From Actinomycetota bacterium (GTDB taxonomy: Bacteria; Actinomycetota; Thermoleophilia; Solirubrobacterales; Solirubrobacteraceae): a DNA stretch of 58,075 nt. Position numbers and translations under genes: made by a program. Below are positions 1-58,075 of the stretch, in pieces. Below the pieces are notes generated by a model that ran no database searches, had not been told where the DNA came from, and saw nothing but the letters and a program-made list of their open reading frames with translations. Position 1 is the stretch's first letter. Each line of letters starts with the position of its first letter. The DNA lies in assembly GCA_005798685.1 (NCBI GenBank), contig SYIT01000059.1, forward strand, positions 1 to 58,075, written 5' to 3'.

Positions 1-131
1 GCGTTGAAGGCCTTGCAAAACTCCATGATGTTGATCCCGTGCTGACCTAGAGCAGGGCCAACCGGTGGCGCAGGGCTGGCCTGACCGCCGGGGGCTTGAA
101 GCTTAAGTTGAGTTAATACTTTTTTGGCCAT
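1..131 (-). CDS. rplK: 50S ribosomal protein L11, N-terminal part (window edge)
   Basis: The minus strand from 131 reads [20 protein letters not shown] and then the conserved [21 protein letters not shown] segment, which is the start of ribosomal protein L11. L11 forms the GTPase-associated stalk base on 23S rRNA. Only 43 codons lie in the window and the gene runs off the left edge. It follows nusG by 39 bases on the same strand, the usual nusG-rplK order, so it is probably co-transcribed with rpmG-secE-nusG. Confidence 0.95.
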
Positions 132-170
132 CGTTTATCCCTATCTGCGAATCGTCAGCGGCTGCCTGAA

Positions 171-704
171 TCAGATCTTTTTGACCTGTTCGAAACCAAC
201 TTCGACCGGGGTCTCGCGACCGAAGATTGACACAAGCACCTTGAGCTTCGCGGCGTCCTGATTGATTTCCGCGATTTCGCCTGAGAAGTCCGAGAGCGGA
301 CCGGCAACAACCTTGACCGACTCACCAATCGTGAATTGAGCCTTCGAAGCGATCTTTTGAGCAACCTCTTGATGGAGCAACTTGTCGACCTCGAGTTGCG
401 TCAGCGGCACCGGATCGGTCGACGCGCCGACAAAGCCTGTCAGGTTCGGCGTCTCTTTGACAACGGTCCAAAGCTCGGGATTTAGTGCCATGTTGAGATC
501 CATATTGATCAGCACGTAGCCAGGCATCGTGCGCACTTCGCTCGACACCTTCTCGCCATCCTTGACCTCAACCTTGGTTTCGGTTGGGATTACGATCTGG
601 CGAACCTTGCTCGACTGGTCGTGAGCCGCAAGACGGCGTTCGAGGTCGCCCTTGACCTTCTTTTCAAGATTTGAGCGAGTGTTGATTACGTACCAGCGAT
701 ACAT
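171..704 (-). CDS. nusG: Transcription termination/antitermination protein NusG
   Basis: The 177-residue protein begins MYRWYVINTRSNLEKKV, the first strand and helix of the NGN domain that binds the RNA polymerase clamp. It carries the MPGYVLI-x-MDL block near residues 61-71 and ends in a KOW domain (about 127-177, starting VKVVAGPLSDFSG). NusG tunes elongation and couples polymerase to Rho or the ribosome. Length is normal for the family, without the long N-terminal extension of many high-GC actinobacteria. It sits 22 bases downstream of secE and 39 upstream of rplK, a conserved arrangement. Confidence 0.97.
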   Translation of the reverse strand: MYRWYVINTRSNLEKKVKGDLERRLAAHDQSSKVRQIVIPTETKVEVKDGEKVSSEVRTMPGYVLINMDLNMALNPELWTVVKETPNLTGFVGASTDPVPLTQLEVDKLLHQEVAQKIASKAQFTIGESVKVVAGPLSDFSGEIAEINQDAAKLKVLVSIFGRETPVEVGFEQVKKI

Positions 705-726
705 GGCTTCCAGATCGGGTTGAAGG

Positions 727-1308
727 TCAGATGATTAGTTCGACTATTTTTTGGGCGATAATGTCGGCGAGACCAAGATAGGCGCCGGCGATCACAACAA
801 AGCCAAGAACTACTGCAGTTGCTTGGCCGACCTGGCGGCGGTCGGGCCACTGAACGCGCTGCAGCTCAGACCAAGAGGCGCGCAGAAAGTCGAAGAAGCG
901 GCCGAAGATTGACTTCCTGTGCTCGGGCTGAGCGGCGCTGGCCGGGGCGAGTGCTTCCGCTGCCTGGCGAGCTTCGATGTCAACCTCGAGCGACTCTTCA
1001 GCCTCGCTGATCGACTCCTGATCGCCGCTTTCAATCTTTGCTTCGACGTCGTCGATGCGGTCCTCAAGCTCAGCAAATTCTTCAGCGCTGAGACCTTCCG
1101 GGTGGACGACGCCACCGGCGCTTGGGGCAACCTTTGGGTCAGCAGGGGTGCCTTCAGCCCCAGCGACGAGCTTCGCCTCGAACTCATCGACATCGGCTGA
1201 CGAGTGGTCAAGCGAGGCAGGGATGTCATCACGGATGACCCCTTCGCCGCCGCCAGAAGCGTCGCGCTTGGCCTTGCGCTGCTTTGCTCGTTTGCGATTT
1301 CGTGCCAC
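727..1308 (-). CDS. secE: Preprotein translocase subunit SecE with long N-terminal extension
   Basis: The last 60 or so residues (from about 136) form a SecE core: an amphipathic helix with ELQRVQWPDRRQVGQ followed by one transmembrane helix (TAVVLGFVVIAGAYLGLADI). SecE clamps SecY in the translocon. The first 130 residues are a basic start (MARNRKRAKQRKAKRD) and an Ala/Glu/Asp-rich, probably disordered stretch. The 193-residue length is well above the 60-130 usual for bacteria. The gene lies between rpmG (13 bases upstream) and nusG. Confidence 0.93.
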   Translation of the reverse strand: MARNRKRAKQRKAKRDASGGGEGVIRDDIPASLDHSSADVDEFEAKLVAGAEGTPADPKVAPSAGGVVHPEGLSAEEFAELEDRIDDVEAKIESGDQESISEAEESLEVDIEARQAAEALAPASAAQPEHRKSIFGRFFDFLRASWSELQRVQWPDRRQVGQATAVVLGFVVIAGAYLGLADIIAQKIVELII

Positions 1309-1321
1309 TGCTCGGAGCTCA

Positions 1322-1486
1322 CTAACGGGTCTCTTTATGGCTGGTGTGGCTGCGGCACCATCGACAGTATTTGCGCAGCGTCACGCGATCAGGCGTGTTC
1401 CGCTTGCTCTTGTTCGTTTGATAATTACGCCGCTTACAGTCCTCGCACTCAAGGCTGATTGCGACTCGTACGTCTCCACGGGCCAT
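1322..1486 (-). CDS. rpmG: 50S ribosomal protein L33 (zinc-binding C+ form)
   Basis: This 54-codon gene starts at the ATG whose complement is 1484-1486 and reads [20 protein letters not shown], then a [19 protein letters not shown]-like body, CRWCRSH, and a TAG at 1322-1324. L33 is a small large-subunit protein near the E site. The two CxxC pairs (CEDC and CRWC) mark the zinc-ribbon C+ paralogue. It heads the rpmG-secE-nusG-rplK block. A hairpin with a T-run lies about 50 bases upstream. Confidence 0.95.
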
Positions 1487-1533
1487 GCGGTGACTCCGGT
1501 GTTAGAGGTTGCGTCAAAAACTCTTTGGGGCAG

Positions 1534-1559
1534 AAAAACGACCCGCCTTAAGCGAGTCG
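1534..1559 (-). terminator. Hairpin plus T-run in the rpmG leader (attenuator-like)
   Basis: On the minus strand CGACTCGC pairs with GCGGGTCG (8 pairs, one G-T) around a 5-base loop and is followed by TTTTT. This is the form of an intrinsic terminator, but it points into rpmG and no minus-strand gene lies just upstream. It may be a leader attenuator of the rpmG-secE-nusG block or may stop antisense transcription from the MFS gene. The plus strand has no T-run after it. Confidence 0.45.
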
Positions 1560-1614
1560 AAATTCCAGTGTAGCGCTACTTCGCTGCTTGTGATCGGCGA
1601 TAGGCTCGACGACG

Positions 1615-2913
1615 ATGAGTAGCCACGGATCAAGCGAACGCGCAGCGCTTTTGCCTGCGGCTCCCAAGCACAGCGGCTCAGGAGCCTCTTACGCCCTATT
1701 CGCTGCGACGAGCTTGAACGTTCTCGGCATCGGCGCAGTGATCCCGGTGCTGCCGCTATTTGTGAAAGGGCCGATCGGTGGCGGCGACGTGGCCGTGGGG
1801 CTGGTGCTCGGCGCGTTCTCGGTTACCGGCATCCTGATGCGGCCCATCGCCGGCCGGATAGCCGACAAGCGCGGACGCAAGCTCGTCCACATCACCGGTA
1901 TCGCTATCGCGGCGATGGGGGCGGCGCTGATCTTCGTCCCGGCTGGGGTCGCCGGCCTGATCGTATCTCGGCTGCTCGTTGGAACCGGCGAGGGTTGGGT
2001 TTACACGGCTGGAATCACGTGGATCGTTGACCTCGCCCCAGCCGAAGGACGGGCGCGCGTGGTCGGCCTTTTCGGCCTCTCGGTTTGGGGCGGGATCACG
2101 ATCGGCGCCGTGCTCGGCTCGCTGATCCTCGGCGCCGCAGGCTACGAAGCAGTCTGGGCATTCGCGGTCATAACGTCGCTGATCGCCCTGATCGTCGCGA
2201 GCCTGATTCCGGCGGCAAGCGCGACCGAGCAGTCGGCATCGGAGGAGCTCGCGGAGGCGGAGCTGGTTGGCAGCGAGTTCGAAGCTAAGCCAGCGCCAAG
2301 CGCTGCTCTGATTGCCAGCCGCAACCAGCGCGGGCTGCTGCGCTTGGTTCCTTCGTCGGCGCTGAGGCCAGGGATCGCGCTTGCGATGATCGCGCTTGCC
2401 TACGGAAGCTTTATGTCGTTCGTCGTGCTGCTGCTCGACTTTGAAGGGATCGGCAACGGCGCGGCAGTTTTCACTGCCTTCACGGCGTCGTTTGTGATCA
2501 CAAGGCTGCTGCTCTCGTCGATCCCTGACCGGATCGGTTCGCGGCCAACGGTGCTGATTGCCGGTCTTGTGCAAGCGATCGGGATGCTGATCGTCGCGCT
2601 CGCGGGCTCGTTGCCGCTGGTTCTGGCAGGCGGAATTCTCTCCGGCGCCGGCATGTCACTGGTGTTCCCGGCGCTGGCCGTGATCGTGATCGAAAATACC
2701 GACGACTCTCGCCGCGCCACCGCGCTCGGCGCCTTCCTCGCCTTCTTCGACATTGGGGCCGGGATCGGAGCGCCGTTTGCTGGAATTATCGCCTCGGCTG
2801 GATCGGGTAATAACTACGCGGCCGCCTTCATCGCCGCCGCCGCGATCAGCGCCGGCGGCGCGATGCTCGGCTTCTTTGGAACCGGTGGCAACCGCAGGAT
2901 CAAAGATGGCTGA
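1615..2913 (+). CDS. Major facilitator superfamily transporter
   Basis: The 432-residue protein has about 12 hydrophobic segments in two halves joined by an Ala/Glu-rich loop (about 200-245). The MFS signature between helices 2 and 3 is present as GRIADKRGRKLVH, and a second-half copy appears as PDRIGSRPTVL. The closest style is the multidrug or sugar efflux branch (YfcJ/Bcr-like), but the substrate cannot be read from sequence. Its last 8 bases overlap the downstream amidotransferase gene, which suggests translational coupling. The ATG at 1615 is preceded by only a weak ribosome site. Confidence 0.85.
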   Translation: MSSHGSSERAALLPAAPKHSGSGASYALFAATSLNVLGIGAVIPVLPLFVKGPIGGGDVAVGLVLGAFSVTGILMRPIAGRIADKRGRKLVHITGIAIAAMGAALIFVPAGVAGLIVSRLLVGTGEGWVYTAGITWIVDLAPAEGRARVVGLFGLSVWGGITIGAVLGSLILGAAGYEAVWAFAVITSLIALIVASLIPAASATEQSASEELAEAELVGSEFEAKPAPSAALIASRNQRGLLRLVPSSALRPGIALAMIALAYGSFMSFVVLLLDFEGIGNGAAVFTAFTASFVITRLLLSSIPDRIGSRPTVLIAGLVQAIGMLIVALAGSLPLVLAGGILSGAGMSLVFPALAVIVIENTDDSRRATALGAFLAFFDIGAGIGAPFAGIIASAGSGNNYAAAFIAAAAISAGGAMLGFFGTGGNRRIKDG

Positions 2914-3607
2914 AATCCTCGCTATAGCGCACCCTGACGGAGGAACGATTGGCGTCTTCGCCGACGCTGCTTGCGAGCAACCGGTGGAAATCGAGTATTG
3001 GCTTCCGGCTCAGGGCGGCGAGCCCGCAAGGCCACTCGATCACTATTCAGGGCTCGTCGTTCTCGGCGGCGATGAGAACATCGATGAGGTTGATCGCTAC
3101 CCCTATCTCGAGCGTGAGCTCGAAGTCGTGCGCGATTGGATTGAAAGTGAGCGACCACTGTTGGGCGTATGCCTTGGCGGCCAGATGATCGCGGCCGTCA
3201 CCGGCGGCTCCGTGTTCAAGGCCAGTGAGCGCGAGTTTGGCTGGGCTGAGATCGAGGTTCTCGCTGCTGCCCACGACGATCCGGTTACTGGCTTTGGCCC
3301 GGAGAAACTGACCGGGCTGGCCTGGCATGACTACGCCTTCGAGCCGCCGCCCGGCTCGACGACGCTGGCCAGCAACTCGGCCTGCGTGCAGGCCTTCCGC
3401 TACGGCGAGGCGTGGGGATTCCAGCACCACCCGGAGATTGAAGCCTCGGTGCTCGATCATTGGCTGGCGCCAGTGCTCACGGGGGAGAGTGACCCGGCGC
3501 GCCGTGAGCAGGCCGAGCTGCTCGAAGCCGGTCGCGCCGCCCACATGCCGGCTTGGAACGATTACGGCCGCGAACTCTTCCGCCGCTTCGCTAAACGCTG
3601 CCACTGA
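2906..3607 (+). CDS. Class I glutamine amidotransferase-like protein
   Basis: The start chosen is the ATG at 2906, where homology begins (MAEILAIAHPDGG); the frame is open upstream only because it overlaps the MFS gene. The 233-residue protein has the class I amidotransferase nucleophile elbow GVCLGGQMIA and the partner motif FQHHPEIE that supplies His and Glu of the triad. Such stand-alone domains (GuaA-like, GATase1) hydrolyse glutamine or gamma-glutamyl compounds. No synthetase partner lies next to it. The 8-base overlap with the MFS gene suggests a shared transcript. Confidence 0.82.
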   Translation: MAEILAIAHPDGGTIGVFADAACEQPVEIEYWLPAQGGEPARPLDHYSGLVVLGGDENIDEVDRYPYLERELEVVRDWIESERPLLGVCLGGQMIAAVTGGSVFKASEREFGWAEIEVLAAAHDDPVTGFGPEKLTGLAWHDYAFEPPPGSTTLASNSACVQAFRYGEAWGFQHHPEIEASVLDHWLAPVLTGESDPARREQAELLEAGRAAHMPAWNDYGRELFRRFAKRCH

Positions 3608-3628
3608 CTGCGGCGCTCAAGCCGCGGT
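3607..3628. terminator. Hairpin between convergent genes
   Basis: ACTGCGGC pairs with GCCGCGGT (8 pairs, one G-T) around a 6-base loop, directly after the stop of the amidotransferase gene and just before the converging stop of the phosphodiesterase gene. There is no T-run on either strand, so it is terminator-like only by position and stem strength. Confidence 0.35.
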
Positions 3629-3637
3629 GGCCAAGGG

Positions 3638-5731
3638 CTAGTTCAACGCGGCCGGCGTCTCCACGATCGGCAGGCCGCCCTCAGCCATCCAGCTTTTTAG
3701 CTGACGGTGCATTGTCGCGGCGCCAACGATCGGCTCAGCCGATTCGCTCCAGCTGCTGGGCACGACGGCAAACGGATGCATCTGCGCTCCGCCGAGCCCA
3801 CCGTGCGAGCCCATGAAATCCTCGAACGGCACTATTTCATCCTCGGCCGGCAGGTAGGCGCCGCTGACCAGCAGGTCGGGGCAGTGGCTGAAGCTGTCGT
3901 GGCGGCGCAGGTGGTCGGCGGCGTTGGCGCCGAAGTCAGCGATTGGATTAACGCCATTGACGCTGTCATTACTCAAGCGGTAGCTGCCTTCGGCGCCGAG
4001 CACGACCGCCCCTTCGGCCTCTGAGCGAACCATCACCCAGCCGATATCTGGGTGGGCGGCGAGCGAGGCCACCAGGCCCGGGTGCTGCCGTTCAATTTCC
4101 TCCAGCGTCAAACGGCCGGGCGTGCGCGGGAATGAGATCAGGCCGAGGCAGCCGGAGGCCAGCACGATCACCTCAGGCCTCTCGTCCTCAGCGGCGTTGG
4201 TGATCGCCTGGTGCTGCTCCTGGGCCTCGCGCCCTGAGCCCAGCGCGACGCCGTCATCACCGACGAAGCTGCGCGTGGCCCGCGCCACCATCCGCCCACC
4301 GGCGCTGTCGTCGTTGCCCAGCTCGGTCAACCAGCCGCCGATCTCACCCCATGATTCGGCAACGGCCGGCGGAGCGCTCACGCCGCCGTCGCCGGTGCAG
4401 GCCTGCTCAACTACCTCGTCCAGCGTGATCCCGCAGCGCTGCCGGAACGGCCGCCCTTGCGACTGGCCGTGGTCGGAGAGAACGACGATCTCGTAGGGCC
4501 GCGGCGCCTGCGGCAGCGCCCGCTCAAGCCGCAGCAGCTGGCGGTCAAGCCGCCTCAGGACGGTCAAGGCGTCGGGCGCGCGGATCCCCGAATGGTGCGC
4601 AACCTCGTCGTAGCCGACATAAGTTGAGTAGGCGACCGGCACGCCCTCAACGATGTCGGCGAGCAGCGTCGCCGTGTTCAGTTCGCGCATGACGACCGTC
4701 ATCGCAGCTCGCAGCAGCGGATATACGCCTCCGCGGTGGACGTGCTCCTGGCCTGAGCGAATTTGCCGCCAGTAAGCGAGCTTCTCAAGCATCATGTCGT
4801 GAACAGAGAGCACCAGCGTGCGCGTCATTCCCGACGGGTCGGAGAAGAAGGCGAAGAACTCACTTGAATGCGAGCGCTGCTTATCGCGCACCACGCTGAG
4901 CGTTGCCGAGGCCCGCGGCGCGTCGCCGGAGAGCAGGTTGCCGCGGCTGGTTCCGCCAACCGCCAGCAGGCCGCTGCCGGTGCTGGCGCGGCGCTCCATC
5001 TCAGCCGTGTCGGCAACGCTACTGGAAACCATCAGCACGCCACGCTCCTTCTCATACCAGCGGAAGGCAGGCATGTTCTCGTTGCTGCCGAGTAGCAGGC
5101 CGGCTTGGCTGGCGCCGGTTTGGCTTGAGAGGTCGCACTCCCAGCCGACAATCCGATGGCTGCCGTCGGCGAGCCAGCGGGCGATCGTCGGCGCGTAACC
5201 GGCGGCGACCGCTTCGCGTAGAACCTGCTCACCGAGCCCATCGATCTCAAAGAAGATCACTCCCGGCACGTCGGTTTCGTTGGCGCCGCGAGCCTTGCGC
5301 ATCCGCCTGCGCACCACGCGCAGGTGATAGGCATCGCCGTCGACATCGAGTAGCGTGCCGGCGATTGTGCTGACGACCGTCATCAGCAAGGCAACAAAGA
5401 ACGAGCCGAGCACGGTTGGCTGGCTCTGATCGACGACGCTGAGCGAAAGCCAAACCATTGCCGTTGTCGCAATAAGTGAGAGCAGGCCGAACGTCACCAC
5501 CGTGAGCGGCAGCAGCAGCCGCGTTATTAGCGGCCAGATCAAGGAGCCAAAGATCGCCAGCACAATGACGACGTCGAGCGCCGCTACAAACGACGGAACG
5601 TCGATCTCGGGAATGATCGCCGCCGCCCCCCAAAGCGTCAGCGCCTGAATCAACCCAAGTGCGATCACGCGCACTACGAAGCCGAAAAGCCGACGGCGCG
5701 CGGGTGGCTGGTTGGTGAGGGCAGCGGGCAT
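3638..5731 (-). CDS. Holin-like membrane domain fused to an alkaline phosphatase-superfamily phosphodiesterase
   Basis: About the first 125 residues hold four hydrophobic helices like the phage holin IV/YvlD-type family. The remainder is a type I phosphodiesterase/nucleotide pyrophosphatase domain: EIDGLGEQVLREA carries the first metal Asp, SSQTGASQAG supplies a likely Thr/Ser nucleophile, and DEVAHHSG, LSDHGQSQG and MGSHGGLGG give later metal ligands. The enzyme should hydrolyse phosphodiesters or phosphate esters, with the catalytic domain tethered to the membrane. The ATG at 5731 is preferred to 5740 because AGGAA then sits 9 bases upstream. Substrate unknown. Confidence 0.8.
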   Translation of the reverse strand: MPAALTNQPPARRRLFGFVVRVIALGLIQALTLWGAAAIIPEIDVPSFVAALDVVIVLAIFGSLIWPLITRLLLPLTVVTFGLLSLIATTAMVWLSLSVVDQSQPTVLGSFFVALLMTVVSTIAGTLLDVDGDAYHLRVVRRRMRKARGANETDVPGVIFFEIDGLGEQVLREAVAAGYAPTIARWLADGSHRIVGWECDLSSQTGASQAGLLLGSNENMPAFRWYEKERGVLMVSSSVADTAEMERRASTGSGLLAVGGTSRGNLLSGDAPRASATLSVVRDKQRSHSSEFFAFFSDPSGMTRTLVLSVHDMMLEKLAYWRQIRSGQEHVHRGGVYPLLRAAMTVVMRELNTATLLADIVEGVPVAYSTYVGYDEVAHHSGIRAPDALTVLRRLDRQLLRLERALPQAPRPYEIVVLSDHGQSQGRPFRQRCGITLDEVVEQACTGDGGVSAPPAVAESWGEIGGWLTELGNDDSAGGRMVARATRSFVGDDGVALGSGREAQEQHQAITNAAEDERPEVIVLASGCLGLISFPRTPGRLTLEEIERQHPGLVASLAAHPDIGWVMVRSEAEGAVVLGAEGSYRLSNDSVNGVNPIADFGANAADHLRRHDSFSHCPDLLVSGAYLPAEDEIVPFEDFMGSHGGLGGAQMHPFAVVPSSWSESAEPIVGAATMHRQLKSWMAEGGLPIVETPAALN

Positions 5732-5785
5732 TGTAACCATTTCCTTCGTGGCAATAAAGTGCGTTATGTGCGAGGCTACCGCGCT

Positions 5786-7303
5786 ATGAGCTCAGACTCC
5801 GAAGGCAAGACGAGCAAGCAGCCCGAAGACAAGACGACCGAGCAGCCGCCGCGAGCGAAGCCGGCCAGCGACGACCAACCGACCGTTGTCACGCCAAGCG
5901 GTGAGACGCCGTGGCAGCGCTCCCGCGGCCGCCGAATCTCCGTTCACCTGCTGGTCGTTTTCGCGACGATCTTCACTATACTTGCCGTCTTTGCGAACTG
6001 GACGCGTCAACAATTGCTTGACACCAACCAGTGGACGAAGGCCAGCTCAGAGCTGATTGCCAACCCTGCAATCCGCGACCAAGTAGCGATCTACCTCGTC
6101 GACCAGCTCTACACGAATGTTGACGTTCCGGCTGAGATCAAGTCGGTTCTTCCAAAGGATCTCCAGCCGCTAGCGCCGGTCGCAGCGGCAGGCGCCCGCG
6201 ACCTGATCACCCAAGCAGCCAACGCAGCGCTTGAGCAGCCCGCCGTTCAGTCGGTTTGGACCGACGCGAACAAACTCGCACATGAGCAGTTCGTTCAGGT
6301 GATCGACGGTGGCAACAGCTACGTCAGCACGACCAACGGCGACATCACCATAAATCTCGGAACAATCCTCGGCAAGATCGCCACAAACGTTGGCTTGCCG
6401 AGCACGATCGTCGCCAAGATTCCGCCTGGCGCCGGGCAGGTAACGGTCGTTCAGTCGAATGATCTCAAGCAGATTCAGCAGGCCGCGAAAGCGCTGAAGA
6501 CCTCATCGGTGATCTTGAGCGTTCTCGCCTTCCTGTTCTTCGTCTTTGCCGTCGCGCTGGCCGCTGGCCGCCGCGCAAACACGCTCGTTGAGGTTGGAGC
6601 CGGAATGATCGTTGCCGGCCTCGCGGTCGTGCTGCTGCGCGCCGCCGCCGGCGACGCGATCGTCAACGCGCTCGTGACTGATCTCTCACTCCAGCCGGCC
6701 GCCAACGCTGCTTGGGAGATTGAAAGCACGCTGCTCGAACAGCTCGCCACACAGGTGATTGTGATCGGTGTGATGTTGATCATCGCCGGCCTGCTCGGCG
6801 GGCCAGCAAAGGCTTCAAAGGCCGTCCGCGGCTGGTTTGCGCCGGTGCTGAACGGCTATCCGGAAGCTAGCTACGTTGGCGTTGCGCTGCTCGTCCTGCT
6901 GTTCCTAATCTGGTCGCCGATTCCGGCCGCCAGCCGCGCCTCCTTCATCATCATCTTCATCATCCTCGTCTTCCTCGGGCTCTACATGCTGCGGCGCGAA
7001 ACTCTGCGCGAATTCCCCGGTTCCGCGGGGGCAAGCGGAGATTCGCTGCGCGTCGGCGCGGCGAAGATCGGCGCTGTGTTCAGCCGCGCCGGCGCCGCGG
7101 TGAAGGAGACGACCTCAAAGGCGGCTCACGACGTCAAGGAACGGACGGCCAAGCATAAAAATACAGCGGCGGCGTCCACTGGCGGCGGTGAGAGTCAGAA
7201 GATGGCCGACCTCGAGCGGCTTGTCGCGCTGCGCGACAGCGGCGCGCTAACCGACGAAGAGTTCGCCGCCGAGAAGGCGAAGATTCTCGCCGGCGGCTCC
7301 TGA
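5786..7303 (+). CDS. Multi-pass membrane protein with C-terminal SHOCT motif
   Basis: The 505-residue protein has a charged cytoplasmic N-terminus (about 45 residues), a transmembrane helix, an extracytoplasmic region of about 170 residues, four more helices (about 230-390) and a basic tail. The tail ends with a SHOCT motif (LERLVALRDSGALTDEEF), a short helix pair that often tethers proteins to oligomeric partners. The ATG at 5786 is chosen because GCGAGG lies 10-15 bases upstream; a GTG at 5759 is in frame. No enzymatic motif is visible. Confidence 0.75.
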   Translation: MSSDSEGKTSKQPEDKTTEQPPRAKPASDDQPTVVTPSGETPWQRSRGRRISVHLLVVFATIFTILAVFANWTRQQLLDTNQWTKASSELIANPAIRDQVAIYLVDQLYTNVDVPAEIKSVLPKDLQPLAPVAAAGARDLITQAANAALEQPAVQSVWTDANKLAHEQFVQVIDGGNSYVSTTNGDITINLGTILGKIATNVGLPSTIVAKIPPGAGQVTVVQSNDLKQIQQAAKALKTSSVILSVLAFLFFVFAVALAAGRRANTLVEVGAGMIVAGLAVVLLRAAAGDAIVNALVTDLSLQPAANAAWEIESTLLEQLATQVIVIGVMLIIAGLLGGPAKASKAVRGWFAPVLNGYPEASYVGVALLVLLFLIWSPIPAASRASFIIIFIILVFLGLYMLRRETLREFPGSAGASGDSLRVGAAKIGAVFSRAGAAVKETTSKAAHDVKERTAKHKNTAAASTGGGESQKMADLERLVALRDSGALTDEEFAAEKAKILAGGS

Positions 7304-7319
7304 CCGCGACGGTAAACGG

Positions 7320-8258
7320 TTAGGCAGAGGGCTGCGGCCCGGGCTGAGCCCGCGGCGCTGACGGGATGCTCGGCGCGGTCAGCTTCTGCTCTTGGCGCTC
7401 GGGCGCGATCTCGATCACGTTCCAAGCCAAGTGAAGCCGCTGCAGCAACCCAACGAGCATCCCTGACGTATCAACTTCCGAGCGGCGCAGCCCGTGTTTG
7501 GCCGAGCGCGGGAAGGCGTGGTGGTTGTGGTGCCATGACTCGCCGAACGATGGGATCGCAAGCCACCATACGTTGGTTGAGTGATCCTCAACATCGAAGC
7601 GCCGGTTGCCGAAAAAGTGGCAGACCGAATTGACCGACCAAGTGACGTGACTTTGCAGCAGCACTCGAATCAAGCCACCCCAGAGCAGCCCAGTCAGGCC
7701 GCCGTAAATCGTGCCGGTGATCGCCACACCGAGGCCGAACGGGAGCGCCGCGGAGACGAGGATGAAGAACGGGAACGAGTAGTGAATTACGCGCATTCCG
7801 CGATCTTCGCTGAGGTCGATCGCGTACTTCTTGTGCGTCGCCATTCCATGAACGCGCCAAGTCCACCCGACGTGCGCGTGCCAGAGGCCGCGGACTGCGC
7901 CGAGGAAGCCTGATCCGTGGCCGACGTGCGGGCTGTGCGGGTCCCCCTCCTGATCCGAGTGGGCGTGGTGCTTGCGGTGATCGGCGACCCAGTCCATTGG
8001 CCCGCCTTGAATCGCCATCGAACCAAAGATCGCAAAGATGTACTCGATCGGCTTGTAGGTCTCAAACGAGCGATGGGTTAGCAGACGGTGGTAGCCGACG
8101 GTAATCCCAAGGCCGCAGATCAGATACATCACGGTGAAGACGATTAGGTCGCTCCAAGCCAGCAGATCGTGGTTGATCGCTACCGGGATCAAGGCGATCA
8201 GCACGATAACGGGGCCGAAGACGGCAACTAGGTTGGCGTACTTGTCGACCTTGCGCAT
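7320..8258 (-). CDS. Membrane fatty-acid (acyl-CoA/acyl-lipid) desaturase
   Basis: This 312-residue protein carries the three histidine boxes of the di-iron desaturases in order: HRLLTH (about 56-61), HRKHH (about 93-97) and HHNHH near residue 250. Four transmembrane helices flank them as in the OLE1/DesC delta-9 family. It should introduce a double bond into a saturated acyl chain at the membrane, using O2 and electrons from a ferredoxin or cytochrome. No electron-transfer partner is adjacent. The gene converges on the SHOCT protein gene. Confidence 0.92.
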   Translation of the reverse strand: MRKVDKYANLVAVFGPVIVLIALIPVAINHDLLAWSDLIVFTVMYLICGLGITVGYHRLLTHRSFETYKPIEYIFAIFGSMAIQGGPMDWVADHRKHHAHSDQEGDPHSPHVGHGSGFLGAVRGLWHAHVGWTWRVHGMATHKKYAIDLSEDRGMRVIHYSFPFFILVSAALPFGLGVAITGTIYGGLTGLLWGGLIRVLLQSHVTWSVNSVCHFFGNRRFDVEDHSTNVWWLAIPSFGESWHHNHHAFPRSAKHGLRRSEVDTSGMLVGLLQRLHLAWNVIEIAPERQEQKLTAPSIPSAPRAQPGPQPSA

Positions 8259-8325
8259 TGGGTGATCCTACGGCATTGCCCGATCACCGTAACTATTGGC
8301 GCGTTGACGGGTTCTAAGAGGTGGG

Positions 8326-9903
8326 ATGGGACGAGCAACTAAAGACCGAGTGCTGACCGCGGCGATTGTCGCCGCGGCGCTCTGTGCCCTCGCTCCCGCT
8401 GCCGCTGCCGGCGCAACAAGCCCTGCGAAGCCGGCCGCCGGCAACGTCGGAGCGCGGCAGGTTGCCGTGCTGCGCAACGATGGCCGCCGCGCAAACCTGG
8501 CGCCGCAGCGGCTTGCGCTAAGCGGCCGCCGAGTGAAGATCTATGCCGCGTTCTCGGTTCCTAAGTCTTGGGCGGGGAAGCCGGTGTCACTGGTGCTGAC
8601 AACGCAGAAGAGCGTCCGCGTGACGGTCAGTGCTGTGCGCGCCGGGGCGCTGCGCTCGCTGCGCTGGACCGGCCGCCCGCGTAGCCGTGGTGGCTCGGTC
8701 ACGAGCGATCTTCTTGCCGGCCAAGCGATGTCGGTGACACTGCCGCAGCGGCCAAGCTCCGGCCGACTCGTGCTGGAGATCAGCGCGCGCGGCCGTGCGG
8801 CGATTAGCTCCATCTTGCAGATCACGCCTCGGCGCGACCCGCGGCCCGTAGACGACCCGGCAGACCCAGCAGACCCAGCAGACCCCGCAGACCCAGCAGA
8901 CCCCGCAGACCCCGCAGACCCGGCAGACCCAGCAGACCCGGCAGACCCAGCAGACCCCGCAGACCCAGCCGACCCAGCAGACCCAGCAGACCCCGCAGAC
9001 CCAGCAGACCCAGCAGACCCCGCAGACCCCGCAGACCCAGCAGACCCCGCAGACCCCGCAGACCCAGCAGACCCAGCAGACCCGGCGTCACCATTCGCAG
9101 AGCTCGCGCCGCAGCTGATCGGCGCGCCGAGCGCAGGCGCGGCGGCGTTGACGGAGGCCTCGGGGCTGGCCGAGAGCGCGATCAACCCAGGTGTCTACTG
9201 GACTCACAACGACAGCGGCGACCGCGCCCGCCTGTTTGCGATCGACGCGGCGAGCGGCGCACTCCGTGCGACCTTCGAACTTCCCTCGGTAAGTGCAACC
9301 GATTGGGAGGATCTGGCGATCGCTCCTGACGCAGACGGCAACGACGCCTTTTACATCGCCGACACCGGCGACAACAGAGCTGCGCGCAGCTCGGTCAAGA
9401 TTTACCGCGTCGCCGAGCCAAGCATTCCGGCCGCCGGCGGCACGGCGGTGACTATTAACGCGGGCGCCGTTAGCTCGCAGCGGCTGACCTACCCGGGTGG
9501 CCCCCGCGACGCCGAATCTCTGGCCGTCGGCTCCGACGGCGCGCTGACAGTAATCTCCAAGCGCGAGGCGCAGGTAGGCGTTTATCGACTGACCGATCCG
9601 CAGTTCGCCGGTGGTAGCTCACAGCTCAGCTTCGCTGGGCAGCTCCCCTTGACGTGGGTCGTCGGCGCGTCAGCATCTCCGGACGGCTCGTTCGTGCTGG
9701 TGAAGACGCCAAGCGCAGTGCGCGGCTACGCGATCGCTAGCGATGAGAGCGTCGCCGACGCCTTGGTGCGTGGCGGCGCCGGCGTCAACCTTCCCTACAA
9801 CGCCGAGCCTCAAGGTGAAGCGGTTGCCGCTTCGATCAGCGGCCGAGGCCACGCAACACTCTCCGAGGGAATCTCGCAGCCGCTACAGCAGTGGCTTTGG
9901 TAG
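8326..9903 (+). CDS. Secreted protein with DPA-repeat linker and propeller-like C-terminal domain
   Basis: The 525-residue product starts with a signal peptide (about 1-28, Ala-rich). A beta-rich N-terminal domain follows to about residue 170, then exactly 26 tandem Asp-Pro-Ala units (177-254), then a C-terminal domain of about 270 residues with repeated blades of the type WTHNDSGDRARLFAID and FYIADTGDNRAARSSVKIYR, which suggests a beta-propeller related to SMP-30/esterase-like or phytase-like proteins. No catalytic site could be assigned. The Pro-rich repeat probably forms a stiff, acidic spacer that holds the propeller away from the cell. Confidence 0.75.
   Translation: MGRATKDRVLTAAIVAAALCALAPAAAAGATSPAKPAAGNVGARQVAVLRNDGRRANLAPQRLALSGRRVKIYAAFSVPKSWAGKPVSLVLTTQKSVRVTVSAVRAGALRSLRWTGRPRSRGGSVTSDLLAGQAMSVTLPQRPSSGRLVLEISARGRAAISSILQITPRRDPRPVDDPADPADPADPADPADPADPADPADPADPADPADPADPADPADPADPADPADPADPADPADPADPADPADPADPADPASPFAELAPQLIGAPSAGAAALTEASGLAESAINPGVYWTHNDSGDRARLFAIDAASGALRATFELPSVSATDWEDLAIAPDADGNDAFYIADTGDNRAARSSVKIYRVAEPSIPAAGGTAVTINAGAVSSQRLTYPGGPRDAESLAVGSDGALTVISKREAQVGVYRLTDPQFAGGSSQLSFAGQLPLTWVVGASASPDGSFVLVKTPSAVRGYAIASDESVADALVRGGAGVNLPYNAEPQGEAVAASISGRGHATLSEGISQPLQQWLW
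8854..9087 (+). repeat. 26 tandem 9-bp units encoding Asp-Pro-Ala
   Basis: The unit is GACCCNGCA. Asp is always GAC and Ala is almost always GCA, although GCG and GCC dominate elsewhere; only the third base of the Pro codon varies (A, C or G). This uniformity points to recent expansion by slippage or unequal exchange within the reading frame. Every indel of whole units keeps the frame open, so length should vary between strains. Confidence 0.95.
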
Positions 9904-9913
9904 GGGAAGCGCT

Positions 9914-10900
9914 CTAGGCGACGTCGAGAACTACTTTGCCGGTGGCGCCACGGCTGTCGATCAGCTCCAGGGCAGCGGCGGCGTCCTCCAGCGCGAAATG
10001 GGCACCAACAGGCGGCTGCACGAACCCCTTCTCGATCAGCTCGGCAACTGCATCGCCGGTAGCTTTTACCAGCGCCGGGTTGCCGAGAACCGAAGCTCCC
10101 CAGCCGGCGCCGATCACGGAGGTGTTGTTAAGCAGCAGCCGGTTGACTTTCACCTCGGGAATCGATCCGCCGGTGAAGCCGACGACGACCACGCGGCCGT
10201 TTTCCTTCAATGAACGGAGACTGTCGGTGAAGCGGTCACCGCCGACCGGGTCGAGCACCATGTCGGCGCCCCCGAGCGCCACCACCTCGTCCTTCCAGTC
10301 GCCGTCGGAGCGAACCACCTCGTCGGCGCCTGCCTCGCGCGCGACCGACTCCTTCTCGTCGCTTGAGACAACGGCGATCGTGCGCGCGCCTAGCCCCTTG
10401 GCGACCTGGATCGAGGCCGTGCCGACGCCACCAGCGGCGCCATGGACGAGCACCGTCTCGCCGGCGCGCAGTTGGCCGCGGTGAACCATTGAGAAGTGGG
10501 CGGTGTGGTAGTTGAGCACGAGCGCGGCGCCTTGACCGTCGTCGAGCGAATCGGGCAGCGCGAAGGTGAAGTGGACCGGAGCCACGGCAACCTCGGCAAA
10601 TCCCCCGAGCATGCAGAAGGCGGCAACGCGCTGGCCCGGCTCGAAACCTGAAGCGGCCGAAGCGCTACGGACGACTCCCGCAACCTCACTGCCGGGAACG
10701 AAGGGCAGATCAGGCTTAATCTGATACTCGCCACGCGTCTGCAATAGCTCGGGAAAGGCGACCCCGGCTGCGGTGACGTCAACGACGACGCCCTCTCCCG
10801 GCGTCATCGGGTGGCCGGCGGAAGCGTCCGGCTCAGCAATCTCAACCAGCTTCAGTGCGCTCGCCGGGCCTGTCAGTTCGGTGATCTGGATAGCTCGCAT
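9914..10900 (-). CDS. Zinc-independent NADPH:quinone oxidoreductase-family dehydrogenase
   Basis: The protein (about 328 residues from ATG 10900; a TTG at 10912 is also open) is a medium-chain dehydrogenase of the quinone oxidoreductase branch. It has the GroES-like N-terminal fold with PFVPGSEVAGVV and a Rossmann motif VLVHGAAGGVGTASIQVAK. The Cys/His zinc ligands of alcohol dehydrogenases are absent. It probably reduces quinones or enoyl substrates with NADPH. It converges on the DPA-repeat gene and diverges from the MMPL transporter gene. Confidence 0.88.
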   Translation of the reverse strand: MRAIQITELTGPASALKLVEIAEPDASAGHPMTPGEGVVVDVTAAGVAFPELLQTRGEYQIKPDLPFVPGSEVAGVVRSASAASGFEPGQRVAAFCMLGGFAEVAVAPVHFTFALPDSLDDGQGAALVLNYHTAHFSMVHRGQLRAGETVLVHGAAGGVGTASIQVAKGLGARTIAVVSSDEKESVAREAGADEVVRSDGDWKDEVVALGGADMVLDPVGGDRFTDSLRSLKENGRVVVVGFTGGSIPEVKVNRLLLNNTSVIGAGWGASVLGNPALVKATGDAVAELIEKGFVQPPVGAHFALEDAAAALELIDSRGATGKVVLDVA

Positions 10901-10966
10901 AAGGCCGCTCAACCTAACAGACCAACGCCCGCGGGCGAGCTTGGAGGATCAAGGCAAGCCATCCAG

Positions 10967-10978
10967 TATAAAAGCTTA
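10967..10978 (+). promoter_or_regulatory. Possible -10 element for a leaderless MMPL transcript
   Basis: TATAAA at 10967-10972 ends 5 bases before the ATG at 10978, and no ribosome site lies at a normal distance. A start of transcription at or next to the ATG would give a leaderless mRNA, which is common in actinobacteria. A -35-like TTGGAG lies 20 bases further up. The evidence is positional only. Confidence 0.3.
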
Positions 10979-13212
10979 TGACTTTGGTTCTCTACCGGCT
11001 CGGAAGATGCTGCGCTCGCCACCACTGGATTGTGATCGTCTTCTGGCTGGTGGTCGTCGTCGCGCTCGCAGGCTGGGTCAAGAGCAGCGGCGGAATGGTC
11101 TCCGCCAACTCGGTCAATCTGCCCAACACACCAAGTCAGAAGGCAACCGATCTACTGACCGCAAAAGTCCCGGCGCTGCTCAAGCCGACCAGCTCAATCG
11201 TTGTCCGTTCGGCCAACAAGGGCCCGTTGACCAGTCCGGCGAACAGCGCCGCGATCGCTTCAGCGGTAGAAGCCGCAAAGAAGTCACCTGAGGTCGAGAC
11301 TGTCGTCAGCCCGCTCCCATCGACCCCCGCCTCGCAGGCCGCCGGCGCGCTCGTTAGCGCCGATCAGAAAACGGCGCTAATACAGGTCACGCTGACGCCG
11401 GAGTTCGCGATTCCAACTGCGGTCGAAGCGAACAACCTCGTAAAGCGGATCGAAAAGCCGCTCGGTGCAGCGGGGCTCGAGAGCGCCGCCGACGGCAGCC
11501 TTGGCGCGGTAGCGGTAGACCCCAACGCCGCCTACCTCTCGTTCGCGATTGGGATCGCCGCAGCGCTAATCGTGCTGCTGCTGACCTTTGGCTCGGCCGT
11601 AACGATGCTGCTGCCGATCATTACTGCGATCTTCGGCGTCGTGATCGGCACGATGGTGATCACGCTTCTGTCGCACATCAGCAGCGTCCCTTCTTCGGTC
11701 GGCGCGCTCGGCGGCATGATCGGGCTTGGCGTCGGGATTGACTACTCGCTCTTCGTCCTCTCCAGACACCGTGAACAGCTCGCCGAAGGGATGGAGATAA
11801 CGGAGTCGATCGGCCGCTCTGTTGCGACCTCCGGCGGCGCCGTGCTTTTCGCTGGAACGACCGTCGTGATCGCGCTCTGCTCGCTGGCAATTGCCGGCAT
11901 CCCGATCGTCGCCCAGCTCGGCTACCTCTCGGCGATCTTCGTCGTCACCGCGATCCTCTCGGCACTGACGCTGCTGCCGGCGGTGCTCGGTCTGCTTGGC
12001 AGGCGCTATGACGCGCTGCGACTGCCGTGGCTGCATGGCCGCACCTCGAAAGCGGTCGATCATGACAAGGGCGGCTGGGCGCGCTGGGCGGGCGGCATCG
12101 CGCGCCACCCATGGCCGCCACTGATCGCCGCGATCGCAATCTTGGCCGTCATCGCCGTGCCCACGACGAAGATGATCTTCGGCCAGATCGACACCGCTGC
12201 CGGCGCGAAGGATTCACAGGCAACGAAGGCTTACAACCTCAATTCGGCCGGATTTGGAGAAGGCAGCAATGGCCCGATCCTGATCGTCGTCAAGCTCAAA
12301 GAGGACGGCAGCGACGCTGCGGCGCTAGCGAAGCTTGAGAAGGCGATCGCAGCAGACCCGGACGTGCTGGCTCCCCCGGCGCCGCCGCTCTACAGCGCCG
12401 ACCGCTCGACCGCAGTTGTAACTGTGATCCCGAAATCGGCGCCTCCCTCGGACGCGACCCAGGCGCTCGTTGACAGGCTCCGCGTGCTGGCACCCGAAGA
12501 CCTCGCCGCCACCGGCCAAGTCCCTTACGTCGGTGGGCAGACAGCCGCCTTCATCGACATCGCAGAGGAGATCAAGAAGAAGCTGCCGCTCTCGATCCTG
12601 ATCGTCGTCGCGCTCAGCTTCCTGCTGCTGATGGTTGCCTTCCGATCGGTTCTGGTTCCACTGCAGGCGGCGTTCATGAACCTGCTTGGCGTAGCCGCCG
12701 CCTACGGGATGCTGGTCGCCGTCTTCCAGTGGGGCTGGGGAACCGGGCTGATTGGGCTCGACGGCTCGGTGCCGATCGTCTCGTTCGTGCCGCTGATGAT
12801 GTTCGCAATCCTCTTCGGCCTCTCGATGGATTACGAGGTCTTCCTCGTAACCCACATTCAGGAGGAGCACGAAAACGGGGCCGACAACGAAACAGCCGTG
12901 GTGCGCGGCCTCTCACGCAGCGCCCGAGTGATCACCTCGGCGGCGCTGATCATGGTCTGCGTCTTCCTTGGCTTCGTCACCGACCCCGACCCAACGACCA
13001 AGCAGTTTGGCCTTGGCTTAGCCTTTGCGGTCGCGATCGACGCGACGATTGTGCGCTGCGTGCTTGTGCCGGCGCTGATGGTGATCGTCGGCAAGCGAAA
13101 CTGGTGGCTGCCGAGCTGGCTCGCGAAGATCCTGCCGAAGGGCAGCGTTGAGGGAACCGGCTTCTTCCGCGAGCTGGACGCCAAGCAGAAGGCGCAAGGC
13201 CAGCAAACCTAG
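10978..13212 (+). CDS. MMPL/RND-family membrane transporter
   Basis: This 744-residue protein has the MMPL layout: one N-terminal helix, a periplasmic loop of about 150 residues, a helix bundle, a second loop and a second bundle. The conserved Asp-Tyr pairs that relay protons in MmpL transporters are present in both halves as GIDYSLFVLSRHREQ and SMDYEVFLVTHIQEEH. The family exports lipids, glycolipids or drugs across the inner membrane. The last 4 bases overlap the converging antiporter gene. The substrate cannot be assigned. Confidence 0.9.
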   Translation: MTLVLYRLGRCCARHHWIVIVFWLVVVVALAGWVKSSGGMVSANSVNLPNTPSQKATDLLTAKVPALLKPTSSIVVRSANKGPLTSPANSAAIASAVEAAKKSPEVETVVSPLPSTPASQAAGALVSADQKTALIQVTLTPEFAIPTAVEANNLVKRIEKPLGAAGLESAADGSLGAVAVDPNAAYLSFAIGIAAALIVLLLTFGSAVTMLLPIITAIFGVVIGTMVITLLSHISSVPSSVGALGGMIGLGVGIDYSLFVLSRHREQLAEGMEITESIGRSVATSGGAVLFAGTTVVIALCSLAIAGIPIVAQLGYLSAIFVVTAILSALTLLPAVLGLLGRRYDALRLPWLHGRTSKAVDHDKGGWARWAGGIARHPWPPLIAAIAILAVIAVPTTKMIFGQIDTAAGAKDSQATKAYNLNSAGFGEGSNGPILIVVKLKEDGSDAAALAKLEKAIAADPDVLAPPAPPLYSADRSTAVVTVIPKSAPPSDATQALVDRLRVLAPEDLAATGQVPYVGGQTAAFIDIAEEIKKKLPLSILIVVALSFLLLMVAFRSVLVPLQAAFMNLLGVAAAYGMLVAVFQWGWGTGLIGLDGSVPIVSFVPLMMFAILFGLSMDYEVFLVTHIQEEHENGADNETAVVRGLSRSARVITSAALIMVCVFLGFVTDPDPTTKQFGLGLAFAVAIDATIVRCVLVPALMVIVGKRNWWLPSWLAKILPKGSVEGTGFFRELDAKQKAQGQQT

Positions 13213-14474
13213 GCTGGCAGCAGCTCATCATCGAAGCCCTCGGCCTCTCGTTCGAGCTCGATGTCAGGATCGACGTCGCCTGCAACACGGCCGGAGCGCA
13301 GGCGCATCGCGATCAGCGGGAAGAAGAGCGTTGAGAGGATCGCCGCACCAACCAGCGCCGCTGAGCTTGAAGCCTTCATCTCACCAGCCTCGACGGCAAC
13401 CGTCGTGATCGCCACGACGAGCGGCAGCTGCGTTGCTGAATAGAACGCGAGCGCAAAGCGGTCGCGAAGCTCAAGCACGCCCCGATAGAGCAGGATCGCG
13501 GGGACTCCGCGCACGACTAAGAAGAGGGCGACGAAAAGCGGCAGTTTGAGCAGCCCTTCGGTGCTCCCGATCAGCGAGTCAAGGTCGAAGTTCAGCCCGC
13601 TGTAGATAAAAAAGAAGGGGATCAGGAAGCCGTAACCGATGCCAACTAGTTTCGATTCAAGCACCGCTACTTCGCGCCCCCGAACGGCAAGACGAACAAT
13701 CATCCCCGCCGCGAACCCCCCGAGCAGCAGCTCGAGCCCAAGCCCCGAAGCAAAGAAGACGAGCACGAAGATCATCACTACGGCCACACGAACCGCTAGC
13801 TGGCTGCTGGACTCGAGTGTGCTCTCGAGCGCGCCCCAAGAGCGTGGAACCAGGCGTACCGTGGCGAATGCTGCGATCACGGCAATCACGATGAAGCCAA
13901 TCAGGATCTCGAAATTCTTCGCAGTCGTCGTCGTCAAGACGAGCGTAAGCAGCAGAATCGGCCCGAATTCGCCGATCGCGCCGGCACCAAGGAGGTAGGT
14001 GCCAAAGCGCGTTCGCATTTCGCCAGCGTCGCTGATGATCGGAACTAGCGTGCCGATCGCCGTCGTCGCCATCGCCGAGCCGACGTAAAGCAGTGACAGC
14101 ACAACGCCAGCCCAAGCCAAGATCCCGCCAAGGCCGTAGGCAAGAACAAGTGAGAGAATCCAGCCAGCGAGCGCGAGGTTGAGCGCCTTTCCGCGGATCC
14201 TTTGAAAGTCAATCTCGTAGCCAGCGAAGAAGAACAGCATGCCAAGGCCGAGGTTGGCAAAGAACTGAATGAAGGCATTTGGCGAAGCGATCCCCAATAC
14301 CTGTGGTCCGATCAGGATGCCGAGCAGGAGCTCCAGAACGACAACCGGGATCGCCACTCGCGGCCCAATCAGCGCGACTACGAGCGCCGCCAATGCGGCG
14401 GCGCCCACGATCACAAGAAATGATGTCTCGTCGACTTGGAGGCCGGACGAGGTAACTGCAGTGATGAATGTCAT
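13209..14474 (-). CDS. Cation:proton antiporter, CPA2 (KefB/NapA-like) family
   Basis: The 421-residue protein has about 12 hydrophobic helices and the motifs of the Na+/H+ exchanger domain, including LELLLGILIGPQVLG near the N-terminus and FFFAGYEIDFQRIRGKA. It should exchange K+ or Na+ for protons across the membrane. Only a short acidic tail follows the helices, so there is no RCK (KTN) regulatory domain as in full KefB. Its stop overlaps the MMPL stop by 4 bases. Confidence 0.87.
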   Translation of the reverse strand: MTFITAVTSSGLQVDETSFLVIVGAAALAALVVALIGPRVAIPVVVLELLLGILIGPQVLGIASPNAFIQFFANLGLGMLFFFAGYEIDFQRIRGKALNLALAGWILSLVLAYGLGGILAWAGVVLSLLYVGSAMATTAIGTLVPIISDAGEMRTRFGTYLLGAGAIGEFGPILLLTLVLTTTTAKNFEILIGFIVIAVIAAFATVRLVPRSWGALESTLESSSQLAVRVAVVMIFVLVFFASGLGLELLLGGFAAGMIVRLAVRGREVAVLESKLVGIGYGFLIPFFFIYSGLNFDLDSLIGSTEGLLKLPLFVALFLVVRGVPAILLYRGVLELRDRFALAFYSATQLPLVVAITTVAVEAGEMKASSSAALVGAAILSTLFFPLIAMRLRSGRVAGDVDPDIELEREAEGFDDELLPA

Positions 14475-14515
14475 CGGCGGCCGCGGGGCCTAACCGGTGG
14501 CGAGATCAGCTCACC

Positions 14516-14902
14516 CTAGTTTGTCGCCGCCTGACCAACCGCTTCGCCTTCGGCTGTGGAGAGCGTGCTCAGCACCGTCTGGAATGCCGAATCTTCGGCG
14601 GGTGCAAGCTCATCGGAGCTGTTGACTTCCATCTGAACGTCAAGTGACTTACCACTCAGATTGCCTTTCACCGTGCAGGTGAAGGGCGTTTCTTTCTCAA
14701 CGTTGCTCGGGCACTTGAGGTCAACGCCCGCGTCGGTGGCCGCTGAACCGGTGAAGCCAGCATCGCTCAGCTGGGACTGGACCTGCGAGTTGACATCTTT
14801 ATTGAAGGTGCTAACTGCGTCGGTTGGGTCGTATCCGCCGCAGGCGGCAAGCGCGACGGTTGCTGCTGCTGCTGCGAATCCTGCTGCGAGCTGCTTAGCC
14901 AT
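14516..14902 (-). CDS. DUF4333-type secreted lipoprotein
   Basis: Starting at the ATG at 14902, the 128-residue product has a lipoprotein signal peptide with lipobox LAAC (MAKQLAAGFAAAAATVALAA then CGGYDP). The mature part has paired cysteines in DLKCPSNV and FTCTVKG, the pattern of the DUF4333 domain of actinobacterial exported proteins. Function is unknown; the fold resembles small periplasmic ligand-binding domains. The frame is open to 14968, but that stretch does not look like a signal sequence. Confidence 0.78.
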   Translation of the reverse strand: MAKQLAAGFAAAAATVALAACGGYDPTDAVSTFNKDVNSQVQSQLSDAGFTGSAATDAGVDLKCPSNVEKETPFTCTVKGNLSGKSLDVQMEVNSSDELAPAEDSAFQTVLSTLSTAEGEAVGQAATN

Positions 14903-14983
14903 AGAGCGTTCCTTTACGTGAGCTGTTAATGGAGCGGCAAGGGTTTCACAGCCGTCCGGCAATGTCAAAGCGGCTTCGCGCCG

Positions 14984-15886
14984 CTAGAGATCTTGATCCG
15001 CTTGCGGCCGCGTCGCGATATCAACCTCTAAATCGTCGATCGCCTCGCGCAGCGCCTCTATGTGAGCGAGCACCTTCGGATCTGAGATCAGGATGCCGTC
15101 GTCGGCCAGCGCCGACGCTCGCTGCCGCGCATTCTCAGCTTTGTGGGCGGTGTCGAGGCTGTTGAGGACGACGCCGATCACCATGTTGAAGACGATGAAG
15201 GTGGCGATCAGAACAAAGCTGATGAAGTAGAGCGCCACCCAAGGGCTGAGGTCCAGCAGTGGGTACATGATGTCCGGCCATCCCTCGAGCGTCAGCACGG
15301 TGAAGAGCGTCAGCATCGAGCGGCCGATGTTGTTCCAGTACTCCGGCGCGGCATTGTGAAAGAACGACCAGCCGGCCATCCCGTAGAGGAAGAGCAGAAC
15401 TATCGTCAGCACGAGCAGCCCGCTGAGCGGCCGCAGCGCCGTCATTAGGCCACGGGCGAGGATCTGCAGGTCAGGCAGATAGCGCAGGATGCGGGCGATC
15501 CGCAGCACCCTCAGCACCCGCAGGATCGCCGTCTCGTTGGAAAGGCCCGGGATCAGAACGCTGCCAATGACGACGAGGTCGAAGATGTTCCAGCCCGACT
15601 TGAAGAAATCGGCCGGGTCGCGGCCGTAAGAGATGATGCGGATCACCAGCTCGACCACGTAGATCGCGAGGCAGATCTTGTCGATCAGCGCGAGCGTCGG
15701 GCCGAGTGATTGTTCGACGCTGCCGAAGGTGAACATCCCGAGCGAAATCGCGTTGACGATGATCACGCCAACAATGAAGAACTGAAACCGCTCGCTGTCG
15801 ATGATCAAGCGGCAGCGGCTGACGATCGCGCCCGCCGGGCGCGCTCCATCTTTAGCCTGAGCGTTTACCACTGGCGGGGCGGTCAT
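14984..15886 (-). CDS. Voltage-gated cation channel, NaChBac-like single-domain
   Basis: The 300-residue protein has the full six-helix voltage-gated plan. S4 holds five arginines at three-residue spacing (R123, R126, R129, R132, R135). The pore loop reads TLEGWPD (199-205) where NaChBac has TLESWAS, keeping the key Glu but with Gly for Ser and Pro after Trp. The S6 helix is followed by an acidic, coiled-coil-like tail (about 265-300), as in tetrameric bacterial Nav channels. It should conduct Na+, possibly with altered Na+/Ca2+ selectivity. No partner gene is nearby. Confidence 0.88.
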   Translation of the reverse strand: MTAPPVVNAQAKDGARPAGAIVSRCRLIIDSERFQFFIVGVIIVNAISLGMFTFGSVEQSLGPTLALIDKICLAIYVVELVIRIISYGRDPADFFKSGWNIFDLVVIGSVLIPGLSNETAILRVLRVLRIARILRYLPDLQILARGLMTALRPLSGLLVLTIVLLFLYGMAGWSFFHNAAPEYWNNIGRSMLTLFTVLTLEGWPDIMYPLLDLSPWVALYFISFVLIATFIVFNMVIGVVLNSLDTAHKAENARQRASALADDGILISDPKVLAHIEALREAIDDLEVDIATRPQADQDL

Positions 15887-15933
15887 CTAGCGCTTCAGTA
15901 AAGCACTAGGCCCCACCAGAGCGCTCCAGCAGA

Positions 15934-17532
15934 CTATTTTCCGCTCAGTCGGTTGTTGCGCAGGATTGTCTCGACGATCGCGCTTGGGTCGAGCTTTCGT
16001 TTGCCGGCGGCTACCGCCGACATGTCAAGGCCCGCGGGGGCGGTGAAGAGGCAGGTCGTTCGTCGCGGACCCATCTTCAGCGTCAGCAGGTATTCGCGCA
16101 GCGGATCGTCGACGCAGTCGGACTCAGTCCGAAGGAAATTGACGTGATTGCCGCCCAGCTGGGTGACCGCGAAGGCGCTCGGGAACGTCCTAATCATCGC
16201 CCGGCCCCAGACCAGCGGCGTGGCGGGATCGGCGCTCGAGTTGGAGATCGCCAGCTTGAGGTTCCTGATGCGGGCGAGACTGGCCCTAGATGCGAGCCTC
16301 GGGATAGGATCGGGCCGGAAGCTGAAGCCGACACAGGCGTTTACGGTTGGAGTGACCAGACGCCCCCCGAAGACCGGAGCCCGCGATACGACTTTGCGAA
16401 CGATCTGCGCGCGCTGGCGGGCTCCCGGATGGCCAGCGTAATCTAAGCAGTTGATCGCGTAGTTTTCGTTGCCGCCTTTCCCTCCGGCGCCTTCGGGCTC
16501 TGCGCCAAGGAGGGTGCGCAGCGCCGCGCGGGCCTGATCGCCGCCGGCGCCGACGATGCGGGCCTCGGCTACCAGCTTGGCCACCGGGATGATCTGCGGC
16601 CAATTACGTTGCGAGTTTACGAGCGGATAAGCGAGCGTAGTAAGCCAGTTGTTTGCGCTCACCCAGGCGCTATTTCCGGCTGTTCCGATGTCCAGCGGAG
16701 AGGCGAGGAGGCTATTGCGGGTGGAGATGACCGCTGCGTAGGAGGCAGGGCTGACCGAACGGATGAAGCGCAGCGTCTCGTCGACAGCTCTATCGGTGCC
16801 CCACTCCTGATAACTGGCCCAGGTGAGGTTCGGCGCGACCGTTCCATCGAGCAGTATTGCCCGCACCCTTCGCGGATAGCGGTAGGCGTAAACGCTGCCG
16901 ATCGTCGCTCCATAGCTCATCCCCCAGAAGGTCAGCTTTGAATCAGCGACCGCGGCCCGCATTGCGTCGAGATCGCGGATCACATTGTTGGTGCCAACGT
17001 GGGCGATGAAGTCGGCGCTCTTCCTCTGGCAGGCCCGGTTTGCCGCGCCGGTTATGCGCGCCTGCTGTACGGAGAGCCTGACCCAGTTGACCCTGAGGGT
17101 GTTGGGAGGGGCGACGGCCCCAGCCGCTTTGCAGTCGAAGGCCGGGCGGGTTTCGCCGACCCCGCGCGGGTCGAAGCCGACAAGGTCAAACGATTCCCGC
17201 AGCGATTGCGAGTTAGCCGGGATATCCCAGCTGGTTCGCCCTACCTCCCCTGGGCCGCCAGGGTTGGTGAAGAGCGTGCCGGTCTTCGTGCCCGCCGCCG
17301 GAAGCTTCTGTAGCGCCAGCGTGAACTGCTTGCCGTTTGGCTTGCCGTAGTCGTAAGGAACCTTGAACGTCCCGCACTGAAGCGTCGGAAAGTCCTCGAG
17401 CGGGCAGGCAGTCCAGCTGATCTGCGCGGCTTGGGCGCTTGCCCCGGAAACGGGACCGAAAGCGGCCACAAACGCAGCGACGAACAGGAACGAGGAAAGT
17501 TTCTTAAACGAGATGATCGCGCCACTGTACAT
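15934..17532 (-). CDS. Secreted alpha/beta-hydrolase, tripeptidyl-aminopeptidase (TAP)-like
   Basis: The start taken is the ATG at 17532, giving 532 residues with a signal peptide (about 1-34, ending GASAQA). The open frame to 17622 runs through the tRNA-Thr gene and is an artefact. Catalytic motifs are the nucleophile elbow GMSYGATIG, an Asp in SSADPATPLVWG and a His in LGGNHVNFL; an oxyanion-type TNPGGPG lies upstream. The C-terminal TAP-like domain is complete. The family removes peptides from N-termini or hydrolyses esters outside the cell. Confidence 0.86.
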   Translation of the reverse strand: MYSGAIISFKKLSSFLFVAAFVAAFGPVSGASAQAAQISWTACPLEDFPTLQCGTFKVPYDYGKPNGKQFTLALQKLPAAGTKTGTLFTNPGGPGEVGRTSWDIPANSQSLRESFDLVGFDPRGVGETRPAFDCKAAGAVAPPNTLRVNWVRLSVQQARITGAANRACQRKSADFIAHVGTNNVIRDLDAMRAAVADSKLTFWGMSYGATIGSVYAYRYPRRVRAILLDGTVAPNLTWASYQEWGTDRAVDETLRFIRSVSPASYAAVISTRNSLLASPLDIGTAGNSAWVSANNWLTTLAYPLVNSQRNWPQIIPVAKLVAEARIVGAGGDQARAALRTLLGAEPEGAGGKGGNENYAINCLDYAGHPGARQRAQIVRKVVSRAPVFGGRLVTPTVNACVGFSFRPDPIPRLASRASLARIRNLKLAISNSSADPATPLVWGRAMIRTFPSAFAVTQLGGNHVNFLRTESDCVDDPLREYLLTLKMGPRRTTCLFTAPAGLDMSAVAAGKRKLDPSAIVETILRNNRLSGK

Positions 17533-17564
17533 ACCCGAGCCATTAGCTGCGACGGCTCGACGCA

Positions 17565-17637
<73 letters not shown>

Positions 17638-17659
17638 GCAGGCTCGGAGGATAGCCTGC
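17638..17659. other. Perfect 7-bp hairpin abutting the tRNA-Thr 5' end
   Basis: GCAGGCT and AGCCTGC form a perfect inverted repeat around an 8-base loop, immediately next to the first base of tRNA-Thr and 39 bases below the stop of the glycoside hydrolase gene. It lacks a T-run. It may end the hydrolase transcript or guide 5' processing of the tRNA. Confidence 0.4.
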
Positions 17660-17698
17660 GAGCGCCGCAGCCCATGCCGCGCTTAGCGCCGCTATGCG

Positions 17699-19117
17699 CT
17701 ACTCGCGAATGCGGATTGACCCAGCGCCAACAGACTTCGTGTCGATCAAGCGCGCGACAATGCTCTTGCCCTTCGCCCGGGCCAAGAGCCGCAGCGAGAC
17801 TTTCGTCAAGGTCATCTTCAAGGCGGCTGTTCCCCCAGCGGGGATCGCAGGGCTGACAACGCGGTAAGCGCTGCCGTTCGTGAGCTTGAGGCGAAACTGT
17901 TTACTTGGGCAGATTCCAGCCGATACGCAGGCAAAGCGAAGTGTGATTGCCCTTCGCACGACCTTGATGCTGGTGCCCTTTGCGTAGCTAAGTGAAACCG
18001 TGCCCGGCGGGGCAGGCAGCGGGGCGGGAACCAGCGACGCGGCTGCCCGCTTGATCACGTCGAAAGCCGCTTTGCGCCTGACCAGCGGGTTCGGTGGCAG
18101 GGGGTCGGCCGCGCTGAGGAACCCTTCCGATGCAAAGGCGCCCGGTCCCCAGTCACGCTGGGTGACGAAGATCATCTGCGCACCCGCACCCACGATTCCG
18201 GACATCGTCGCCTCTAGGAACGCTGCCTGCGCGGCCTCGCCGTCACGGTACTTGGCGTCAAATTGAAAAGCCGTTTCAGCCGGGTAGCCAAACTCCGTAA
18301 GCCAGAGCGGACCGTCAATGCCGTGCGAGGTGAAGTATTTGCGCCAACGGTCGACTAGCGTCGCCGCCGCGCGCGCCGACGTCCGCAGATGAATTGTGCT
18401 GATGTCAATCTTGGCTGGAAGGGAGGAATCGGCGGCGAGAACGGCGTCGGTGAATTTGGTGTCCGAGATCCGCGCCACCCCTCCGATCGCCACGCGAGCC
18501 CGCGGGTTGGCGCCGTGTATGCCGTCGGCGGCCGCGGCCAAGGTGCGAGCGTACTGCTGCGCGTTGCCGTAGAAAGCGCGTGCGGTGTCCGGCTCGTTGA
18601 TGATCTCAAAGACGTCGATGACCCCCGAATAACGCGCTGCCACCTCGGCGACCATCTCTTGGTAGCGGGTTAGATCAGAGGGCGGGCAATGGTAGGCATC
18701 TGCGCGCGGGGTGCCAGCAGGGCAGTCGGCAATGAACCAGGGCGTCGCGTAAAGGTTCGCGAGAATCTTGACGCCGTAACGATTGGCGAGCGCCGCGTAC
18801 TGATCGGTCTGAGCCCAGTTCTTCTGGTAGAAGGGATGGCCGCGGTATTCGCCGCGCGTGAAGATCGCGGTGAGGCCGAGGTCAAGACGGATGTAGGAGG
18901 CGCCGACTGCTTTCGCTTGGGCGAACATCTCCTCTTTCGCGCTGTACGGGGTGTCCTGGTACAGCATCGAGTGCACGCCAATGTTGTTTGCTGAGGTCGC
19001 GATCAGTTCGGGGCTTGGTTCAAAAGCCGCGGCGCCGGCTAGTGCAGGCAGGATCGCAAAGGCCGCTGCCGAGCAGAGTCCCGCGCAAAGTGCTCTTGTT
19101 TTTCTACGTTTCATCAT
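17699..19117 (-). CDS. Secreted clan A glycoside hydrolase (cellulase/GH5- or GH39-like)
   Basis: The 472-residue protein has a signal peptide (about 1-30), a TIM-barrel catalytic domain and a C-terminal beta-rich domain of about 100 residues. Clan A catalytic residues are visible: acid/base Glu in FEIINEPD and nucleophile Glu in WLTEFGYP. YIRLDLGL and the following His/Tyr-rich segment fit the barrel start. It should cut beta-linked glycans outside the cell; substrate is unknown. It diverges from the 3D-domain gene across a 214-base gap in which I see no clear site. Confidence 0.82.
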   Translation of the reverse strand: MMKRRKTRALCAGLCSAAAFAILPALAGAAAFEPSPELIATSANNIGVHSMLYQDTPYSAKEEMFAQAKAVGASYIRLDLGLTAIFTRGEYRGHPFYQKNWAQTDQYAALANRYGVKILANLYATPWFIADCPAGTPRADAYHCPPSDLTRYQEMVAEVAARYSGVIDVFEIINEPDTARAFYGNAQQYARTLAAAADGIHGANPRARVAIGGVARISDTKFTDAVLAADSSLPAKIDISTIHLRTSARAAATLVDRWRKYFTSHGIDGPLWLTEFGYPAETAFQFDAKYRDGEAAQAAFLEATMSGIVGAGAQMIFVTQRDWGPGAFASEGFLSAADPLPPNPLVRRKAAFDVIKRAAASLVPAPLPAPPGTVSLSYAKGTSIKVVRRAITLRFACVSAGICPSKQFRLKLTNGSAYRVVSPAIPAGGTAALKMTLTKVSLRLLARAKGKSIVARLIDTKSVGAGSIRIRE

Positions 19118-19331
19118 CAGCCTCGCAACCGCGCGCTACTGCCACTTGAGACCTGCCAGCAGCTATTCTGTGACACCGCGGGATCGTCGCTCACGCACGT
19201 ACCAACACAAGCGGGCAAGAAAAGTTGTCGCCACCGCCCACTGCGCGCTGGTGGGCAGGGAATGAGCAAGGCGCGATGAAGGTTTAGCTTCGCGGCCGCA
19301 GCTACTGCTCCGCTACCGTGTTTAGACGACG

Positions 19332-20129
19332 ATGAACGCTCTTCGCGCTCCCCATCTGCCCCGTGCCGTGCTGGCTGCCGCGCTTGTTTTGAGTGCTGGA
19401 GCGGCGCTGCTGCCAGCTAGCGCTTCGGCAGCGCTGAAAAAGGAGACGTGGCTCAGCGGCGTGACGATCACCGAATACTTCCCGGCCCCCGAAGCGTGGT
19501 TCGTTGGTCAGCGCGTCAACACCCCCGGCCTTTCGCGCCGGAGCCGCATCGACTGGCTCTACTCGGCGCGCGGCATGTCGATGGAAGGCGACGGCATCGG
19601 CACCAACGGCAAGCGTTACCACATCAACAATCTTGGCTCCAGCGGCTGGATTACCTCGCGCGGCAAGAACGCGAGCTTCGGAGTTGGCGGCGTCTTCTCT
19701 CCCTTCTGGCGCGGCGAGGGGTACTGGCGCTCGAAGAGTGGCAGCGTCACCTTCCCGCTTGAGACCGGCGGCTGGTACAACGGCACTGGCACCCGTTACG
19801 TCAGGCCAACCGGGATCAGCTTCGCATCGGGGCCGTCGTTGGATCTCAAGTATTACCGCAGCGTCGCCGTTGATCTCAGCCTGATCCCGCGAGGCAGCCT
19901 CGTCTACGTTCCTTCCTACAAGTCGAAGAACAAGGATGGTTGGTTTCGCGCCGATGACACCGGCGGAGCAATCGACGGCCGTCACATCGACGTTTATCGC
20001 CCGCCGCCAAGCCGCTCATCGGACCCCGGCAACTACATGACCGGGAAGAAGATCTTCGTAGTTCCGAAGAACCGGATCTCGGCCTACCTTAAGGCCAATC
20101 GCGCTGCTGCACGAAGCGCTCGCCGCTAG
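19332..20129 (+). CDS. Secreted 3D-domain (MltA/RlpA-like barrel) protein
   Basis: The 265-residue product has a signal peptide (about 1-34, ending SASAA). The C-terminal half is a 3D domain, named for three Asp residues, seen in SVAVDLSLIPRGSLVYVP, RADDTGGAI and GRHIDVY. The domain is a double-psi beta-barrel found in lytic transglycosylases (MltA) and Rpf/YocH-type wall enzymes, so a role in peptidoglycan turnover is likely. It converges on the polysaccharide deacetylase gene with 9 bases between stops. Confidence 0.83.
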   Translation: MNALRAPHLPRAVLAAALVLSAGAALLPASASAALKKETWLSGVTITEYFPAPEAWFVGQRVNTPGLSRRSRIDWLYSARGMSMEGDGIGTNGKRYHINNLGSSGWITSRGKNASFGVGGVFSPFWRGEGYWRSKSGSVTFPLETGGWYNGTGTRYVRPTGISFASGPSLDLKYYRSVAVDLSLIPRGSLVYVPSYKSKNKDGWFRADDTGGAIDGRHIDVYRPPPSRSSDPGNYMTGKKIFVVPKNRISAYLKANRAAARSARR

Positions 20130-20138
20130 CTCCCAGTC

Positions 20139-21362
20139 TTATTTGACGAGGCTAATTCGCTCCGCATAGCCGAGCAGATCGGTCAGCGTGACGAATTTGT
20201 AGCCGCGCCCTTTTAGCGCACGGACGATCTGCGGCAGCGCGGCGAGCGTTTGCGAGCGTGGGCCGCCACCATCGTGGGAAAGGATGATTCCGCCACCCTG
20301 GGTTTGCCCCACGACGGTGCTAACGATTGAGCCGGTTCCAGGCGTTCGCCAGTCGAGCGGATCGACGCTCCAGAGCACGGAGGTCATGCCCTGCTGGTTG
20401 GCTCGGCTAACTAGATCGGCGCCGGTTGAACCATAGGGCGGCCGGAATAGGCAGGGCGTGAAACCCGTAGCGCGGCGAATTGCCGCGTTGGTTTCGCGCA
20501 GCTGCGTGCTGGCTCCCGCGCCGCCACCGCCAAGGTCAGCGTGATTCCACGAATGGTTGGCGACCATATTGCCCTCGCGGAGCATTGCCCGCACGACCGA
20601 AGCGTTCGCCGACACAAGCTGCCCGACGATGAAGAAGGTCGCTGGCACGCCGAGCTTGCGCAGCTCACGCAAAAATGCGGGCGTGTAGCTAGAAGGGCCA
20701 TCGTCGTATGTCAGGGCGACCTGCTTACTACCCGACGGGCCGCGACTTACCTGGCCAGCACCGCTGCGCTTGCAGCCTGTAGTCACCACGTCCCAAACGC
20801 GCGCGCCGTAGCTGCCCACTCGCGGCAGGCGGTGTTCGCATGGCCGCGCCAGCACCGCTGCCGAGATGATCTTCGCGCCCGACCAAGTTATCTTCGCGGC
20901 CTTCGCCTGCTGGGCGCTGCAGCCGGCGGCCGTCGCCTTCACGTAAACGTCGGCAAGGCCGACCTTCAGCTTCGCCTCGGCGGGCTCAAAACGCAGCCGA
21001 AGCTCGCTCTCGCGCGGCTGGCTCACGCTCCCCTCGAGGCGCTCGCCACGCGAGACAATTCGCCACTTGCCATCTGCTCGCGTTACACAGACCGCTCGCG
21101 CCGTAAGCGAAGCCTGCTCAAAGATCGTGCAGATCTGACCGCCATTCACCTCAGCGAGCAGCTGCGGCGTAATCGGCTCGGCCGAGCGGTAGACGATCTC
21201 CAATTCACGGCTTCGCTGGCCGAACGAGCTGCTGATCAGGTCGAGCGCGCCGCCCTCGGGCTTAACGGTGTGCGGCTCCCCGCCCTGCGTTGTGGCCGCG
21301 CTGGCGCTGGCCGCGAAGCAAAGCGACAGCGCGACGCAAACCGCTGCTAACGGCGTGCGCAC
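20139..21362 (-). CDS. Secreted polysaccharide deacetylase (NodB homology, CE4)
   Basis: The 407-residue protein has a signal peptide (MRTPLAAVCVALSLCFAASA), an N-terminal domain of about 190 residues, and a CE4 NodB domain. Motif 1 is LTYDDGPSS with the catalytic base and metal Asp; motif 2 is NHSWNHADL with the metal His pair; RPPYGS and LSHDGGG match motifs 3 and 5. It should remove N-acetyl groups from peptidoglycan or another wall glycan. The ATG at 21362 directly abuts the stop of the FKBP gene, so the two are surely co-transcribed. Confidence 0.88.
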   Translation of the reverse strand: MRTPLAAVCVALSLCFAASASAATTQGGEPHTVKPEGGALDLISSSFGQRSRELEIVYRSAEPITPQLLAEVNGGQICTIFEQASLTARAVCVTRADGKWRIVSRGERLEGSVSQPRESELRLRFEPAEAKLKVGLADVYVKATAAGCSAQQAKAAKITWSGAKIISAAVLARPCEHRLPRVGSYGARVWDVVTTGCKRSGAGQVSRGPSGSKQVALTYDDGPSSYTPAFLRELRKLGVPATFFIVGQLVSANASVVRAMLREGNMVANHSWNHADLGGGGAGASTQLRETNAAIRRATGFTPCLFRPPYGSTGADLVSRANQQGMTSVLWSVDPLDWRTPGTGSIVSTVVGQTQGGGIILSHDGGGPRSQTLAALPQIVRALKGRGYKFVTLTDLLGYAERISLVK

Positions 21363-21944
21363 TTAACCTGCCTTAACGCTCACAAGGTCGACATCGAAGA
21401 CGAGCGCTGCGTTGGCAGGGATTGTGGGCGGCGAACCGGCGGCGCCGTAAGCGAGGTCGGCGGGAATGATGAGGCGACGGCGGCCGCCAACCTTCATCCC
21501 TTCAACTCCCTGATCCCAGCCGGCAATGACGCCGCCGCTGCCAAGGTCGAAGGTGAAGGGCTTGCCCGCCTTCCAGGAGCTGTCGAACTCCTTGCCGTTT
21601 GCGAACAGAACACCGACGTACTGAACTGTGACGCTGTCGCCGCTCTTGGCCTGCGCGCCGGTTCCAACAATCAGGTCCTGGACGATTAGAACCTTCGGCG
21701 CCGCACCGCTCTGGCGAGGGATCACAGGCTTGACCTTGATGTCACCCTCGCCGGGGCCGGGCGTGACCTTTACGGCTTTGACTGCTGGCGTAGTCGCATC
21801 GGTGATTGTCGGCGGGTTTGCCTGTTCGTTGGCGGCCTGCTCGGCGGCCTTGTCGGCGCCGCTCTGCGACGAACCACAGGCGGCCAGCAGCGGCAGCGCT
21901 GCGCAGAGAAGAATGGCGAAAGGAAGACGAATTTTGATCATCAT
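21363..21944 (-). CDS. FKBP-type peptidyl-prolyl isomerase lipoprotein
   Basis: The 193-residue protein has a lipoprotein signal with lipobox LLAAC (Cys 22), an Ala/Gln/Asn-rich linker, and an FKBP domain from about residue 85. Typical FKBP blocks are VTVQYVGVLFANGKEFDSSW, GVIAGWDQGVEGMKVGGRRR and IPADLAYGAAG. It should catalyse prolyl isomerisation of proteins folding at the outer face of the membrane. It is followed without a gap by the polysaccharide deacetylase gene. Confidence 0.92.
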   Translation of the reverse strand: MMIKIRLPFAILLCAALPLLAACGSSQSGADKAAEQAANEQANPPTITDATTPAVKAVKVTPGPGEGDIKVKPVIPRQSGAAPKVLIVQDLIVGTGAQAKSGDSVTVQYVGVLFANGKEFDSSWKAGKPFTFDLGSGGVIAGWDQGVEGMKVGGRRRLIIPADLAYGAAGSPPTIPANAALVFDVDLVSVKAG

Positions 21945-22005
21945 CAGTTGATAGCAGTTACGGCCGCCGCCACGCGCAATATGCGGGGCAGCGGGGCGCT
22001 CAGAA

Positions 22006-22491
22006 TCAGTCGATTACGAGGCCGAGCGTGATTCGCGTCACGCGGCCGCTCTTGGAGATCGAGAAGTCGGTCACAACCGAGCCTGATTTCCACTTGCCCA
22101 GATAACAGTGGCGGTAACCCAGCTCAGTGATACAGCGCTCGCCGGTCAGCTTTGCGGCAAGCGCACGCTCGCTTGAACCAACGCCAATCCCACCGCTTGT
22201 GCGCTCGTTGCGGCTCGTCGTTGAAAGATTCACAACCGCTGCCGCTTTGCCGGTGCCACGAAAGGTCACCTCAACGCGACCAAACTTCATCACCCGCGTC
22301 TTGCCCATGATCGGGTGGTTTGTGGTCCGGTTGCTGGTTGGGTTTCCGGCGACTGCGCGTACTTGGCTGGCGAGCATTCCGATTTTGAGGCCGCGCAGCG
22401 ACTGCTGAGGCACGAGGCTCTGGACGCGCGCCAAAGCTACGCCGGAGGGGAGCGCAACCGCAAAGGCGGTCAAAATGAGAGTGAACCTCAT
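22006..22491 (-). CDS. Secreted protein of unknown function
   Basis: From the ATG at 22491 the 161-residue product begins with a signal peptide (MRFTLILTAFAVALPSGVAL). A GTG at 22509 is also in frame. The mature part has a segment LRGLKIGMLASQVRAVAGNP that resembles the start of BamE/SmpA-like small domains, and a C-terminal part with two Cys (GERCITELGYRHCYLG) that may form a disulfide. No function is assigned; proteins of this style are common in the envelope of related actinobacteria. Confidence 0.65.
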   Translation of the reverse strand: MRFTLILTAFAVALPSGVALARVQSLVPQQSLRGLKIGMLASQVRAVAGNPTSNRTTNHPIMGKTRVMKFGRVEVTFRGTGKAAAVVNLSTTSRNERTSGGIGVGSSERALAAKLTGERCITELGYRHCYLGKWKSGSVVTDFSISKSGRVTRITLGLVID

Positions 22492-22547
22492 GGTGCGAAA
22501 GCCAAGCACCGCTCAATCATTACCAAACCGCCCGACCGATGCGTCAG

Positions 22548-23078
22548 TTAACCGTCGGCGCTGCCACCGGTGATCCCATCGTCGGTGCTGGGCGTGAGGC
22601 GACCTGAACCAGCGGCGCGCGCGGTTGGGCCGCCGCCACGGCCGCGCAGGAGAAAGGCAAAGGCGACGGCCAGCAGCGCGCCGAGCAGCGGGCCGGCTAG
22701 ATAGGCCCAGTAGTTGGCGAACCCGCCACCAACGAGATCGGGGCCGAACGAGCGGGCCGGGTTCATCGAAGCGCCGCTGACTGGCGCGGCCCAAAGACCG
22801 GCGAGCGCGATGTAGCCACCAACCGCCAGCGCGCCAATCGACCCGACGTTCTGCGCCCCGGACGAGGTGCCGAGAATCGTGCTCACAAGCCCCAGCGTGA
22901 GGACCATTTCAATCAGCATCGCCTGCCACGCCTCGTAACCTGGGCCAGGCTCGGTCGCGCCAAGGCTGCCAACGTCGCCAAGTACAGCGCGCAAAAACAG
23001 GCAAGCCAGCGTCGCGCCGATCAGCTGCACGGCGATGTAGCCCGGAACTCGCCGCCAAGCGAAGTCGCGCCTCAGACG
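22548..23078 (-). pseudogene. Aquaporin (MIP family) gene lacking its 5' half
   Basis: Homology to aquaporins starts abruptly at RRDFAWRRVPGYIAVQLIGA, the segment that normally follows the first NPA loop, and then runs through helices 3-6 with the second NPA motif (GASMNPARSFGP) to a normal C-terminus. Helices 1 and 2 and the first NPA loop (about 85 residues) are missing. The frame stays open to 23126, but that stretch is antisense to a glutamine synthetase fragment. A channel with one half-pore loop is unlikely to work. The break falls at about 23073-23079. Confidence 0.8.
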
Positions 23079-23429
23079 CGTAAAGCGATCGAAAACCGTG
23101 CCTGCGACATGTGTGTCAACCCGCACATGGCTATGGCTCTTACGATGGCAGCCTCGTTAGATGGCGTTCGCGACAACCTTCAACCAGGCGATCCGATTGA
23201 TGTTCCCCTCTATGACATGAGCGCCGAGGAAGTCGCAACGAGATCGATTGAGCGCTTGCCACGGAACCTCTTTGAGGCCGCGACGGCGCTAGAAAAGGAT
23301 CAGCTAGCGTTGGAGGTCTTTGGCCCGACGATGCATGCGCTGGCAGTGAAAGGCAAGCTTGACGAGTGGTACCGCTTCAGCGAACACGTGACTGAATGGG
23401 AACAAGCCGAATACCTCCAGTTCTTCTAA
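23073..23429 (+). pseudogene. 3' fragment of a type III-like glutamine synthetase gene
   Basis: From 23073 the plus strand reads QTRKAIENRACDMCVNPHMA and continues to YLQFF at the stop, which matches the last 115-120 residues of the two full-length glutamine synthetases in this window (compare PRVESRAVDIAVNPYL and EYDRYLEFL). The catalytic N-terminal two thirds, including the Glu metal ligands, are gone. The homology starts at the same bases where the aquaporin homology on the other strand ends. It lies 76 bases before the PocR-PucR regulator gene. An ATG at 23109 could start a 106-residue product, but function is doubtful. Confidence 0.85.
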
Positions 23430-23505
23430 GGGACGCTCGCTGCGAGTGATCGCAACCGCGCTCAGCCGAGCGGTGTATCGTCGTGCAAGGCAAGGAGGCG
23501 AGAGA

Positions 23506-26500
23506 ATGACCGATATCGATTCAAGCAACGCGTCGAACGAGGCCGCGTCTAGCGGAGTGCTGACCGGACCGACTCTCGCTGAGCTGGTCGGCGTGCCGAC
23601 CCTGCAGGCGATTCAGGACACCTTCGCGCAGGTATTCGGGCTGCCTACCTCAATCGTCAATGCTGACGGCAGCCCCGTGACAGCAATCACCAACCGCGTT
23701 GCGCTCTGCGAGGATCTAATTAAAGGAAGTGCGCTCGGCTGTGCGCGCTGCGACGAATGCGACCACAGCGCCTTCGCTGAGGCCAAGAGAAGCGCTGCTC
23801 CCGCGGTCTTCAAGTGCTGGAACGGCCTCTACGACGCAGCAATTCCGATTAGTCCGAAAGGCAAGACGATCGGCTACTTCCTTTGCGGCCAGATCTATTC
23901 GGAGACGCCTGATCTGATCAGCGTTGGCGAGACCGCCGCCGAACTGGGGATAGACCCGACGATCTACATGGAGCAGGCTTCGCAAATTCAAGTGATGCCC
24001 CACGAGCGCTACGAAGCGTCGATCCAAACTATGCACGTACTCGCCGGAATGATCGCCGAGCAGGCCGCGGCCTACATCGACAACATTGAGATCCTTGAAC
24101 AGTCAGTGGCTGCCCGTGAAGACACACGGCTCCTGATTGACGAGCTTGACGGGATCCTTGCAGCGCTTAGAGACATCGGCCTTCAGGCCGATCACCGCGC
24201 GACCCTGCACGCGATCGCTGACAATCTCGCAGGCCTGATTCCACACGACTCTTGCGTGATTTACGGACTTGACGGCGAGCAGCTGCAGCCGCTCATCGTC
24301 CGCGATCCAAACCCCGAGCCGCTCTGGAAGTACCAGCCGACTATCGGTCAGGGGATCGTCGGCAGCGTCGCCGCGACTCGAACCGCCCGGCGCGCCGATG
24401 ACGTACGCGCCGAACCTGACTTTGTGACGATTGAGGGGCTGGAGTCGGAACCGGAAGCGATGCTCGCTGCGCCGATTGTCGACAAAGGCGAGCTGTTCGG
24501 CGTCGTCGTACTCAGCAGGCTCGAGCGCCGCCTGTTCACCGACCACGAATTATCAATCCTGAGCGTCTTTGCGGCGCAGGCATCGGTTGCGATTCAGCGC
24601 TCGCAGATACAGGCAGATAGTGCGAAGCGCCTCGCCGAAGAGCGCGCGCTCGCCGACCTGCTGCGGGCGATGACCGGCCAGCTAACGCTTGAAGCGACGC
24701 TCGCAGAGATCGCCCGTGATGCTATGACGCTGCTGTCGGCAACCGGTGCCGTGGTTAGAGTCGCTGCGCCAAGCGCCGCAGCCAGCATTACACAGGGGAT
24801 GGCAGACGATCAAGCGGCAGAGATCATCGACCAGCTCGAGTTGGCAATCACGGCCGCAGCCAGCAAAGATGAAGCTGAAGTAACGACGCTCAACGGCCTC
24901 TCCTGCCTGATAGTGCCGCTCCGATCTGGGCCACAGCAGCTTGGCGTAATTCTTCTAACGCGCAGCGGGAACGACCGCCCGTGGGACCTAGCGCTGGTTG
25001 AAGCGCTCGCCAGCCAAGCGTCGCTCGGAATCGCCAATCGCTTGATGCACGACCGCGAGCGCGACGCCGCCCGGCGTTACCGCGGCCTGGCCGAGCTGAT
25101 ATCTGACCTTGTCGGAGCCGGCAGCGAAGAGCAACTAGTTGAGCTGCTTGTCACGCGTCTCTCTTCCGTAATGAGCGCTGAGGACTGTTTTGTCGCGCTG
25201 CGCGGCACGGAGTCAGACGCGATCACCGTTCTTCAGAGAGCCGGTCGTCAGGTGAAGCGCACGGTGGTTCCGTTGGTGGGCAGCTCACGCATCGCCAGCG
25301 CACGGCTCGGAAACGAGACTGACTCGGCTCGCGCAGCGTTCGACACGTGGGCTGAGAAGATCTGGAAAGAGATTGATGGTCAGCTCAGCCTAAGGACCTG
25401 GCTAGCCGAGCCGCTCGTTACCGCGTCGGGAGTCGTTGGTGGCACTTTCGTGGCGTGGCCCGAGCAGATCACTCAAGTAGCGGAAGGCGAAGGCGACACG
25501 CTGCGAGTCGTAGCGGGTAGCGCCAGCGCACGCCTCACGGCAATCGAAAACCAAGCCGAAACCGATGATGAGCTACGCAGCAGGATCGACGAGCTTCAAG
25601 CGTTAACCCAGCTAGCGCAGCGACTGACAGGCCTCGATGACCGCACTGCGATCATTGACGAGCTACTGCTGACATTCCGTGAGTTGGCAGGCCTCGACGC
25701 CGCAGCATACTGCCACGCGGGTCGCTCTGGATCCCCAACTGTTGGCCGCGAGCTGAACCTGCCTGCTGCGACCGCTGCGGCAATCGAGGCGGAGCTGGCG
25801 CTGATCACCGACCATTCAGCTCCGCTGCTATCGAGCCTTGGGAATGGCCGCCAGCTCGTAATTTTGCCGCTCACCGGCCACCCCGACGCTCTCTTAACCG
25901 GTATCGGCGAGCAGGTTCGTGACCCCGACCGTGATCCCGTCCTCGGCGCTCTCGCCCGCTATGGCTCGGTGGCGCTCGAGCGCGTGCGGTTGCAGGAGCG
26001 TCAGCGCCGGGCGATCTCGCGGTTGGAGCGTGAGAACAGAGACGCCAGTGCCGATTACGGCCGGCTCGAGCGGATCCTCGACCTCAACCGCGAACTGACT
26101 CACGCGCTACTCAACGCATCCGGCCCGGTGGCCGTCGCAATCACGATCGGCGAGGTGCTGGGCGCCAACGTATCGATCATTGGCGCCGATGGCTCGACGC
26201 TGGCCAGCAGCAGTGAAGATGCAGCGCCAACGTGGGCTCCCGAGGTGGATCGACACCTCACCGAGACGGTTGTTAGCGAGAATCAGGGCGGCACGATGAT
26301 CGCAGCGCCGGTCCTCGTCGATGACGACATCGCTGCTTGGGTCGTAGCCCACTTCCCAACGTCGGCCGGCGCAATCGAGCAGGCCGCGATTGAACACGCC
26401 GCGGTTTTGACGGCGCTCGACCACATGCGCGAGCGCACCGTTCAAGACGTGGCGACGCGCCTACGCCACGGCTTCCTAGACGAACTATTCAGCGGCGAAT

Positions 26501-27255
26501 TTGTTGACGAGCTTGCGATTCGGCGAGGCCAAGCGCTGGGCCTTGACCTGAGGCGCGGCGCAAGGACCTACCTAGTCGAGATAATCGGCGGCGACCACAG
26601 CCCCGGCCAGCAGCGCGCCGTAGTTGACGTAGTGAGCGAAATCGCGCGCTCCCACAGCGAACACATCATCGCTCAAGTCGACGAGACAATCGTCGCAATC
26701 ATCGCCGAAGACAGCCTTGACCCAGAAGCTAAACCCGCAGACGACGACCCGATTGAGCTGCGCCTGCAGAGCGCGATCGCAGCGCGCAAGCTCAAGGTCG
26801 ATGTCAACATCGCCGCCGGCACAGCCTGCCAGCGGCCCGGCGATTACCGTGAATCGCACAGCGCCGCGCGGCGCGGTTTGGACTTCCTGCGCCTTGTCGG
26901 CAGCACCAACGAGATGATCTCGTTCCGTCGACCCGGCGTGGAGCAGCTGCTCTTGAGCACCGGCGAGCCAGCCGCTCTCCTAGCTTTCGTAGCTCGCTAT
27001 ATCGAACCGCTTGATCGCTACGATCAGGATCATTCGGCCGAGCTGCGACACACGCTCGAGGTCTTCTACTCGCGGCAAGGGAGGCTCGAACCATCGGCGC
27101 GCGAGCTTCACGTTCACGTATCGACGCTCCGGTACCGGCTCGAGCGGATCGAGAAACTAGTTGGAGTTGACCCGCGTGCTGGCGACTCGCGACTAGACCT
27201 TGAGGTCGCCCTGCGCGCCGCGCAGGTGCTGCCGATTCACCGCGATAACCGCTGA
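23506..27255 (+). CDS. PocR-GAF-PucR family transcriptional regulator, 1249 residues
   Basis: The ATG at 23506 follows AAGGAGGCG by 7 bases, so it is preferred to the GTG at 23446. Domains in order: a PocR ligand domain (about 25-190) with cysteines C68, C79, C82, C85, C104 and C127, a likely metal or Fe-S site; GAF-type domains (about 225-375, 390-520, and weaker ones to about 860); another sensor-like stretch; and a PucR C-terminal helix-turn-helix (about 1185-1245) with the signature ARELHVHVSTLRYRLERIEK. PucR proteins activate purine and amine catabolic genes. It converges on the operon that ends at 27266 and is its likely regulator. Confidence 0.85.
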   Translation: MTDIDSSNASNEAASSGVLTGPTLAELVGVPTLQAIQDTFAQVFGLPTSIVNADGSPVTAITNRVALCEDLIKGSALGCARCDECDHSAFAEAKRSAAPAVFKCWNGLYDAAIPISPKGKTIGYFLCGQIYSETPDLISVGETAAELGIDPTIYMEQASQIQVMPHERYEASIQTMHVLAGMIAEQAAAYIDNIEILEQSVAAREDTRLLIDELDGILAALRDIGLQADHRATLHAIADNLAGLIPHDSCVIYGLDGEQLQPLIVRDPNPEPLWKYQPTIGQGIVGSVAATRTARRADDVRAEPDFVTIEGLESEPEAMLAAPIVDKGELFGVVVLSRLERRLFTDHELSILSVFAAQASVAIQRSQIQADSAKRLAEERALADLLRAMTGQLTLEATLAEIARDAMTLLSATGAVVRVAAPSAAASITQGMADDQAAEIIDQLELAITAAASKDEAEVTTLNGLSCLIVPLRSGPQQLGVILLTRSGNDRPWDLALVEALASQASLGIANRLMHDRERDAARRYRGLAELISDLVGAGSEEQLVELLVTRLSSVMSAEDCFVALRGTESDAITVLQRAGRQVKRTVVPLVGSSRIASARLGNETDSARAAFDTWAEKIWKEIDGQLSLRTWLAEPLVTASGVVGGTFVAWPEQITQVAEGEGDTLRVVAGSASARLTAIENQAETDDELRSRIDELQALTQLAQRLTGLDDRTAIIDELLLTFRELAGLDAAAYCHAGRSGSPTVGRELNLPAATAAAIEAELALITDHSAPLLSSLGNGRQLVILPLTGHPDALLTGIGEQVRDPDRDPVLGALARYGSVALERVRLQERQRRAISRLERENRDASADYGRLERILDLNRELTHALLNASGPVAVAITIGEVLGANVSIIGADGSTLASSSEDAAPTWAPEVDRHLTETVVSENQGGTMIAAPVLVDDDIAAWVVAHFPTSAGAIEQAAIEHAAVLTALDHMRERTVQDVATRLRHGFLDELFSGEFVDELAIRRGQALGLDLRRGARTYLVEIIGGDHSPGQQRAVVDVVSEIARSHSEHIIAQVDETIVAIIAEDSLDPEAKPADDDPIELRLQSAIAARKLKVDVNIAAGTACQRPGDYRESHSAARRGLDFLRLVGSTNEMISFRRPGVEQLLLSTGEPAALLAFVARYIEPLDRYDQDHSAELRHTLEVFYSRQGRLEPSARELHVHVSTLRYRLERIEKLVGVDPRAGDSRLDLEVALRAAQVLPIHRDNR

Positions 27256-27265
27256 GCAACGACCC

Positions 27266-27940
27266 CTAAACGTCCTCGTAGATCCCGCTGCCTTCGTCGC
27301 CTGAGCGTGCCTCTGACCAGACGGCATTGGAGCGTTCTGAATCCATGTTGTAGTCGCTGTGGTGAGCCCTGAAGATCGTCCCCCCAAGGCTCACCGCGGC
27401 TGCCAGCGGCTCGGCTGGATCGAAGCGAACCTCGCCCCGCGTGTTTCCAATCCCCGTCACGCCGCCAACGAATTCGTGATGGAGGTAGCGCGAGACTTCC
27501 TGGATCTGGTTAACGACGGCGAGCCCCGCGGCTTGATTGCTCTCTTCTGCCGAGAGCAACAGCGCCGAGCGCTTGCCACGCATCTGCTCCGCGACCTCCT
27601 CAAAGCGCGGGTAACTCGCGGAGGCGTAACAGACCAGACGATCAAAGAAGTTCTTCAGGCTCGCTGCCATCCCGTAGTAGTAGAGGGGTGTGGCGTATAC
27701 CCATGCATCGGCAGGCAGAAGCCTCGCGTGCATCAACTCCCTGTAACCGTCCACGGTTGAGCAGTTGCCGTCTGGCCCGCGGCAGGTACGGCAATCGCGC
27801 AGCAGCCCACTGAGCACCTCATTCAGGTCAACGAGATCAACGGTGTCGCCCGCTGCGCGAGCCCCCTCGGCGAATGCTTCAGCCAGCATTCGCGAGTTGC
27901 CGTCACGGCGTGGGCTCGCGCAGAGGACAACCGAATTCAT
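27266..27940 (-). CDS. NADPH-dependent FMN reductase (flavodoxin fold)
   Basis: The 224-residue protein has the flavodoxin-like FMN phosphate loop CASPRRDGNSRML at the N-terminus and the flavin/dimer motif TPLYYYGMAASLKNFFDRL. CRTCRGPDGNC matches the cysteine pattern in iron-sulfur flavoprotein relatives. It should reduce FMN or use bound FMN to reduce a small substrate. It is the last gene of the operon and its start directly abuts the ureohydrolase stop. No flavin-dependent monooxygenase is in the operon, so its electron acceptor is unknown. Confidence 0.83.
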   Translation of the reverse strand: MNSVVLCASPRRDGNSRMLAEAFAEGARAAGDTVDLVDLNEVLSGLLRDCRTCRGPDGNCSTVDGYRELMHARLLPADAWVYATPLYYYGMAASLKNFFDRLVCYASASYPRFEEVAEQMRGKRSALLLSAEESNQAAGLAVVNQIQEVSRYLHHEFVGGVTGIGNTRGEVRFDPAEPLAAAVSLGGTIFRAHHSDYNMDSERSNAVWSEARSGDEGSGIYEDV

Positions 27941-28954
27941 CTAGACGCGCCCGGTTCCCTGTGGGTTCGCGCGGACGCCCAGCGCGTCCATCGCTAAGCG
28001 GCAGGCGACTCGAGCCGCCTTGTTCGACTGGTCATGGACCGGCGAGCATTCGGTGATGACATAAGCGTCGACCCCCTGCTTGACGAAAGCGCGAATCATC
28101 TTGATCACTTCGCGAGGTGTCAGGCCACCGCACTCTGGCGTCGTTACGCCGGAGGTGAAGCCTTGATCCATCACGTCGAGGTCGGTGTGCAGGACGACAC
28201 CGTCGGTCCCGTTCCACGCAATCTCAAGGATCCGTTCAACGGTCTTATCGATGCCCCACTCATCGATGTCCCAGATTGTGATCATCTGGATCCCGGTGCG
28301 GTCCACATACTCGCGCTCCTCGCGGGGGTTGAGCGGGCCGTTGATTCCGACCAGCGCAACATTGTGCGGATCGACGTTTGGCAGCTCGGCGGCGCGACTG
28401 ACGGGGCAGGCGTGGTTGAGCGTTTCGCCGGCCACATCAGCGGCCGTGTCCATGTGCGAATCAAGGTGCACGTAACCCATCTGACCATCAATCAGCTTCG
28501 AGATCGCTGAAGTGACGGGAATCGGGCAGGAGTCGTCGCCACCGAAGATGATCGGGAAGGCACCGGCCTCGTAGATCTCAGTGATGCAGCGTTCAGCGCG
28601 CTCAAATGTTCGCGCTGCATTGCCCGGAACAATCGATACATCGCCACAGTCGGCGAGGCCTAGTTCGTCGAAGAGGTCAACCTGAAACTCGCCGTGGTAG
28701 GGCGTGTAGGCCTCCGAAGTGTCGCGAATCGCGCGCGGGCCGTAACTGGTGCCCGGGCGGCAGGTGTTCGTCCCCTCCCAAGGCATCCCCAGCACGCCAG
28801 CCTTAACGCCAGCTGCCTCCAGCTCCTCACAGATTGGCGGAACGACCTGTGCGCCCATGAATGAGCGGATGCCCGCGAGCAACGTGTTCGGGAAATCATT
28901 CTCCCCTTCGCGTCGCCCGAATGTGCGGTAGTGATCGTGCTGAATCTCAGCCAT
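27941..28954 (-). CDS. Ureohydrolase-superfamily protein (agmatinase/arginase-like) with altered metal site
   Basis: The 337-residue protein has the arginase fold motifs: IIFGGDDS (137-142), VHLDSHMDTA (162-171) and HTDLDVMDQGF (256-266). Five of six metal ligands are kept (D165, H167, D169, D258, D260). The His of the canonical GGDHS motif is Asp (D141). The family hydrolyses guanidino or related C-N bonds to urea, usually with two Mn2+, or Ni2+ in the guanidine hydrolase branch. A strong AAGGAG site precedes the ATG. Specificity cannot be stated; it may be a catalytic enzyme with a changed metal or a non-catalytic partner. Confidence 0.82.
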   Translation of the reverse strand: MAEIQHDHYRTFGRREGENDFPNTLLAGIRSFMGAQVVPPICEELEAAGVKAGVLGMPWEGTNTCRPGTSYGPRAIRDTSEAYTPYHGEFQVDLFDELGLADCGDVSIVPGNAARTFERAERCITEIYEAGAFPIIFGGDDSCPIPVTSAISKLIDGQMGYVHLDSHMDTAADVAGETLNHACPVSRAAELPNVDPHNVALVGINGPLNPREEREYVDRTGIQMITIWDIDEWGIDKTVERILEIAWNGTDGVVLHTDLDVMDQGFTSGVTTPECGGLTPREVIKMIRAFVKQGVDAYVITECSPVHDQSNKAARVACRLAMDALGVRANPQGTGRV

Positions 28955-28984
28955 TCTCTTCTCCTTGATTGGTGTTGTGTCGGC

Positions 28985-30232
28985 TCATTGGCCGTAACGC
29001 TCTGTGAATGCTGTGGCTGCCTGCTCAAAGCAGTCGCGCGGGGCACGCAAGATGCCAGCACCGATCTGTCCGCCGCCGCGACCGGCAAGGCCCGCGTCGA
29101 TCGCTGGCAGCACACCAGCCTCGATCACTTTGAAGATCTCGATCCCGACCGGCGTACCGCGATATCCGAAGTAAGGAATTAGGAAGTCGCTGTGCTCGGC
29201 GACGGTGATCTCGTACATCGATTCATTGGTGTGCGCCATCGCCTCGGGCGATCCGCCTTGGTAGGCCTGCAAAGCTGGAGCGGCAGCCTGCGCAAAGCCG
29301 CCGAGCCCGATCGTCTCCATGATCATGCTCTCGCCGCCCATCCACTCGATGTCAGCCTCGCTGTAGCCCTCGAAGAGCTGAGCCTCAACATCGGGCAACG
29401 GGCCGCGGAACCACGCGTCACCAAGTCCACTAACCCGAACCGAAAATTCGCAGCAGCTGAGCGTCATCGCACTGACGACGCTTGAGTGCTCGATATCCCG
29501 CGCCGCGTCAGCGGTTGCCTTGCCGGCGGCCATACCGACGCGCAAGAAAAAGTAATCGTTCTCGGCTAGGAATGCCAAGGTTTCCAGTAGCCGACCCGAG
29601 TCGGCGTCCGGTTCGCCAGCGGCGGCGACAAAATAAGGCGCGAGCTCTTTTGTCAGCAGCGTCGTGGCGGCCGTATTGCGACTGTGAAGCTCGTCGCCCA
29701 TGTTGACAGCGCGGCACATTATCGGCTTCAGGTCGATGCCGCCGGAGTGCTTCAGCGCCTCGCCAAGGACCGGGCCGATGACCTCCTCTAGGTACTTCAG
29801 GCCGTCATGGACGGCTTGGTCGTAAACGCCGTAATTGAGACGGCGCGGCGACTTTCCTTCGTACAGGTTGCACAACGCGGTATTGCCAAATTCGCGGTTC
29901 TCGACGATCAAGACAGGCATCGACGCCGTATAGATACCAGCAACCGAGCCCACGCAGCCGTGATCGTGGGTTGAGCCAATCGTTATCTCGCCCGAGGAAA
30001 GTTTTGCATCAGCGTCAGCTTCGTCGCGCGCTAACCCCTCGTAGATAGCGCCGCCGATGATCGCCATCCGCTGACCACCGGTGTATTGATCCCATTTTAG
30101 CGGAGCACCCGAGGTAAGGATCATCTGATCTGTCATCCCTGGGATGACATCTCGCGCGGCCTCTATCCCAACTAGCGTTGGCGTAGAGGCGCAGAGCCGC
30201 CTAGCCGCTTCGATGTTCGCTTCGTCGCGCAC
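28985..30232 (-). CDS. DUF1116 protein (AllG/YlbE-like), first copy
   Basis: This 415-residue protein (GTG start at 30232) belongs to DUF1116, the family of E. coli YlbE/AllG and YahG. AllG is one of three subunits (AllF/FdrA, AllG, AllH) of oxamate carbamoyltransferase in anaerobic allantoin use. Conserved blocks are QYTGGQRMAIIGGA, HDHGCVGSVAGIYTASMPVL, RRLNYGVYD and NMGDELHSRN. It is a clear paralogue of the protein encoded at 31601-32851. No FdrA or AllH homologue and no carbamate kinase is in the window. It starts 4 bases after the stop of the second synthetase gene. Confidence 0.82.
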   Translation of the reverse strand: MRDEANIEAARRLCASTPTLVGIEAARDVIPGMTDQMILTSGAPLKWDQYTGGQRMAIIGGAIYEGLARDEADADAKLSSGEITIGSTHDHGCVGSVAGIYTASMPVLIVENREFGNTALCNLYEGKSPRRLNYGVYDQAVHDGLKYLEEVIGPVLGEALKHSGGIDLKPIMCRAVNMGDELHSRNTAATTLLTKELAPYFVAAAGEPDADSGRLLETLAFLAENDYFFLRVGMAAGKATADAARDIEHSSVVSAMTLSCCEFSVRVSGLGDAWFRGPLPDVEAQLFEGYSEADIEWMGGESMIMETIGLGGFAQAAAPALQAYQGGSPEAMAHTNESMYEITVAEHSDFLIPYFGYRGTPVGIEIFKVIEAGVLPAIDAGLAGRGGGQIGAGILRAPRDCFEQAATAFTERYGQ

Positions 30233-30236
30233 TTCG

Positions 30237-31601
30237 TTACCAGAGCCTTAGATACATGTCGCGTTCCCATCCGCCAACGACGGTGTTGTAAGCCAGCCAC
30301 TCTTCACGCTTCTTCTTGATGAAGGTCGCGTGGAATTCATCGCCGAGCACCTCGCGCGCAAGCTCACTCGCTTCAAACGCGTCGGTCGCCTCACCGAGGT
30401 TGCGCGGCAAGCGATTGACTCCCGCAGCGGCCAACTCGTCGTCGCTCATCTGGTAGGTGTCATCGTTGACTGGCGTGCCGGGGTCAAGTTCGTTCTCGAT
30501 CCCGTCTAGCCCGGCAGCGAGCATCACCGCCATCACTAGGTACTGGTTCGATGCACTATCTGCCGTTCGCAGCTCTACGCAGGGCCTGTTGGTTGGGAGC
30601 CGGCACATCAGGGTGCGGTTGTTGTCGCCGTAGGCCTGGAAGACCGGGGCCCATGAGATCTCGTTCATCAGTCCTACAGGCAACAACCGCTTGTAGGAGT
30701 TGACAGTCGAGCATGCCAGCGCAGTAATCGCGCCGGCATGCCTGAGCAGCCCGGCCGTGAACTGGTGCGCGGCGGGGAGATAGCTGACCGTTCCATCGCC
30801 GTTGTCGCTAGCGAAGATGTTCTCGCCGCTCGCGGCCTCAAGGAGGCTCATGTTGACGTGTGCGCCTGAGCCAAAAGAACTATCGAACGGCTTGGGCATG
30901 AAGGTCGCGTAGCAGCCGAGCTGCCTTGCGACGTGCTTGGCCATCAGCTTAAAGATCACCATCCGGTCGGCCATCTCAAGCGCGCCGCAGTGCGTGAAGG
31001 CAAACTCGTATTGGCCGTCGCCACCCTCGTGGTCGAACGAATAGACATTCCAGCCGAGCTCGTTCATGTACTCCACCATCGGCAGCAGAAACTGATCTGC
31101 AGCGATCGTCGCCTCAATGTCGTAGCCCCGCGTTGGAGCGTTCAGAAGGTCATCGGTGATCCAAGGCAGAACCTCGCCGTCCTCGCCCTCTCGCAGTACG
31201 TAAACCTCTGGCTCGATTCCAGCCTGCGCGCTGAACCCAGCCGCCGCGGCGCGTTCCAATTGGCGCTTGAGCACGTAGCGTGAATCGTGACTATACGGCT
31301 GGCCGTCAAAGCTTAGGTCGGCGGGTGCGATAGCGAAGCGCTTGTCCCACGGAAGAACTACCGCCGACTCGAGCTCGGGGATTCCGCAGCACTCATCCTC
31401 GTTGGGGCCAAGGTCGCCCATCCCCTCCAAGGCGCCGACGGTGTAGCGCTCCGAACCGGCAGCCATCTCGTCGATGAACGCGAGCGGGACACACTTCGAC
31501 TTCGGCACGCCAAACATGTCGACGTAGGCACCGAAAAGGAACTCGACCCCTTGACCACCGAGCGCCTTGCGCAGCTCGTCAAGATTGACTGAGGCTTCCA
31601 T
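30237..31601 (-). CDS. Type III-like (GlnT/GMAS) glutamine synthetase, first copy
   Basis: The 454-residue protein has the glutamine synthetase fold: beta-grasp domain with AYVDMFGVPKSKCVP, metal-binding GIEPEVYVL (E-x-E), SGAHVNMSLL, and the ATP/glutamate segment GDNNRTLMCRLPTNRPCVEL. The sequence fits the GlnT group that includes gamma-glutamylmethylamide synthetase, so the acceptor may be ammonia or an amine. The ATG at 31601 overlaps the TGA of the upstream DUF1116 gene by one base and has GGAGG 6 bases before it. It sits between two DUF1116 genes, which links the two families. Confidence 0.87.
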   Translation of the reverse strand: MEASVNLDELRKALGGQGVEFLFGAYVDMFGVPKSKCVPLAFIDEMAAGSERYTVGALEGMGDLGPNEDECCGIPELESAVVLPWDKRFAIAPADLSFDGQPYSHDSRYVLKRQLERAAAAGFSAQAGIEPEVYVLREGEDGEVLPWITDDLLNAPTRGYDIEATIAADQFLLPMVEYMNELGWNVYSFDHEGGDGQYEFAFTHCGALEMADRMVIFKLMAKHVARQLGCYATFMPKPFDSSFGSGAHVNMSLLEAASGENIFASDNGDGTVSYLPAAHQFTAGLLRHAGAITALACSTVNSYKRLLPVGLMNEISWAPVFQAYGDNNRTLMCRLPTNRPCVELRTADSASNQYLVMAVMLAAGLDGIENELDPGTPVNDDTYQMSDDELAAAGVNRLPRNLGEATDAFEASELAREVLGDEFHATFIKKKREEWLAYNTVVGGWERDMYLRLW

Positions 31602-32851
31602 CACGCCCCTCCATACTGTTCGCTGTGGGCGGCGACTGCATGCTCAAAGCAGGCCAGTGGGGCTCGCAGCACGCCGGCGCCGATCTGTCGCCCGTCGCCA
31701 CCGGCAATCCCAATGTCCATGACCGGCTGAATTCCGCTCTCGATGACCCTGAAGGCGTCAATCCCAAGCGGGACGCCCCGGAAGCCGAAGAAGGGAATCT
31801 TGTACTCCGGGTGCTCACCGACAGTGATCTCGTACATCGAGCGGTTCAGCTCAGCCATGTCCTCAGGTGTGCCGCCTTGGTATTCCTGAAGCGTGAACGC
31901 TGACGCTTGGGCAAAGCCACCCAACCCGACTGTCTCGGTGATCACGCTCTCGCCACCCATGAACTCGATGTCGCCTTCAGTGAAGCCGTCGAAGAGCTTC
32001 GCCTGCGCTGGCTCAATGTCGGCGGAGAACCAGCGATCGCCGGTCCCGCCGAGACGGATCGAGAACTGGGAGCAGGAGAAGGCCATTGCGCTGACCACGC
32101 TCGACCTCTCGATGTCACGCGCGGCGTCGGCGGTCGCCTTGGCAGCCGCCATCGACAGCCGCAGGAAGAAGTAGGGACTGTCAGACATGAAGGCGTAGGT
32201 CTGGCGCACCTCTTCCGGCTTGTCGCCAAGCATCTCGAAGAAGTACGGCACCATCTCGCGGCCAAACAGCAGCGTTCCGGCCGCGTTGCGGCTGTGCATC
32301 TCATCGCCCATTCCCAGCGCGCGGCGAATAATTGGCCTAAGCGGGATGCCGCCCTCGGATCGCTTAACAGCTTCGGCGACGGTCGGCGCAATCACGTCCT
32401 GAACGAAGAGAAGGGTGTCGCGCACCTCCTTATCGTAGGTGCCGTAGTTGAGGCGCTTAGGTGACGGCCCCTCAAAGAAGTTGCAGAACCCAACGTTGCC
32501 GTTTGCCGTATTCTCGACCGCGAGCACCGGCATTGACGCGGTGTAGATCCCAGCGAGTGAGCCGACGCAGCCGTAGTCGTGGCAGCCATCTACGAGGATC
32601 TCGCCCGACTTCAGCTTGGCGTCGGCGTCACCGGCATCTGAGGCGAGCCCCTCGAACAGCGCCCCTCCGATCACTGCCGCCCGCTGCCCGCCGGTGTACT
32701 GCTCCCATTCCATCGGAGCGCCGGAGGTCAGGATCACATTCGGCTTCATTCCTGGCAGCGCGTCGCCCGCGGTCATCACTTCGGTGAAGACTGGAGTTGC
32801 TCCAGCGAGGCGCTCGAAGGCGAGCTTGTTTGCGGTTTCGTAATCCGTCAC
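31601..32851 (-). CDS. DUF1116 protein (AllG/YlbE-like), second copy
   Basis: The 416-residue protein (GTG start at 32851) aligns along its full length with the DUF1116 protein at 28985-30232, with matching blocks QYTGGQRAAVIGGA, HDYGCVGSLAGIYTASMPVL, KRLNYGTYD and GMGDEMHSRN. In known systems DUF1116 is a carbamoyltransferase subunit that works with FdrA and AllH. Two copies in one operon without those partners suggest a hetero-oligomer, or a reaction that does not need FdrA. Its stop is coupled to the next synthetase gene. Confidence 0.82.
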   Translation of the reverse strand: MTDYETANKLAFERLAGATPVFTEVMTAGDALPGMKPNVILTSGAPMEWEQYTGGQRAAVIGGALFEGLASDAGDADAKLKSGEILVDGCHDYGCVGSLAGIYTASMPVLAVENTANGNVGFCNFFEGPSPKRLNYGTYDKEVRDTLLFVQDVIAPTVAEAVKRSEGGIPLRPIIRRALGMGDEMHSRNAAGTLLFGREMVPYFFEMLGDKPEEVRQTYAFMSDSPYFFLRLSMAAAKATADAARDIERSSVVSAMAFSCSQFSIRLGGTGDRWFSADIEPAQAKLFDGFTEGDIEFMGGESVITETVGLGGFAQASAFTLQEYQGGTPEDMAELNRSMYEITVGEHPEYKIPFFGFRGVPLGIDAFRVIESGIQPVMDIGIAGGDGRQIGAGVLRAPLACFEHAVAAHSEQYGGA

Positions 32852-32878
32852 GGCGACTCTTTCCGGCTCGGCTTTCGT

Positions 32879-33595
32879 TTACGGCAGCGGCTTGTCGTAG
32901 CCCTCGGCGGCGAGCTGCTGCTCTTGCCACGCACGGTCCACTTCAGGCCAGAAGTGCTCGGGGTGCTCCAGCGTCCAGATCTGAGAGCGGATGATGAAGT
33001 TGTCTGGGTCGTGTTCGAGTCCGTCGCGCCATAGTTCAAGCGCCCGCTCGCGGTCGCCGGCTTGGTAAGCGATCACGCCTTCTGCAAAAAGCTCCAGCGC
33101 GCGAGGCTCCATCGCCTCTCCGGCCTTGGGCTGCCTAACGACCTCGCCAGCGAGAAAGCGGTCAACGTTGACTCGGACTCTCGGGTCGCCAATCTCGAAT
33201 GTTCCACTGATGTCTGCCATCGCAACAGTTCCCTCGGCGTCGATGAAGATGCCGAGGGGAACCATCTGCGCTCCAACAGCGGCCCCAAGAGAGCTCGTGG
33301 TGTCGAGCAGCACGGGGAACTCGGCGCCGCTCGCCTCAACGGTCGGTGCCGCAGTCTCTGCTCCCTTTGCGTCAAAAATCGCGGCAAGCATCTGGAAGTC
33401 GCGGCCGCGCGACTCCCAGTAGGTCTGCCAACTCGGTAGCTGTTCCTTGCAGGTACACCATGAAGCGAAGCAGAAGAGGATCGTTCGCTGACCAACGAGA
33501 TCCGCCGCCGACCAACTCCTCCCGGTAAGATCCACGAGTTCGAACTGAGGGAAGCGCTCGCCGACTACAGCGAATGAGTTGCTGGGCGCGGCCAT
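32879..33595 (-). CDS. Redoxin (thioredoxin/AhpC-TSA-like) protein with TPR tail
   Basis: From the ATG at 33595 (one-base overlap with the upstream TGA) the 238-residue protein has a thioredoxin-fold domain (about 8-150) with the active segment FCFASWCTCKEQLPSW. Cysteines are C42, C47 and C49, so the usual WCxxC is replaced by WCTC. A helical tail from about 175 (ALELFAEGVIAYQAGDRERA, then LELWRDGLEHDPDN) looks like one or two tetratricopeptide repeats. It lacks a signal peptide, so it acts in the cytoplasm. A role as redox partner or scaffold for operon enzymes is inference. Confidence 0.75.
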   Translation of the reverse strand: MAAPSNSFAVVGERFPQFELVDLTGRSWSAADLVGQRTILFCFASWCTCKEQLPSWQTYWESRGRDFQMLAAIFDAKGAETAAPTVEASGAEFPVLLDTTSSLGAAVGAQMVPLGIFIDAEGTVAMADISGTFEIGDPRVRVNVDRFLAGEVVRQPKAGEAMEPRALELFAEGVIAYQAGDRERALELWRDGLEHDPDNFIIRSQIWTLEHPEHFWPEVDRAWQEQQLAAEGYDKPLP

Positions 33596-34368
33596 CAGAA
33601 GGAGCTCCCCTTTGGTGCAACGTCCTGGTACCACTGCTTCTTCTCGCCAATCTTGGCGCGCATCTTCCACTTGCGGCTCTTCGGCGCGTCATCGATCAGC
33701 TTGCGCAGGTCGTTGATGCGGGAGAGGATTAGTGCTCCCTGCTCGGCGCTGATCATTTCGAAGTCGGGAATGAAGCGCTCGACCCTGTCGAGGTTGATAT
33801 TGACGGTGTGGTCGAAGCCCCAGTCACCGGAGAGCAGCTTGGCGATGTAGCCGCCATCGATCTCCTCAGTCGAGGTCGGGTTCTCCACAACAGGGTGCTC
33901 GAGCATCAGAACGAGCGTGTCCTTAACGTCCTTGAGGTTCAGTTCGACGATCTGCATCTTCTCGAGCAACAGGTCGCAGGTAGTAATCGTCGGCGAATCA
34001 AGATCAAGCCGATCACGCAGTGGGATCGGGTGGCAGAAGTAGAGCTCGTCATAGAAGACGTCTACGCCGAGTCCGTTGTTCGGATCCTCGAAGTAGTAAC
34101 GCCTGCCTTCTGTCGAGGCGGTCATGCGCTGATCCTCTTCAAAGCCACGGGCGACGAGGAACTTCTTGATCTCTCGGGACTTGCGACGGTCGGCAGCGAA
34201 GTCGATGTCAGTCAGCGCACGCTCCATTGCTTCGAAGAGCTGGAGGTTTTCGGGACAGTGGATCCGGTACGCGAGCGAACCAAGAATTCGCAGTTGTAGG
34301 CCCTGCGCCTGAGCATCGTCAACGATACTGAGCCCTTCCCTGACGAAATGCTCGTTCTCTACAGACAT
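33595..34368 (-). CDS. Nucleotidyltransferase-superfamily protein
   Basis: The 257-residue protein shows the minimal nucleotidyltransferase core: LGSLAYRI with G30-S31, TDIDFAAD with D54 and D56, and a third acid in LGVDVFYDE (D103). Spacing fits the superfamily pattern. The rest, including HPIPLRDRLDLDSPTITTCD and LLLEKMQIVELNLKDVKDT, resembles AbiEii/MNT-like enzymes that move a nucleotide onto proteins or small molecules. Its stop overlaps the redoxin start by one base. It lies in an operon with two glutamine synthetases, but it is not the GlnE family. Confidence 0.7.
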   Translation of the reverse strand: MSVENEHFVREGLSIVDDAQAQGLQLRILGSLAYRIHCPENLQLFEAMERALTDIDFAADRRKSREIKKFLVARGFEEDQRMTASTEGRRYYFEDPNNGLGVDVFYDELYFCHPIPLRDRLDLDSPTITTCDLLLEKMQIVELNLKDVKDTLVLMLEHPVVENPTSTEEIDGGYIAKLLSGDWGFDHTVNINLDRVERFIPDFEMISAEQGALILSRINDLRKLIDDAPKSRKWKMRAKIGEKKQWYQDVAPKGSSF

Positions 34369-34389
34369 TCAAACTCCTGGCATTTGGTG

Positions 34390-34415
34390 CCCCACCCGCA
34401 GCGGTGCGGGCGGGG
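34390..34415. other. Intercistronic GC-rich hairpin
   Basis: CCCGCA pairs with TGCGGG around GCGG, and flanking CCCC/GGGG extend the stem to 11 positions with a single A-C mismatch. It lies in the 97-base gap between the APC permease and nucleotidyltransferase genes, the widest gap in the operon. No T-run follows on the minus strand. It may be an mRNA processing or stability element that sets lower levels for the upstream permease message. Confidence 0.5.
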
Positions 34416-34465
34416 CGCGGGGGTTAGCAGCGCCCGAAACAACGCTGGTGAATCTAAAACGACCT

Positions 34466-36100
34466 CTATTCGATTGGAATCTCTTTGAACGCGAGGTTGA
34501 TGTCGACGCCCTGCGAGCGGCGATACAACTTCATCACGTAGAAGAACAGCAGCCCCGAAACAAACACTCCCGCTGCCACAACCAAACGCGAGCCTCGCGC
34601 ATTGACGGCGAACTCATCGAGGTACAGGTTAATGCTGTAACCGACTCCAGCGATGAAGCCGACCAGACAACCGACCGTCATGATCGGCAGGCCGAACAGC
34701 TTCTTATTGGCGATCGACGACTTGCCGTAGATCTCCGGACGCTTGAACGGGAATACCGCTCCGGCACCAAGCGCGACCGTCCAAGCGACAACACCTACGA
34801 GCAGGAACAGAACCAATGTCCCGAAGTAGCTCACGTACACGAACAGGTACATGAAAACGGCCGTTACCAGTGTTGCCACTGCTATAGCCACAACCGGGCT
34901 GTGGAAGCGGTCAGAGACCGTTCCGAGCTTGTTCGGCGCAACGCGGTCGAATGCCCAGGCGATCATCGCCCGTTCACCGTACGACTGCATCGCTGGAATC
35001 CATAGCCAAATCCAAGCAATGAATCCAGCCGCCATGATCACCGTCAAGACCGACGAACCTCCGAGGATCCCAGCCAACAGCGTCACCCACGGAACTACAG
35101 GCGTAGCCTGCGCGCCAGCGTCGAGATTGAGCCCGAGTGAGTTGTAGCCGACCGTTCCGAGGAAATCGTAGCCGAAGACGTTGGTTCCTAGGATCGTGCC
35201 GACTAGGAAGAAAACACCGCAGACCCAAACTCCGGAGAACATTCCGACCGTCTGGCCTCTGTTACCTGATTTGATCTCGCCGCCGATCGCGATCGAGAAG
35301 GCAGCACCGACCAACGGCAGGAATGCCCAGTTCGAGGCCTGCAATGTCTGACCTAGATTGAAGGTCCCTGGGTCGGCCCAGCCGCCAACTTTTCCGCTAG
35401 CGATCACGCCGGCATATGTTGCGTCCGGACCGAAGGCCTTATCGAAGTTCGCAATGAACGTCTCCTTCGAGCCAAACAGCATCACCGCGAACATCACGAA
35501 AATGCCGATGAAAGCGATCACCACCATGACCTTCTGCGAGAGGAAGTAACGCCGCATTCCTGAGCCGAGGATCGAGCCGGCAAGAATCAGCACCACGATT
35601 CCGCCCGCAAAGGTCCAGATCGGCTCAGCGAGTGTCGCCGCAAAATCGCTAAGTCCAGCGCTACCGGTCTGAATGCCGAGCACCACGAACATCGGGATTA
35701 GCCCGATAGTCATGATCCAGTAGGCCGCTAGAGCACAGAAGAACAGCCAAGCAATCGACTCAGCCCAGCTGAGCATGAAAGCAATTGGCGGTGGCAGTAT
35801 TCGACTTACAAAGGGATAAATGCCGCCTGAGCGAGGAATAACTGCCGTCCAGGTCAACATGCCAAACGCGATCATCGACATCGCAACGCAAGCGATGATG
35901 ATTCCGAGTGGCAGGTTCGCACCTGGGTAGACGGACGGACCGTAGAGCAGTACCCCGGCGATCCCAATACCGATCGATACGACACCGATGTTGAAGATGA
36001 CGACGTCAGCTGTCGACGCCGTCTTGATCAGTCCCGATGCCTTTCTGAGGAATACGCGGTCGCCGCCGCTTGCCCCCGTTGCTTCAGTGTTGCTATCCAT
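34466..36100 (-). CDS. APC-superfamily amino acid/amine permease
   Basis: The ATG at 36100 follows AAAGGAGAG by 5 bases and is preferred to the one at 36127. The 544-residue protein has about 12-14 transmembrane helices. The N-terminal segment ASGLIKTASTADVVIFNIG is typical of APC helix 1, where the substrate backbone is bound. It should import an amino acid, polyamine or related amine using a cation gradient. Its place in the operon makes it the likely uptake route for the pathway substrate. Specificity is not visible. Confidence 0.86.
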   Translation of the reverse strand: MDSNTEATGASGGDRVFLRKASGLIKTASTADVVIFNIGVVSIGIGIAGVLLYGPSVYPGANLPLGIIIACVAMSMIAFGMLTWTAVIPRSGGIYPFVSRILPPPIAFMLSWAESIAWLFFCALAAYWIMTIGLIPMFVVLGIQTGSAGLSDFAATLAEPIWTFAGGIVVLILAGSILGSGMRRYFLSQKVMVVIAFIGIFVMFAVMLFGSKETFIANFDKAFGPDATYAGVIASGKVGGWADPGTFNLGQTLQASNWAFLPLVGAAFSIAIGGEIKSGNRGQTVGMFSGVWVCGVFFLVGTILGTNVFGYDFLGTVGYNSLGLNLDAGAQATPVVPWVTLLAGILGGSSVLTVIMAAGFIAWIWLWIPAMQSYGERAMIAWAFDRVAPNKLGTVSDRFHSPVVAIAVATLVTAVFMYLFVYVSYFGTLVLFLLVGVVAWTVALGAGAVFPFKRPEIYGKSSIANKKLFGLPIMTVGCLVGFIAGVGYSINLYLDEFAVNARGSRLVVAAGVFVSGLLFFYVMKLYRRSQGVDINLAFKEIPIE

Positions 36101-36157
36101 TCTCTCTCTCCTTTGATTGCGTTCCAAGCCGCCTCAACGACCGGGAACAATGCACCG

Positions 36158-37141
36158 CTAACCCTGCGTAAATTGGTAGTCGCGAACTTGATCAGCCTCA
36201 AGCGTGATCAATGCGCCGTTCAAGATTCCTTCGCTGTAGACGCTGCCGGGATTAATGCAGAGTGTGCGACCGATCGTGGTCTCTCCGCGCCCTTCGTGGA
36301 TGTGGCCGTGGAGTCCCAGCATCGGCTGGTACTCCTCAATCGCGTCACGCACCGCGATGCTCCCTGCCGGTGCCATCACCGGGTTGCCGACCGAGTAGAT
36401 GACCTGCATATCGTCATCGAGCTTCGGGCAGAGATCGATCTTCGAGTTGTGAGGCGGAACGTGGAGGTTGAAGATCGTATGCTCCATATCCTCAACTTGA
36501 TCGATCATCGATTTGAGTCTCTCCGCCAACTCTTCCTCCGAGCACTCGCGTTCAGTGTCCCACGGGGTGCGGTTGGTCCAGCCGGAGGTAATGATCTCGT
36601 GCTGATCTGAGATTCGGTGGACGCGCATCTCGAGCAGGTCAATGCTTTCTGATTCGTCAATAATCTCATCGACCTCGAAAAGGTCATCGTTGCCGGGGGC
36701 TGCGAAGGCGCGGATCTCTTTGCCATCTAGCTTCTCGTCGGCGTAAGCGATCCATTCACGCAGGCGGTCAAACATAAGCCGTTTGAAAAGCTCATCCTGC
36801 GCGTCCTGCGACGAGCGAATCTCGAGGAACTCGTCCTCTTCCATCACGGCGGGGTAAAGACCCATATTCGCCGTCTTCTTAACGAAGTCAGCGACCTCTT
36901 GTTCGGTTGTCAGCTCGTGATCAGCGCCCGCGAAATGGGTACGGTAGTTGCCGTTCCCTTGACGGCAAATCGGCACGACCATTTTGCCGGTCACATCACC
37001 GCCAAGAATCAGCGTGTCAGCGCCGTAAAACTTCGCGGCGTTGATGAATTTGCGGAAGCAGACGGTTGAACCGTGCACATCCGAGCAGAAGAAGATCTTC
37101 GTCTGTGGCCCAGTGCTCTTCTTTTTACGCCCGAAAGCCAT
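36158..37141 (-). CDS. Calcineurin-like metallophosphoesterase
   Basis: The 327-residue protein carries all blocks of the family in order: CSDVHGS, LGGDVTG, APGNDD, NLHVPPH and LGLHGHIHEGRG. These bind two metal ions for phosphomonoester or phosphodiester hydrolysis. The start ATG at 37141 overlaps the TAA of the synthetase gene by one base, so its level is tied to the synthetase. It could reverse a nucleotidyl or phosphoryl modification, or act on an intermediate; both ideas are inference. Confidence 0.85.
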   Translation of the reverse strand: MAFGRKKKSTGPQTKIFFCSDVHGSTVCFRKFINAAKFYGADTLILGGDVTGKMVVPICRQGNGNYRTHFAGADHELTTEQEVADFVKKTANMGLYPAVMEEDEFLEIRSSQDAQDELFKRLMFDRLREWIAYADEKLDGKEIRAFAAPGNDDLFEVDEIIDESESIDLLEMRVHRISDQHEIITSGWTNRTPWDTERECSEEELAERLKSMIDQVEDMEHTIFNLHVPPHNSKIDLCPKLDDDMQVIYSVGNPVMAPAGSIAVRDAIEEYQPMLGLHGHIHEGRGETTIGRTLCINPGSVYSEGILNGALITLEADQVRDYQFTQG

Positions 37142-38520
37142 TAGAGAAACTCCAGGTAGCGGTCATATTCCCATTGCGAAACGGTGTTGTGGTAGTCCCA
37201 CCATTCTTGGCTCTTGACCTCCACGAACGCGTCACGCAGGTCGGCGCCGCAAACCGCTTCGCTGAGCGGATCGGCGGCGAAGGCTTCAACTGCTTCGAGC
37301 AGCGTTCGCGGCAGAGTCTCAACCCCCAGCTCGGTGATCTTCTCGGGCGGCTGAAGATACATGTTGAGATCGATTGGATCGCCAGGGTCCATCTCCTTTT
37401 CGATCCCTTCGAGCCCTGCCCCAAGCATCATTGCAGCGCCCAGGTATGGGTTGACGGCGATGTCGACGGCGCGCGATTCAACTCGAGGCGAATTCATCGG
37501 GATACGGACCATGTGAGTGCGATTGTTATTGCCGTATGAGATGAAGACCGGCGCCCATGTGAAGCCGGTCATTGAGCCGGCGACGACGAGCCGCTTGTAG
37601 GAGTTGACGGTCGGGCAGGTAACAGCAACGATCGCCTTGGCGTGCGCCAAGACGCCGGCGATGAAGTGGTAGGCGAGCTTTGAGACGCCGCAGCCGCGCG
37701 GGTCGCTGGGGTCGGCGAATACATTCTCGCCGGTCTTGGCATCAGCCATCGACATATTAAAGTGGCCACCGCTGCCGGTGCGGTTCGAGTAAGGCTTTGG
37801 CATAAAGGTCGCTTCAAAGCCGTGCTCGCGTGCCATCACCTTCGTCATCAGACGCAGGAAGGTCAAACGATCGGCCATCGTCATGCAGTCGGCGTAAGAG
37901 AAGTCCAGCTCAAACTGGCCGTTCGCATCCTCGTGATCGTAAGAGTGCACGTCGTATCCGAGCGAGTTCATGTTCTTGATCAGCTGATCAAGGAACGGCT
38001 GAGCTTCGAGCAGGTTGACGATGTCGTAGGCGGCGCGCGGGATCACGTTCTTTGGATCGGCGGGGACCACTTCCCCATCTGCGTTGCGCCGCACGAGGAA
38101 GAATTCCGGCTCGATGCCGAGGTTGAAGATCAAGCCGTGCTCGGATAGGCGGTCAATCTGCCGTTGGAGCACATTACGGGTATCCATCGGCCAAGGTTCC
38201 TCGTGCAGCTTGAGGCTGCCTGGCGCCCAAGCGACGGTTGGCTCCCACGGCATTACGGTGATCGCGTCGAGGTCTGGCCATACGGCCAGCTCGTCGTCTG
38301 AAGGCTCCTGGCCTAGCCCGTCGATTGCGGCTCCGGTGTATAGCTCTGAGCCATTCATCATGTTCACGAAGTGCGCGATCGGCACCGACTTGGCCTTCGT
38401 TACGCCGTGAACATCTACAAAGGACGAAAGGCAGTACTCAACCCCCGCGGCCATCAGTTCATCGCGCTTAGCCTCGAGCGTTGCGAGGTCGTACTTGCCC
38501 GGTGCAGCGTGTGCAGCCAT
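37141..38520 (-). CDS. Type III-like (GlnT/GMAS) glutamine synthetase, second copy
   Basis: The 459-residue protein has the synthetase core: SSFVDVHGVTKAKSVP in the beta-grasp domain, GIEPEFFLVRR (E-x-E metal ligands), SGGHFNMSMAD, and NNNRTHMVRIPMNSPRVESR. It ends DRYLEFL. Like the copy at 30237 it belongs to the GlnT group, whose members make glutamine or gamma-glutamyl alkylamides. It is the first gene of the operon and its promoter should lie in the 277-base gap to the metal ABC transporter genes. The palindrome CTAATTAG sits just before the ATG. Confidence 0.88.
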   Translation of the reverse strand: MAAHAAPGKYDLATLEAKRDELMAAGVEYCLSSFVDVHGVTKAKSVPIAHFVNMMNGSELYTGAAIDGLGQEPSDDELAVWPDLDAITVMPWEPTVAWAPGSLKLHEEPWPMDTRNVLQRQIDRLSEHGLIFNLGIEPEFFLVRRNADGEVVPADPKNVIPRAAYDIVNLLEAQPFLDQLIKNMNSLGYDVHSYDHEDANGQFELDFSYADCMTMADRLTFLRLMTKVMAREHGFEATFMPKPYSNRTGSGGHFNMSMADAKTGENVFADPSDPRGCGVSKLAYHFIAGVLAHAKAIVAVTCPTVNSYKRLVVAGSMTGFTWAPVFISYGNNNRTHMVRIPMNSPRVESRAVDIAVNPYLGAAMMLGAGLEGIEKEMDPGDPIDLNMYLQPPEKITELGVETLPRTLLEAVEAFAADPLSEAVCGADLRDAFVEVKSQEWWDYHNTVSQWEYDRYLEFL

Positions 38521-38522
38521 CG

Positions 38523-38656
38523 CTAATTAGTCCAATCTCTGCGCTTTTGGAGATGCCGCGTTCGCAGAGCTTTCTGCGACGGAGGCAATCGTATGACCGA
38601 CAGCGCTAGCCGCATATCCACGTTTCCTAGGAAAAGCAATCCTAGGCTTGCTAGGA
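38523..38656. promoter_or_regulatory. Control region of the glutamine synthetase operon with CCTAGG palindromes
   Basis: The gap between divergent genes holds a perfect 12-base palindrome TTTCCTAGGAAA (38623-38634), a second CCTAGG (38641-38646) and a related CTAGGA (38651-38656), with centres about 15 and 9 bases apart. CTAATTAG lies at 38523-38530, and CGCAGA/TCTGCG forms a hairpin in the minus-strand leader. These look like operator sites for a dimeric regulator. Candidate binders are the PucR protein at 23506 and the GntR protein at 41453. No clear -10/-35 pair was found. Confidence 0.5.
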
Positions 38657-38797
38657 AGCGTCGCTGTGTAACCGAGCCTTCGGAACGGCTTCTCACCCTA
38701 GCGGGCTTCGTGCATCCTTTCGTAGTTGCAAATTTAACCCTGCGGGCTTGTCCACTTAATGTATGGTCGGCATTCAGCACCAATACATCTACCCGCA

Positions 38798-39811
38798 ATG
38801 GAACTCCTCCAGGCTCACACTCAACCGCTCACGGTCGCCTCATTGGTGATGCTGGTTGCCGTCGCCATCGGCTGTAGCCAATCTCCTTCGACAGAAAACA
38901 AGACGGGCCTCAACGTTGCCTCGACGGTCGCTCCAATCAGCTCGATCGTGGCAACGGTCGGCGGCGACCGCATCAACGTGACAGGAGTGATCCCCGAAGG
39001 AACCAACTCCCACACCTATGAGCCCAAGCCGTCGATCGCAGAGACGCTGGCGGGAGCCGACGTCCTCTACGTGAACGGGCTTGGGTTAGAGGAACCAACT
39101 GTCGCCATTGCCCGACAGGTGATGCCAAGCGAGAGTGAGATTGTTGCTCTGGGCAACCGAGCATTGTCGCGCGCAGATTGGATCTACGACGATTCCTTCC
39201 CGCGTTCAGGCGGTAAGCCAAACCCGCACCTGTGGACCAACCCTCCACTGGCGGTCGCTTACGCGCGCATCGTACGTGACGATCTAAGTCAGCGCGACCC
39301 GCGCGGAGAAGCCGTTTATCGGGCCAATTACAAGAGCTTCGCGGCGGCTGCAGGGAGGCTTGACGGTGCGATGAAAAAGTCGTTCGCGACGATCCCGCCG
39401 TCAAAGCGCAAGCTGCTGACCTACCACGACGGCTACGCCTACTTTGCACGCGAGTATGGCTGGCAGGTCGTAGGCGCGATCCAATCCTCCGACTTTGAGG
39501 ATCCAACGCCACGTGAGGTGGCGGATCTGGTCGACCAGATACGAGCCGAGAAGGTACCGGCGATATTTGGCTCTGAGGTATTCCCCAGCCCCGTGCTGGC
39601 TCAAATCAGCCGTGAAACCGGAGTGCGCTACGTCGATCAGCTCCGCGACGACGACCTGCTTGGCGCGCCCGGTGAGCCGCAACATTCATGGATTGGTCTT
39701 ATGCGCTTTAACTACCAAGTGATGACTGAGGCTCTTGGCGGCAACGGCTCGGCGCTAAGCGAGCTACAGCTCCCCGCGACCCCCTCCGATACAGCGGACT
39801 ATCCACAGTGA
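38798..39811 (+). CDS. Metal ABC transporter substrate-binding lipoprotein (ZnuA/TroA-like)
   Basis: The ATG at 38798 gives 337 residues with a lipoprotein signal (lipobox AIGC, Cys 26). Metal ligands of cluster A-I proteins are visible: H72 (NSHTYEP), H144 (NPHLWTNP), H210 (TYHDGYAYF) and E260 (FGSEVFPS). A third His rather than Glu is the usual pattern for zinc binders; manganese binders have Glu there. It delivers metal to the permease at 40623. The inverted repeat ATGTAT/ATACAT (38759-38764, 38783-38788) upstream could be an operator. Confidence 0.88.
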   Translation: MELLQAHTQPLTVASLVMLVAVAIGCSQSPSTENKTGLNVASTVAPISSIVATVGGDRINVTGVIPEGTNSHTYEPKPSIAETLAGADVLYVNGLGLEEPTVAIARQVMPSESEIVALGNRALSRADWIYDDSFPRSGGKPNPHLWTNPPLAVAYARIVRDDLSQRDPRGEAVYRANYKSFAAAAGRLDGAMKKSFATIPPSKRKLLTYHDGYAYFAREYGWQVVGAIQSSDFEDPTPREVADLVDQIRAEKVPAIFGSEVFPSPVLAQISRETGVRYVDQLRDDDLLGAPGEPQHSWIGLMRFNYQVMTEALGGNGSALSELQLPATPSDTADYPQ

Positions 39812-40626
39812 GCAATCCAACCGATAACAACGGCGGACAGCCGCTGGTTCAGATTCAGGGGCTTGGCCTAAGCCACGACCGCCAGCCAATCCTCGAGGAT
39901 GTCAACTTGATAGTCGAAGCCGGCGACCTGCTCGGCATCGTCGGCCCGTCGGGGGCCGGCAAGACGACCCTGTTGAGAACGATCACCGGGACGCTTGGCC
40001 CTGATAAGGGCAGCGTTGCGCTTCGAAGCGGCCTGCAGATCGGCTACGTGCCGCAGGTCGAGAGCGTCAACTGGAATTTCCCGGTAACGGTGCGTCAGTG
40101 CATCCTGATGGCTAGGACTAGCCGCCGCTTCGCATGGCCAACGAATGCCGAGAAGGCAGCGGTCTCCGAGGTCTTGGCGCGGCTCGGCCTCGATGGGCTG
40201 GCAGACCGTCATATCGGCGATCTTTCGGGCGGGCAGCAGCAGCGAGTCTTCATCGCCCGGGCTCTGCTGCGCAGCCCCGATCTACTGCTCCTTGATGAGC
40301 CGACTAGCGGTGTTGATGTGGCCCTTCGCCACGAACTACTGCACCTGCTCGAGGAGCTCCGGTCGGAAGGAACGTCGATCGTTCTCACGACCCACGACCT
40401 GAATGGCGTCGCGACCCACCTCCCAACCGTCGCATGCATCAACAGAACAATCATCGCCCACGGCCCTACCAGGAGCGTGCTGAACTCGCAGACGCTTGAG
40501 GCCACGTACGGAGCCAGCATGCAGGTGCTCGAGCACGCCGGGATGCGTCTGATCGTTGATTCACCGCACCACACCCACTCCCCGTTTGGCCCCGACCCCG
40601 ACGCGTTGCTGGAGCGAGCCGAGTGA
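39808..40626 (+). CDS. Metal ABC transporter ATP-binding protein
   Basis: The GTG start at 39808 overlaps the previous TGA in a GTGA. The 272-residue protein has Walker A GPSGAGKTT, Q-loop, signature LSGGQQQRV and Walker B LLLLDEPTSG, with the switch His in TTHDL. It energises metal import. The His-rich C-terminal segment SPHHTHSPFGPDPD may bind metal and sense its level. Confidence 0.93.
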   Translation: MSNPTDNNGGQPLVQIQGLGLSHDRQPILEDVNLIVEAGDLLGIVGPSGAGKTTLLRTITGTLGPDKGSVALRSGLQIGYVPQVESVNWNFPVTVRQCILMARTSRRFAWPTNAEKAAVSEVLARLGLDGLADRHIGDLSGGQQQRVFIARALLRSPDLLLLDEPTSGVDVALRHELLHLLEELRSEGTSIVLTTHDLNGVATHLPTVACINRTIIAHGPTRSVLNSQTLEATYGASMQVLEHAGMRLIVDSPHHTHSPFGPDPDALLERAE

Positions 40627-41456
40627 TCGACGAACTGCTACGGCCCTTCGCCTTCGAGTTCTTCCGCAACGGACTGATCGTGGCAACGTTGGCTGGCGCT
40701 CTCTGCGGACTAGTCGGCGTCTACATCGTGGTGCGCGGGATGAGCTACCTGGCTCATGGCCTCTCGCACGCGATCTTCGGTGGCTTTGCCGCCAGCGCAC
40801 TGCTTGGCGTCAGCTTCCTGCTGGGAGCTGGCGTTTGGGGGATCGCTTCGGCATTGGCGATTACCTCGGTCACGCGGCGCCGACCGATCGGCGCCGACGC
40901 AGCGATCGGCGTCGTGACGACCGCCTCGTTCGCCCTTGGGCTGATCCTCTTTGCACTATTCGGCCACAGCGGAGCCAGCTTTGACGCGGCGCTGTTCGGG
41001 AGCGTTCTCGGTGTATCGCTAACGAGCGTGATCGTGATTGCCATTGTCTCAGTCCTGGTTGTAGCGATCGTGAGCTTCGCTTACAGGCCGCTGCTATTCA
41101 CGACCTTCGACCCCGAGGTTGCGGCTGCTTCGGGGTTGCGCACTACACGCATCGAAGCGCTGCTGATGGTCGTCTTCGCGATCTCAATTCTCGTCTCGAT
41201 GCAGGTGCTCGGAGTGACGTTGATCGCGGCAGCACTGGTGATCCCGCCGACGATCGCGCGCCTGTTGACGAGTTCCTTCTCACAGATGTTGATTCTCTCG
41301 AGTGCAATCGGCGCTACGTGCGGCTTCATCGGCATGAACCTCAGCTACCACCTTGACGTTCAGTCAGGGCCGGGGATCGTGATTGTCGCCGCCTGCGCCT
41401 TCCTCGTCGTCTACGCCATCAAACGCCCTATTGGGATGCAGCGCGCCGCAGCTTAA
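40623..41456 (+). CDS. Metal ABC transporter permease (ZnuB/MntB-like)
   Basis: The GTG start at 40623 overlaps the ATPase stop by 4 bases. The 277-residue protein has about 8 hydrophobic helices and the ABC-3 family blocks VRGMSYLAHGLSHAIFGG near the start and GVTLIAAALVIPPTIARLL. It forms the membrane channel of the three-gene metal importer. Its stop overlaps the converging GntR gene by 4 bases. The importer may supply metal to the ureohydrolases and synthetases nearby. Confidence 0.92.
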   Translation: MIDELLRPFAFEFFRNGLIVATLAGALCGLVGVYIVVRGMSYLAHGLSHAIFGGFAASALLGVSFLLGAGVWGIASALAITSVTRRRPIGADAAIGVVTTASFALGLILFALFGHSGASFDAALFGSVLGVSLTSVIVIAIVSVLVVAIVSFAYRPLLFTTFDPEVAAASGLRTTRIEALLMVVFAISILVSMQVLGVTLIAAALVIPPTIARLLTSSFSQMLILSSAIGATCGFIGMNLSYHLDVQSGPGIVIVAACAFLVVYAIKRPIGMQRAAA

Positions 41457-42289
41457 GAAGCAGCGTCGACGGTCATCGTCGCTTCAAGGTTGCCGCTTGC
41501 CTTCCCCGACGAGAGATCGAGGCGGAACTGAAGTCGATCGCCGCGATATTCAACGCGTGCGACCTCGAATGGCACCGGCCCGCGAGGTGTCGTGCGGAAC
41601 TCCTGACAGAGGACTAGAAAGACAGCGGCGCGCTCCGGGATCCCAAAGCAATCGGCCTCAAACTGACCACAGTGACTGGTCTCGATCGAGACGTCGGAAT
41701 GAGCCAACTCGACGCCATGATCGGCGAGCACAATATCTGGCGCGAGCGGCTCTCCTACCTTGGTCGTCGCTTCCAACCAGCCGACATCGGCTCGTGAGAA
41801 GAAAGACGAGCTGATCGCCATTGGCACGCCGCGGATTGACATCAGCGCCGTGAGGCGAAAAATCTCGGCGTCAGCGTCGAGCGCCAGCCGTTCACGTATC
41901 GAACGCTCGGCGCGAACTACTCGGCGGTCTAACACTGTCGCTTCGAGGAACGACTCGCGAGGACTCTCAAGGAGCCGGGACAGACCGCCCGCGCGATAAT
42001 CCAACTTTGGTTCAGCGACGAAGGTCCCGCGGCCGCGGATCCTCTCGATCTGACGATCATCCTCAAGGATTGCAAGGGCGCGGCGGACGACTGCCCGGCT
42101 AACCCCGAGTGAACGCGCAAGCTCTGGCTCCGAAGGGAGAGCATCGCCCGGGTTCCAACCACCGGACTCGATCCGCTCCTTCAGCACCTCCTGAAGCTGG
42201 TAGTACAACGGGACAAAGCTAGTTCGATCTAGCAGATCGGGATCGAGCCTATTCCGAATACTTCTGGCGACCTTAGGGGCGGATGCCAT
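41453..42289 (-). CDS. GntR-family regulator, HutC subfamily (UTRA domain)
   Basis: The 278-residue protein has a GntR winged helix near residues 25-95 with GDALPSEPELARSLGVSRAV and IRGRGTFVAEP, then a UTRA ligand domain (about 110-265). HutC-type regulators repress catabolic genes until a pathway metabolite binds. It is divergent from the guanidine hydrolase-like gene, with a 162-base shared region holding a promoter and a 10-base direct repeat, so it most likely controls that gene and itself. Confidence 0.88.
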   Translation of the reverse strand: MASAPKVARSIRNRLDPDLLDRTSFVPLYYQLQEVLKERIESGGWNPGDALPSEPELARSLGVSRAVVRRALAILEDDRQIERIRGRGTFVAEPKLDYRAGGLSRLLESPRESFLEATVLDRRVVRAERSIRERLALDADAEIFRLTALMSIRGVPMAISSSFFSRADVGWLEATTKVGEPLAPDIVLADHGVELAHSDVSIETSHCGQFEADCFGIPERAAVFLVLCQEFRTTPRGPVPFEVARVEYRGDRLQFRLDLSSGKASGNLEATMTVDAAS

Positions 42290-42364
42290 CTCACACGATG
42301 ATAGGACAACTTGCGGCGCCTAGCCACCCAAATCGACGTATTGGGACTATTTGGTGCTTCGCAG

Positions 42365-42400
42365 TTGACCCAAGCCCACCGTTACTTGTACGTTACTTGT
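42365..42400 (+). promoter_or_regulatory. Promoter and direct-repeat operator upstream of the guanidine hydrolase-like gene
   Basis: TTGACC (42365-42370) and TACGTT (42389-42394) are 18 bases apart and form a plausible sigma70 promoter. A 10-base direct repeat CGTTACTTGT occurs at 42380-42389 and 42391-42400, an 11-base period that places both copies on the same helix face over the -10 element. This is a good site for the divergent GntR regulator. No guanidine riboswitch is seen in the leader. Confidence 0.6.
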
Positions 42401-42451
42401 CTGCATGTGCTACCGGGGAGACTTCCGAGCGATTTCGACAGAGGAGAAACG

Positions 42452-43639
42452 ATGAGCGACGAGCACGATCCAGAACGACCAGCTTTTGACCGTTCCCAGC
42501 TACGAGGTAACCGCAACCTGCGAAAGCTCGCCGATATTCCAGATCGCAAGCAACGTGAATCGGTTGAGCGCGGCTTGGAGTATGGCCTGGAAGCCTCAGC
42601 CTCGGTCAATGACCGCACGATCTCAACCTTCTCCCGCGGCCACCAACCGGCATTCGCAGGCATCAACACCTTCCGCAAGGTCCCCTACTGTGAAGATATT
42701 CACGACGTAGGTAAATACGACGCAGCGATCATCGGCGCGCCGTTCGACATGGGTACCACGTACCGGGCCGGATGCCGTTTTGGCCCACAGGCGGTACGGC
42801 GGATCTCGGCCCTGTACGACTCCTACAGCGTAGACATGGGGGTCGACCTTGAGGAAGAGCTGAATCTGTGCGACGCCGGCGACATCTTCGTGATCCCATC
42901 GAACATCGAGAAGTCGTTTGACCAAATCGACAAGGCCGTGGCGTACGTGCACGGCCAAGGCGTGTTCCCGGTTGTGATCGGCGGCGACCACTCAATCGGC
43001 TACCCCGATGTGAGGGCGATCGCGCCGCAGATCGAAGGGAAAATCGGAATCATCCACCTTGATCGCCACCTTGATATTCAGGAACGCGACATGGATGAGC
43101 GCATGCACACAACGCCTTGGTTTCACGCGACCGACATCCCGAATGCACCCCCCAGCAACCTCGTCCAGATGGGAATCGGCGGATGGTACGGTTCACGTCC
43201 CGGAGTCAAGGTCGCACGCGAGCGTGACACGACCGTCATCACGATCGGTGACGTCGAGGAGCTGGGCGTCGAACGCGCAGTTGAAATCGCTTTGGAGTGC
43301 GCGTGGAAGGACGCTGAGGCTGTCTTCCTCTCATTTGATATCGACTCGATTGATGCAGGCTTCGTACCAGGGACCGGCTCGCCTGAGCCCGGTGGGCTGC
43401 TTCCGCGTGAAGCATTGAAGGCTCTGCGGATGGTGGCGGCCGAAGGTATCTGTGGAATGGAGGTCGTCGAGATTGCGCCGCCATACGACGTTTCAGACAT
43501 GACCGCCCAGCTTGGCTGCCGGGCGATCATGGACGTTCTTGGCACGCTCGTTCAGGAGGGCAAGCTCGGCACTCGCACCGTTTCTGAGGCACGCCGCGAA
43601 GGGAACCGCCCACCGGAGCCCGAGCAGCCAGCAGGCTGA
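42452..43639 (+). CDS. Ureohydrolase closely resembling guanidine hydrolase (GdmH-like)
   Basis: The ATG at 42452 follows AGGAG by 8 bases. The 395-residue protein has all six metal ligands of the arginase fold: H180 (GGDHS), D204/H206/D208 (LDRHLDIQ) and D296/D298 (SFDIDSIDAGF). The 80-residue N-terminal extension and segments such as DERMHTTPWFHAT and VPGTGSPEPGG match, from memory, the cyanobacterial guanidine hydrolase (Sll1077) branch rather than agmatinase. It would split guanidine to urea and ammonia. The known enzymes need Ni2+ loaded by HypA/HypB; neither gene is nearby. Substrate is not proven by sequence. Confidence 0.8.
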   Translation: MSDEHDPERPAFDRSQLRGNRNLRKLADIPDRKQRESVERGLEYGLEASASVNDRTISTFSRGHQPAFAGINTFRKVPYCEDIHDVGKYDAAIIGAPFDMGTTYRAGCRFGPQAVRRISALYDSYSVDMGVDLEEELNLCDAGDIFVIPSNIEKSFDQIDKAVAYVHGQGVFPVVIGGDHSIGYPDVRAIAPQIEGKIGIIHLDRHLDIQERDMDERMHTTPWFHATDIPNAPPSNLVQMGIGGWYGSRPGVKVARERDTTVITIGDVEELGVERAVEIALECAWKDAEAVFLSFDIDSIDAGFVPGTGSPEPGGLLPREALKALRMVAAEGICGMEVVEIAPPYDVSDMTAQLGCRAIMDVLGTLVQEGKLGTRTVSEARREGNRPPEPEQPAG

Positions 43640-43670
43640 TTCGAAACCCGGCAGCGCTTCCTGCCCACTT

Positions 43671-43973
43671 TTAGCGCGTGAAGGTGTGAACGAGGTTCAG
43701 CTCAACCCGCTCAGGGCTGCCTGAGATTAGCGGCGTTACCTTCGAATTGAAGTCGGCGAAGACCTCTTCGCTGTTTACAGCTTCGGCCTGATCGGAGGTA
43801 TCGAAGACGCCAATGCCGCGGACGAGGCCGCTAGCCGGATCACCGACGACGAGTACCTGGCTTAGGCCTTCGTGGCTGTCCTTCATGTACTCGGCGAACT
43901 CCGAGTAAATCTCAAGCAGGTGCTCGTACTGGCCGGGGTTGGCGTGCATTGTGAACTCGATAACTGTGCTCAT
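43671..43973 (-). CDS. Small ABM/EthD-like dimeric alpha-beta barrel protein
   Basis: The 100-residue protein begins MSTVIEFTMHANPGQYEHLL and has the beta-alpha-beta-beta pattern of the antibiotic biosynthesis monooxygenase/stress-response barrel. AEYMKDSHEGLSQVLVV and GIGVFDTSDQAEAV fit the second strand and helix. Members include heme-degrading and oxygenase-like enzymes, but many have no known role. No catalytic residue can be named. It converges on the guanidine hydrolase-like gene. Confidence 0.6.
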   Translation of the reverse strand: MSTVIEFTMHANPGQYEHLLEIYSEFAEYMKDSHEGLSQVLVVGDPASGLVRGIGVFDTSDQAEAVNSEEVFADFNSKVTPLISGSPERVELNLVHTFTR

Positions 43974-44168
43974 CCGGTCGTTCTCCTAGCAAGTTGATTG
44001 TTTAGCAGCGGTGAGCGTACTGAAGGCGCGCCGCCTTCGCGCTGCCCTTCGGCACGCTGCTCAGCTACACGCGCGACCCATTCGGCAATCTTCAAGCTGG
44101 CAACTACGACGCCCTATTAAAAACCGTCTATGAAGACTGTGGCTTGCGCGCGCCCACGGGCAAATCTA

Positions 44169-44250
44169 TGGCGGGAGCAGGATTCGAACCTGCGTAGGCA
44201 GAGCCAACGGGTTTACAGCCCGTCTCCTTTAACCACTCGGACATCCCGCC
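44169..44250 (-). tRNA. tRNA-Tyr (anticodon GTA)
   Basis: The minus strand folds as a class II tRNA of 82 bases: acceptor stem GGCGGGA/TCCCGCC with A discriminator, anticodon stem ACGGG/CCCGT around CTGTAAA (anticodon GTA), a long variable arm, and T arm with GGTTCGAATCC. No CCA is encoded. It lies 26 bases below the sigA stop on the same strand and may share its transcript. Confidence 0.97.
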
Positions 44251-44276
44251 GAGCACAGCGCTCGGAAGTCTAGAGC

Positions 44277-45413
44277 TCAGGCGCCGTCGCGCAGCTTCTG
44301 GGCCTCCGGCAGCGACTCCAACTTCTTCAGCGTGTGGTTTTCGATCTGGCGGATCCGCTCGCGCGTAACGTCAAAGGCGCGGCCGACCTCCTCCAGCGTT
44401 CGGGGCTTGCCGCCGCCGATCCCAAAGCGCATGATGATCACGTCCCGCTCGCGCGCAGGCAAGGTGCTGAGCGCGCGGTAAACATTCTCACGGCGAAGCG
44501 AATCTGCAGTCAGGTCAAATGGCGAGACAACGCCGTCGTCCTCGACGAAGTCACCGAGCTGCGAGTCGTCCTCATCACCGACCGGCTTCTCAAGCGAGAT
44601 CGGCTGCTGGCTTACGCGCAAAATTTCACGCACGTCCTCGGTGCTGCATTGAAGCTCCTCGGCAATCTCCTCTGGAGTTGGTTCGCGGCCGAGCGACTGC
44701 ACTAGCTGGCGCTCAACGTGAACGACCTTGTTCAGCTTCTCGACCATGTGGACGGGTATGCGAATCGTGCGGCCCTTGTCGGCGATTGCGCGCGTGACGG
44801 CCTGACGGATCCACCAAGTGGCGTAAGTCGAAAACTTGTAGCCGCGGCGGTAGTCGAACTTTTCTACCGCGCGAATCAGCCCCAGCGAGCCTTCCTGAAT
44901 CAGGTCAAGGAAGGTGAGGCCGCGGCCGAGGTAACCCTTGGCGATCGAAACGACGAGCCGCAGGTTTGCCTCAACCATGTGCTGCTTGGCGTTCATGTCG
45001 CCGCGTTCGATCCGCTTGGCGAGCGAGACCTCCTCGACGGCGCTCAGCAGCGGCACGCGGCCGATCGAGCGCAGGTAGAGGCGCAAAGAATCAAGGCTCG
45101 GTTCAACGGTCAGGTCGATCTCATCGTTCTTTGCGCCCGATGCCTTCCTGCTGCGCTTCGGCGCGCCTTCGGTAAGTGGCGGGCCGGAGCCGTCGTCGCC
45201 GTCTGCCAAGAGATCGATCCCCATCTCCTTCAGGTGGCCGTGCAGCTCCTGCACCTGCTCCTTCGAGACCTCAACCTCTTCAAAGCACTTCGTAATCTGC
45301 CCAACGGTCAGGAAACCCTTCTCCTGCCCGGTGACGATCAGTGGCTTCAGCTCAGCCAGCTCCCAGACTGGGGCCTCGTCGGCGAGCAATCCTGCGCTCT
45401 TAGTTGCCTGCAT
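44277..45413 (-). CDS. sigA: Primary RNA polymerase sigma factor (sigma70/SigA)
   Basis: The 378-residue protein has a short region 1.1 (about 20-70), an acidic/basic linker, region 1.2 ([16 protein letters not shown]), region 2 ([36 protein letters not shown]), region 3 and region 4.2 ([17 protein letters not shown]). All core regions are intact, so it is the housekeeping sigma. The ATG at 45413 is preferred to the GTG at 45422 because AGGAG lies 10 bases upstream. Confidence 0.95.
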
Positions 45414-45652
45414 TCTCTCCACAGCTCCTCAATTAAGAAATTGCGAGAGCCGTTCTCCAAACGGCCCCCCTCCCCACACAACTCCCCTACTGAAACGTGA
45501 CCTAAGCCGATTGAACGATTTGTTCGCTTCGCTCGTAATCGAAGAAATCGAAAACAACGCGGCTAAGCCGTGATCAACAAGTGATTAATAGCACAAGCGC
45601 GATCGAGCCTGGGCTACCCTCCCCTCAACCCCAACTTAAGGCAGGTCCTAAG

Positions 45653-46651
45653 GTGGAACTTTCAGCTCTAAGCAACTCGCCAGACGTCCAGAACTACAAG
45701 CCTGAGATTCACATCTCGCTCTCTCGCGTTGGCGTGACCGGAGTTGAGAAGGTGATCCGCATCGGCGAGCCAGGCGCCGAGCAGTCCTACCACGCGCAGC
45801 TTGAATGCTTCGTTGACCTTGGTCCGAAGCAGAAGGGCGCTCATATGTCGCGCTTCGAGGAGGTCGTCAACGAGGCTATCGGCGAGTTCGCCGTTGAAGG
45901 AACTGCGCTACGCGCCGAGCAGCTGGCGCAGAAGATCGCTGAGAGCGTGCGCGAGCGTCAAGCAGCGCGCCGCGCCGAAGTGACGATCATCGCCCGCTAC
46001 CCGGAGCACAAACCGGCGCCGGTCTCAGGGATCACGACGCAGGAAATTTATACGCTCCACGGGGCCGCGCTCGCGAGCGAAGCGGGAACCCGGCGCCTTG
46101 TTGGCGTTACCGCTCAAGGAATGACGGCCTGCCCCTGCGCGCAGGAACTCGTCGCCACAACGGCCCGCGACCGGCTCAGCGCGCAAGGCTTTGAAAGCGA
46201 CGAGATCGAGCAGATCATCGCCGCCGTTCCAATTGCCACACACAACCAGCGAGGCCTTGGAACGCTCTACCTTGGCTCGGTTGAGGGCAGCGAGCTGGAC
46301 GTTGAGGCCGCCGACCTGCTGGCAATCGTCGAAGGCTCGATGTCAAGTGAGATTTATGAGCTGATGAAGCGCTCCGATGAGGGCTCAGTCGTTGAGAAGG
46401 CGCACAGTCGCCCGCGCTTTGTTGAGGACTGTGTGCGCGAAGTCATTCAGGGCGTGATCGACCGCTACGGCGACCTTGACGACGCAACCTTCGTCTCCGC
46501 TCGCCAAGAAAACCTTGAGACGATTCACCAGCACAACGTGACCGCTGAGCGCTTCGGACTGCTCGGCGAGCTGCGGCGCGAGATCGCCGCCGACGAGCAC
46601 CTGATGCATCACACTTCGATGCGCGAGTGGCTCGATGCCGGCGGCCGTTAG
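45653..46651 (+). CDS. folE2: GTP cyclohydrolase FolE2 (type IB)
   Basis: The protein has the FolE2 signature: SPDVQNYKPEIHISLSRVGV at the start, GMTACPCAQ with the metal Cys and THNQRG with the substrate-site His. It opens the imidazole ring of GTP in the first step of folate synthesis. FolE2 can use metals other than zinc, unlike FolE. The GTG at 45653 (332 residues) is chosen because family homology begins just after it and AAGGCAGG lies upstream; a GTG at 45581 would add a Pro-rich 24-residue leader. Confidence 0.9.
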   Translation: MELSALSNSPDVQNYKPEIHISLSRVGVTGVEKVIRIGEPGAEQSYHAQLECFVDLGPKQKGAHMSRFEEVVNEAIGEFAVEGTALRAEQLAQKIAESVRERQAARRAEVTIIARYPEHKPAPVSGITTQEIYTLHGAALASEAGTRRLVGVTAQGMTACPCAQELVATTARDRLSAQGFESDEIEQIIAAVPIATHNQRGLGTLYLGSVEGSELDVEAADLLAIVEGSMSSEIYELMKRSDEGSVVEKAHSRPRFVEDCVREVIQGVIDRYGDLDDATFVSARQENLETIHQHNVTAERFGLLGELRREIAADEHLMHHTSMREWLDAGGR

Positions 46652-47064
46652 CCGCTGGCGCGCTGAGCGCAGCTGAGCAGCAGACTGTTATCGGGCACTT
46701 CGACGCTGACCAGCGGCAATGCCCCCGGAGAGTTGAAAACCTGCTGGCCCGCGTCGGCATCGGCCAGCGAGGCTGAGTCGGAGTTCCACAGCGCCAGCAT
46801 TGCGTAGCTCTTGCCTGGCCCCTCGAATAGCACGCCACGGGTTTTCCCCCAGTCCCAGCGCTGGGCGATCTTCAGCCCGCCGGCGGCGATGTCGGCGCGT
46901 ACCGCGCTGAGCGCGTCCTGCGAGCGCGCTTGAGCCAGCCCAGCCTTCTTGACGCAGGCTGCAATCTCATTGGGAACGGGGTCGCGATTGCCGAGCACGA
47001 TGAAGATCGCCGTTCCAAACGAGGCGATGATTGCGACGGCGAGGAAGGTGAAGGCCCACTTCAC
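46648..47064 (-). CDS. Small membrane-anchored protein of unknown function
   Basis: The 138-residue protein begins with one hydrophobic helix (MKWAFTFLAVAIIASFGTAI) and has an extracytoplasmic domain with two Cys. I do not recognise the family. Its start overlaps the pgsA stop by 4 bases, so the two are coupled, and its stop overlaps the converging folE2 stop by 4 bases. Confidence 0.6.
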   Translation of the reverse strand: MKWAFTFLAVAIIASFGTAIFIVLGNRDPVPNEIAACVKKAGLAQARSQDALSAVRADIAAGGLKIAQRWDWGKTRGVLFEGPGKSYAMLALWNSDSASLADADAGQQVFNSPGALPLVSVEVPDNSLLLSCAQRASG

Positions 47065-47636
47065 TGCGGTGAGCCTTCGCGCGGCTGTGCGCGCCGCAAT
47101 TCGGCCTCACGCATCAAGCGGCGCATGCCGAAGAAGTAGTCGACGCCGCTGACCACGGTGACGGCGACCATCACGTAAACGAGCCAGTCGATCCAAGTCG
47201 GCGAGGGGACGAGCAGAATCAGCAGGAAGATCGTCAGCACCTGAACGCCTGTCTTTACTTTCCCCCACCAGTTTGCGGCGATCACGACGCCCTCGGAGCG
47301 GGCGGAGATGCGCGCGACGGTGACGGCAAACTCGCGCGCCACGATCACCATCGCGACCCATGCCGCGAGCCGCCCGAGTGAGACGAGCGAAAGCAATGCG
47401 GCGATGATCAGCAGCTTGTCTGCGACAGGATCCATCAGCTTGCCGAAGGTTGTGATCTGCTCGCGCGTTCGAGCCAACCAGCCGTCGAGCGCGTCGGTCA
47501 CTGAAGCGGCGGCGAAGACGACGGCGGCGAGCACGTCGCTTGTCTGACCGCCGTGGGAGAGCAGCGCGACGACGAGCACCGGCACGAGCAGGATTCGCAG
47601 CACCGTCAGCAGGTTTGGCAGGTTCAGCGTGAACAC
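47061..47636 (-). CDS. pgsA: CDP-diacylglycerol--glycerol-3-phosphate 3-phosphatidyltransferase
   Basis: The 191-residue protein has about 5 transmembrane helices and the CDP-alcohol phosphotransferase motif D-G-x2-A-R-x8-G-x3-D-x3-D, seen as DALDGWLARTREQ then TTFGKLMDPVADK. It makes phosphatidylglycerol phosphate from CDP-diacylglycerol and glycerol 3-phosphate. The opening MFTLNLPNLLTVLRI is typical of PgsA. It overlaps the next gene by 4 bases. Confidence 0.92.
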   Translation of the reverse strand: MFTLNLPNLLTVLRILLVPVLVVALLSHGGQTSDVLAAVVFAAASVTDALDGWLARTREQITTFGKLMDPVADKLLIIAALLSLVSLGRLAAWVAMVIVAREFAVTVARISARSEGVVIAANWWGKVKTGVQVLTIFLLILLVPSPTWIDWLVYVMVAVTVVSGVDYFFGMRRLMREAELRRAQPREGSPQ

Positions 47637-47686
47637 GGCTCCCCGCAGTATTACGCGCCTGCGCGCCGGCGCTGCAGCTTGGCGCT

Positions 47687-48598
47687 CTAGGCCTCGATCG
47701 CAGCCTCGGCTGGCGGAGCGAAATCTGCGCCTCGCATCACGCCCACACTGGCCACGATCACGAGTCCGATCGCTGCCAGCTCACGGAGCGGTAGCTGCTG
47801 GCCCAACAGAAGCAGCCCGGCCAGCGCCGCTACCGCTGGCTCAATGCTCATCAACACGCTGAACACTCTTGCCGGCATTCGCCGGAGCGCCTCGGCTTCC
47901 GCTGTGTACGGGATCGCCGAGCTGAGCAGAGCAACTCCCAGCCCCACGGCCAGCACCGAGGGGTCCAGCAGGTGACCACCTCCGCTGACGAGCCCTGGAA
48001 TGAGCACTAGCCCGGCGGCAACTACTGCAGCTATCGCAATTCCCTCACCAGCGTGGAACCGCCGGACGAGGCGCTGTGCGAGCAGAATGTACGCTCCCCA
48101 CGCGACCGCTGCGACCAGCGCAAAAACAACGCCGACGGTATCCAGCGCGGTTTCGGCGGTCCAAGGCGCCGCGAGCACCACAACGCCTAGCGCAGCCATG
48201 ATTACCCAGAGCCAGTGGCTCGGCTTGCGCGACAGAGCCCCCGCGACAGTGATTGGTCCGAGAAATTGAATCGTCACAGCGACCCCAAGAGGCAACCGCG
48301 AAATGGCCTCGTAGAAGCACAGGTTCATGACCACAAGCGTCAATCCAAAGATGACTACGAGCCGCCAATCCGAGGCGCTGCGACCGCGCAACGCCGGGCG
48401 GGCAACCGCGAGCAACAAGACCGCGCTGAGCGACAGCCTCAGCAGCGTCGTTCCTGTCGCGCCCACATCGTCGAAGATCGTGAAGGCAAGTGCGCCGCCG
48501 AACTGAATCGAGAGCGTGCCGATGATGACCAGAACAACCGGAGGAACGTTGGAGAGCACCTTGTAACCGACAGTCGAACCTGCTGGGTCGCTTGACAC
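47687..48598 (-). CDS. EamA/DMT-family exporter (RhtA-like), first copy
   Basis: The 303-residue protein has ten hydrophobic helices in two EamA repeats. Blocks such as RLPLGVAVTIQFLGPITVA and ALRRMPARVFSVLMSIEPAVA match the RhtA threonine/homoserine exporter branch. It should export amino acids or other small metabolites. It is a paralogue of the neighbour at 48674-49651, which suggests tandem duplication. Confidence 0.85.
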   Translation of the reverse strand: MSSDPAGSTVGYKVLSNVPPVVLVIIGTLSIQFGGALAFTIFDDVGATGTTLLRLSLSAVLLLAVARPALRGRSASDWRLVVIFGLTLVVMNLCFYEAISRLPLGVAVTIQFLGPITVAGALSRKPSHWLWVIMAALGVVVLAAPWTAETALDTVGVVFALVAAVAWGAYILLAQRLVRRFHAGEGIAIAAVVAAGLVLIPGLVSGGGHLLDPSVLAVGLGVALLSSAIPYTAEAEALRRMPARVFSVLMSIEPAVAALAGLLLLGQQLPLRELAAIGLVIVASVGVMRGADFAPPAEAAIEA

Positions 48599-48673
48599 CG
48601 CTTCAGTCGCGCCCGTGTAGGTCTACGGTCATCAGCTCAGTATCGCGCCCCAAGCCGATCGTTAGGAACGAGA

Positions 48674-49651
48674 TCACCCCTCGATCGCTGCAACCGGTGA
48701 GGGGGCGGGCGCCGAGCGCGTGACGCCGATGCTCGCGGTCACGACCAACGCGATCGCCATTAGCTCTCTCAGCGCGAGTCGCTGGTTGAGAACTATGATC
48801 CCCGCAACGACGGCGACAGCAGGTTCAAGGCTCATTAGGACGCCGAAGACCCTCGCCGGCATGCGGCGAAGCGCCTCGAACTCGAAGCTAAACGGAATCA
48901 CCATGCTCAGAATCGCAACCACCACCCCGACCGCCAAAACCGACGGATCGAGCAGCATTTGGCCTCCATCCAGAATGCCTGGCACCGCAGCCGCAGCGGT
49001 CGCAACCACCATTGCGATCGTCAGGACATCGCGTCCCGAGAAAAGCTTCCCTGCCCGCGCAACGAGGAGAATGTAACTCGCCCACCCTGCTGCCGCCATC
49101 AGCGCAAGCGCCACGCCGATTAGGTCAAGCGACTCGGTTTGGGACCAAGGTGCGGTCATCAGGACGATGCCGGCGGCCGCAAGCAGGACCCAGAGTCCTT
49201 CGACCCAACGTCGCGAGTATGCCGCAGCCACGGAGATCGGCCCCAGAAACTCGATCGTCACCGTGACCGCGACCGGCAGCCGGCCTAGCGCGGCGTAGTA
49301 GAGCATGTTCGTTGCCCCCAGCGAGATCCCGAACGCCAATGCCAGCCGGTATTGGGCTCGGGTCCAGCCTTTGATCTTGGGCCTGCTGACGGCAATCAGC
49401 ATCAGCGAAGCAAGTGCGAGACGCAAGAACGTGCTACCAACCGCGCCGACGCGGTCGAAGAGAGTCACCGCAAGCGCTGCACCGAACTGAACCGAGACAG
49501 TCGCCGCAAGCACGAGCAGCAGCGGAGATGCGCGGCTGAGGAGGCCGTCCTCGTGCTCGGTGTCGTCGGGAGAGGCATTCACTGCCCCACCATCTTGCCA
49601 CCAGCGCGCGGAGTCTGCCGCACGCATTCGCTGGGGGGACGGCTCAACCAT
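48674..49651 (-). CDS. EamA/DMT-family exporter (RhtA-like), second copy
   Basis: The 325-residue protein has a short hydrophilic N-terminus and ten helices in two EamA repeats. RLPVAVTVTIEFLGPISVA and ALRRMPARVFGVLMSLEPAV match the first copy nearly residue for residue. The role should be export of a small metabolite. The N-terminal 25 residues differ from the paralogue, and the true start may be an internal Met or Val; 49651 diverges from clpP by only 16 bases. Confidence 0.84.
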   Translation of the reverse strand: MVEPSPQRMRAADSARWWQDGGAVNASPDDTEHEDGLLSRASPLLLVLAATVSVQFGAALAVTLFDRVGAVGSTFLRLALASLMLIAVSRPKIKGWTRAQYRLALAFGISLGATNMLYYAALGRLPVAVTVTIEFLGPISVAAAYSRRWVEGLWVLLAAAGIVLMTAPWSQTESLDLIGVALALMAAAGWASYILLVARAGKLFSGRDVLTIAMVVATAAAAVPGILDGGQMLLDPSVLAVGVVVAILSMVIPFSFEFEALRRMPARVFGVLMSLEPAVAVVAGIIVLNQRLALRELMAIALVVTASIGVTRSAPAPSPVAAIEG

Positions 49652-49667
49652 GCCCTAGCGTGAAGTG

Positions 49668-50249
49668 ATGCCGCTGATCCCGACCGTAATCGAGACGACC
49701 TCACGCGGGGAGCGTGAGTATGACCTTTACTCGCGGATGCTGAACGATCGGATCATCTTTCTCAGCCAGCCGATCGGCGACCAGATCGCCAACTTGATCG
49801 TCGCCCAGCTCCTCCACCTCGAGTCAGAGGATCCGGACAAGGACGTCTGGATCTACATCAACCCGCCCGGCGGTTCGATCTATGCGGGGCTCGCGATCGA
49901 CGACGCGATGCAGTTCATCAAGCCCGATGTGCCCACGATCTGCTGCGGCGTTGCGATGTCGATGGGGTCGCTGCTGCTGATGGCCGGCGCTCCCGGCAAG
50001 CGGCTCGCGCTTCCGAACAGCAGGATCCTGATCCACCAACCTTCTTCGGGCTTTGAGGGCCAGCCAGCGGACATCGAGATTCACCTGAACGAGATTCTCA
50101 GGACGCGAGCACGGATCGACGAGCTCTACGCGCTGCATACCGGCCTCAGCGTTGAGCAGGTCCACGAGGACATGGAACGCGATCGCTTCTTCACCGCTCA
50201 CCAGTCGGTCGAATACGGCCTGATCGACCGCGTCATCACCTCGCACTAA
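49668..50249 (+). CDS. clpP: ATP-dependent Clp protease proteolytic subunit
   Basis: The 193-residue protein has the ClpP fold with [19 protein letters not shown], the nucleophile Ser in [17 protein letters not shown], the His in [14 protein letters not shown] and the Asp in MERDRFFTA. The catalytic set is complete. The segment before the Ser is GVAM rather than the common GQAA. No clpX or second clpP lies beside it. The ATG at 49668 follows a GTG at 49665; either could start the gene. Confidence 0.9.
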
Positions 50250-50665
50250 AGCTCAATCAGCGCGCTGCGAACCGCCTCATCGCGCTCGCGCGCCTCATCG
50301 TCGACCCAGCCCCAGGCGACGCCGTCAGCGATCGAGAAGGTTGGGCGCTTGTGGCTGCTGACGCGTTCTACGTTGATCTCAACGCCGACTACTCCGTCGA
50401 GGCCGGGAAGTGGATCTTCGACGACCTGCGCAGTGCCGTGGGCAGTAAAGGCAACGTCGCCGGCTGCGAGCACGGTCAAGGCGACGCGCGGATCTTCGCG
50501 AAGCCGCTCGAGCGAGCCTCGGCGCGCGCCCAGTGCGAAAACGATGCGCCGCTCCGAGGCCCGGATTGCGGTACTGACCGGGATTGCGTGCGGCCCTGCG
50601 CCGCCCGTGGCAAGGATGCAGACCGTCCCTCGCGGCCAGTGCGGCAGCTCAACTGGTTCTTCCAT
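50246..50665 (-). CDS. Pyridoxamine 5'-phosphate oxidase-like (PPOX-class) flavoprotein
   Basis: The 139-residue protein has the split beta-barrel of the PPOX family: [20 protein letters not shown], then [20 protein letters not shown] and [18 protein letters not shown]. Such proteins bind FMN or F420, and many in actinobacteria are F420-dependent; which one applies is not clear. The stop overlaps the converging clpP stop by 4 bases. Confidence 0.75.
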
Positions 50666-50691
50666 GTGGCCAACCTAGTAGTTTGATCGCC

Positions 50692-51558
50692 ATGGGACGA
50701 ATCAAACGCGGTTGGACGTTGTCAAACCAGAGCTGGGCTGTCGTGAAATCCGACAAGTCGCTGCTCGCCTTCCCGATTATCTCGATAGTTGCGGCGATCG
50801 TGACGATGATCATCTTCTTCGGCGGCGGCGCCGGGATCGCCGTTGCGACTGACTCGCCTTGGGCAACGCTGCCGTTCGTGATCATCGGCGTCTACCTGCT
50901 GACCGTCATTGGCGTCTTCTCCTCGGTCGCGCTCGCTTCCTGCGCTACCGAAGCGCTCGAAGGGCGGGATACGACAGTCGGGCAAGGCATCAGCGCCGCG
51001 CGAGGGCGGATGAAATTGATTTTTGCTTGGGCCGCAGTGGCGCTATTCGTTGGGCTCCTGATCTCGGTGATTCAAGGCTTGATTGAGCAAGTTGCCGGAA
51101 GCATTGCTGGCGCTATCGTCGGAGGGCTTGCGGGCTTCGCTTGGGCGGTCGCAACCTTCTTCGTGATTCCTGTGATCGCGCTTGATGGGCTGGGGCCGAA
51201 AGAGGCTCTGAAGACGTCGGCTCACGTCGTCAAGGAGCGTTGGGGCGAGGGCGTCGTTGGTTCTAGCGCGATCGGCCTGATCACTTTCTTTGTCGCGATT
51301 CTGCCAGCGTTTGCGATCATGTTTCTTGGCTTCGTTCTGCTCGGTTCGTCGGCCGTTGGTGGCGGATTGCTGATCACCGTCGGCGTTCTCGTCTTCGTTA
51401 TCGCACTGCTCTTTCAGTCGACGATCATGGCCGTCTTCCGCGTCGCCCTTTACCGCTACGCGACCGAGGACAAGGTGCTCGGTGGCTTCGACCGCGACGG
51501 GCTGGAGTCAGCTTTCGTGGCGAAGAAAGGCCGCCGCGGCGCACTCGGAGGCGCCTAA
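50692..51558 (+). CDS. DUF6159-like multi-pass membrane protein
   Basis: From the ATG at 50692 the 288-residue protein begins MGRIKRGWTLSNQSWAVVKS and has about six transmembrane helices with SCATEALEGRDTTVGQGISA in a cytoplasmic loop. The pattern matches uncharacterised DUF6159-type membrane proteins. The family name is from memory, and no function is known. The frame is open to 50584 only because it overlaps the divergent gene. Confidence 0.65.
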   Translation: MGRIKRGWTLSNQSWAVVKSDKSLLAFPIISIVAAIVTMIIFFGGGAGIAVATDSPWATLPFVIIGVYLLTVIGVFSSVALASCATEALEGRDTTVGQGISAARGRMKLIFAWAAVALFVGLLISVIQGLIEQVAGSIAGAIVGGLAGFAWAVATFFVIPVIALDGLGPKEALKTSAHVVKERWGEGVVGSSAIGLITFFVAILPAFAIMFLGFVLLGSSAVGGGLLITVGVLVFVIALLFQSTIMAVFRVALYRYATEDKVLGGFDRDGLESAFVAKKGRRGALGGA

Positions 51559-51631
51559 AATTCGCGCTGAACCATCGCTGCGCAGGTAAGGCGCGCCAAC
51601 GCTTTAGCGATGCTGCGACGATGTAGGAACG

Positions 51632-52975
51632 ATGGACACGCTGATTAGCTCAATCTTTTTGCTCGCGCGGGCCGGCGGTGGCTCCTCCGGCTTTGGCGGT
51701 GGCGGAGGTGGTGGCGGCTTCGGTGGTGGTGGCGGCTTCGGTGGTGGTGGCGGCTTCGGTGGTGGTGGCGGCTTCGGTGGTGGAGGCTACGGCGCCGCAG
51801 CGAGCGCCGGGACTGTGTTAACGCTCTTCCTCGTCTTCGGCGTGATCGCGCTGATCATCTTGCTGAGCATGTTTCGCTCCTATATGACGGTGCGCAACAT
51901 GCGGCAGCGGCGGATCGAGCGAGATGCGCGCGTGCGAACCGCTTCGGCTGAGGCGGCGGCCGATGACGCAGCCTTCGACGCGGACGCGATTACGGCCGGA
52001 ACGGCCGCGCTTTTCGGCGCTATCCAGCACGCCTGGGATCAGCGCGATGATCGAGCGCTACAGACGATGGTTGGCGACGATCTGCTCGTCGAATGGCGCC
52101 TTCGGATGCAGGATTTCGCCTCGCACGGTTGGCATAACCGGGTGCGCGTCCTGCGCGGGCCCGAGGTGCTTTACGTCGGTATCGACAATAAGGCCGATGA
52201 CGTCGATGACCGCGCGATCGTCCACATCGAAGCGACGCTCGAGGATTTCGTTGAAACCGATGACGGCATGCGAATCATGCGCAGCGACGACAACGACGCG
52301 GTCGTGACGCTCAGCGAATACTGGACGCTCGCCAAGCGTGATGGCTCTTGGATCCTGCTCTCGATCGAGCAGGACCGCGAGGGCGCCCATCACCTTGACG
52401 CGCCGATCATCGCCTCGCCTTGGGCGGACGACGTGAGGCTGCGCGACGCGGCGATCGTTGAGGCGGGGGTCGCCGACAGGGCGCTTGAAGGAACGTCAAC
52501 CGCCGATCTCGTCGACGTCAGCCTCGCCGACGACGCTCGCACGCAGGCGATGGATCTCTCGCTCGTTGACGGGCGCTTCGCGCCCGACGTGCTGGAGGCT
52601 GCGGCGCGGCGCGCCGTTGCCGCCTGGGCTCAGGCCGTTGACGGCCCGGACACGGCACTCGAAGCGATTGCCAGCGCTGAGGCAATTGAACAGCTGCTCT
52701 ACCCGTCAGCCGATGGCCACAATGCAAGGCTCGTCGTGCGCGGGCCGCAGGTTGAATCGATCATGATCGAACGGCTGGTCGCGGAGCCGGCCCCGGCGCG
52801 GATGAGTGTCGTTCTAAAGGTCCGTGGGCGCAGATACTTGGAGAACCGTGACACCGCCGCCGTGATCGCCGGCGACAAGGACCGCGAAGTGAAGTTCAGC
52901 GAGAGCTGGACGCTGGCCCTCGACGGTTCCGATCAAGTGCCGTGGCGGCTCGTTGACGCTGCCCCCTCCGGCTAG
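51632..52975 (+). CDS. Gly-rich membrane protein with Tim44-like domains
   Basis: The 447-residue protein has a short hydrophobic start, a Gly/Phe-rich stretch (about 20-50), a transmembrane helix (about 60-85), a charged segment and two Tim44-like domains (about 120-260 and 300-445). Each has the form ALFGAIQHAWDQRDDRALQT with a later RIVHIEATLEDF-type strand pair. Related proteins scaffold or bind membranes. The lack of a full signal peptide leaves topology open. Neighbours give no clue to its role. Confidence 0.68.
   Translation: MDTLISSIFLLARAGGGSSGFGGGGGGGGFGGGGGFGGGGGFGGGGGFGGGGYGAAASAGTVLTLFLVFGVIALIILLSMFRSYMTVRNMRQRRIERDARVRTASAEAAADDAAFDADAITAGTAALFGAIQHAWDQRDDRALQTMVGDDLLVEWRLRMQDFASHGWHNRVRVLRGPEVLYVGIDNKADDVDDRAIVHIEATLEDFVETDDGMRIMRSDDNDAVVTLSEYWTLAKRDGSWILLSIEQDREGAHHLDAPIIASPWADDVRLRDAAIVEAGVADRALEGTSTADLVDVSLADDARTQAMDLSLVDGRFAPDVLEAAARRAVAAWAQAVDGPDTALEAIASAEAIEQLLYPSADGHNARLVVRGPQVESIMIERLVAEPAPARMSVVLKVRGRRYLENRDTAAVIAGDKDREVKFSESWTLALDGSDQVPWRLVDAAPSG
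51713..51784 (+). repeat. Four tandem 18-bp units encoding Gly-Gly-Phe-Gly-Gly-Gly
   Basis: The unit GGCGGCTTCGGTGGTGGT repeats four times, with the last unit slightly changed. It encodes the GGFGGG stretch near the N-terminus of the Tim44-like protein. The near identity of the copies indicates recent slippage, so the length may vary between strains. Confidence 0.9.
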
Positions 52976-53013
52976 TTACAAGCCCGATAACGTCGGCGCC
53001 GAGCTGTAACTTT
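52974..53013 (+). terminator. Possible terminator between the Tim44-like and aquaporin genes
   Basis: AGTTACA (52974-52980) and TGTAACT (53005-53011) form a perfect inverted repeat, overlap the stop codon of the Tim44-like gene, and are followed by TTT. The 24-base loop between them is long and GC-rich. It may end the upstream transcript before the aquaporin gene. Confidence 0.4.
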
Positions 53014-53049
53014 CGCGGCGGAGATTGAGACTACGGAGGTTTGTCGAAT

Positions 53050-53775
53050 ATGCCGCTTTCGAAACGTTTGGCCGCCGAGTGCATCGGCACTTTTGGCTTC
53101 TTTCTAACTGGGTTCATGGGAATCGTCGCGCTGACGACTCAGGGCATCACGGCGATTCAATCGGTCGGTATCGCCGTTGGATTCGGCTTTGGCTTGGCGC
53201 TGATGATCTTCGCTTTCGGTCACGTTTCGGGAGGTCACTTCAACCCGGCCGTGACGCTCGGATTGGCGAGCGCGCGAAAGCACCCCGTTGGTGAAATTCT
53301 GCCCTACTGGGCGGCGCAGATTGTCGGCGGGCTACTGGCCGCGCTGCTCGTACTAGCGCTCTACACGCAAACGATTGTTGGCAAGACGGTCACCGCACCT
53401 GGCGCTGGCGTCAGCGACGGCAAAGCGTTTGTGCTTGAGGCTGTTTTCACGATGCTGTTCGTACTTGTGATCGCCACCGTGGCGACCGATGACCGTGCGC
53501 CGTGGAAGGGCGTCTTCGCCCCATTTGCGATCGGCCTCTTCATCTTTACAGCTGCGACCGTTGCCGGGCCGATCACCGGCGGTTCCTTCAACCCAGCCCG
53601 CTCGCTGGCGCCGGCAATCGTTGCCGGCGACTTCAGCAGCATCTGGGTCTACCTGCTGGCGCCGCTGCTGGGCGGCGTGATCGGAGGCGTGATTCACCTC
53701 TACTTCGCTGAGGACCGGGGCGCTGCCCCGGACGAAGAGTTCGACGATCTGACCGCGGGGCCAGAGGCAGGCTAA
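53050..53775 (+). CDS. Aquaporin/glycerol facilitator (MIP family), full length
   Basis: The ATG at 53050 follows GGAGG by 10 bases, so it is preferred to the TTG at 53041. The 241-residue protein has six helices and both half-pore loops: GGHFNPAVTLG and GGSFNPARSLAP. It conducts water or small neutral solutes. It contrasts with the truncated aquaporin at 22548, which has lost the first half; the two are not close copies. Confidence 0.9.
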   Translation: MPLSKRLAAECIGTFGFFLTGFMGIVALTTQGITAIQSVGIAVGFGFGLALMIFAFGHVSGGHFNPAVTLGLASARKHPVGEILPYWAAQIVGGLLAALLVLALYTQTIVGKTVTAPGAGVSDGKAFVLEAVFTMLFVLVIATVATDDRAPWKGVFAPFAIGLFIFTAATVAGPITGGSFNPARSLAPAIVAGDFSSIWVYLLAPLLGGVIGGVIHLYFAEDRGAAPDEEFDDLTAGPEAG

Positions 53776-53808
53776 TCGTCCTCCCCGCCGTGCGCGGGAA
53801 GGACGATT
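53774..53808. terminator. Strong hairpin between convergent genes
   Basis: AATCGTCCT pairs perfectly with AGGACGATT, and inner bases CCCGC/GCGGG extend the stem beyond one mismatch, around a CGTGC loop. It begins in the aquaporin stop codon and lies between two converging genes. There is no long T-run, so it may act as a bidirectional terminator by stem strength. Confidence 0.5.
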
Positions 53809-53841
53809 GGCTTTGCCTGAATCTGGGATCCCAGCCGAGCG

Positions 53842-54696
53842 TTAGTACTTAAAGCTCTTCTTCAGGATCACGATCTTCGTGGCGATGAAGCTCGGCGTGA
53901 AAGTTGCCTTGTCGAACTTCATCTTGCCAGTAAACGTTGCGTTCACCGATCCGGCAATGTTGTCGGCAAAATCAGAGAGTCGCTTGCAAGGGAGGACGTC
54001 GTCTGCCTCTTTGTCTTTATCCCTCGTCGTGTCCGCAAAGCACTTCGCGTTCTTGCCGTCTAGGATCAAGCTTTCGCCCTCCATCTCATCATTCATAATG
54101 TCGCGAGTCTTCTTCGCGACTCCGCGAATAATCGCCACATAAGAGGCAGCAAAGGTCCCTGGGTCATCGCCGGAACCTTCAACCTCGACGTTCATGACGA
54201 AAGTCTTCTTGAGCATGTCAGTTGGAGGCGGCTGACTCATTGGTGCGCCGAACTCTGACTCGCCGCCACCCGGCCCGACGCCATCCTTGAGCCCGTCAGC
54301 CGGCATGCAGGGAACGGCGTTTGAAGGCTGCTGGCCAGCCTCGCATGGCGGGATCATACAACGCTTAGTGGCGGTTGGAAATTTACCCTTCTCGCAAGGG
54401 GGCATATCCTGACCGCCGCCTTCGTTTCGTGCCCCGCCCCGCCAAGGGGGCATATCCTGACCGCCGCCGCCACTGCTTGGCAAGCAGGGAACCGACTGTG
54501 TTGGCTGCTGCCCTCGCGCGCAAGGCTGCATGCCGCCAACTGGCATGCAGGGAACCGACTGTGTTGGCCCCTGCCCTGGCGCGCAAGTAGGAGGCATCTG
54601 ACCGCTGCCTTGAGCAAATGCGACGGTCGCTGATACGGCGACTGCCAAAAGAGCTAAGGAAATAATGCTGAGGTTGCTGCGGATAGAACGGATCAC
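53842..54696 (-). CDS. Secreted protein with four C-x11-C repeats
   Basis: The 284-residue protein has a signal peptide (about 1-28, ending VAFAQG). Residues 35-132 hold four units of the form C-(A/E)-x-G-x2-P-(T/S)-x4-C-(M/L)-P, with Cys pairs 38/50, 59/71, 101/113 and 118/130, all exactly 12 apart. The C-terminal half (about 160-284) is a separate domain with Cys in NAKCFADTT and DVLPCKRL. The underlying DNA repeats are nearly identical in places. I do not recognise the family; the repeats may form small disulfide loops in the envelope. Confidence 0.7.
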   Translation of the reverse strand: MIRSIRSNLSIISLALLAVAVSATVAFAQGSGQMPPTCAPGQGPTQSVPCMPVGGMQPCARGQQPTQSVPCLPSSGGGGQDMPPWRGGARNEGGGQDMPPCEKGKFPTATKRCMIPPCEAGQQPSNAVPCMPADGLKDGVGPGGGESEFGAPMSQPPPTDMLKKTFVMNVEVEGSGDDPGTFAASYVAIIRGVAKKTRDIMNDEMEGESLILDGKNAKCFADTTRDKDKEADDVLPCKRLSDFADNIAGSVNATFTGKMKFDKATFTPSFIATKIVILKKSFKY

Positions 54697-55024
54697 GAAA
54701 TTATCCCCTCAAAATATTACGACGATACGACAACAGGGACCGCCCTAGTTGGTATCGGTTGTTACAAAAGCACCGGCAGTGTTTTTGTGTAAACCGCGAA
54801 TAGCTCCATGATTCCTCAGTCTAAGGCTTAAAGCTGGCAGCTCTCGCCGCAGAGATTGCGGCGAGAGCCAGCAGTTAGATCACCGTTTGTCGCCTGTTAG
54901 GCGCGTGCTGCGCTGCGAGCTGGTAACCGCTCGGGCGTTAGCGAATGGCGCCCGCGCGGGAGCTGATCCATATTTTGAGAGCGCGCAACCTCTGGTGTTA
55001 TTGAGTTTGATCCGATAACCGAAA
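54697..55024. other. 328-base intergenic region with a perfect 12-bp hairpin
   Basis: No gene-like frame was found here. GCTCTCGCCGCA (54840-54851) pairs with TGCGGCGAGAGC (54857-54868) around a GAGAT loop, and flanking GCTG/CAGC extend the stem past a bulge. It lies below the permease gene at 55025 and above the start of the C-x11-C gene, both on the minus strand. It may end the permease transcript, but no T-run follows it. The AT-rich stretch near 54700-54790 probably holds the promoter of the C-x11-C gene. Confidence 0.45.
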
Positions 55025-56263
55025 CTACAACTCAGACCTACCTGCATCGGTAGAGTGCTCTGCGGTGAACTTCTGCTGACAGTTGGCGCCGCAGAAGTAC
55101 CACACCCTGCCGTCAACTTCGGCCGTAAGCGCGACTCGCTTATCAACGCTCATACCGCAGATCGGATCCTTTGCGCCGCGCCTAGCGGTGATCGTCCAAA
55201 GTGCGATGAAAGCCGCCGTCGCGATCGCGTTGAGGACTGCTTTGTAGTCCAGCTTGACCATTCCGAAGACGTCGTCGGTGGAAGGCCGCGTGCTCGGGAT
55301 CAAGCCGGCGAGGCCAAAGACGAGGTCAATGATCAGGGCAGCGATCACCATCGTGACGAACATCAGCGCGACGATCCGCGCAGCGTAGGCGTTGCCGTAG
55401 TACTTGCGGTAGGCGACGATGATCGGAAGCACGATTAGGTCGGCGAAGATGAATGCGATCACGCCGGCGAAGCTCAGCCCCCCTGACCACAGGACCGCCG
55501 CGAGCGGAATGTTGCCGACCGAACAGACGAACGAGAGCATCGCGATTACCGGCCCGATCACCGCCCCCCAGACCGTTTGGACAAGCGGCGGCGCGCCGGT
55601 CAGGAAGAGGCCGTTGAAGAAATCGTTGCCAAGCAGCGCGATGTAGCCGGCCAGCAGCAGCCCGATCACGATCTCCTTCCAAAGCATCTGCCAGTCGCCG
55701 CGGAAGTTGTGGGCAACGTCGGACCAAGACTGCGAGTCGGTCAGCTTCTCGCGCAGCGGAATGTTGGTCGCAGCGATGTGGTGCTCGTGACCGGTGTCGG
55801 CGCCGCGAGCGTGCTCGCGCGCCTCTTCTTCAAGCTGCTTTGAGACGAAGAGGCGCAGCATCGCCCACATCAGCAGGATCATCACGATGCCACCGAGATA
55901 CTCGGCGAGCGTGAACTGCCACCCCATCAAGACCCAGATGACGAGGCCGAGCTCCCAAACGAGATTGGTCGAAGCGAATTGGAAGGCAAGCGAAGCGGCC
56001 GATGAGGCTCCCTTTTGGAACAGCGACTTGGCGATCGCGATTGCAGCGTAGGAGCAAGATGATGATGCGGCGCCAAAGCCGGTGGCGCGAGCGATCGGCG
56101 CTGCGCCTGGGCCTGAAAGGAGCGCTTCGACCCGCTCGTGCGGCGCCCATGCCTGCACGATCGCCGATATCGCGAAGCCCAAAACGAGCGCCCACCAGAT
56201 CTCCCAGCCCATCATCGCGGCGTGGCCCAATCCTTCAAGCAGAAGCGAGAGCAGGTTACCCAT
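55025..56263 (-). CDS. DUF318/ArsP-type permease with C-terminal YHS domain
   Basis: The 412-residue protein has about 8-10 helices of the DUF318 permease family, whose ArsP member exports trivalent organoarsenicals. TGFGAASSSCSYAAIAIAKS holds conserved Cys and Ser, and SFVCSVGNIPLAAVLWSGG forms the second repeat. After a helix at about 345-360 comes a YHS/TRASH-like domain (KDPICGMSVDKRVAL, then YFCGANC) that can bind a metal with three Cys. The fusion suggests metal or metalloid sensing by the transporter; this is inference. Confidence 0.84.
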   Translation of the reverse strand: MGNLLSLLLEGLGHAAMMGWEIWWALVLGFAISAIVQAWAPHERVEALLSGPGAAPIARATGFGAASSSCSYAAIAIAKSLFQKGASSAASLAFQFASTNLVWELGLVIWVLMGWQFTLAEYLGGIVMILLMWAMLRLFVSKQLEEEAREHARGADTGHEHHIAATNIPLREKLTDSQSWSDVAHNFRGDWQMLWKEIVIGLLLAGYIALLGNDFFNGLFLTGAPPLVQTVWGAVIGPVIAMLSFVCSVGNIPLAAVLWSGGLSFAGVIAFIFADLIVLPIIVAYRKYYGNAYAARIVALMFVTMVIAALIIDLVFGLAGLIPSTRPSTDDVFGMVKLDYKAVLNAIATAAFIALWTITARRGAKDPICGMSVDKRVALTAEVDGRVWYFCGANCQQKFTAEHSTDAGRSEL

Positions 56264-56295
56264 CTCCGCGCTTCCTTTTCAAACCCCGTCCGCTG

Positions 56296-56709
56296 TTAAC
56301 TGCAGGCGTCGTTTGTTGCCGTCTTGAAGCTGTTCCATGCCGAATTGAGTACCAGTAGCTGCGCGGCGAGCGTTACGCCGGTCGCCGCTAGGTCCTTGCT
56401 CGTGGTCAGCGTCTTGCCCGTCGTAACAACGTCATTAACGGCGTTCTCAAGCGCACTTGACTGGCTTGGGAAGTCGCTCTTGGCGGCGTTGATCATCGCC
56501 GTGCCAGCGTTCTGGACGTTTGTGATGTCGGTGCTGATCACAGTCGGGTCGGGAGGCGTCAGTGAAACATTCGTCAGCGTCGTGACCGAGCTGTTGAAGT
56601 CGGTCTTCTTCGCGCAGAACTCAGGCTTGCCGCAGCCCGGCAGCGCTACCGCAGCAACGGCGGCGATGCAGGCGATTGAGAGATACGGGGCTACGGAAAG
56701 ACGGGGCAT
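56296..56709 (-). CDS. Small secreted lipoprotein of unknown function
   Basis: The 137-residue protein begins with a lipoprotein signal (MPRLSVAPYLSIACIAAVAA, lipobox LPGC at about residue 26). The mature part is Thr/Ser/Ala/Asn-rich with predicted helices and Cys near both ends (PEFCAKK and NDACS). I do not recognise the family. It lies 32 bases upstream of the DUF318 permease gene on the same strand, so the two may be co-transcribed. Confidence 0.65.
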   Translation of the reverse strand: MPRLSVAPYLSIACIAAVAAVALPGCGKPEFCAKKTDFNSSVTTLTNVSLTPPDPTVISTDITNVQNAGTAMINAAKSDFPSQSSALENAVNDVVTTGKTLTTSKDLAATGVTLAAQLLVLNSAWNSFKTATNDACS

Positions 56710-56923
56710 GAAAGAACTCCTACGTTTGAAGGCTGGTTACCCTTCAAAGGTACCGCTTGATCCGGCTCATAGGACTAACGGCTCAAAGCGCCACCGCAGA
56801 GCGCGACGGTTACGCCTCGCAGCGCTTCGCGTCATCATTACCTCGCAGGCACCAATTGCCGCGCCCCAAGCCGCTAGCACGGTGCCCGACCGGTGGCAGC
56901 GCGATTCGCCGCCGAACGCTTCC

Positions 56924-58075
56924 TCAACCGCAGCCGGTGTTGTTGCCGCAAGACGTGCAGGTGTAGCAAGCACCCGTCCGCTGCATCATCCCGCCGCATT
57001 GGCTGCAGGCCGGCCCTAGCTCTAGGCCGCCCATCTTCGCCGGTGTTACCGGCGGGGTGTCGGTCATTGCTGAGGCTGCCGCCATCGTTTCGCTGTCGCC
57101 AGCCGATGCTTGCGGCGCTGGCGCGCTGCTGCCACCGTTGGCTGGGCCTGCGGTGTCGGAGGTAAATGAGCTTGCCGCCTCTTCCCCAGCCTTCTTGGCA
57201 CGGACCGAGTCGGTCATGATGCCGAGCCCTTCCTGCGTCTCCGTGTCGAGGAAGCGCGAGGCGAGCCAGCGCATGATGTAGTCGGGCATCGATTTGGCGA
57301 ACGGGATCTCCGGGTTCTGCGTGATCCCTTCTGGGTCGAAGCGCATGTAGCTGAACTTCTCGACCAGCTTCTCGAGCGGCACGCCGTACTGCAGCGCGAT
57401 CGAGATTGAGGTTGCGAAGGCGTTCATCATCCCTCGCAGCGTTGAGCCTTCCTTGCCAATGTCGGTGAGGAAGATTTCGCCAACGCTACCGTCTTCGTAG
57501 ACGCCGGCGGTGATGTAGCCCTCGTGGCCGCCGATTGAGAACTTGTGCGTGAGCGACTGGCGCTCGCGCGGCATCCGTCGGCGGGCCGGCATTGCGTCGC
57601 CCTTCGCTTCGAGCACGGCGTGCTCGAGCAGGGCGTCAACGTCGGCCTTGGTGTAAAACCCATCTGGTGCGTCGGCATCGTCCTGGGCGTCGGTGCGAAG
57701 CGCCTGCGCGGTCTTTGAACCGTCGCGGTAAATCGCAAGCGCTTTGATGCCGAGCCGCCAGGCGTCAATGTAGGCGCCTTCGATGTCCTCCACCGTTGAG
57801 GAGGCCGGCATGTTGACGGTCTTTGAGATCGCGCCTGAGATGAACGGCTGTACGGCACCCATCATCTTGATGTGGCCGTGAGCGGAGATTGCCCGCTCAC
57901 CGACGGCCACGTCGAAGACCTCAAGGTGCTCCTCGAGCAGCCCTGGAGCGCCGACGATCGTGCCGTGCTCTGTTACGTAGGCTTCGATCTGTTCGATCTC
58001 AGCGTCGTCGTAGCCGAGCGTCTGCAGCGCCAGTGGGATCGTCTTGTTGGCGATTGTCATCTGGCCGCCGCCGAC
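56924..58075 (-). CDS. nrdJ: B12-dependent ribonucleoside-diphosphate reductase, C-terminal part (window edge)
   Basis: The frame covers the last 383 residues of a class II ribonucleotide reductase and runs off the right edge. FISGAISKTVNMP and DAWRLGIKALAIYRDGSK are the characteristic blocks of the C-terminal barrel. A flexible Ala/Ser-rich linker leads to a Cys-rich tail (CSQCGGMMQRTGACYTC, then CGNNTGCG) that holds a zinc-ribbon-like site and the redox cysteines. It makes deoxyribonucleotides with adenosylcobalamin. The 5' part lies outside the window. Confidence 0.95.
   Translation of the reverse strand, partial: VGGGQMTIANKTIPLALQTLGYDDAEIEQIEAYVTEHGTIVGAPGLLEEHLEVFDVAVGERAISAHGHIKMMGAVQPFISGAISKTVNMPASSTVEDIEGAYIDAWRLGIKALAIYRDGSKTAQALRTDAQDDADAPDGFYTKADVDALLEHAVLEAKGDAMPARRRMPRERQSLTHKFSIGGHEGYITAGVYEDGSVGEIFLTDIGKEGSTLRGMMNAFATSISIALQYGVPLEKLVEKFSYMRFDPEGITQNPEIPFAKSMPDYIMRWLASRFLDTETQEGLGIMTDSVRAKKAGEEAASSFTSDTAGPANGGSSAPAPQASAGDSETMAAASAMTDTPPVTPAKMGGLELGPACSQCGGMMQRTGACYTCTSCGNNTGCG

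Follow-up and report, generated by a model that had tools for sequence, protein, structure and literature searches.

A clade of DUF1116 proteins encoded beside glutamine synthetase (GS)-family ligases may well be a new enzyme family, one that is spread over Actinomycetota and Alphaproteobacteria, would work with amine-type GS proteins in a so far undescribed step in the breakdown of gamma-glutamyl amides, and in some lineages appears joined to the hydrolysis of substituted guanidines, a reading that we hold with middling confidence. Two such proteins lie in a ten-gene operon of the window (the whole 58,075-nucleotide stretch analysed, from an actinobacterium of fresh water), which we read, with arguments for and against in rough balance, as a catabolic module for a substituted-guanidine or amine-type nitrogen compound in which DUF1116 is a dedicated ligase partner. 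The basis for this is drawn from sequence, namely the residues of the ligases, the relationships of the ureohydrolases, and conserved linkage.

GS-like ligases are a gateway for many amines, pollutants included, and the module is relevant to what becomes of methylated guanidines and of metformin products in freshwater habitats. That DUF1116 is tied to amine ligases in two phyla hints at a reaction not yet assigned; no pathway with this gene set was found in the open-access literature, as the original prediction had supposed, and no account of the DUF1116-GS pairing was found there either.

The operon and its surroundings

Ten open reading frames, all open, near-contiguous and on the minus strand, occupy positions 27266-38520 (Table 1), and the close packing originally described is borne out. 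The GS1 and metallophosphoesterase (MPE) genes overlap by 1 base, as do those for the nucleotidyltransferase-fold protein (NTase) and the redoxin, while DUF1116-1 and GS2 overlap by 4 bases. The gap is 0 bp between the ureohydrolase and FMN reductase genes, 4 bp from GS2 to DUF1116-2, 27 bp from the redoxin to DUF1116-1, 30 bp from DUF1116-2 to the ureohydrolase, and 30 bp between MPE and the APC permease (57 bp if an inner ATG is the permease start). The 97 bp between the permease and NTase genes form the largest gap in the operon and the only one well above 30 bp.

Table 1 Features of the operon and its flanks, with the evidence for each and its occurrence at other loci
Feature	Coordinates	Strand	Evidence and remarks
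GS1, GS-family ligase, glutamate-methylamine-ligase-like, operon gene 1	37141..38520	-	TIGR03105 570 bits (cut-off 469.6)
MPE, calcineurin-like metallophosphoesterase	36158..37141	-	PF12850 27.7 bits; adjoins GS1 in L076, L121, L173
APC-superfamily permease	34466..36127	-	PF13520; kept in L076, L121, L173; possible alternative start at the ATG ending at 36100
NTase, nucleotidyltransferase-fold protein	33595..34368	-	Predicted model and Foldseek; conserved ILGS...TDID
Redoxin (AhpC/TSA) with TPR	32879..33595	-	PF00578, PF07719; kept in L076, L121
DUF1116-1 (AllG1), GS-paired clade	31601..32851	-	PF06545 230 bits; clade 100/100
GS2, amine-type GS-family ligase	30237..31604	-	TIGR03105 453 bits, below cut-off 469.6
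DUF1116-2 (AllG2), GS-paired clade, GS2 partner	28985..30232	-	PF06545 242 bits; AllG2-GS2 pair kept in L078, L172, L174
Ureohydrolase, metformin/guanidine hydrolase-like	27941..28954	-	5/6 metal ligands (GGDHS to GGDDS)
NADPH-dependent FMN reductase / flavodoxin-like	27266..27940	-	PF03358; adjoins module also in L078, L173
PocR-GAF-PucR-type regulator, 1,269 residues, convergent with operon	23446..27255	+	PF10114, GAF, HTH_30
GS3 remnant (third GS gene), C-terminal 120 codons	23069..23429	+	98% to G093
GntR/UTRA regulator, divergent from Arg2	41453..42289	-	PF00392, PF07702; 64% homologue near module in L076
Arg2, second ureohydrolase, guanidinase relative, W313 to S	42311..43639	+	476 bits to 7esr and 9fek; true start possibly further in

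Pfam and NCBIfam searches matched FMN_red, Arginase, AllG (DUF1116, twice), Gln-synt_C (twice), AhpC-TSA with TPR, and AA_permease_2, in line with the families first assigned from the letters, with a weak Metallophos domain match for MPE. No Pfam family matched NTase (33595..34368), which was placed by its predicted model (pLDDT 77); Foldseek matches of the model were Cid1, MenT1, ANT(2'')-Ia, and LnuA (best E 8e-4, with low TM-scores), and its fold appears to resemble that of minimal nucleotidyltransferases. The gene order is common to three same-genus relatives (L030, L031/L034, L037), among which are records of freshwater MAGs (WLNV01000040.1 for L030 and CAMCVN010000023.1 for L031), and because it is kept there the operon is no assembly accident. 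A promoter and terminator search of the window gave results near chance, and no relative was found among the viral contigs searched.

Both flanks carry genes that the original prediction did not mention, namely the convergent regulator (23446-27255) and the Arg2/GntR pair (41453-43639). A regulator of the same PocR-GAF-PucR type stands between two DUF1116-GS modules in L121. Beyond the regulator, two of the relatives, G093 and G144, carry a urease operon as well as GS3, a GroEL-like protein, and a further ureohydrolase (ureohydrolase-2). A third relative (G414/G775, the genome of L030) groups GS3, ureohydrolase-2, urease, and the GroEL-like gene on a separate contig (L190), though a few of the relatives' genes in GC-rich loci, which were called by amino-acid composition, may be wrongly called. 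Homology to the G093/G144 region ends at 23069 in the window, where GS3 is represented by its last 120 codons only. A Znu-like metal ABC system, the GntR regulator, and Arg2 are found upstream of GS1, Arg2 being 4 kb from the operon, and we conclude that Arg2 and its GntR regulator belong with the GS1 module.

The module in other genomes and its ureohydrolases

A core of GS, phosphoesterase, APC permease, nucleotidyltransferase, redoxin, and DUF1116 recurs outside the window's own family and class and also in an alphaproteobacterium, with the set seen at L076, L121, and L173. The genome G301, of another family, has GS1-MPE-APC-redoxin-DUF1116-NTase, with Arg2 (82%), the GntR regulator (64%), and a creatininase-family gene nearby, and the alphaproteobacterium G854 has DUF1116, GS1, MPE, APC, and NTase. 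Two parallel modules, each with GS, DUF1116, MPE, NTase, and APC, occur in G625, of another class: one reads GS1, MPE, APC, NTase, redoxin, DUF1116, and the other DUF1116, formamidase, gamma-glutamyl hydrolase, GS2, MPE, NTase, APC. The genes stay together in different families, classes, and phyla, the opposite of the unlinked state that had been named at the outset as counting against the original inference.

Further afield, plasmids of Rhodococcus (R. pyridinivorans SB3094, R. opacus 1CP pR1CP1, and Rhodococcus sp. JS3073) carry DUF1116 with one or two GS genes, accompanied in the two annotated records among them by glutaminase, gamma-glutamyl-GABA hydrolase, and permeases of the APC or NCS1 type. 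Rieske oxygenases adjoin the DUF1116-GS pair in several genomes and are related to glycine betaine monooxygenase (GbcA), though they score far below its equivalog cut-off. Most DUF1116-GS clusters elsewhere are without a ureohydrolase, several having Rieske oxygenases, SDRs, or formamidase instead; hence the core reaction need not involve guanidines, and the core is best put as amine glutamylation with DUF1116 as partner, a formulation that we consider quite likely to be right, with the guanidine step as this lineage's own front end. The routes for aniline (AtdA1/A2), isopropylamine (Ipu), and putrescine (Puu) are alike in setting a GS-like ligase on an amine, and some clusters related to ours share a Rieske oxygenase or gamma-glutamyl hydrolase with them; we know of no AtdA1/A2, Ipu, or Puu glutamylation route that contains DUF1116.

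The guanidino link rests on the ureohydrolases. The nearest structures to the operon-encoded enzyme (27941-28954) are metformin hydrolase alpha (194 bits) and guanidinase (182), with agmatinase (100) far behind. Metformin and dimethylguanidine hydrolases (MefH, DmgH) are among the closest known systems, from which the enzyme differs in one metal ligand, the first metal His being Asp in all three aligned copies, and in being a single operon gene with no adjacent alpha/beta pair (ureohydrolase-2 lies beyond the regulator only in the relatives). A plain agmatinase or arginase was rejected for this gene, as it scores 160 bits against the 174 cut-off of the agmatinase equivalog and metformin/guanidine hydrolases are nearest.

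Arg2 is 60% identical to the N. inopinata guanidinase (9fek) and scores equally to GdmH (7esr); it keeps the metal motifs, T105, and H222, but has Ser in place of W313, a change common to the copies of the window, G301, and G140. By the published rule (PMC11410670) Arg2 is therefore not a guanidinase, and this identity was ruled out. True guanidinase was inactive on the larger guanidino compounds tested, save for trace agmatine activity (PMC11410670), so a substrate larger than guanidine is a conjecture for Arg2. An APC permease is found here as in the guanidinase systems, whereas the window has a GS-DUF1116 operon near Arg2 and a search for guanidine riboswitches found none. In G140, the Arg2 homologue is followed by a gene that reads, by eye, like a nickel permease.

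Arg2 tracks the pair, occurring in 5 of 9 actinobacteria with DUF1116-GS against 2 of 49 without (p 5e-4, kinship not corrected), and within the window's genus in 4/4 genomes that carry the operon and 0/13 that do not (kinship likewise not corrected). Another association comes from contig C270 of the Hyphomicrobiales genome G773, where an arginase-family gene stands with GS2 and DUF1116-2. HypB and an alpha/beta gene pair lie ~9 kb further on, beyond a gene on the minus strand, a polyamine-type transporter, and a TetR regulator (transporter, TetR, and HypB named by eye from the translations). The alpha protein matches metformin hydrolase alpha at ~80% identity (677 bits) and has Ser-Thr-Ser, the signature of the dimethylguanidine type of hydrolase, where metformin hydrolase has Asn-Ser-Ala (PMC11399263). 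Such an alpha was present in 2 of 8 clade-carrying alphaproteobacteria and absent from the other 33 searched (kinship not corrected). Weighing against a guanidine step are the altered metal ligand of the operon's ureohydrolase, the lost W313 of Arg2, the small share of clade carriers with this alpha and the minus-strand gene that parts it from the GS-DUF1116 pair, the failure to find urease in the window's own genome, and the lack of a guanidine riboswitch.

These data bear on the best-surviving alternative, in which the core is a general amine module (for an alkylamine, methylamine, amino-alcohol, or aromatic amine) resembling the PuuA/GmaS/IpuC/AtdA1 routes, and the ureohydrolases next to it meet an independent demand for nitrogen from urea or guanidine. 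The Rhodococcus plasmids, which join DUF1116 and GS to SDRs, gamma-glutamyl-GABA hydrolase, and glutaminase without a ureohydrolase, and the GbcA-type oxygenases speak for it, but three ureohydrolase subtypes adjoin the module within the window's genus and Arg2 accompanies it into another family at 82% identity, and we regard this alternative as somewhat unlikely.

A DUF1116 clade apart from the AllF-linked members

We compared 67 DUF1116 proteins and their neighbourhoods, 26 in the window's clade and 41 others. The two from the window and 24 more form one clade (support 100/100, branch 1.17) that lies apart from every AllF-linked member of the tree. Of the 26 clade genes, 25 have a GS-family gene no more than 5 kb away, against 0 of the 41 DUF1116 genes outside the clade (Fisher p 1.6e-17, shared descent not corrected), with L036 counted as paired through a GS match on the adjoining piece L035; the paired members come from Actinomycetota and Alphaproteobacteria. 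The sole exception is a gene of G773:C64 (L032), which has GS3 ~15 kb off. GS may come first, DUF1116 may come first, or the two may be divergent, and since the arrangement varies, their adjacency has outlasted rearrangement. Distances among GS proteins also co-vary with those among their DUF1116 neighbours (r 0.63, 19 pairs, 0/5000 permutations; 17 dereplicated pairs, r 0.51, 1/5000).

The DUF1116 proteins share the fold of 3clq (Z 56), and the Foldseek candidates included no convincing relative apart from 3clq. Across the whole family D183, E184, H186, and R188 of the GDExHxR motif are invariant, while twelve positions, including T42, G55, S98, R133, N135, R231, C260, and E301, are consistently different in the clade. 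The shared family and motif raise the alternative that DUF1116 acts here as a carbamoyltransferase subunit, as in E. coli AllFGH, and that the operon degrades a ureide or carbamoyl compound. We judge this improbable, given that the E. coli activity, described with its allFGH genes, requires all three proteins (PMC11326118), whereas the operon is without AllF, AllH, and carbamate kinase. AllF adjoins 29 of the 41 other DUF1116 genes (the remaining 12 have neither AllF nor a GS partner) and 0 of the 26 in the clade, beside whose genes neither AllH nor AllK was found. AllH (PF11392) was found in 0 of 9 actinobacterial genomes carrying the clade, the window's own genome being 78% complete, and each of the three clade-carrying alphaproteobacteria that have it also has a separate canonical DUF1116. 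The clade's genes, labelled "oxamate carbamoyltransferase subunit AllG" by Pfam, are thus probably misnamed. Of the guanidino, carbamoyl, or amine substrate first proposed, a guanidino compound is made plausible by the ureohydrolase relationships, and the carbamoyl option is unsupported, given the separate clade and the missing AllF, AllH, and AllK.

Amine-type ligases and a candidate pathway

The PDB structure nearest to both GS1 (403 bits) and GS2 (320 bits) is the glutamate--methylamine ligase 9qur, which outranks 7cql and true glutamine synthetases. Aligned and numbered with E. coli GlnA, both retain E129, E131, E212, E220, H269, R321, R339, R344, E357, and R359, and the key-residue table of the alignments has the GmaS catalytic Asp, Glu, and Arg in place. 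By comparison with GlnA, D50, Y179, and E327 are replaced by T, A, and W in GS1 and by T, G, and W in GS2, the corresponding residues of 9qur being Ala, Cys, and Trp. RhGmaS likewise has no ammonia-binding Asp, and Trp replaces its flap Glu (PMC7948447). With the ammonium-binding residues lost and 9qur nearest, GS1 and GS2 should therefore ligate amines, not ammonia, and on their residues we class them as putative gamma-glutamyl-amide-type amine ligases, a class that fits the predicted trapping of nitrogen as a gamma-glutamyl amide. The likeness to glutamate-methylamine ligase/GmaS (9qur, 7cql) extends over the fold, the metal and ATP/Glu residues, the catalytic Asp/Glu, and the Trp for flap Glu; the differences are Thr instead of Ala at position 50 and the DUF1116 partner, which is not known from the GmaS route. 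Ordinary nitrogen assimilation, by two ammonia-using glutamine synthetases with NTase as adenylylating regulator and the phosphoesterase as another, is most improbable, for although GS1 exceeds the "type III glutamate--ammonia ligase" cut-off and Tyr397 is kept in the GlnA alignment, the ammonium-binding Asp50, Tyr179, and Glu327 are absent from both proteins and a methylamine ligase is the nearest solved relative.

Our preferred reading, a catabolic module with DUF1116 as ligase partner, can be laid out as a candidate pathway. Taken together, a hydrolase that yields urea, the amine ligases, and the urease of the relatives suggest that a substituted guanidine is split to urea and an amine, which is then gamma-glutamylated. 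The APC permease would import the compound and a ureohydrolase (27941-28954 and/or 42311-43639) would hydrolyse it; the urea would be handled by urease in the relatives (none was found in the window's own genome, 78% complete). GS1 and GS2, their ammonium site gone, would couple the amine, at the cost of ATP, to glutamate at its gamma-carboxyl group, and the lone DUF1116, through its GDExHxR motif, would most likely take over the gamma-glutamyl amide or deliver its amine. That a guanidine-derived amine is the substrate in the window's genus seems to us an evenly poised proposition, and an N-methylated guanidine as its source is a favoured but tentative guess. The nucleotidyltransferase, phosphoesterase, redoxin, and FMN reductase may be accessory, perhaps controlling or completing the chemistry, and the PocR-PucR and GntR proteins would be the regulators.

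Genes accompanying GS1 and Arg2

A nucleotidyltransferase and a phosphoesterase travel together with GS1, the glutamine synthetase-family ligase that opens the ten-gene operon, and GS1 retains the Tyr397 adenylylation position; conceivably, the ligase is switched on and off by a modification system of its own. Between GS1 and the pair formed by the second ureohydrolase (Arg2) and its divergent GntR regulator sits a Znu-like metal ABC transporter, which adjoins Arg2 in genomes G144, G093, and G414 as well and might be the source of the ureohydrolase metal.

Features and their coordinates
Feature	Record	Positions
Nucleotidyltransferase	window	33595-34368
Phosphoesterase	window	36158-37141
Znu-like ABC transporter	window	38759-41456
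GS3 remnant and junction	window	22548-23429
GroEL-like protein	L034	5560-7260
GroEL-like protein	L037	10650-12350
Oxygenase genes including tpdB	L074	17790-36133
Additional ureohydrolase	L205 (G000:C64)	5231-6229

The GS3 junction and its intact counterparts

Position 23069 of the window joins an incomplete MIP-channel gene to what is left of GS3, the third synthetase gene, namely its final 120 codons; relatives carry full-length GS3, a ureohydrolase, a chaperonin, and urease at the same position; the junction is either a deletion or an assembly chimera. In the relatives L034 and L037, a divergent GroEL-like protein lies between ureohydrolase-2 and urease; a comparable place in metformin hydrolase operons is taken by the nickel chaperones HypA/HypB.

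Related genes in other genomes

Rhodococcus opacus plasmid pR1CP1 has two operons of paired DUF1116 and synthetase-family ligase, and the stretch separating them contains several oxygenase genes, one of which is annotated as tpdB (tetramethylpyrazine oxygenase). A third DUF1116 group comprises 12 genes from the window's own family (L042-L053), in whose neighbourhoods neither a detectable AllF, a subunit of oxamate carbamoyltransferase, nor a synthetase was present. An additional ureohydrolase, 38% identical to the operon's and followed by a nitrilase-like reading frame, is present in operon-lacking members of the window's genus too. Finally, the record of one close relative (L031, CAMCVN010000023.1) is titled 'Bifidobacterium breve', which looks like a wrong label.
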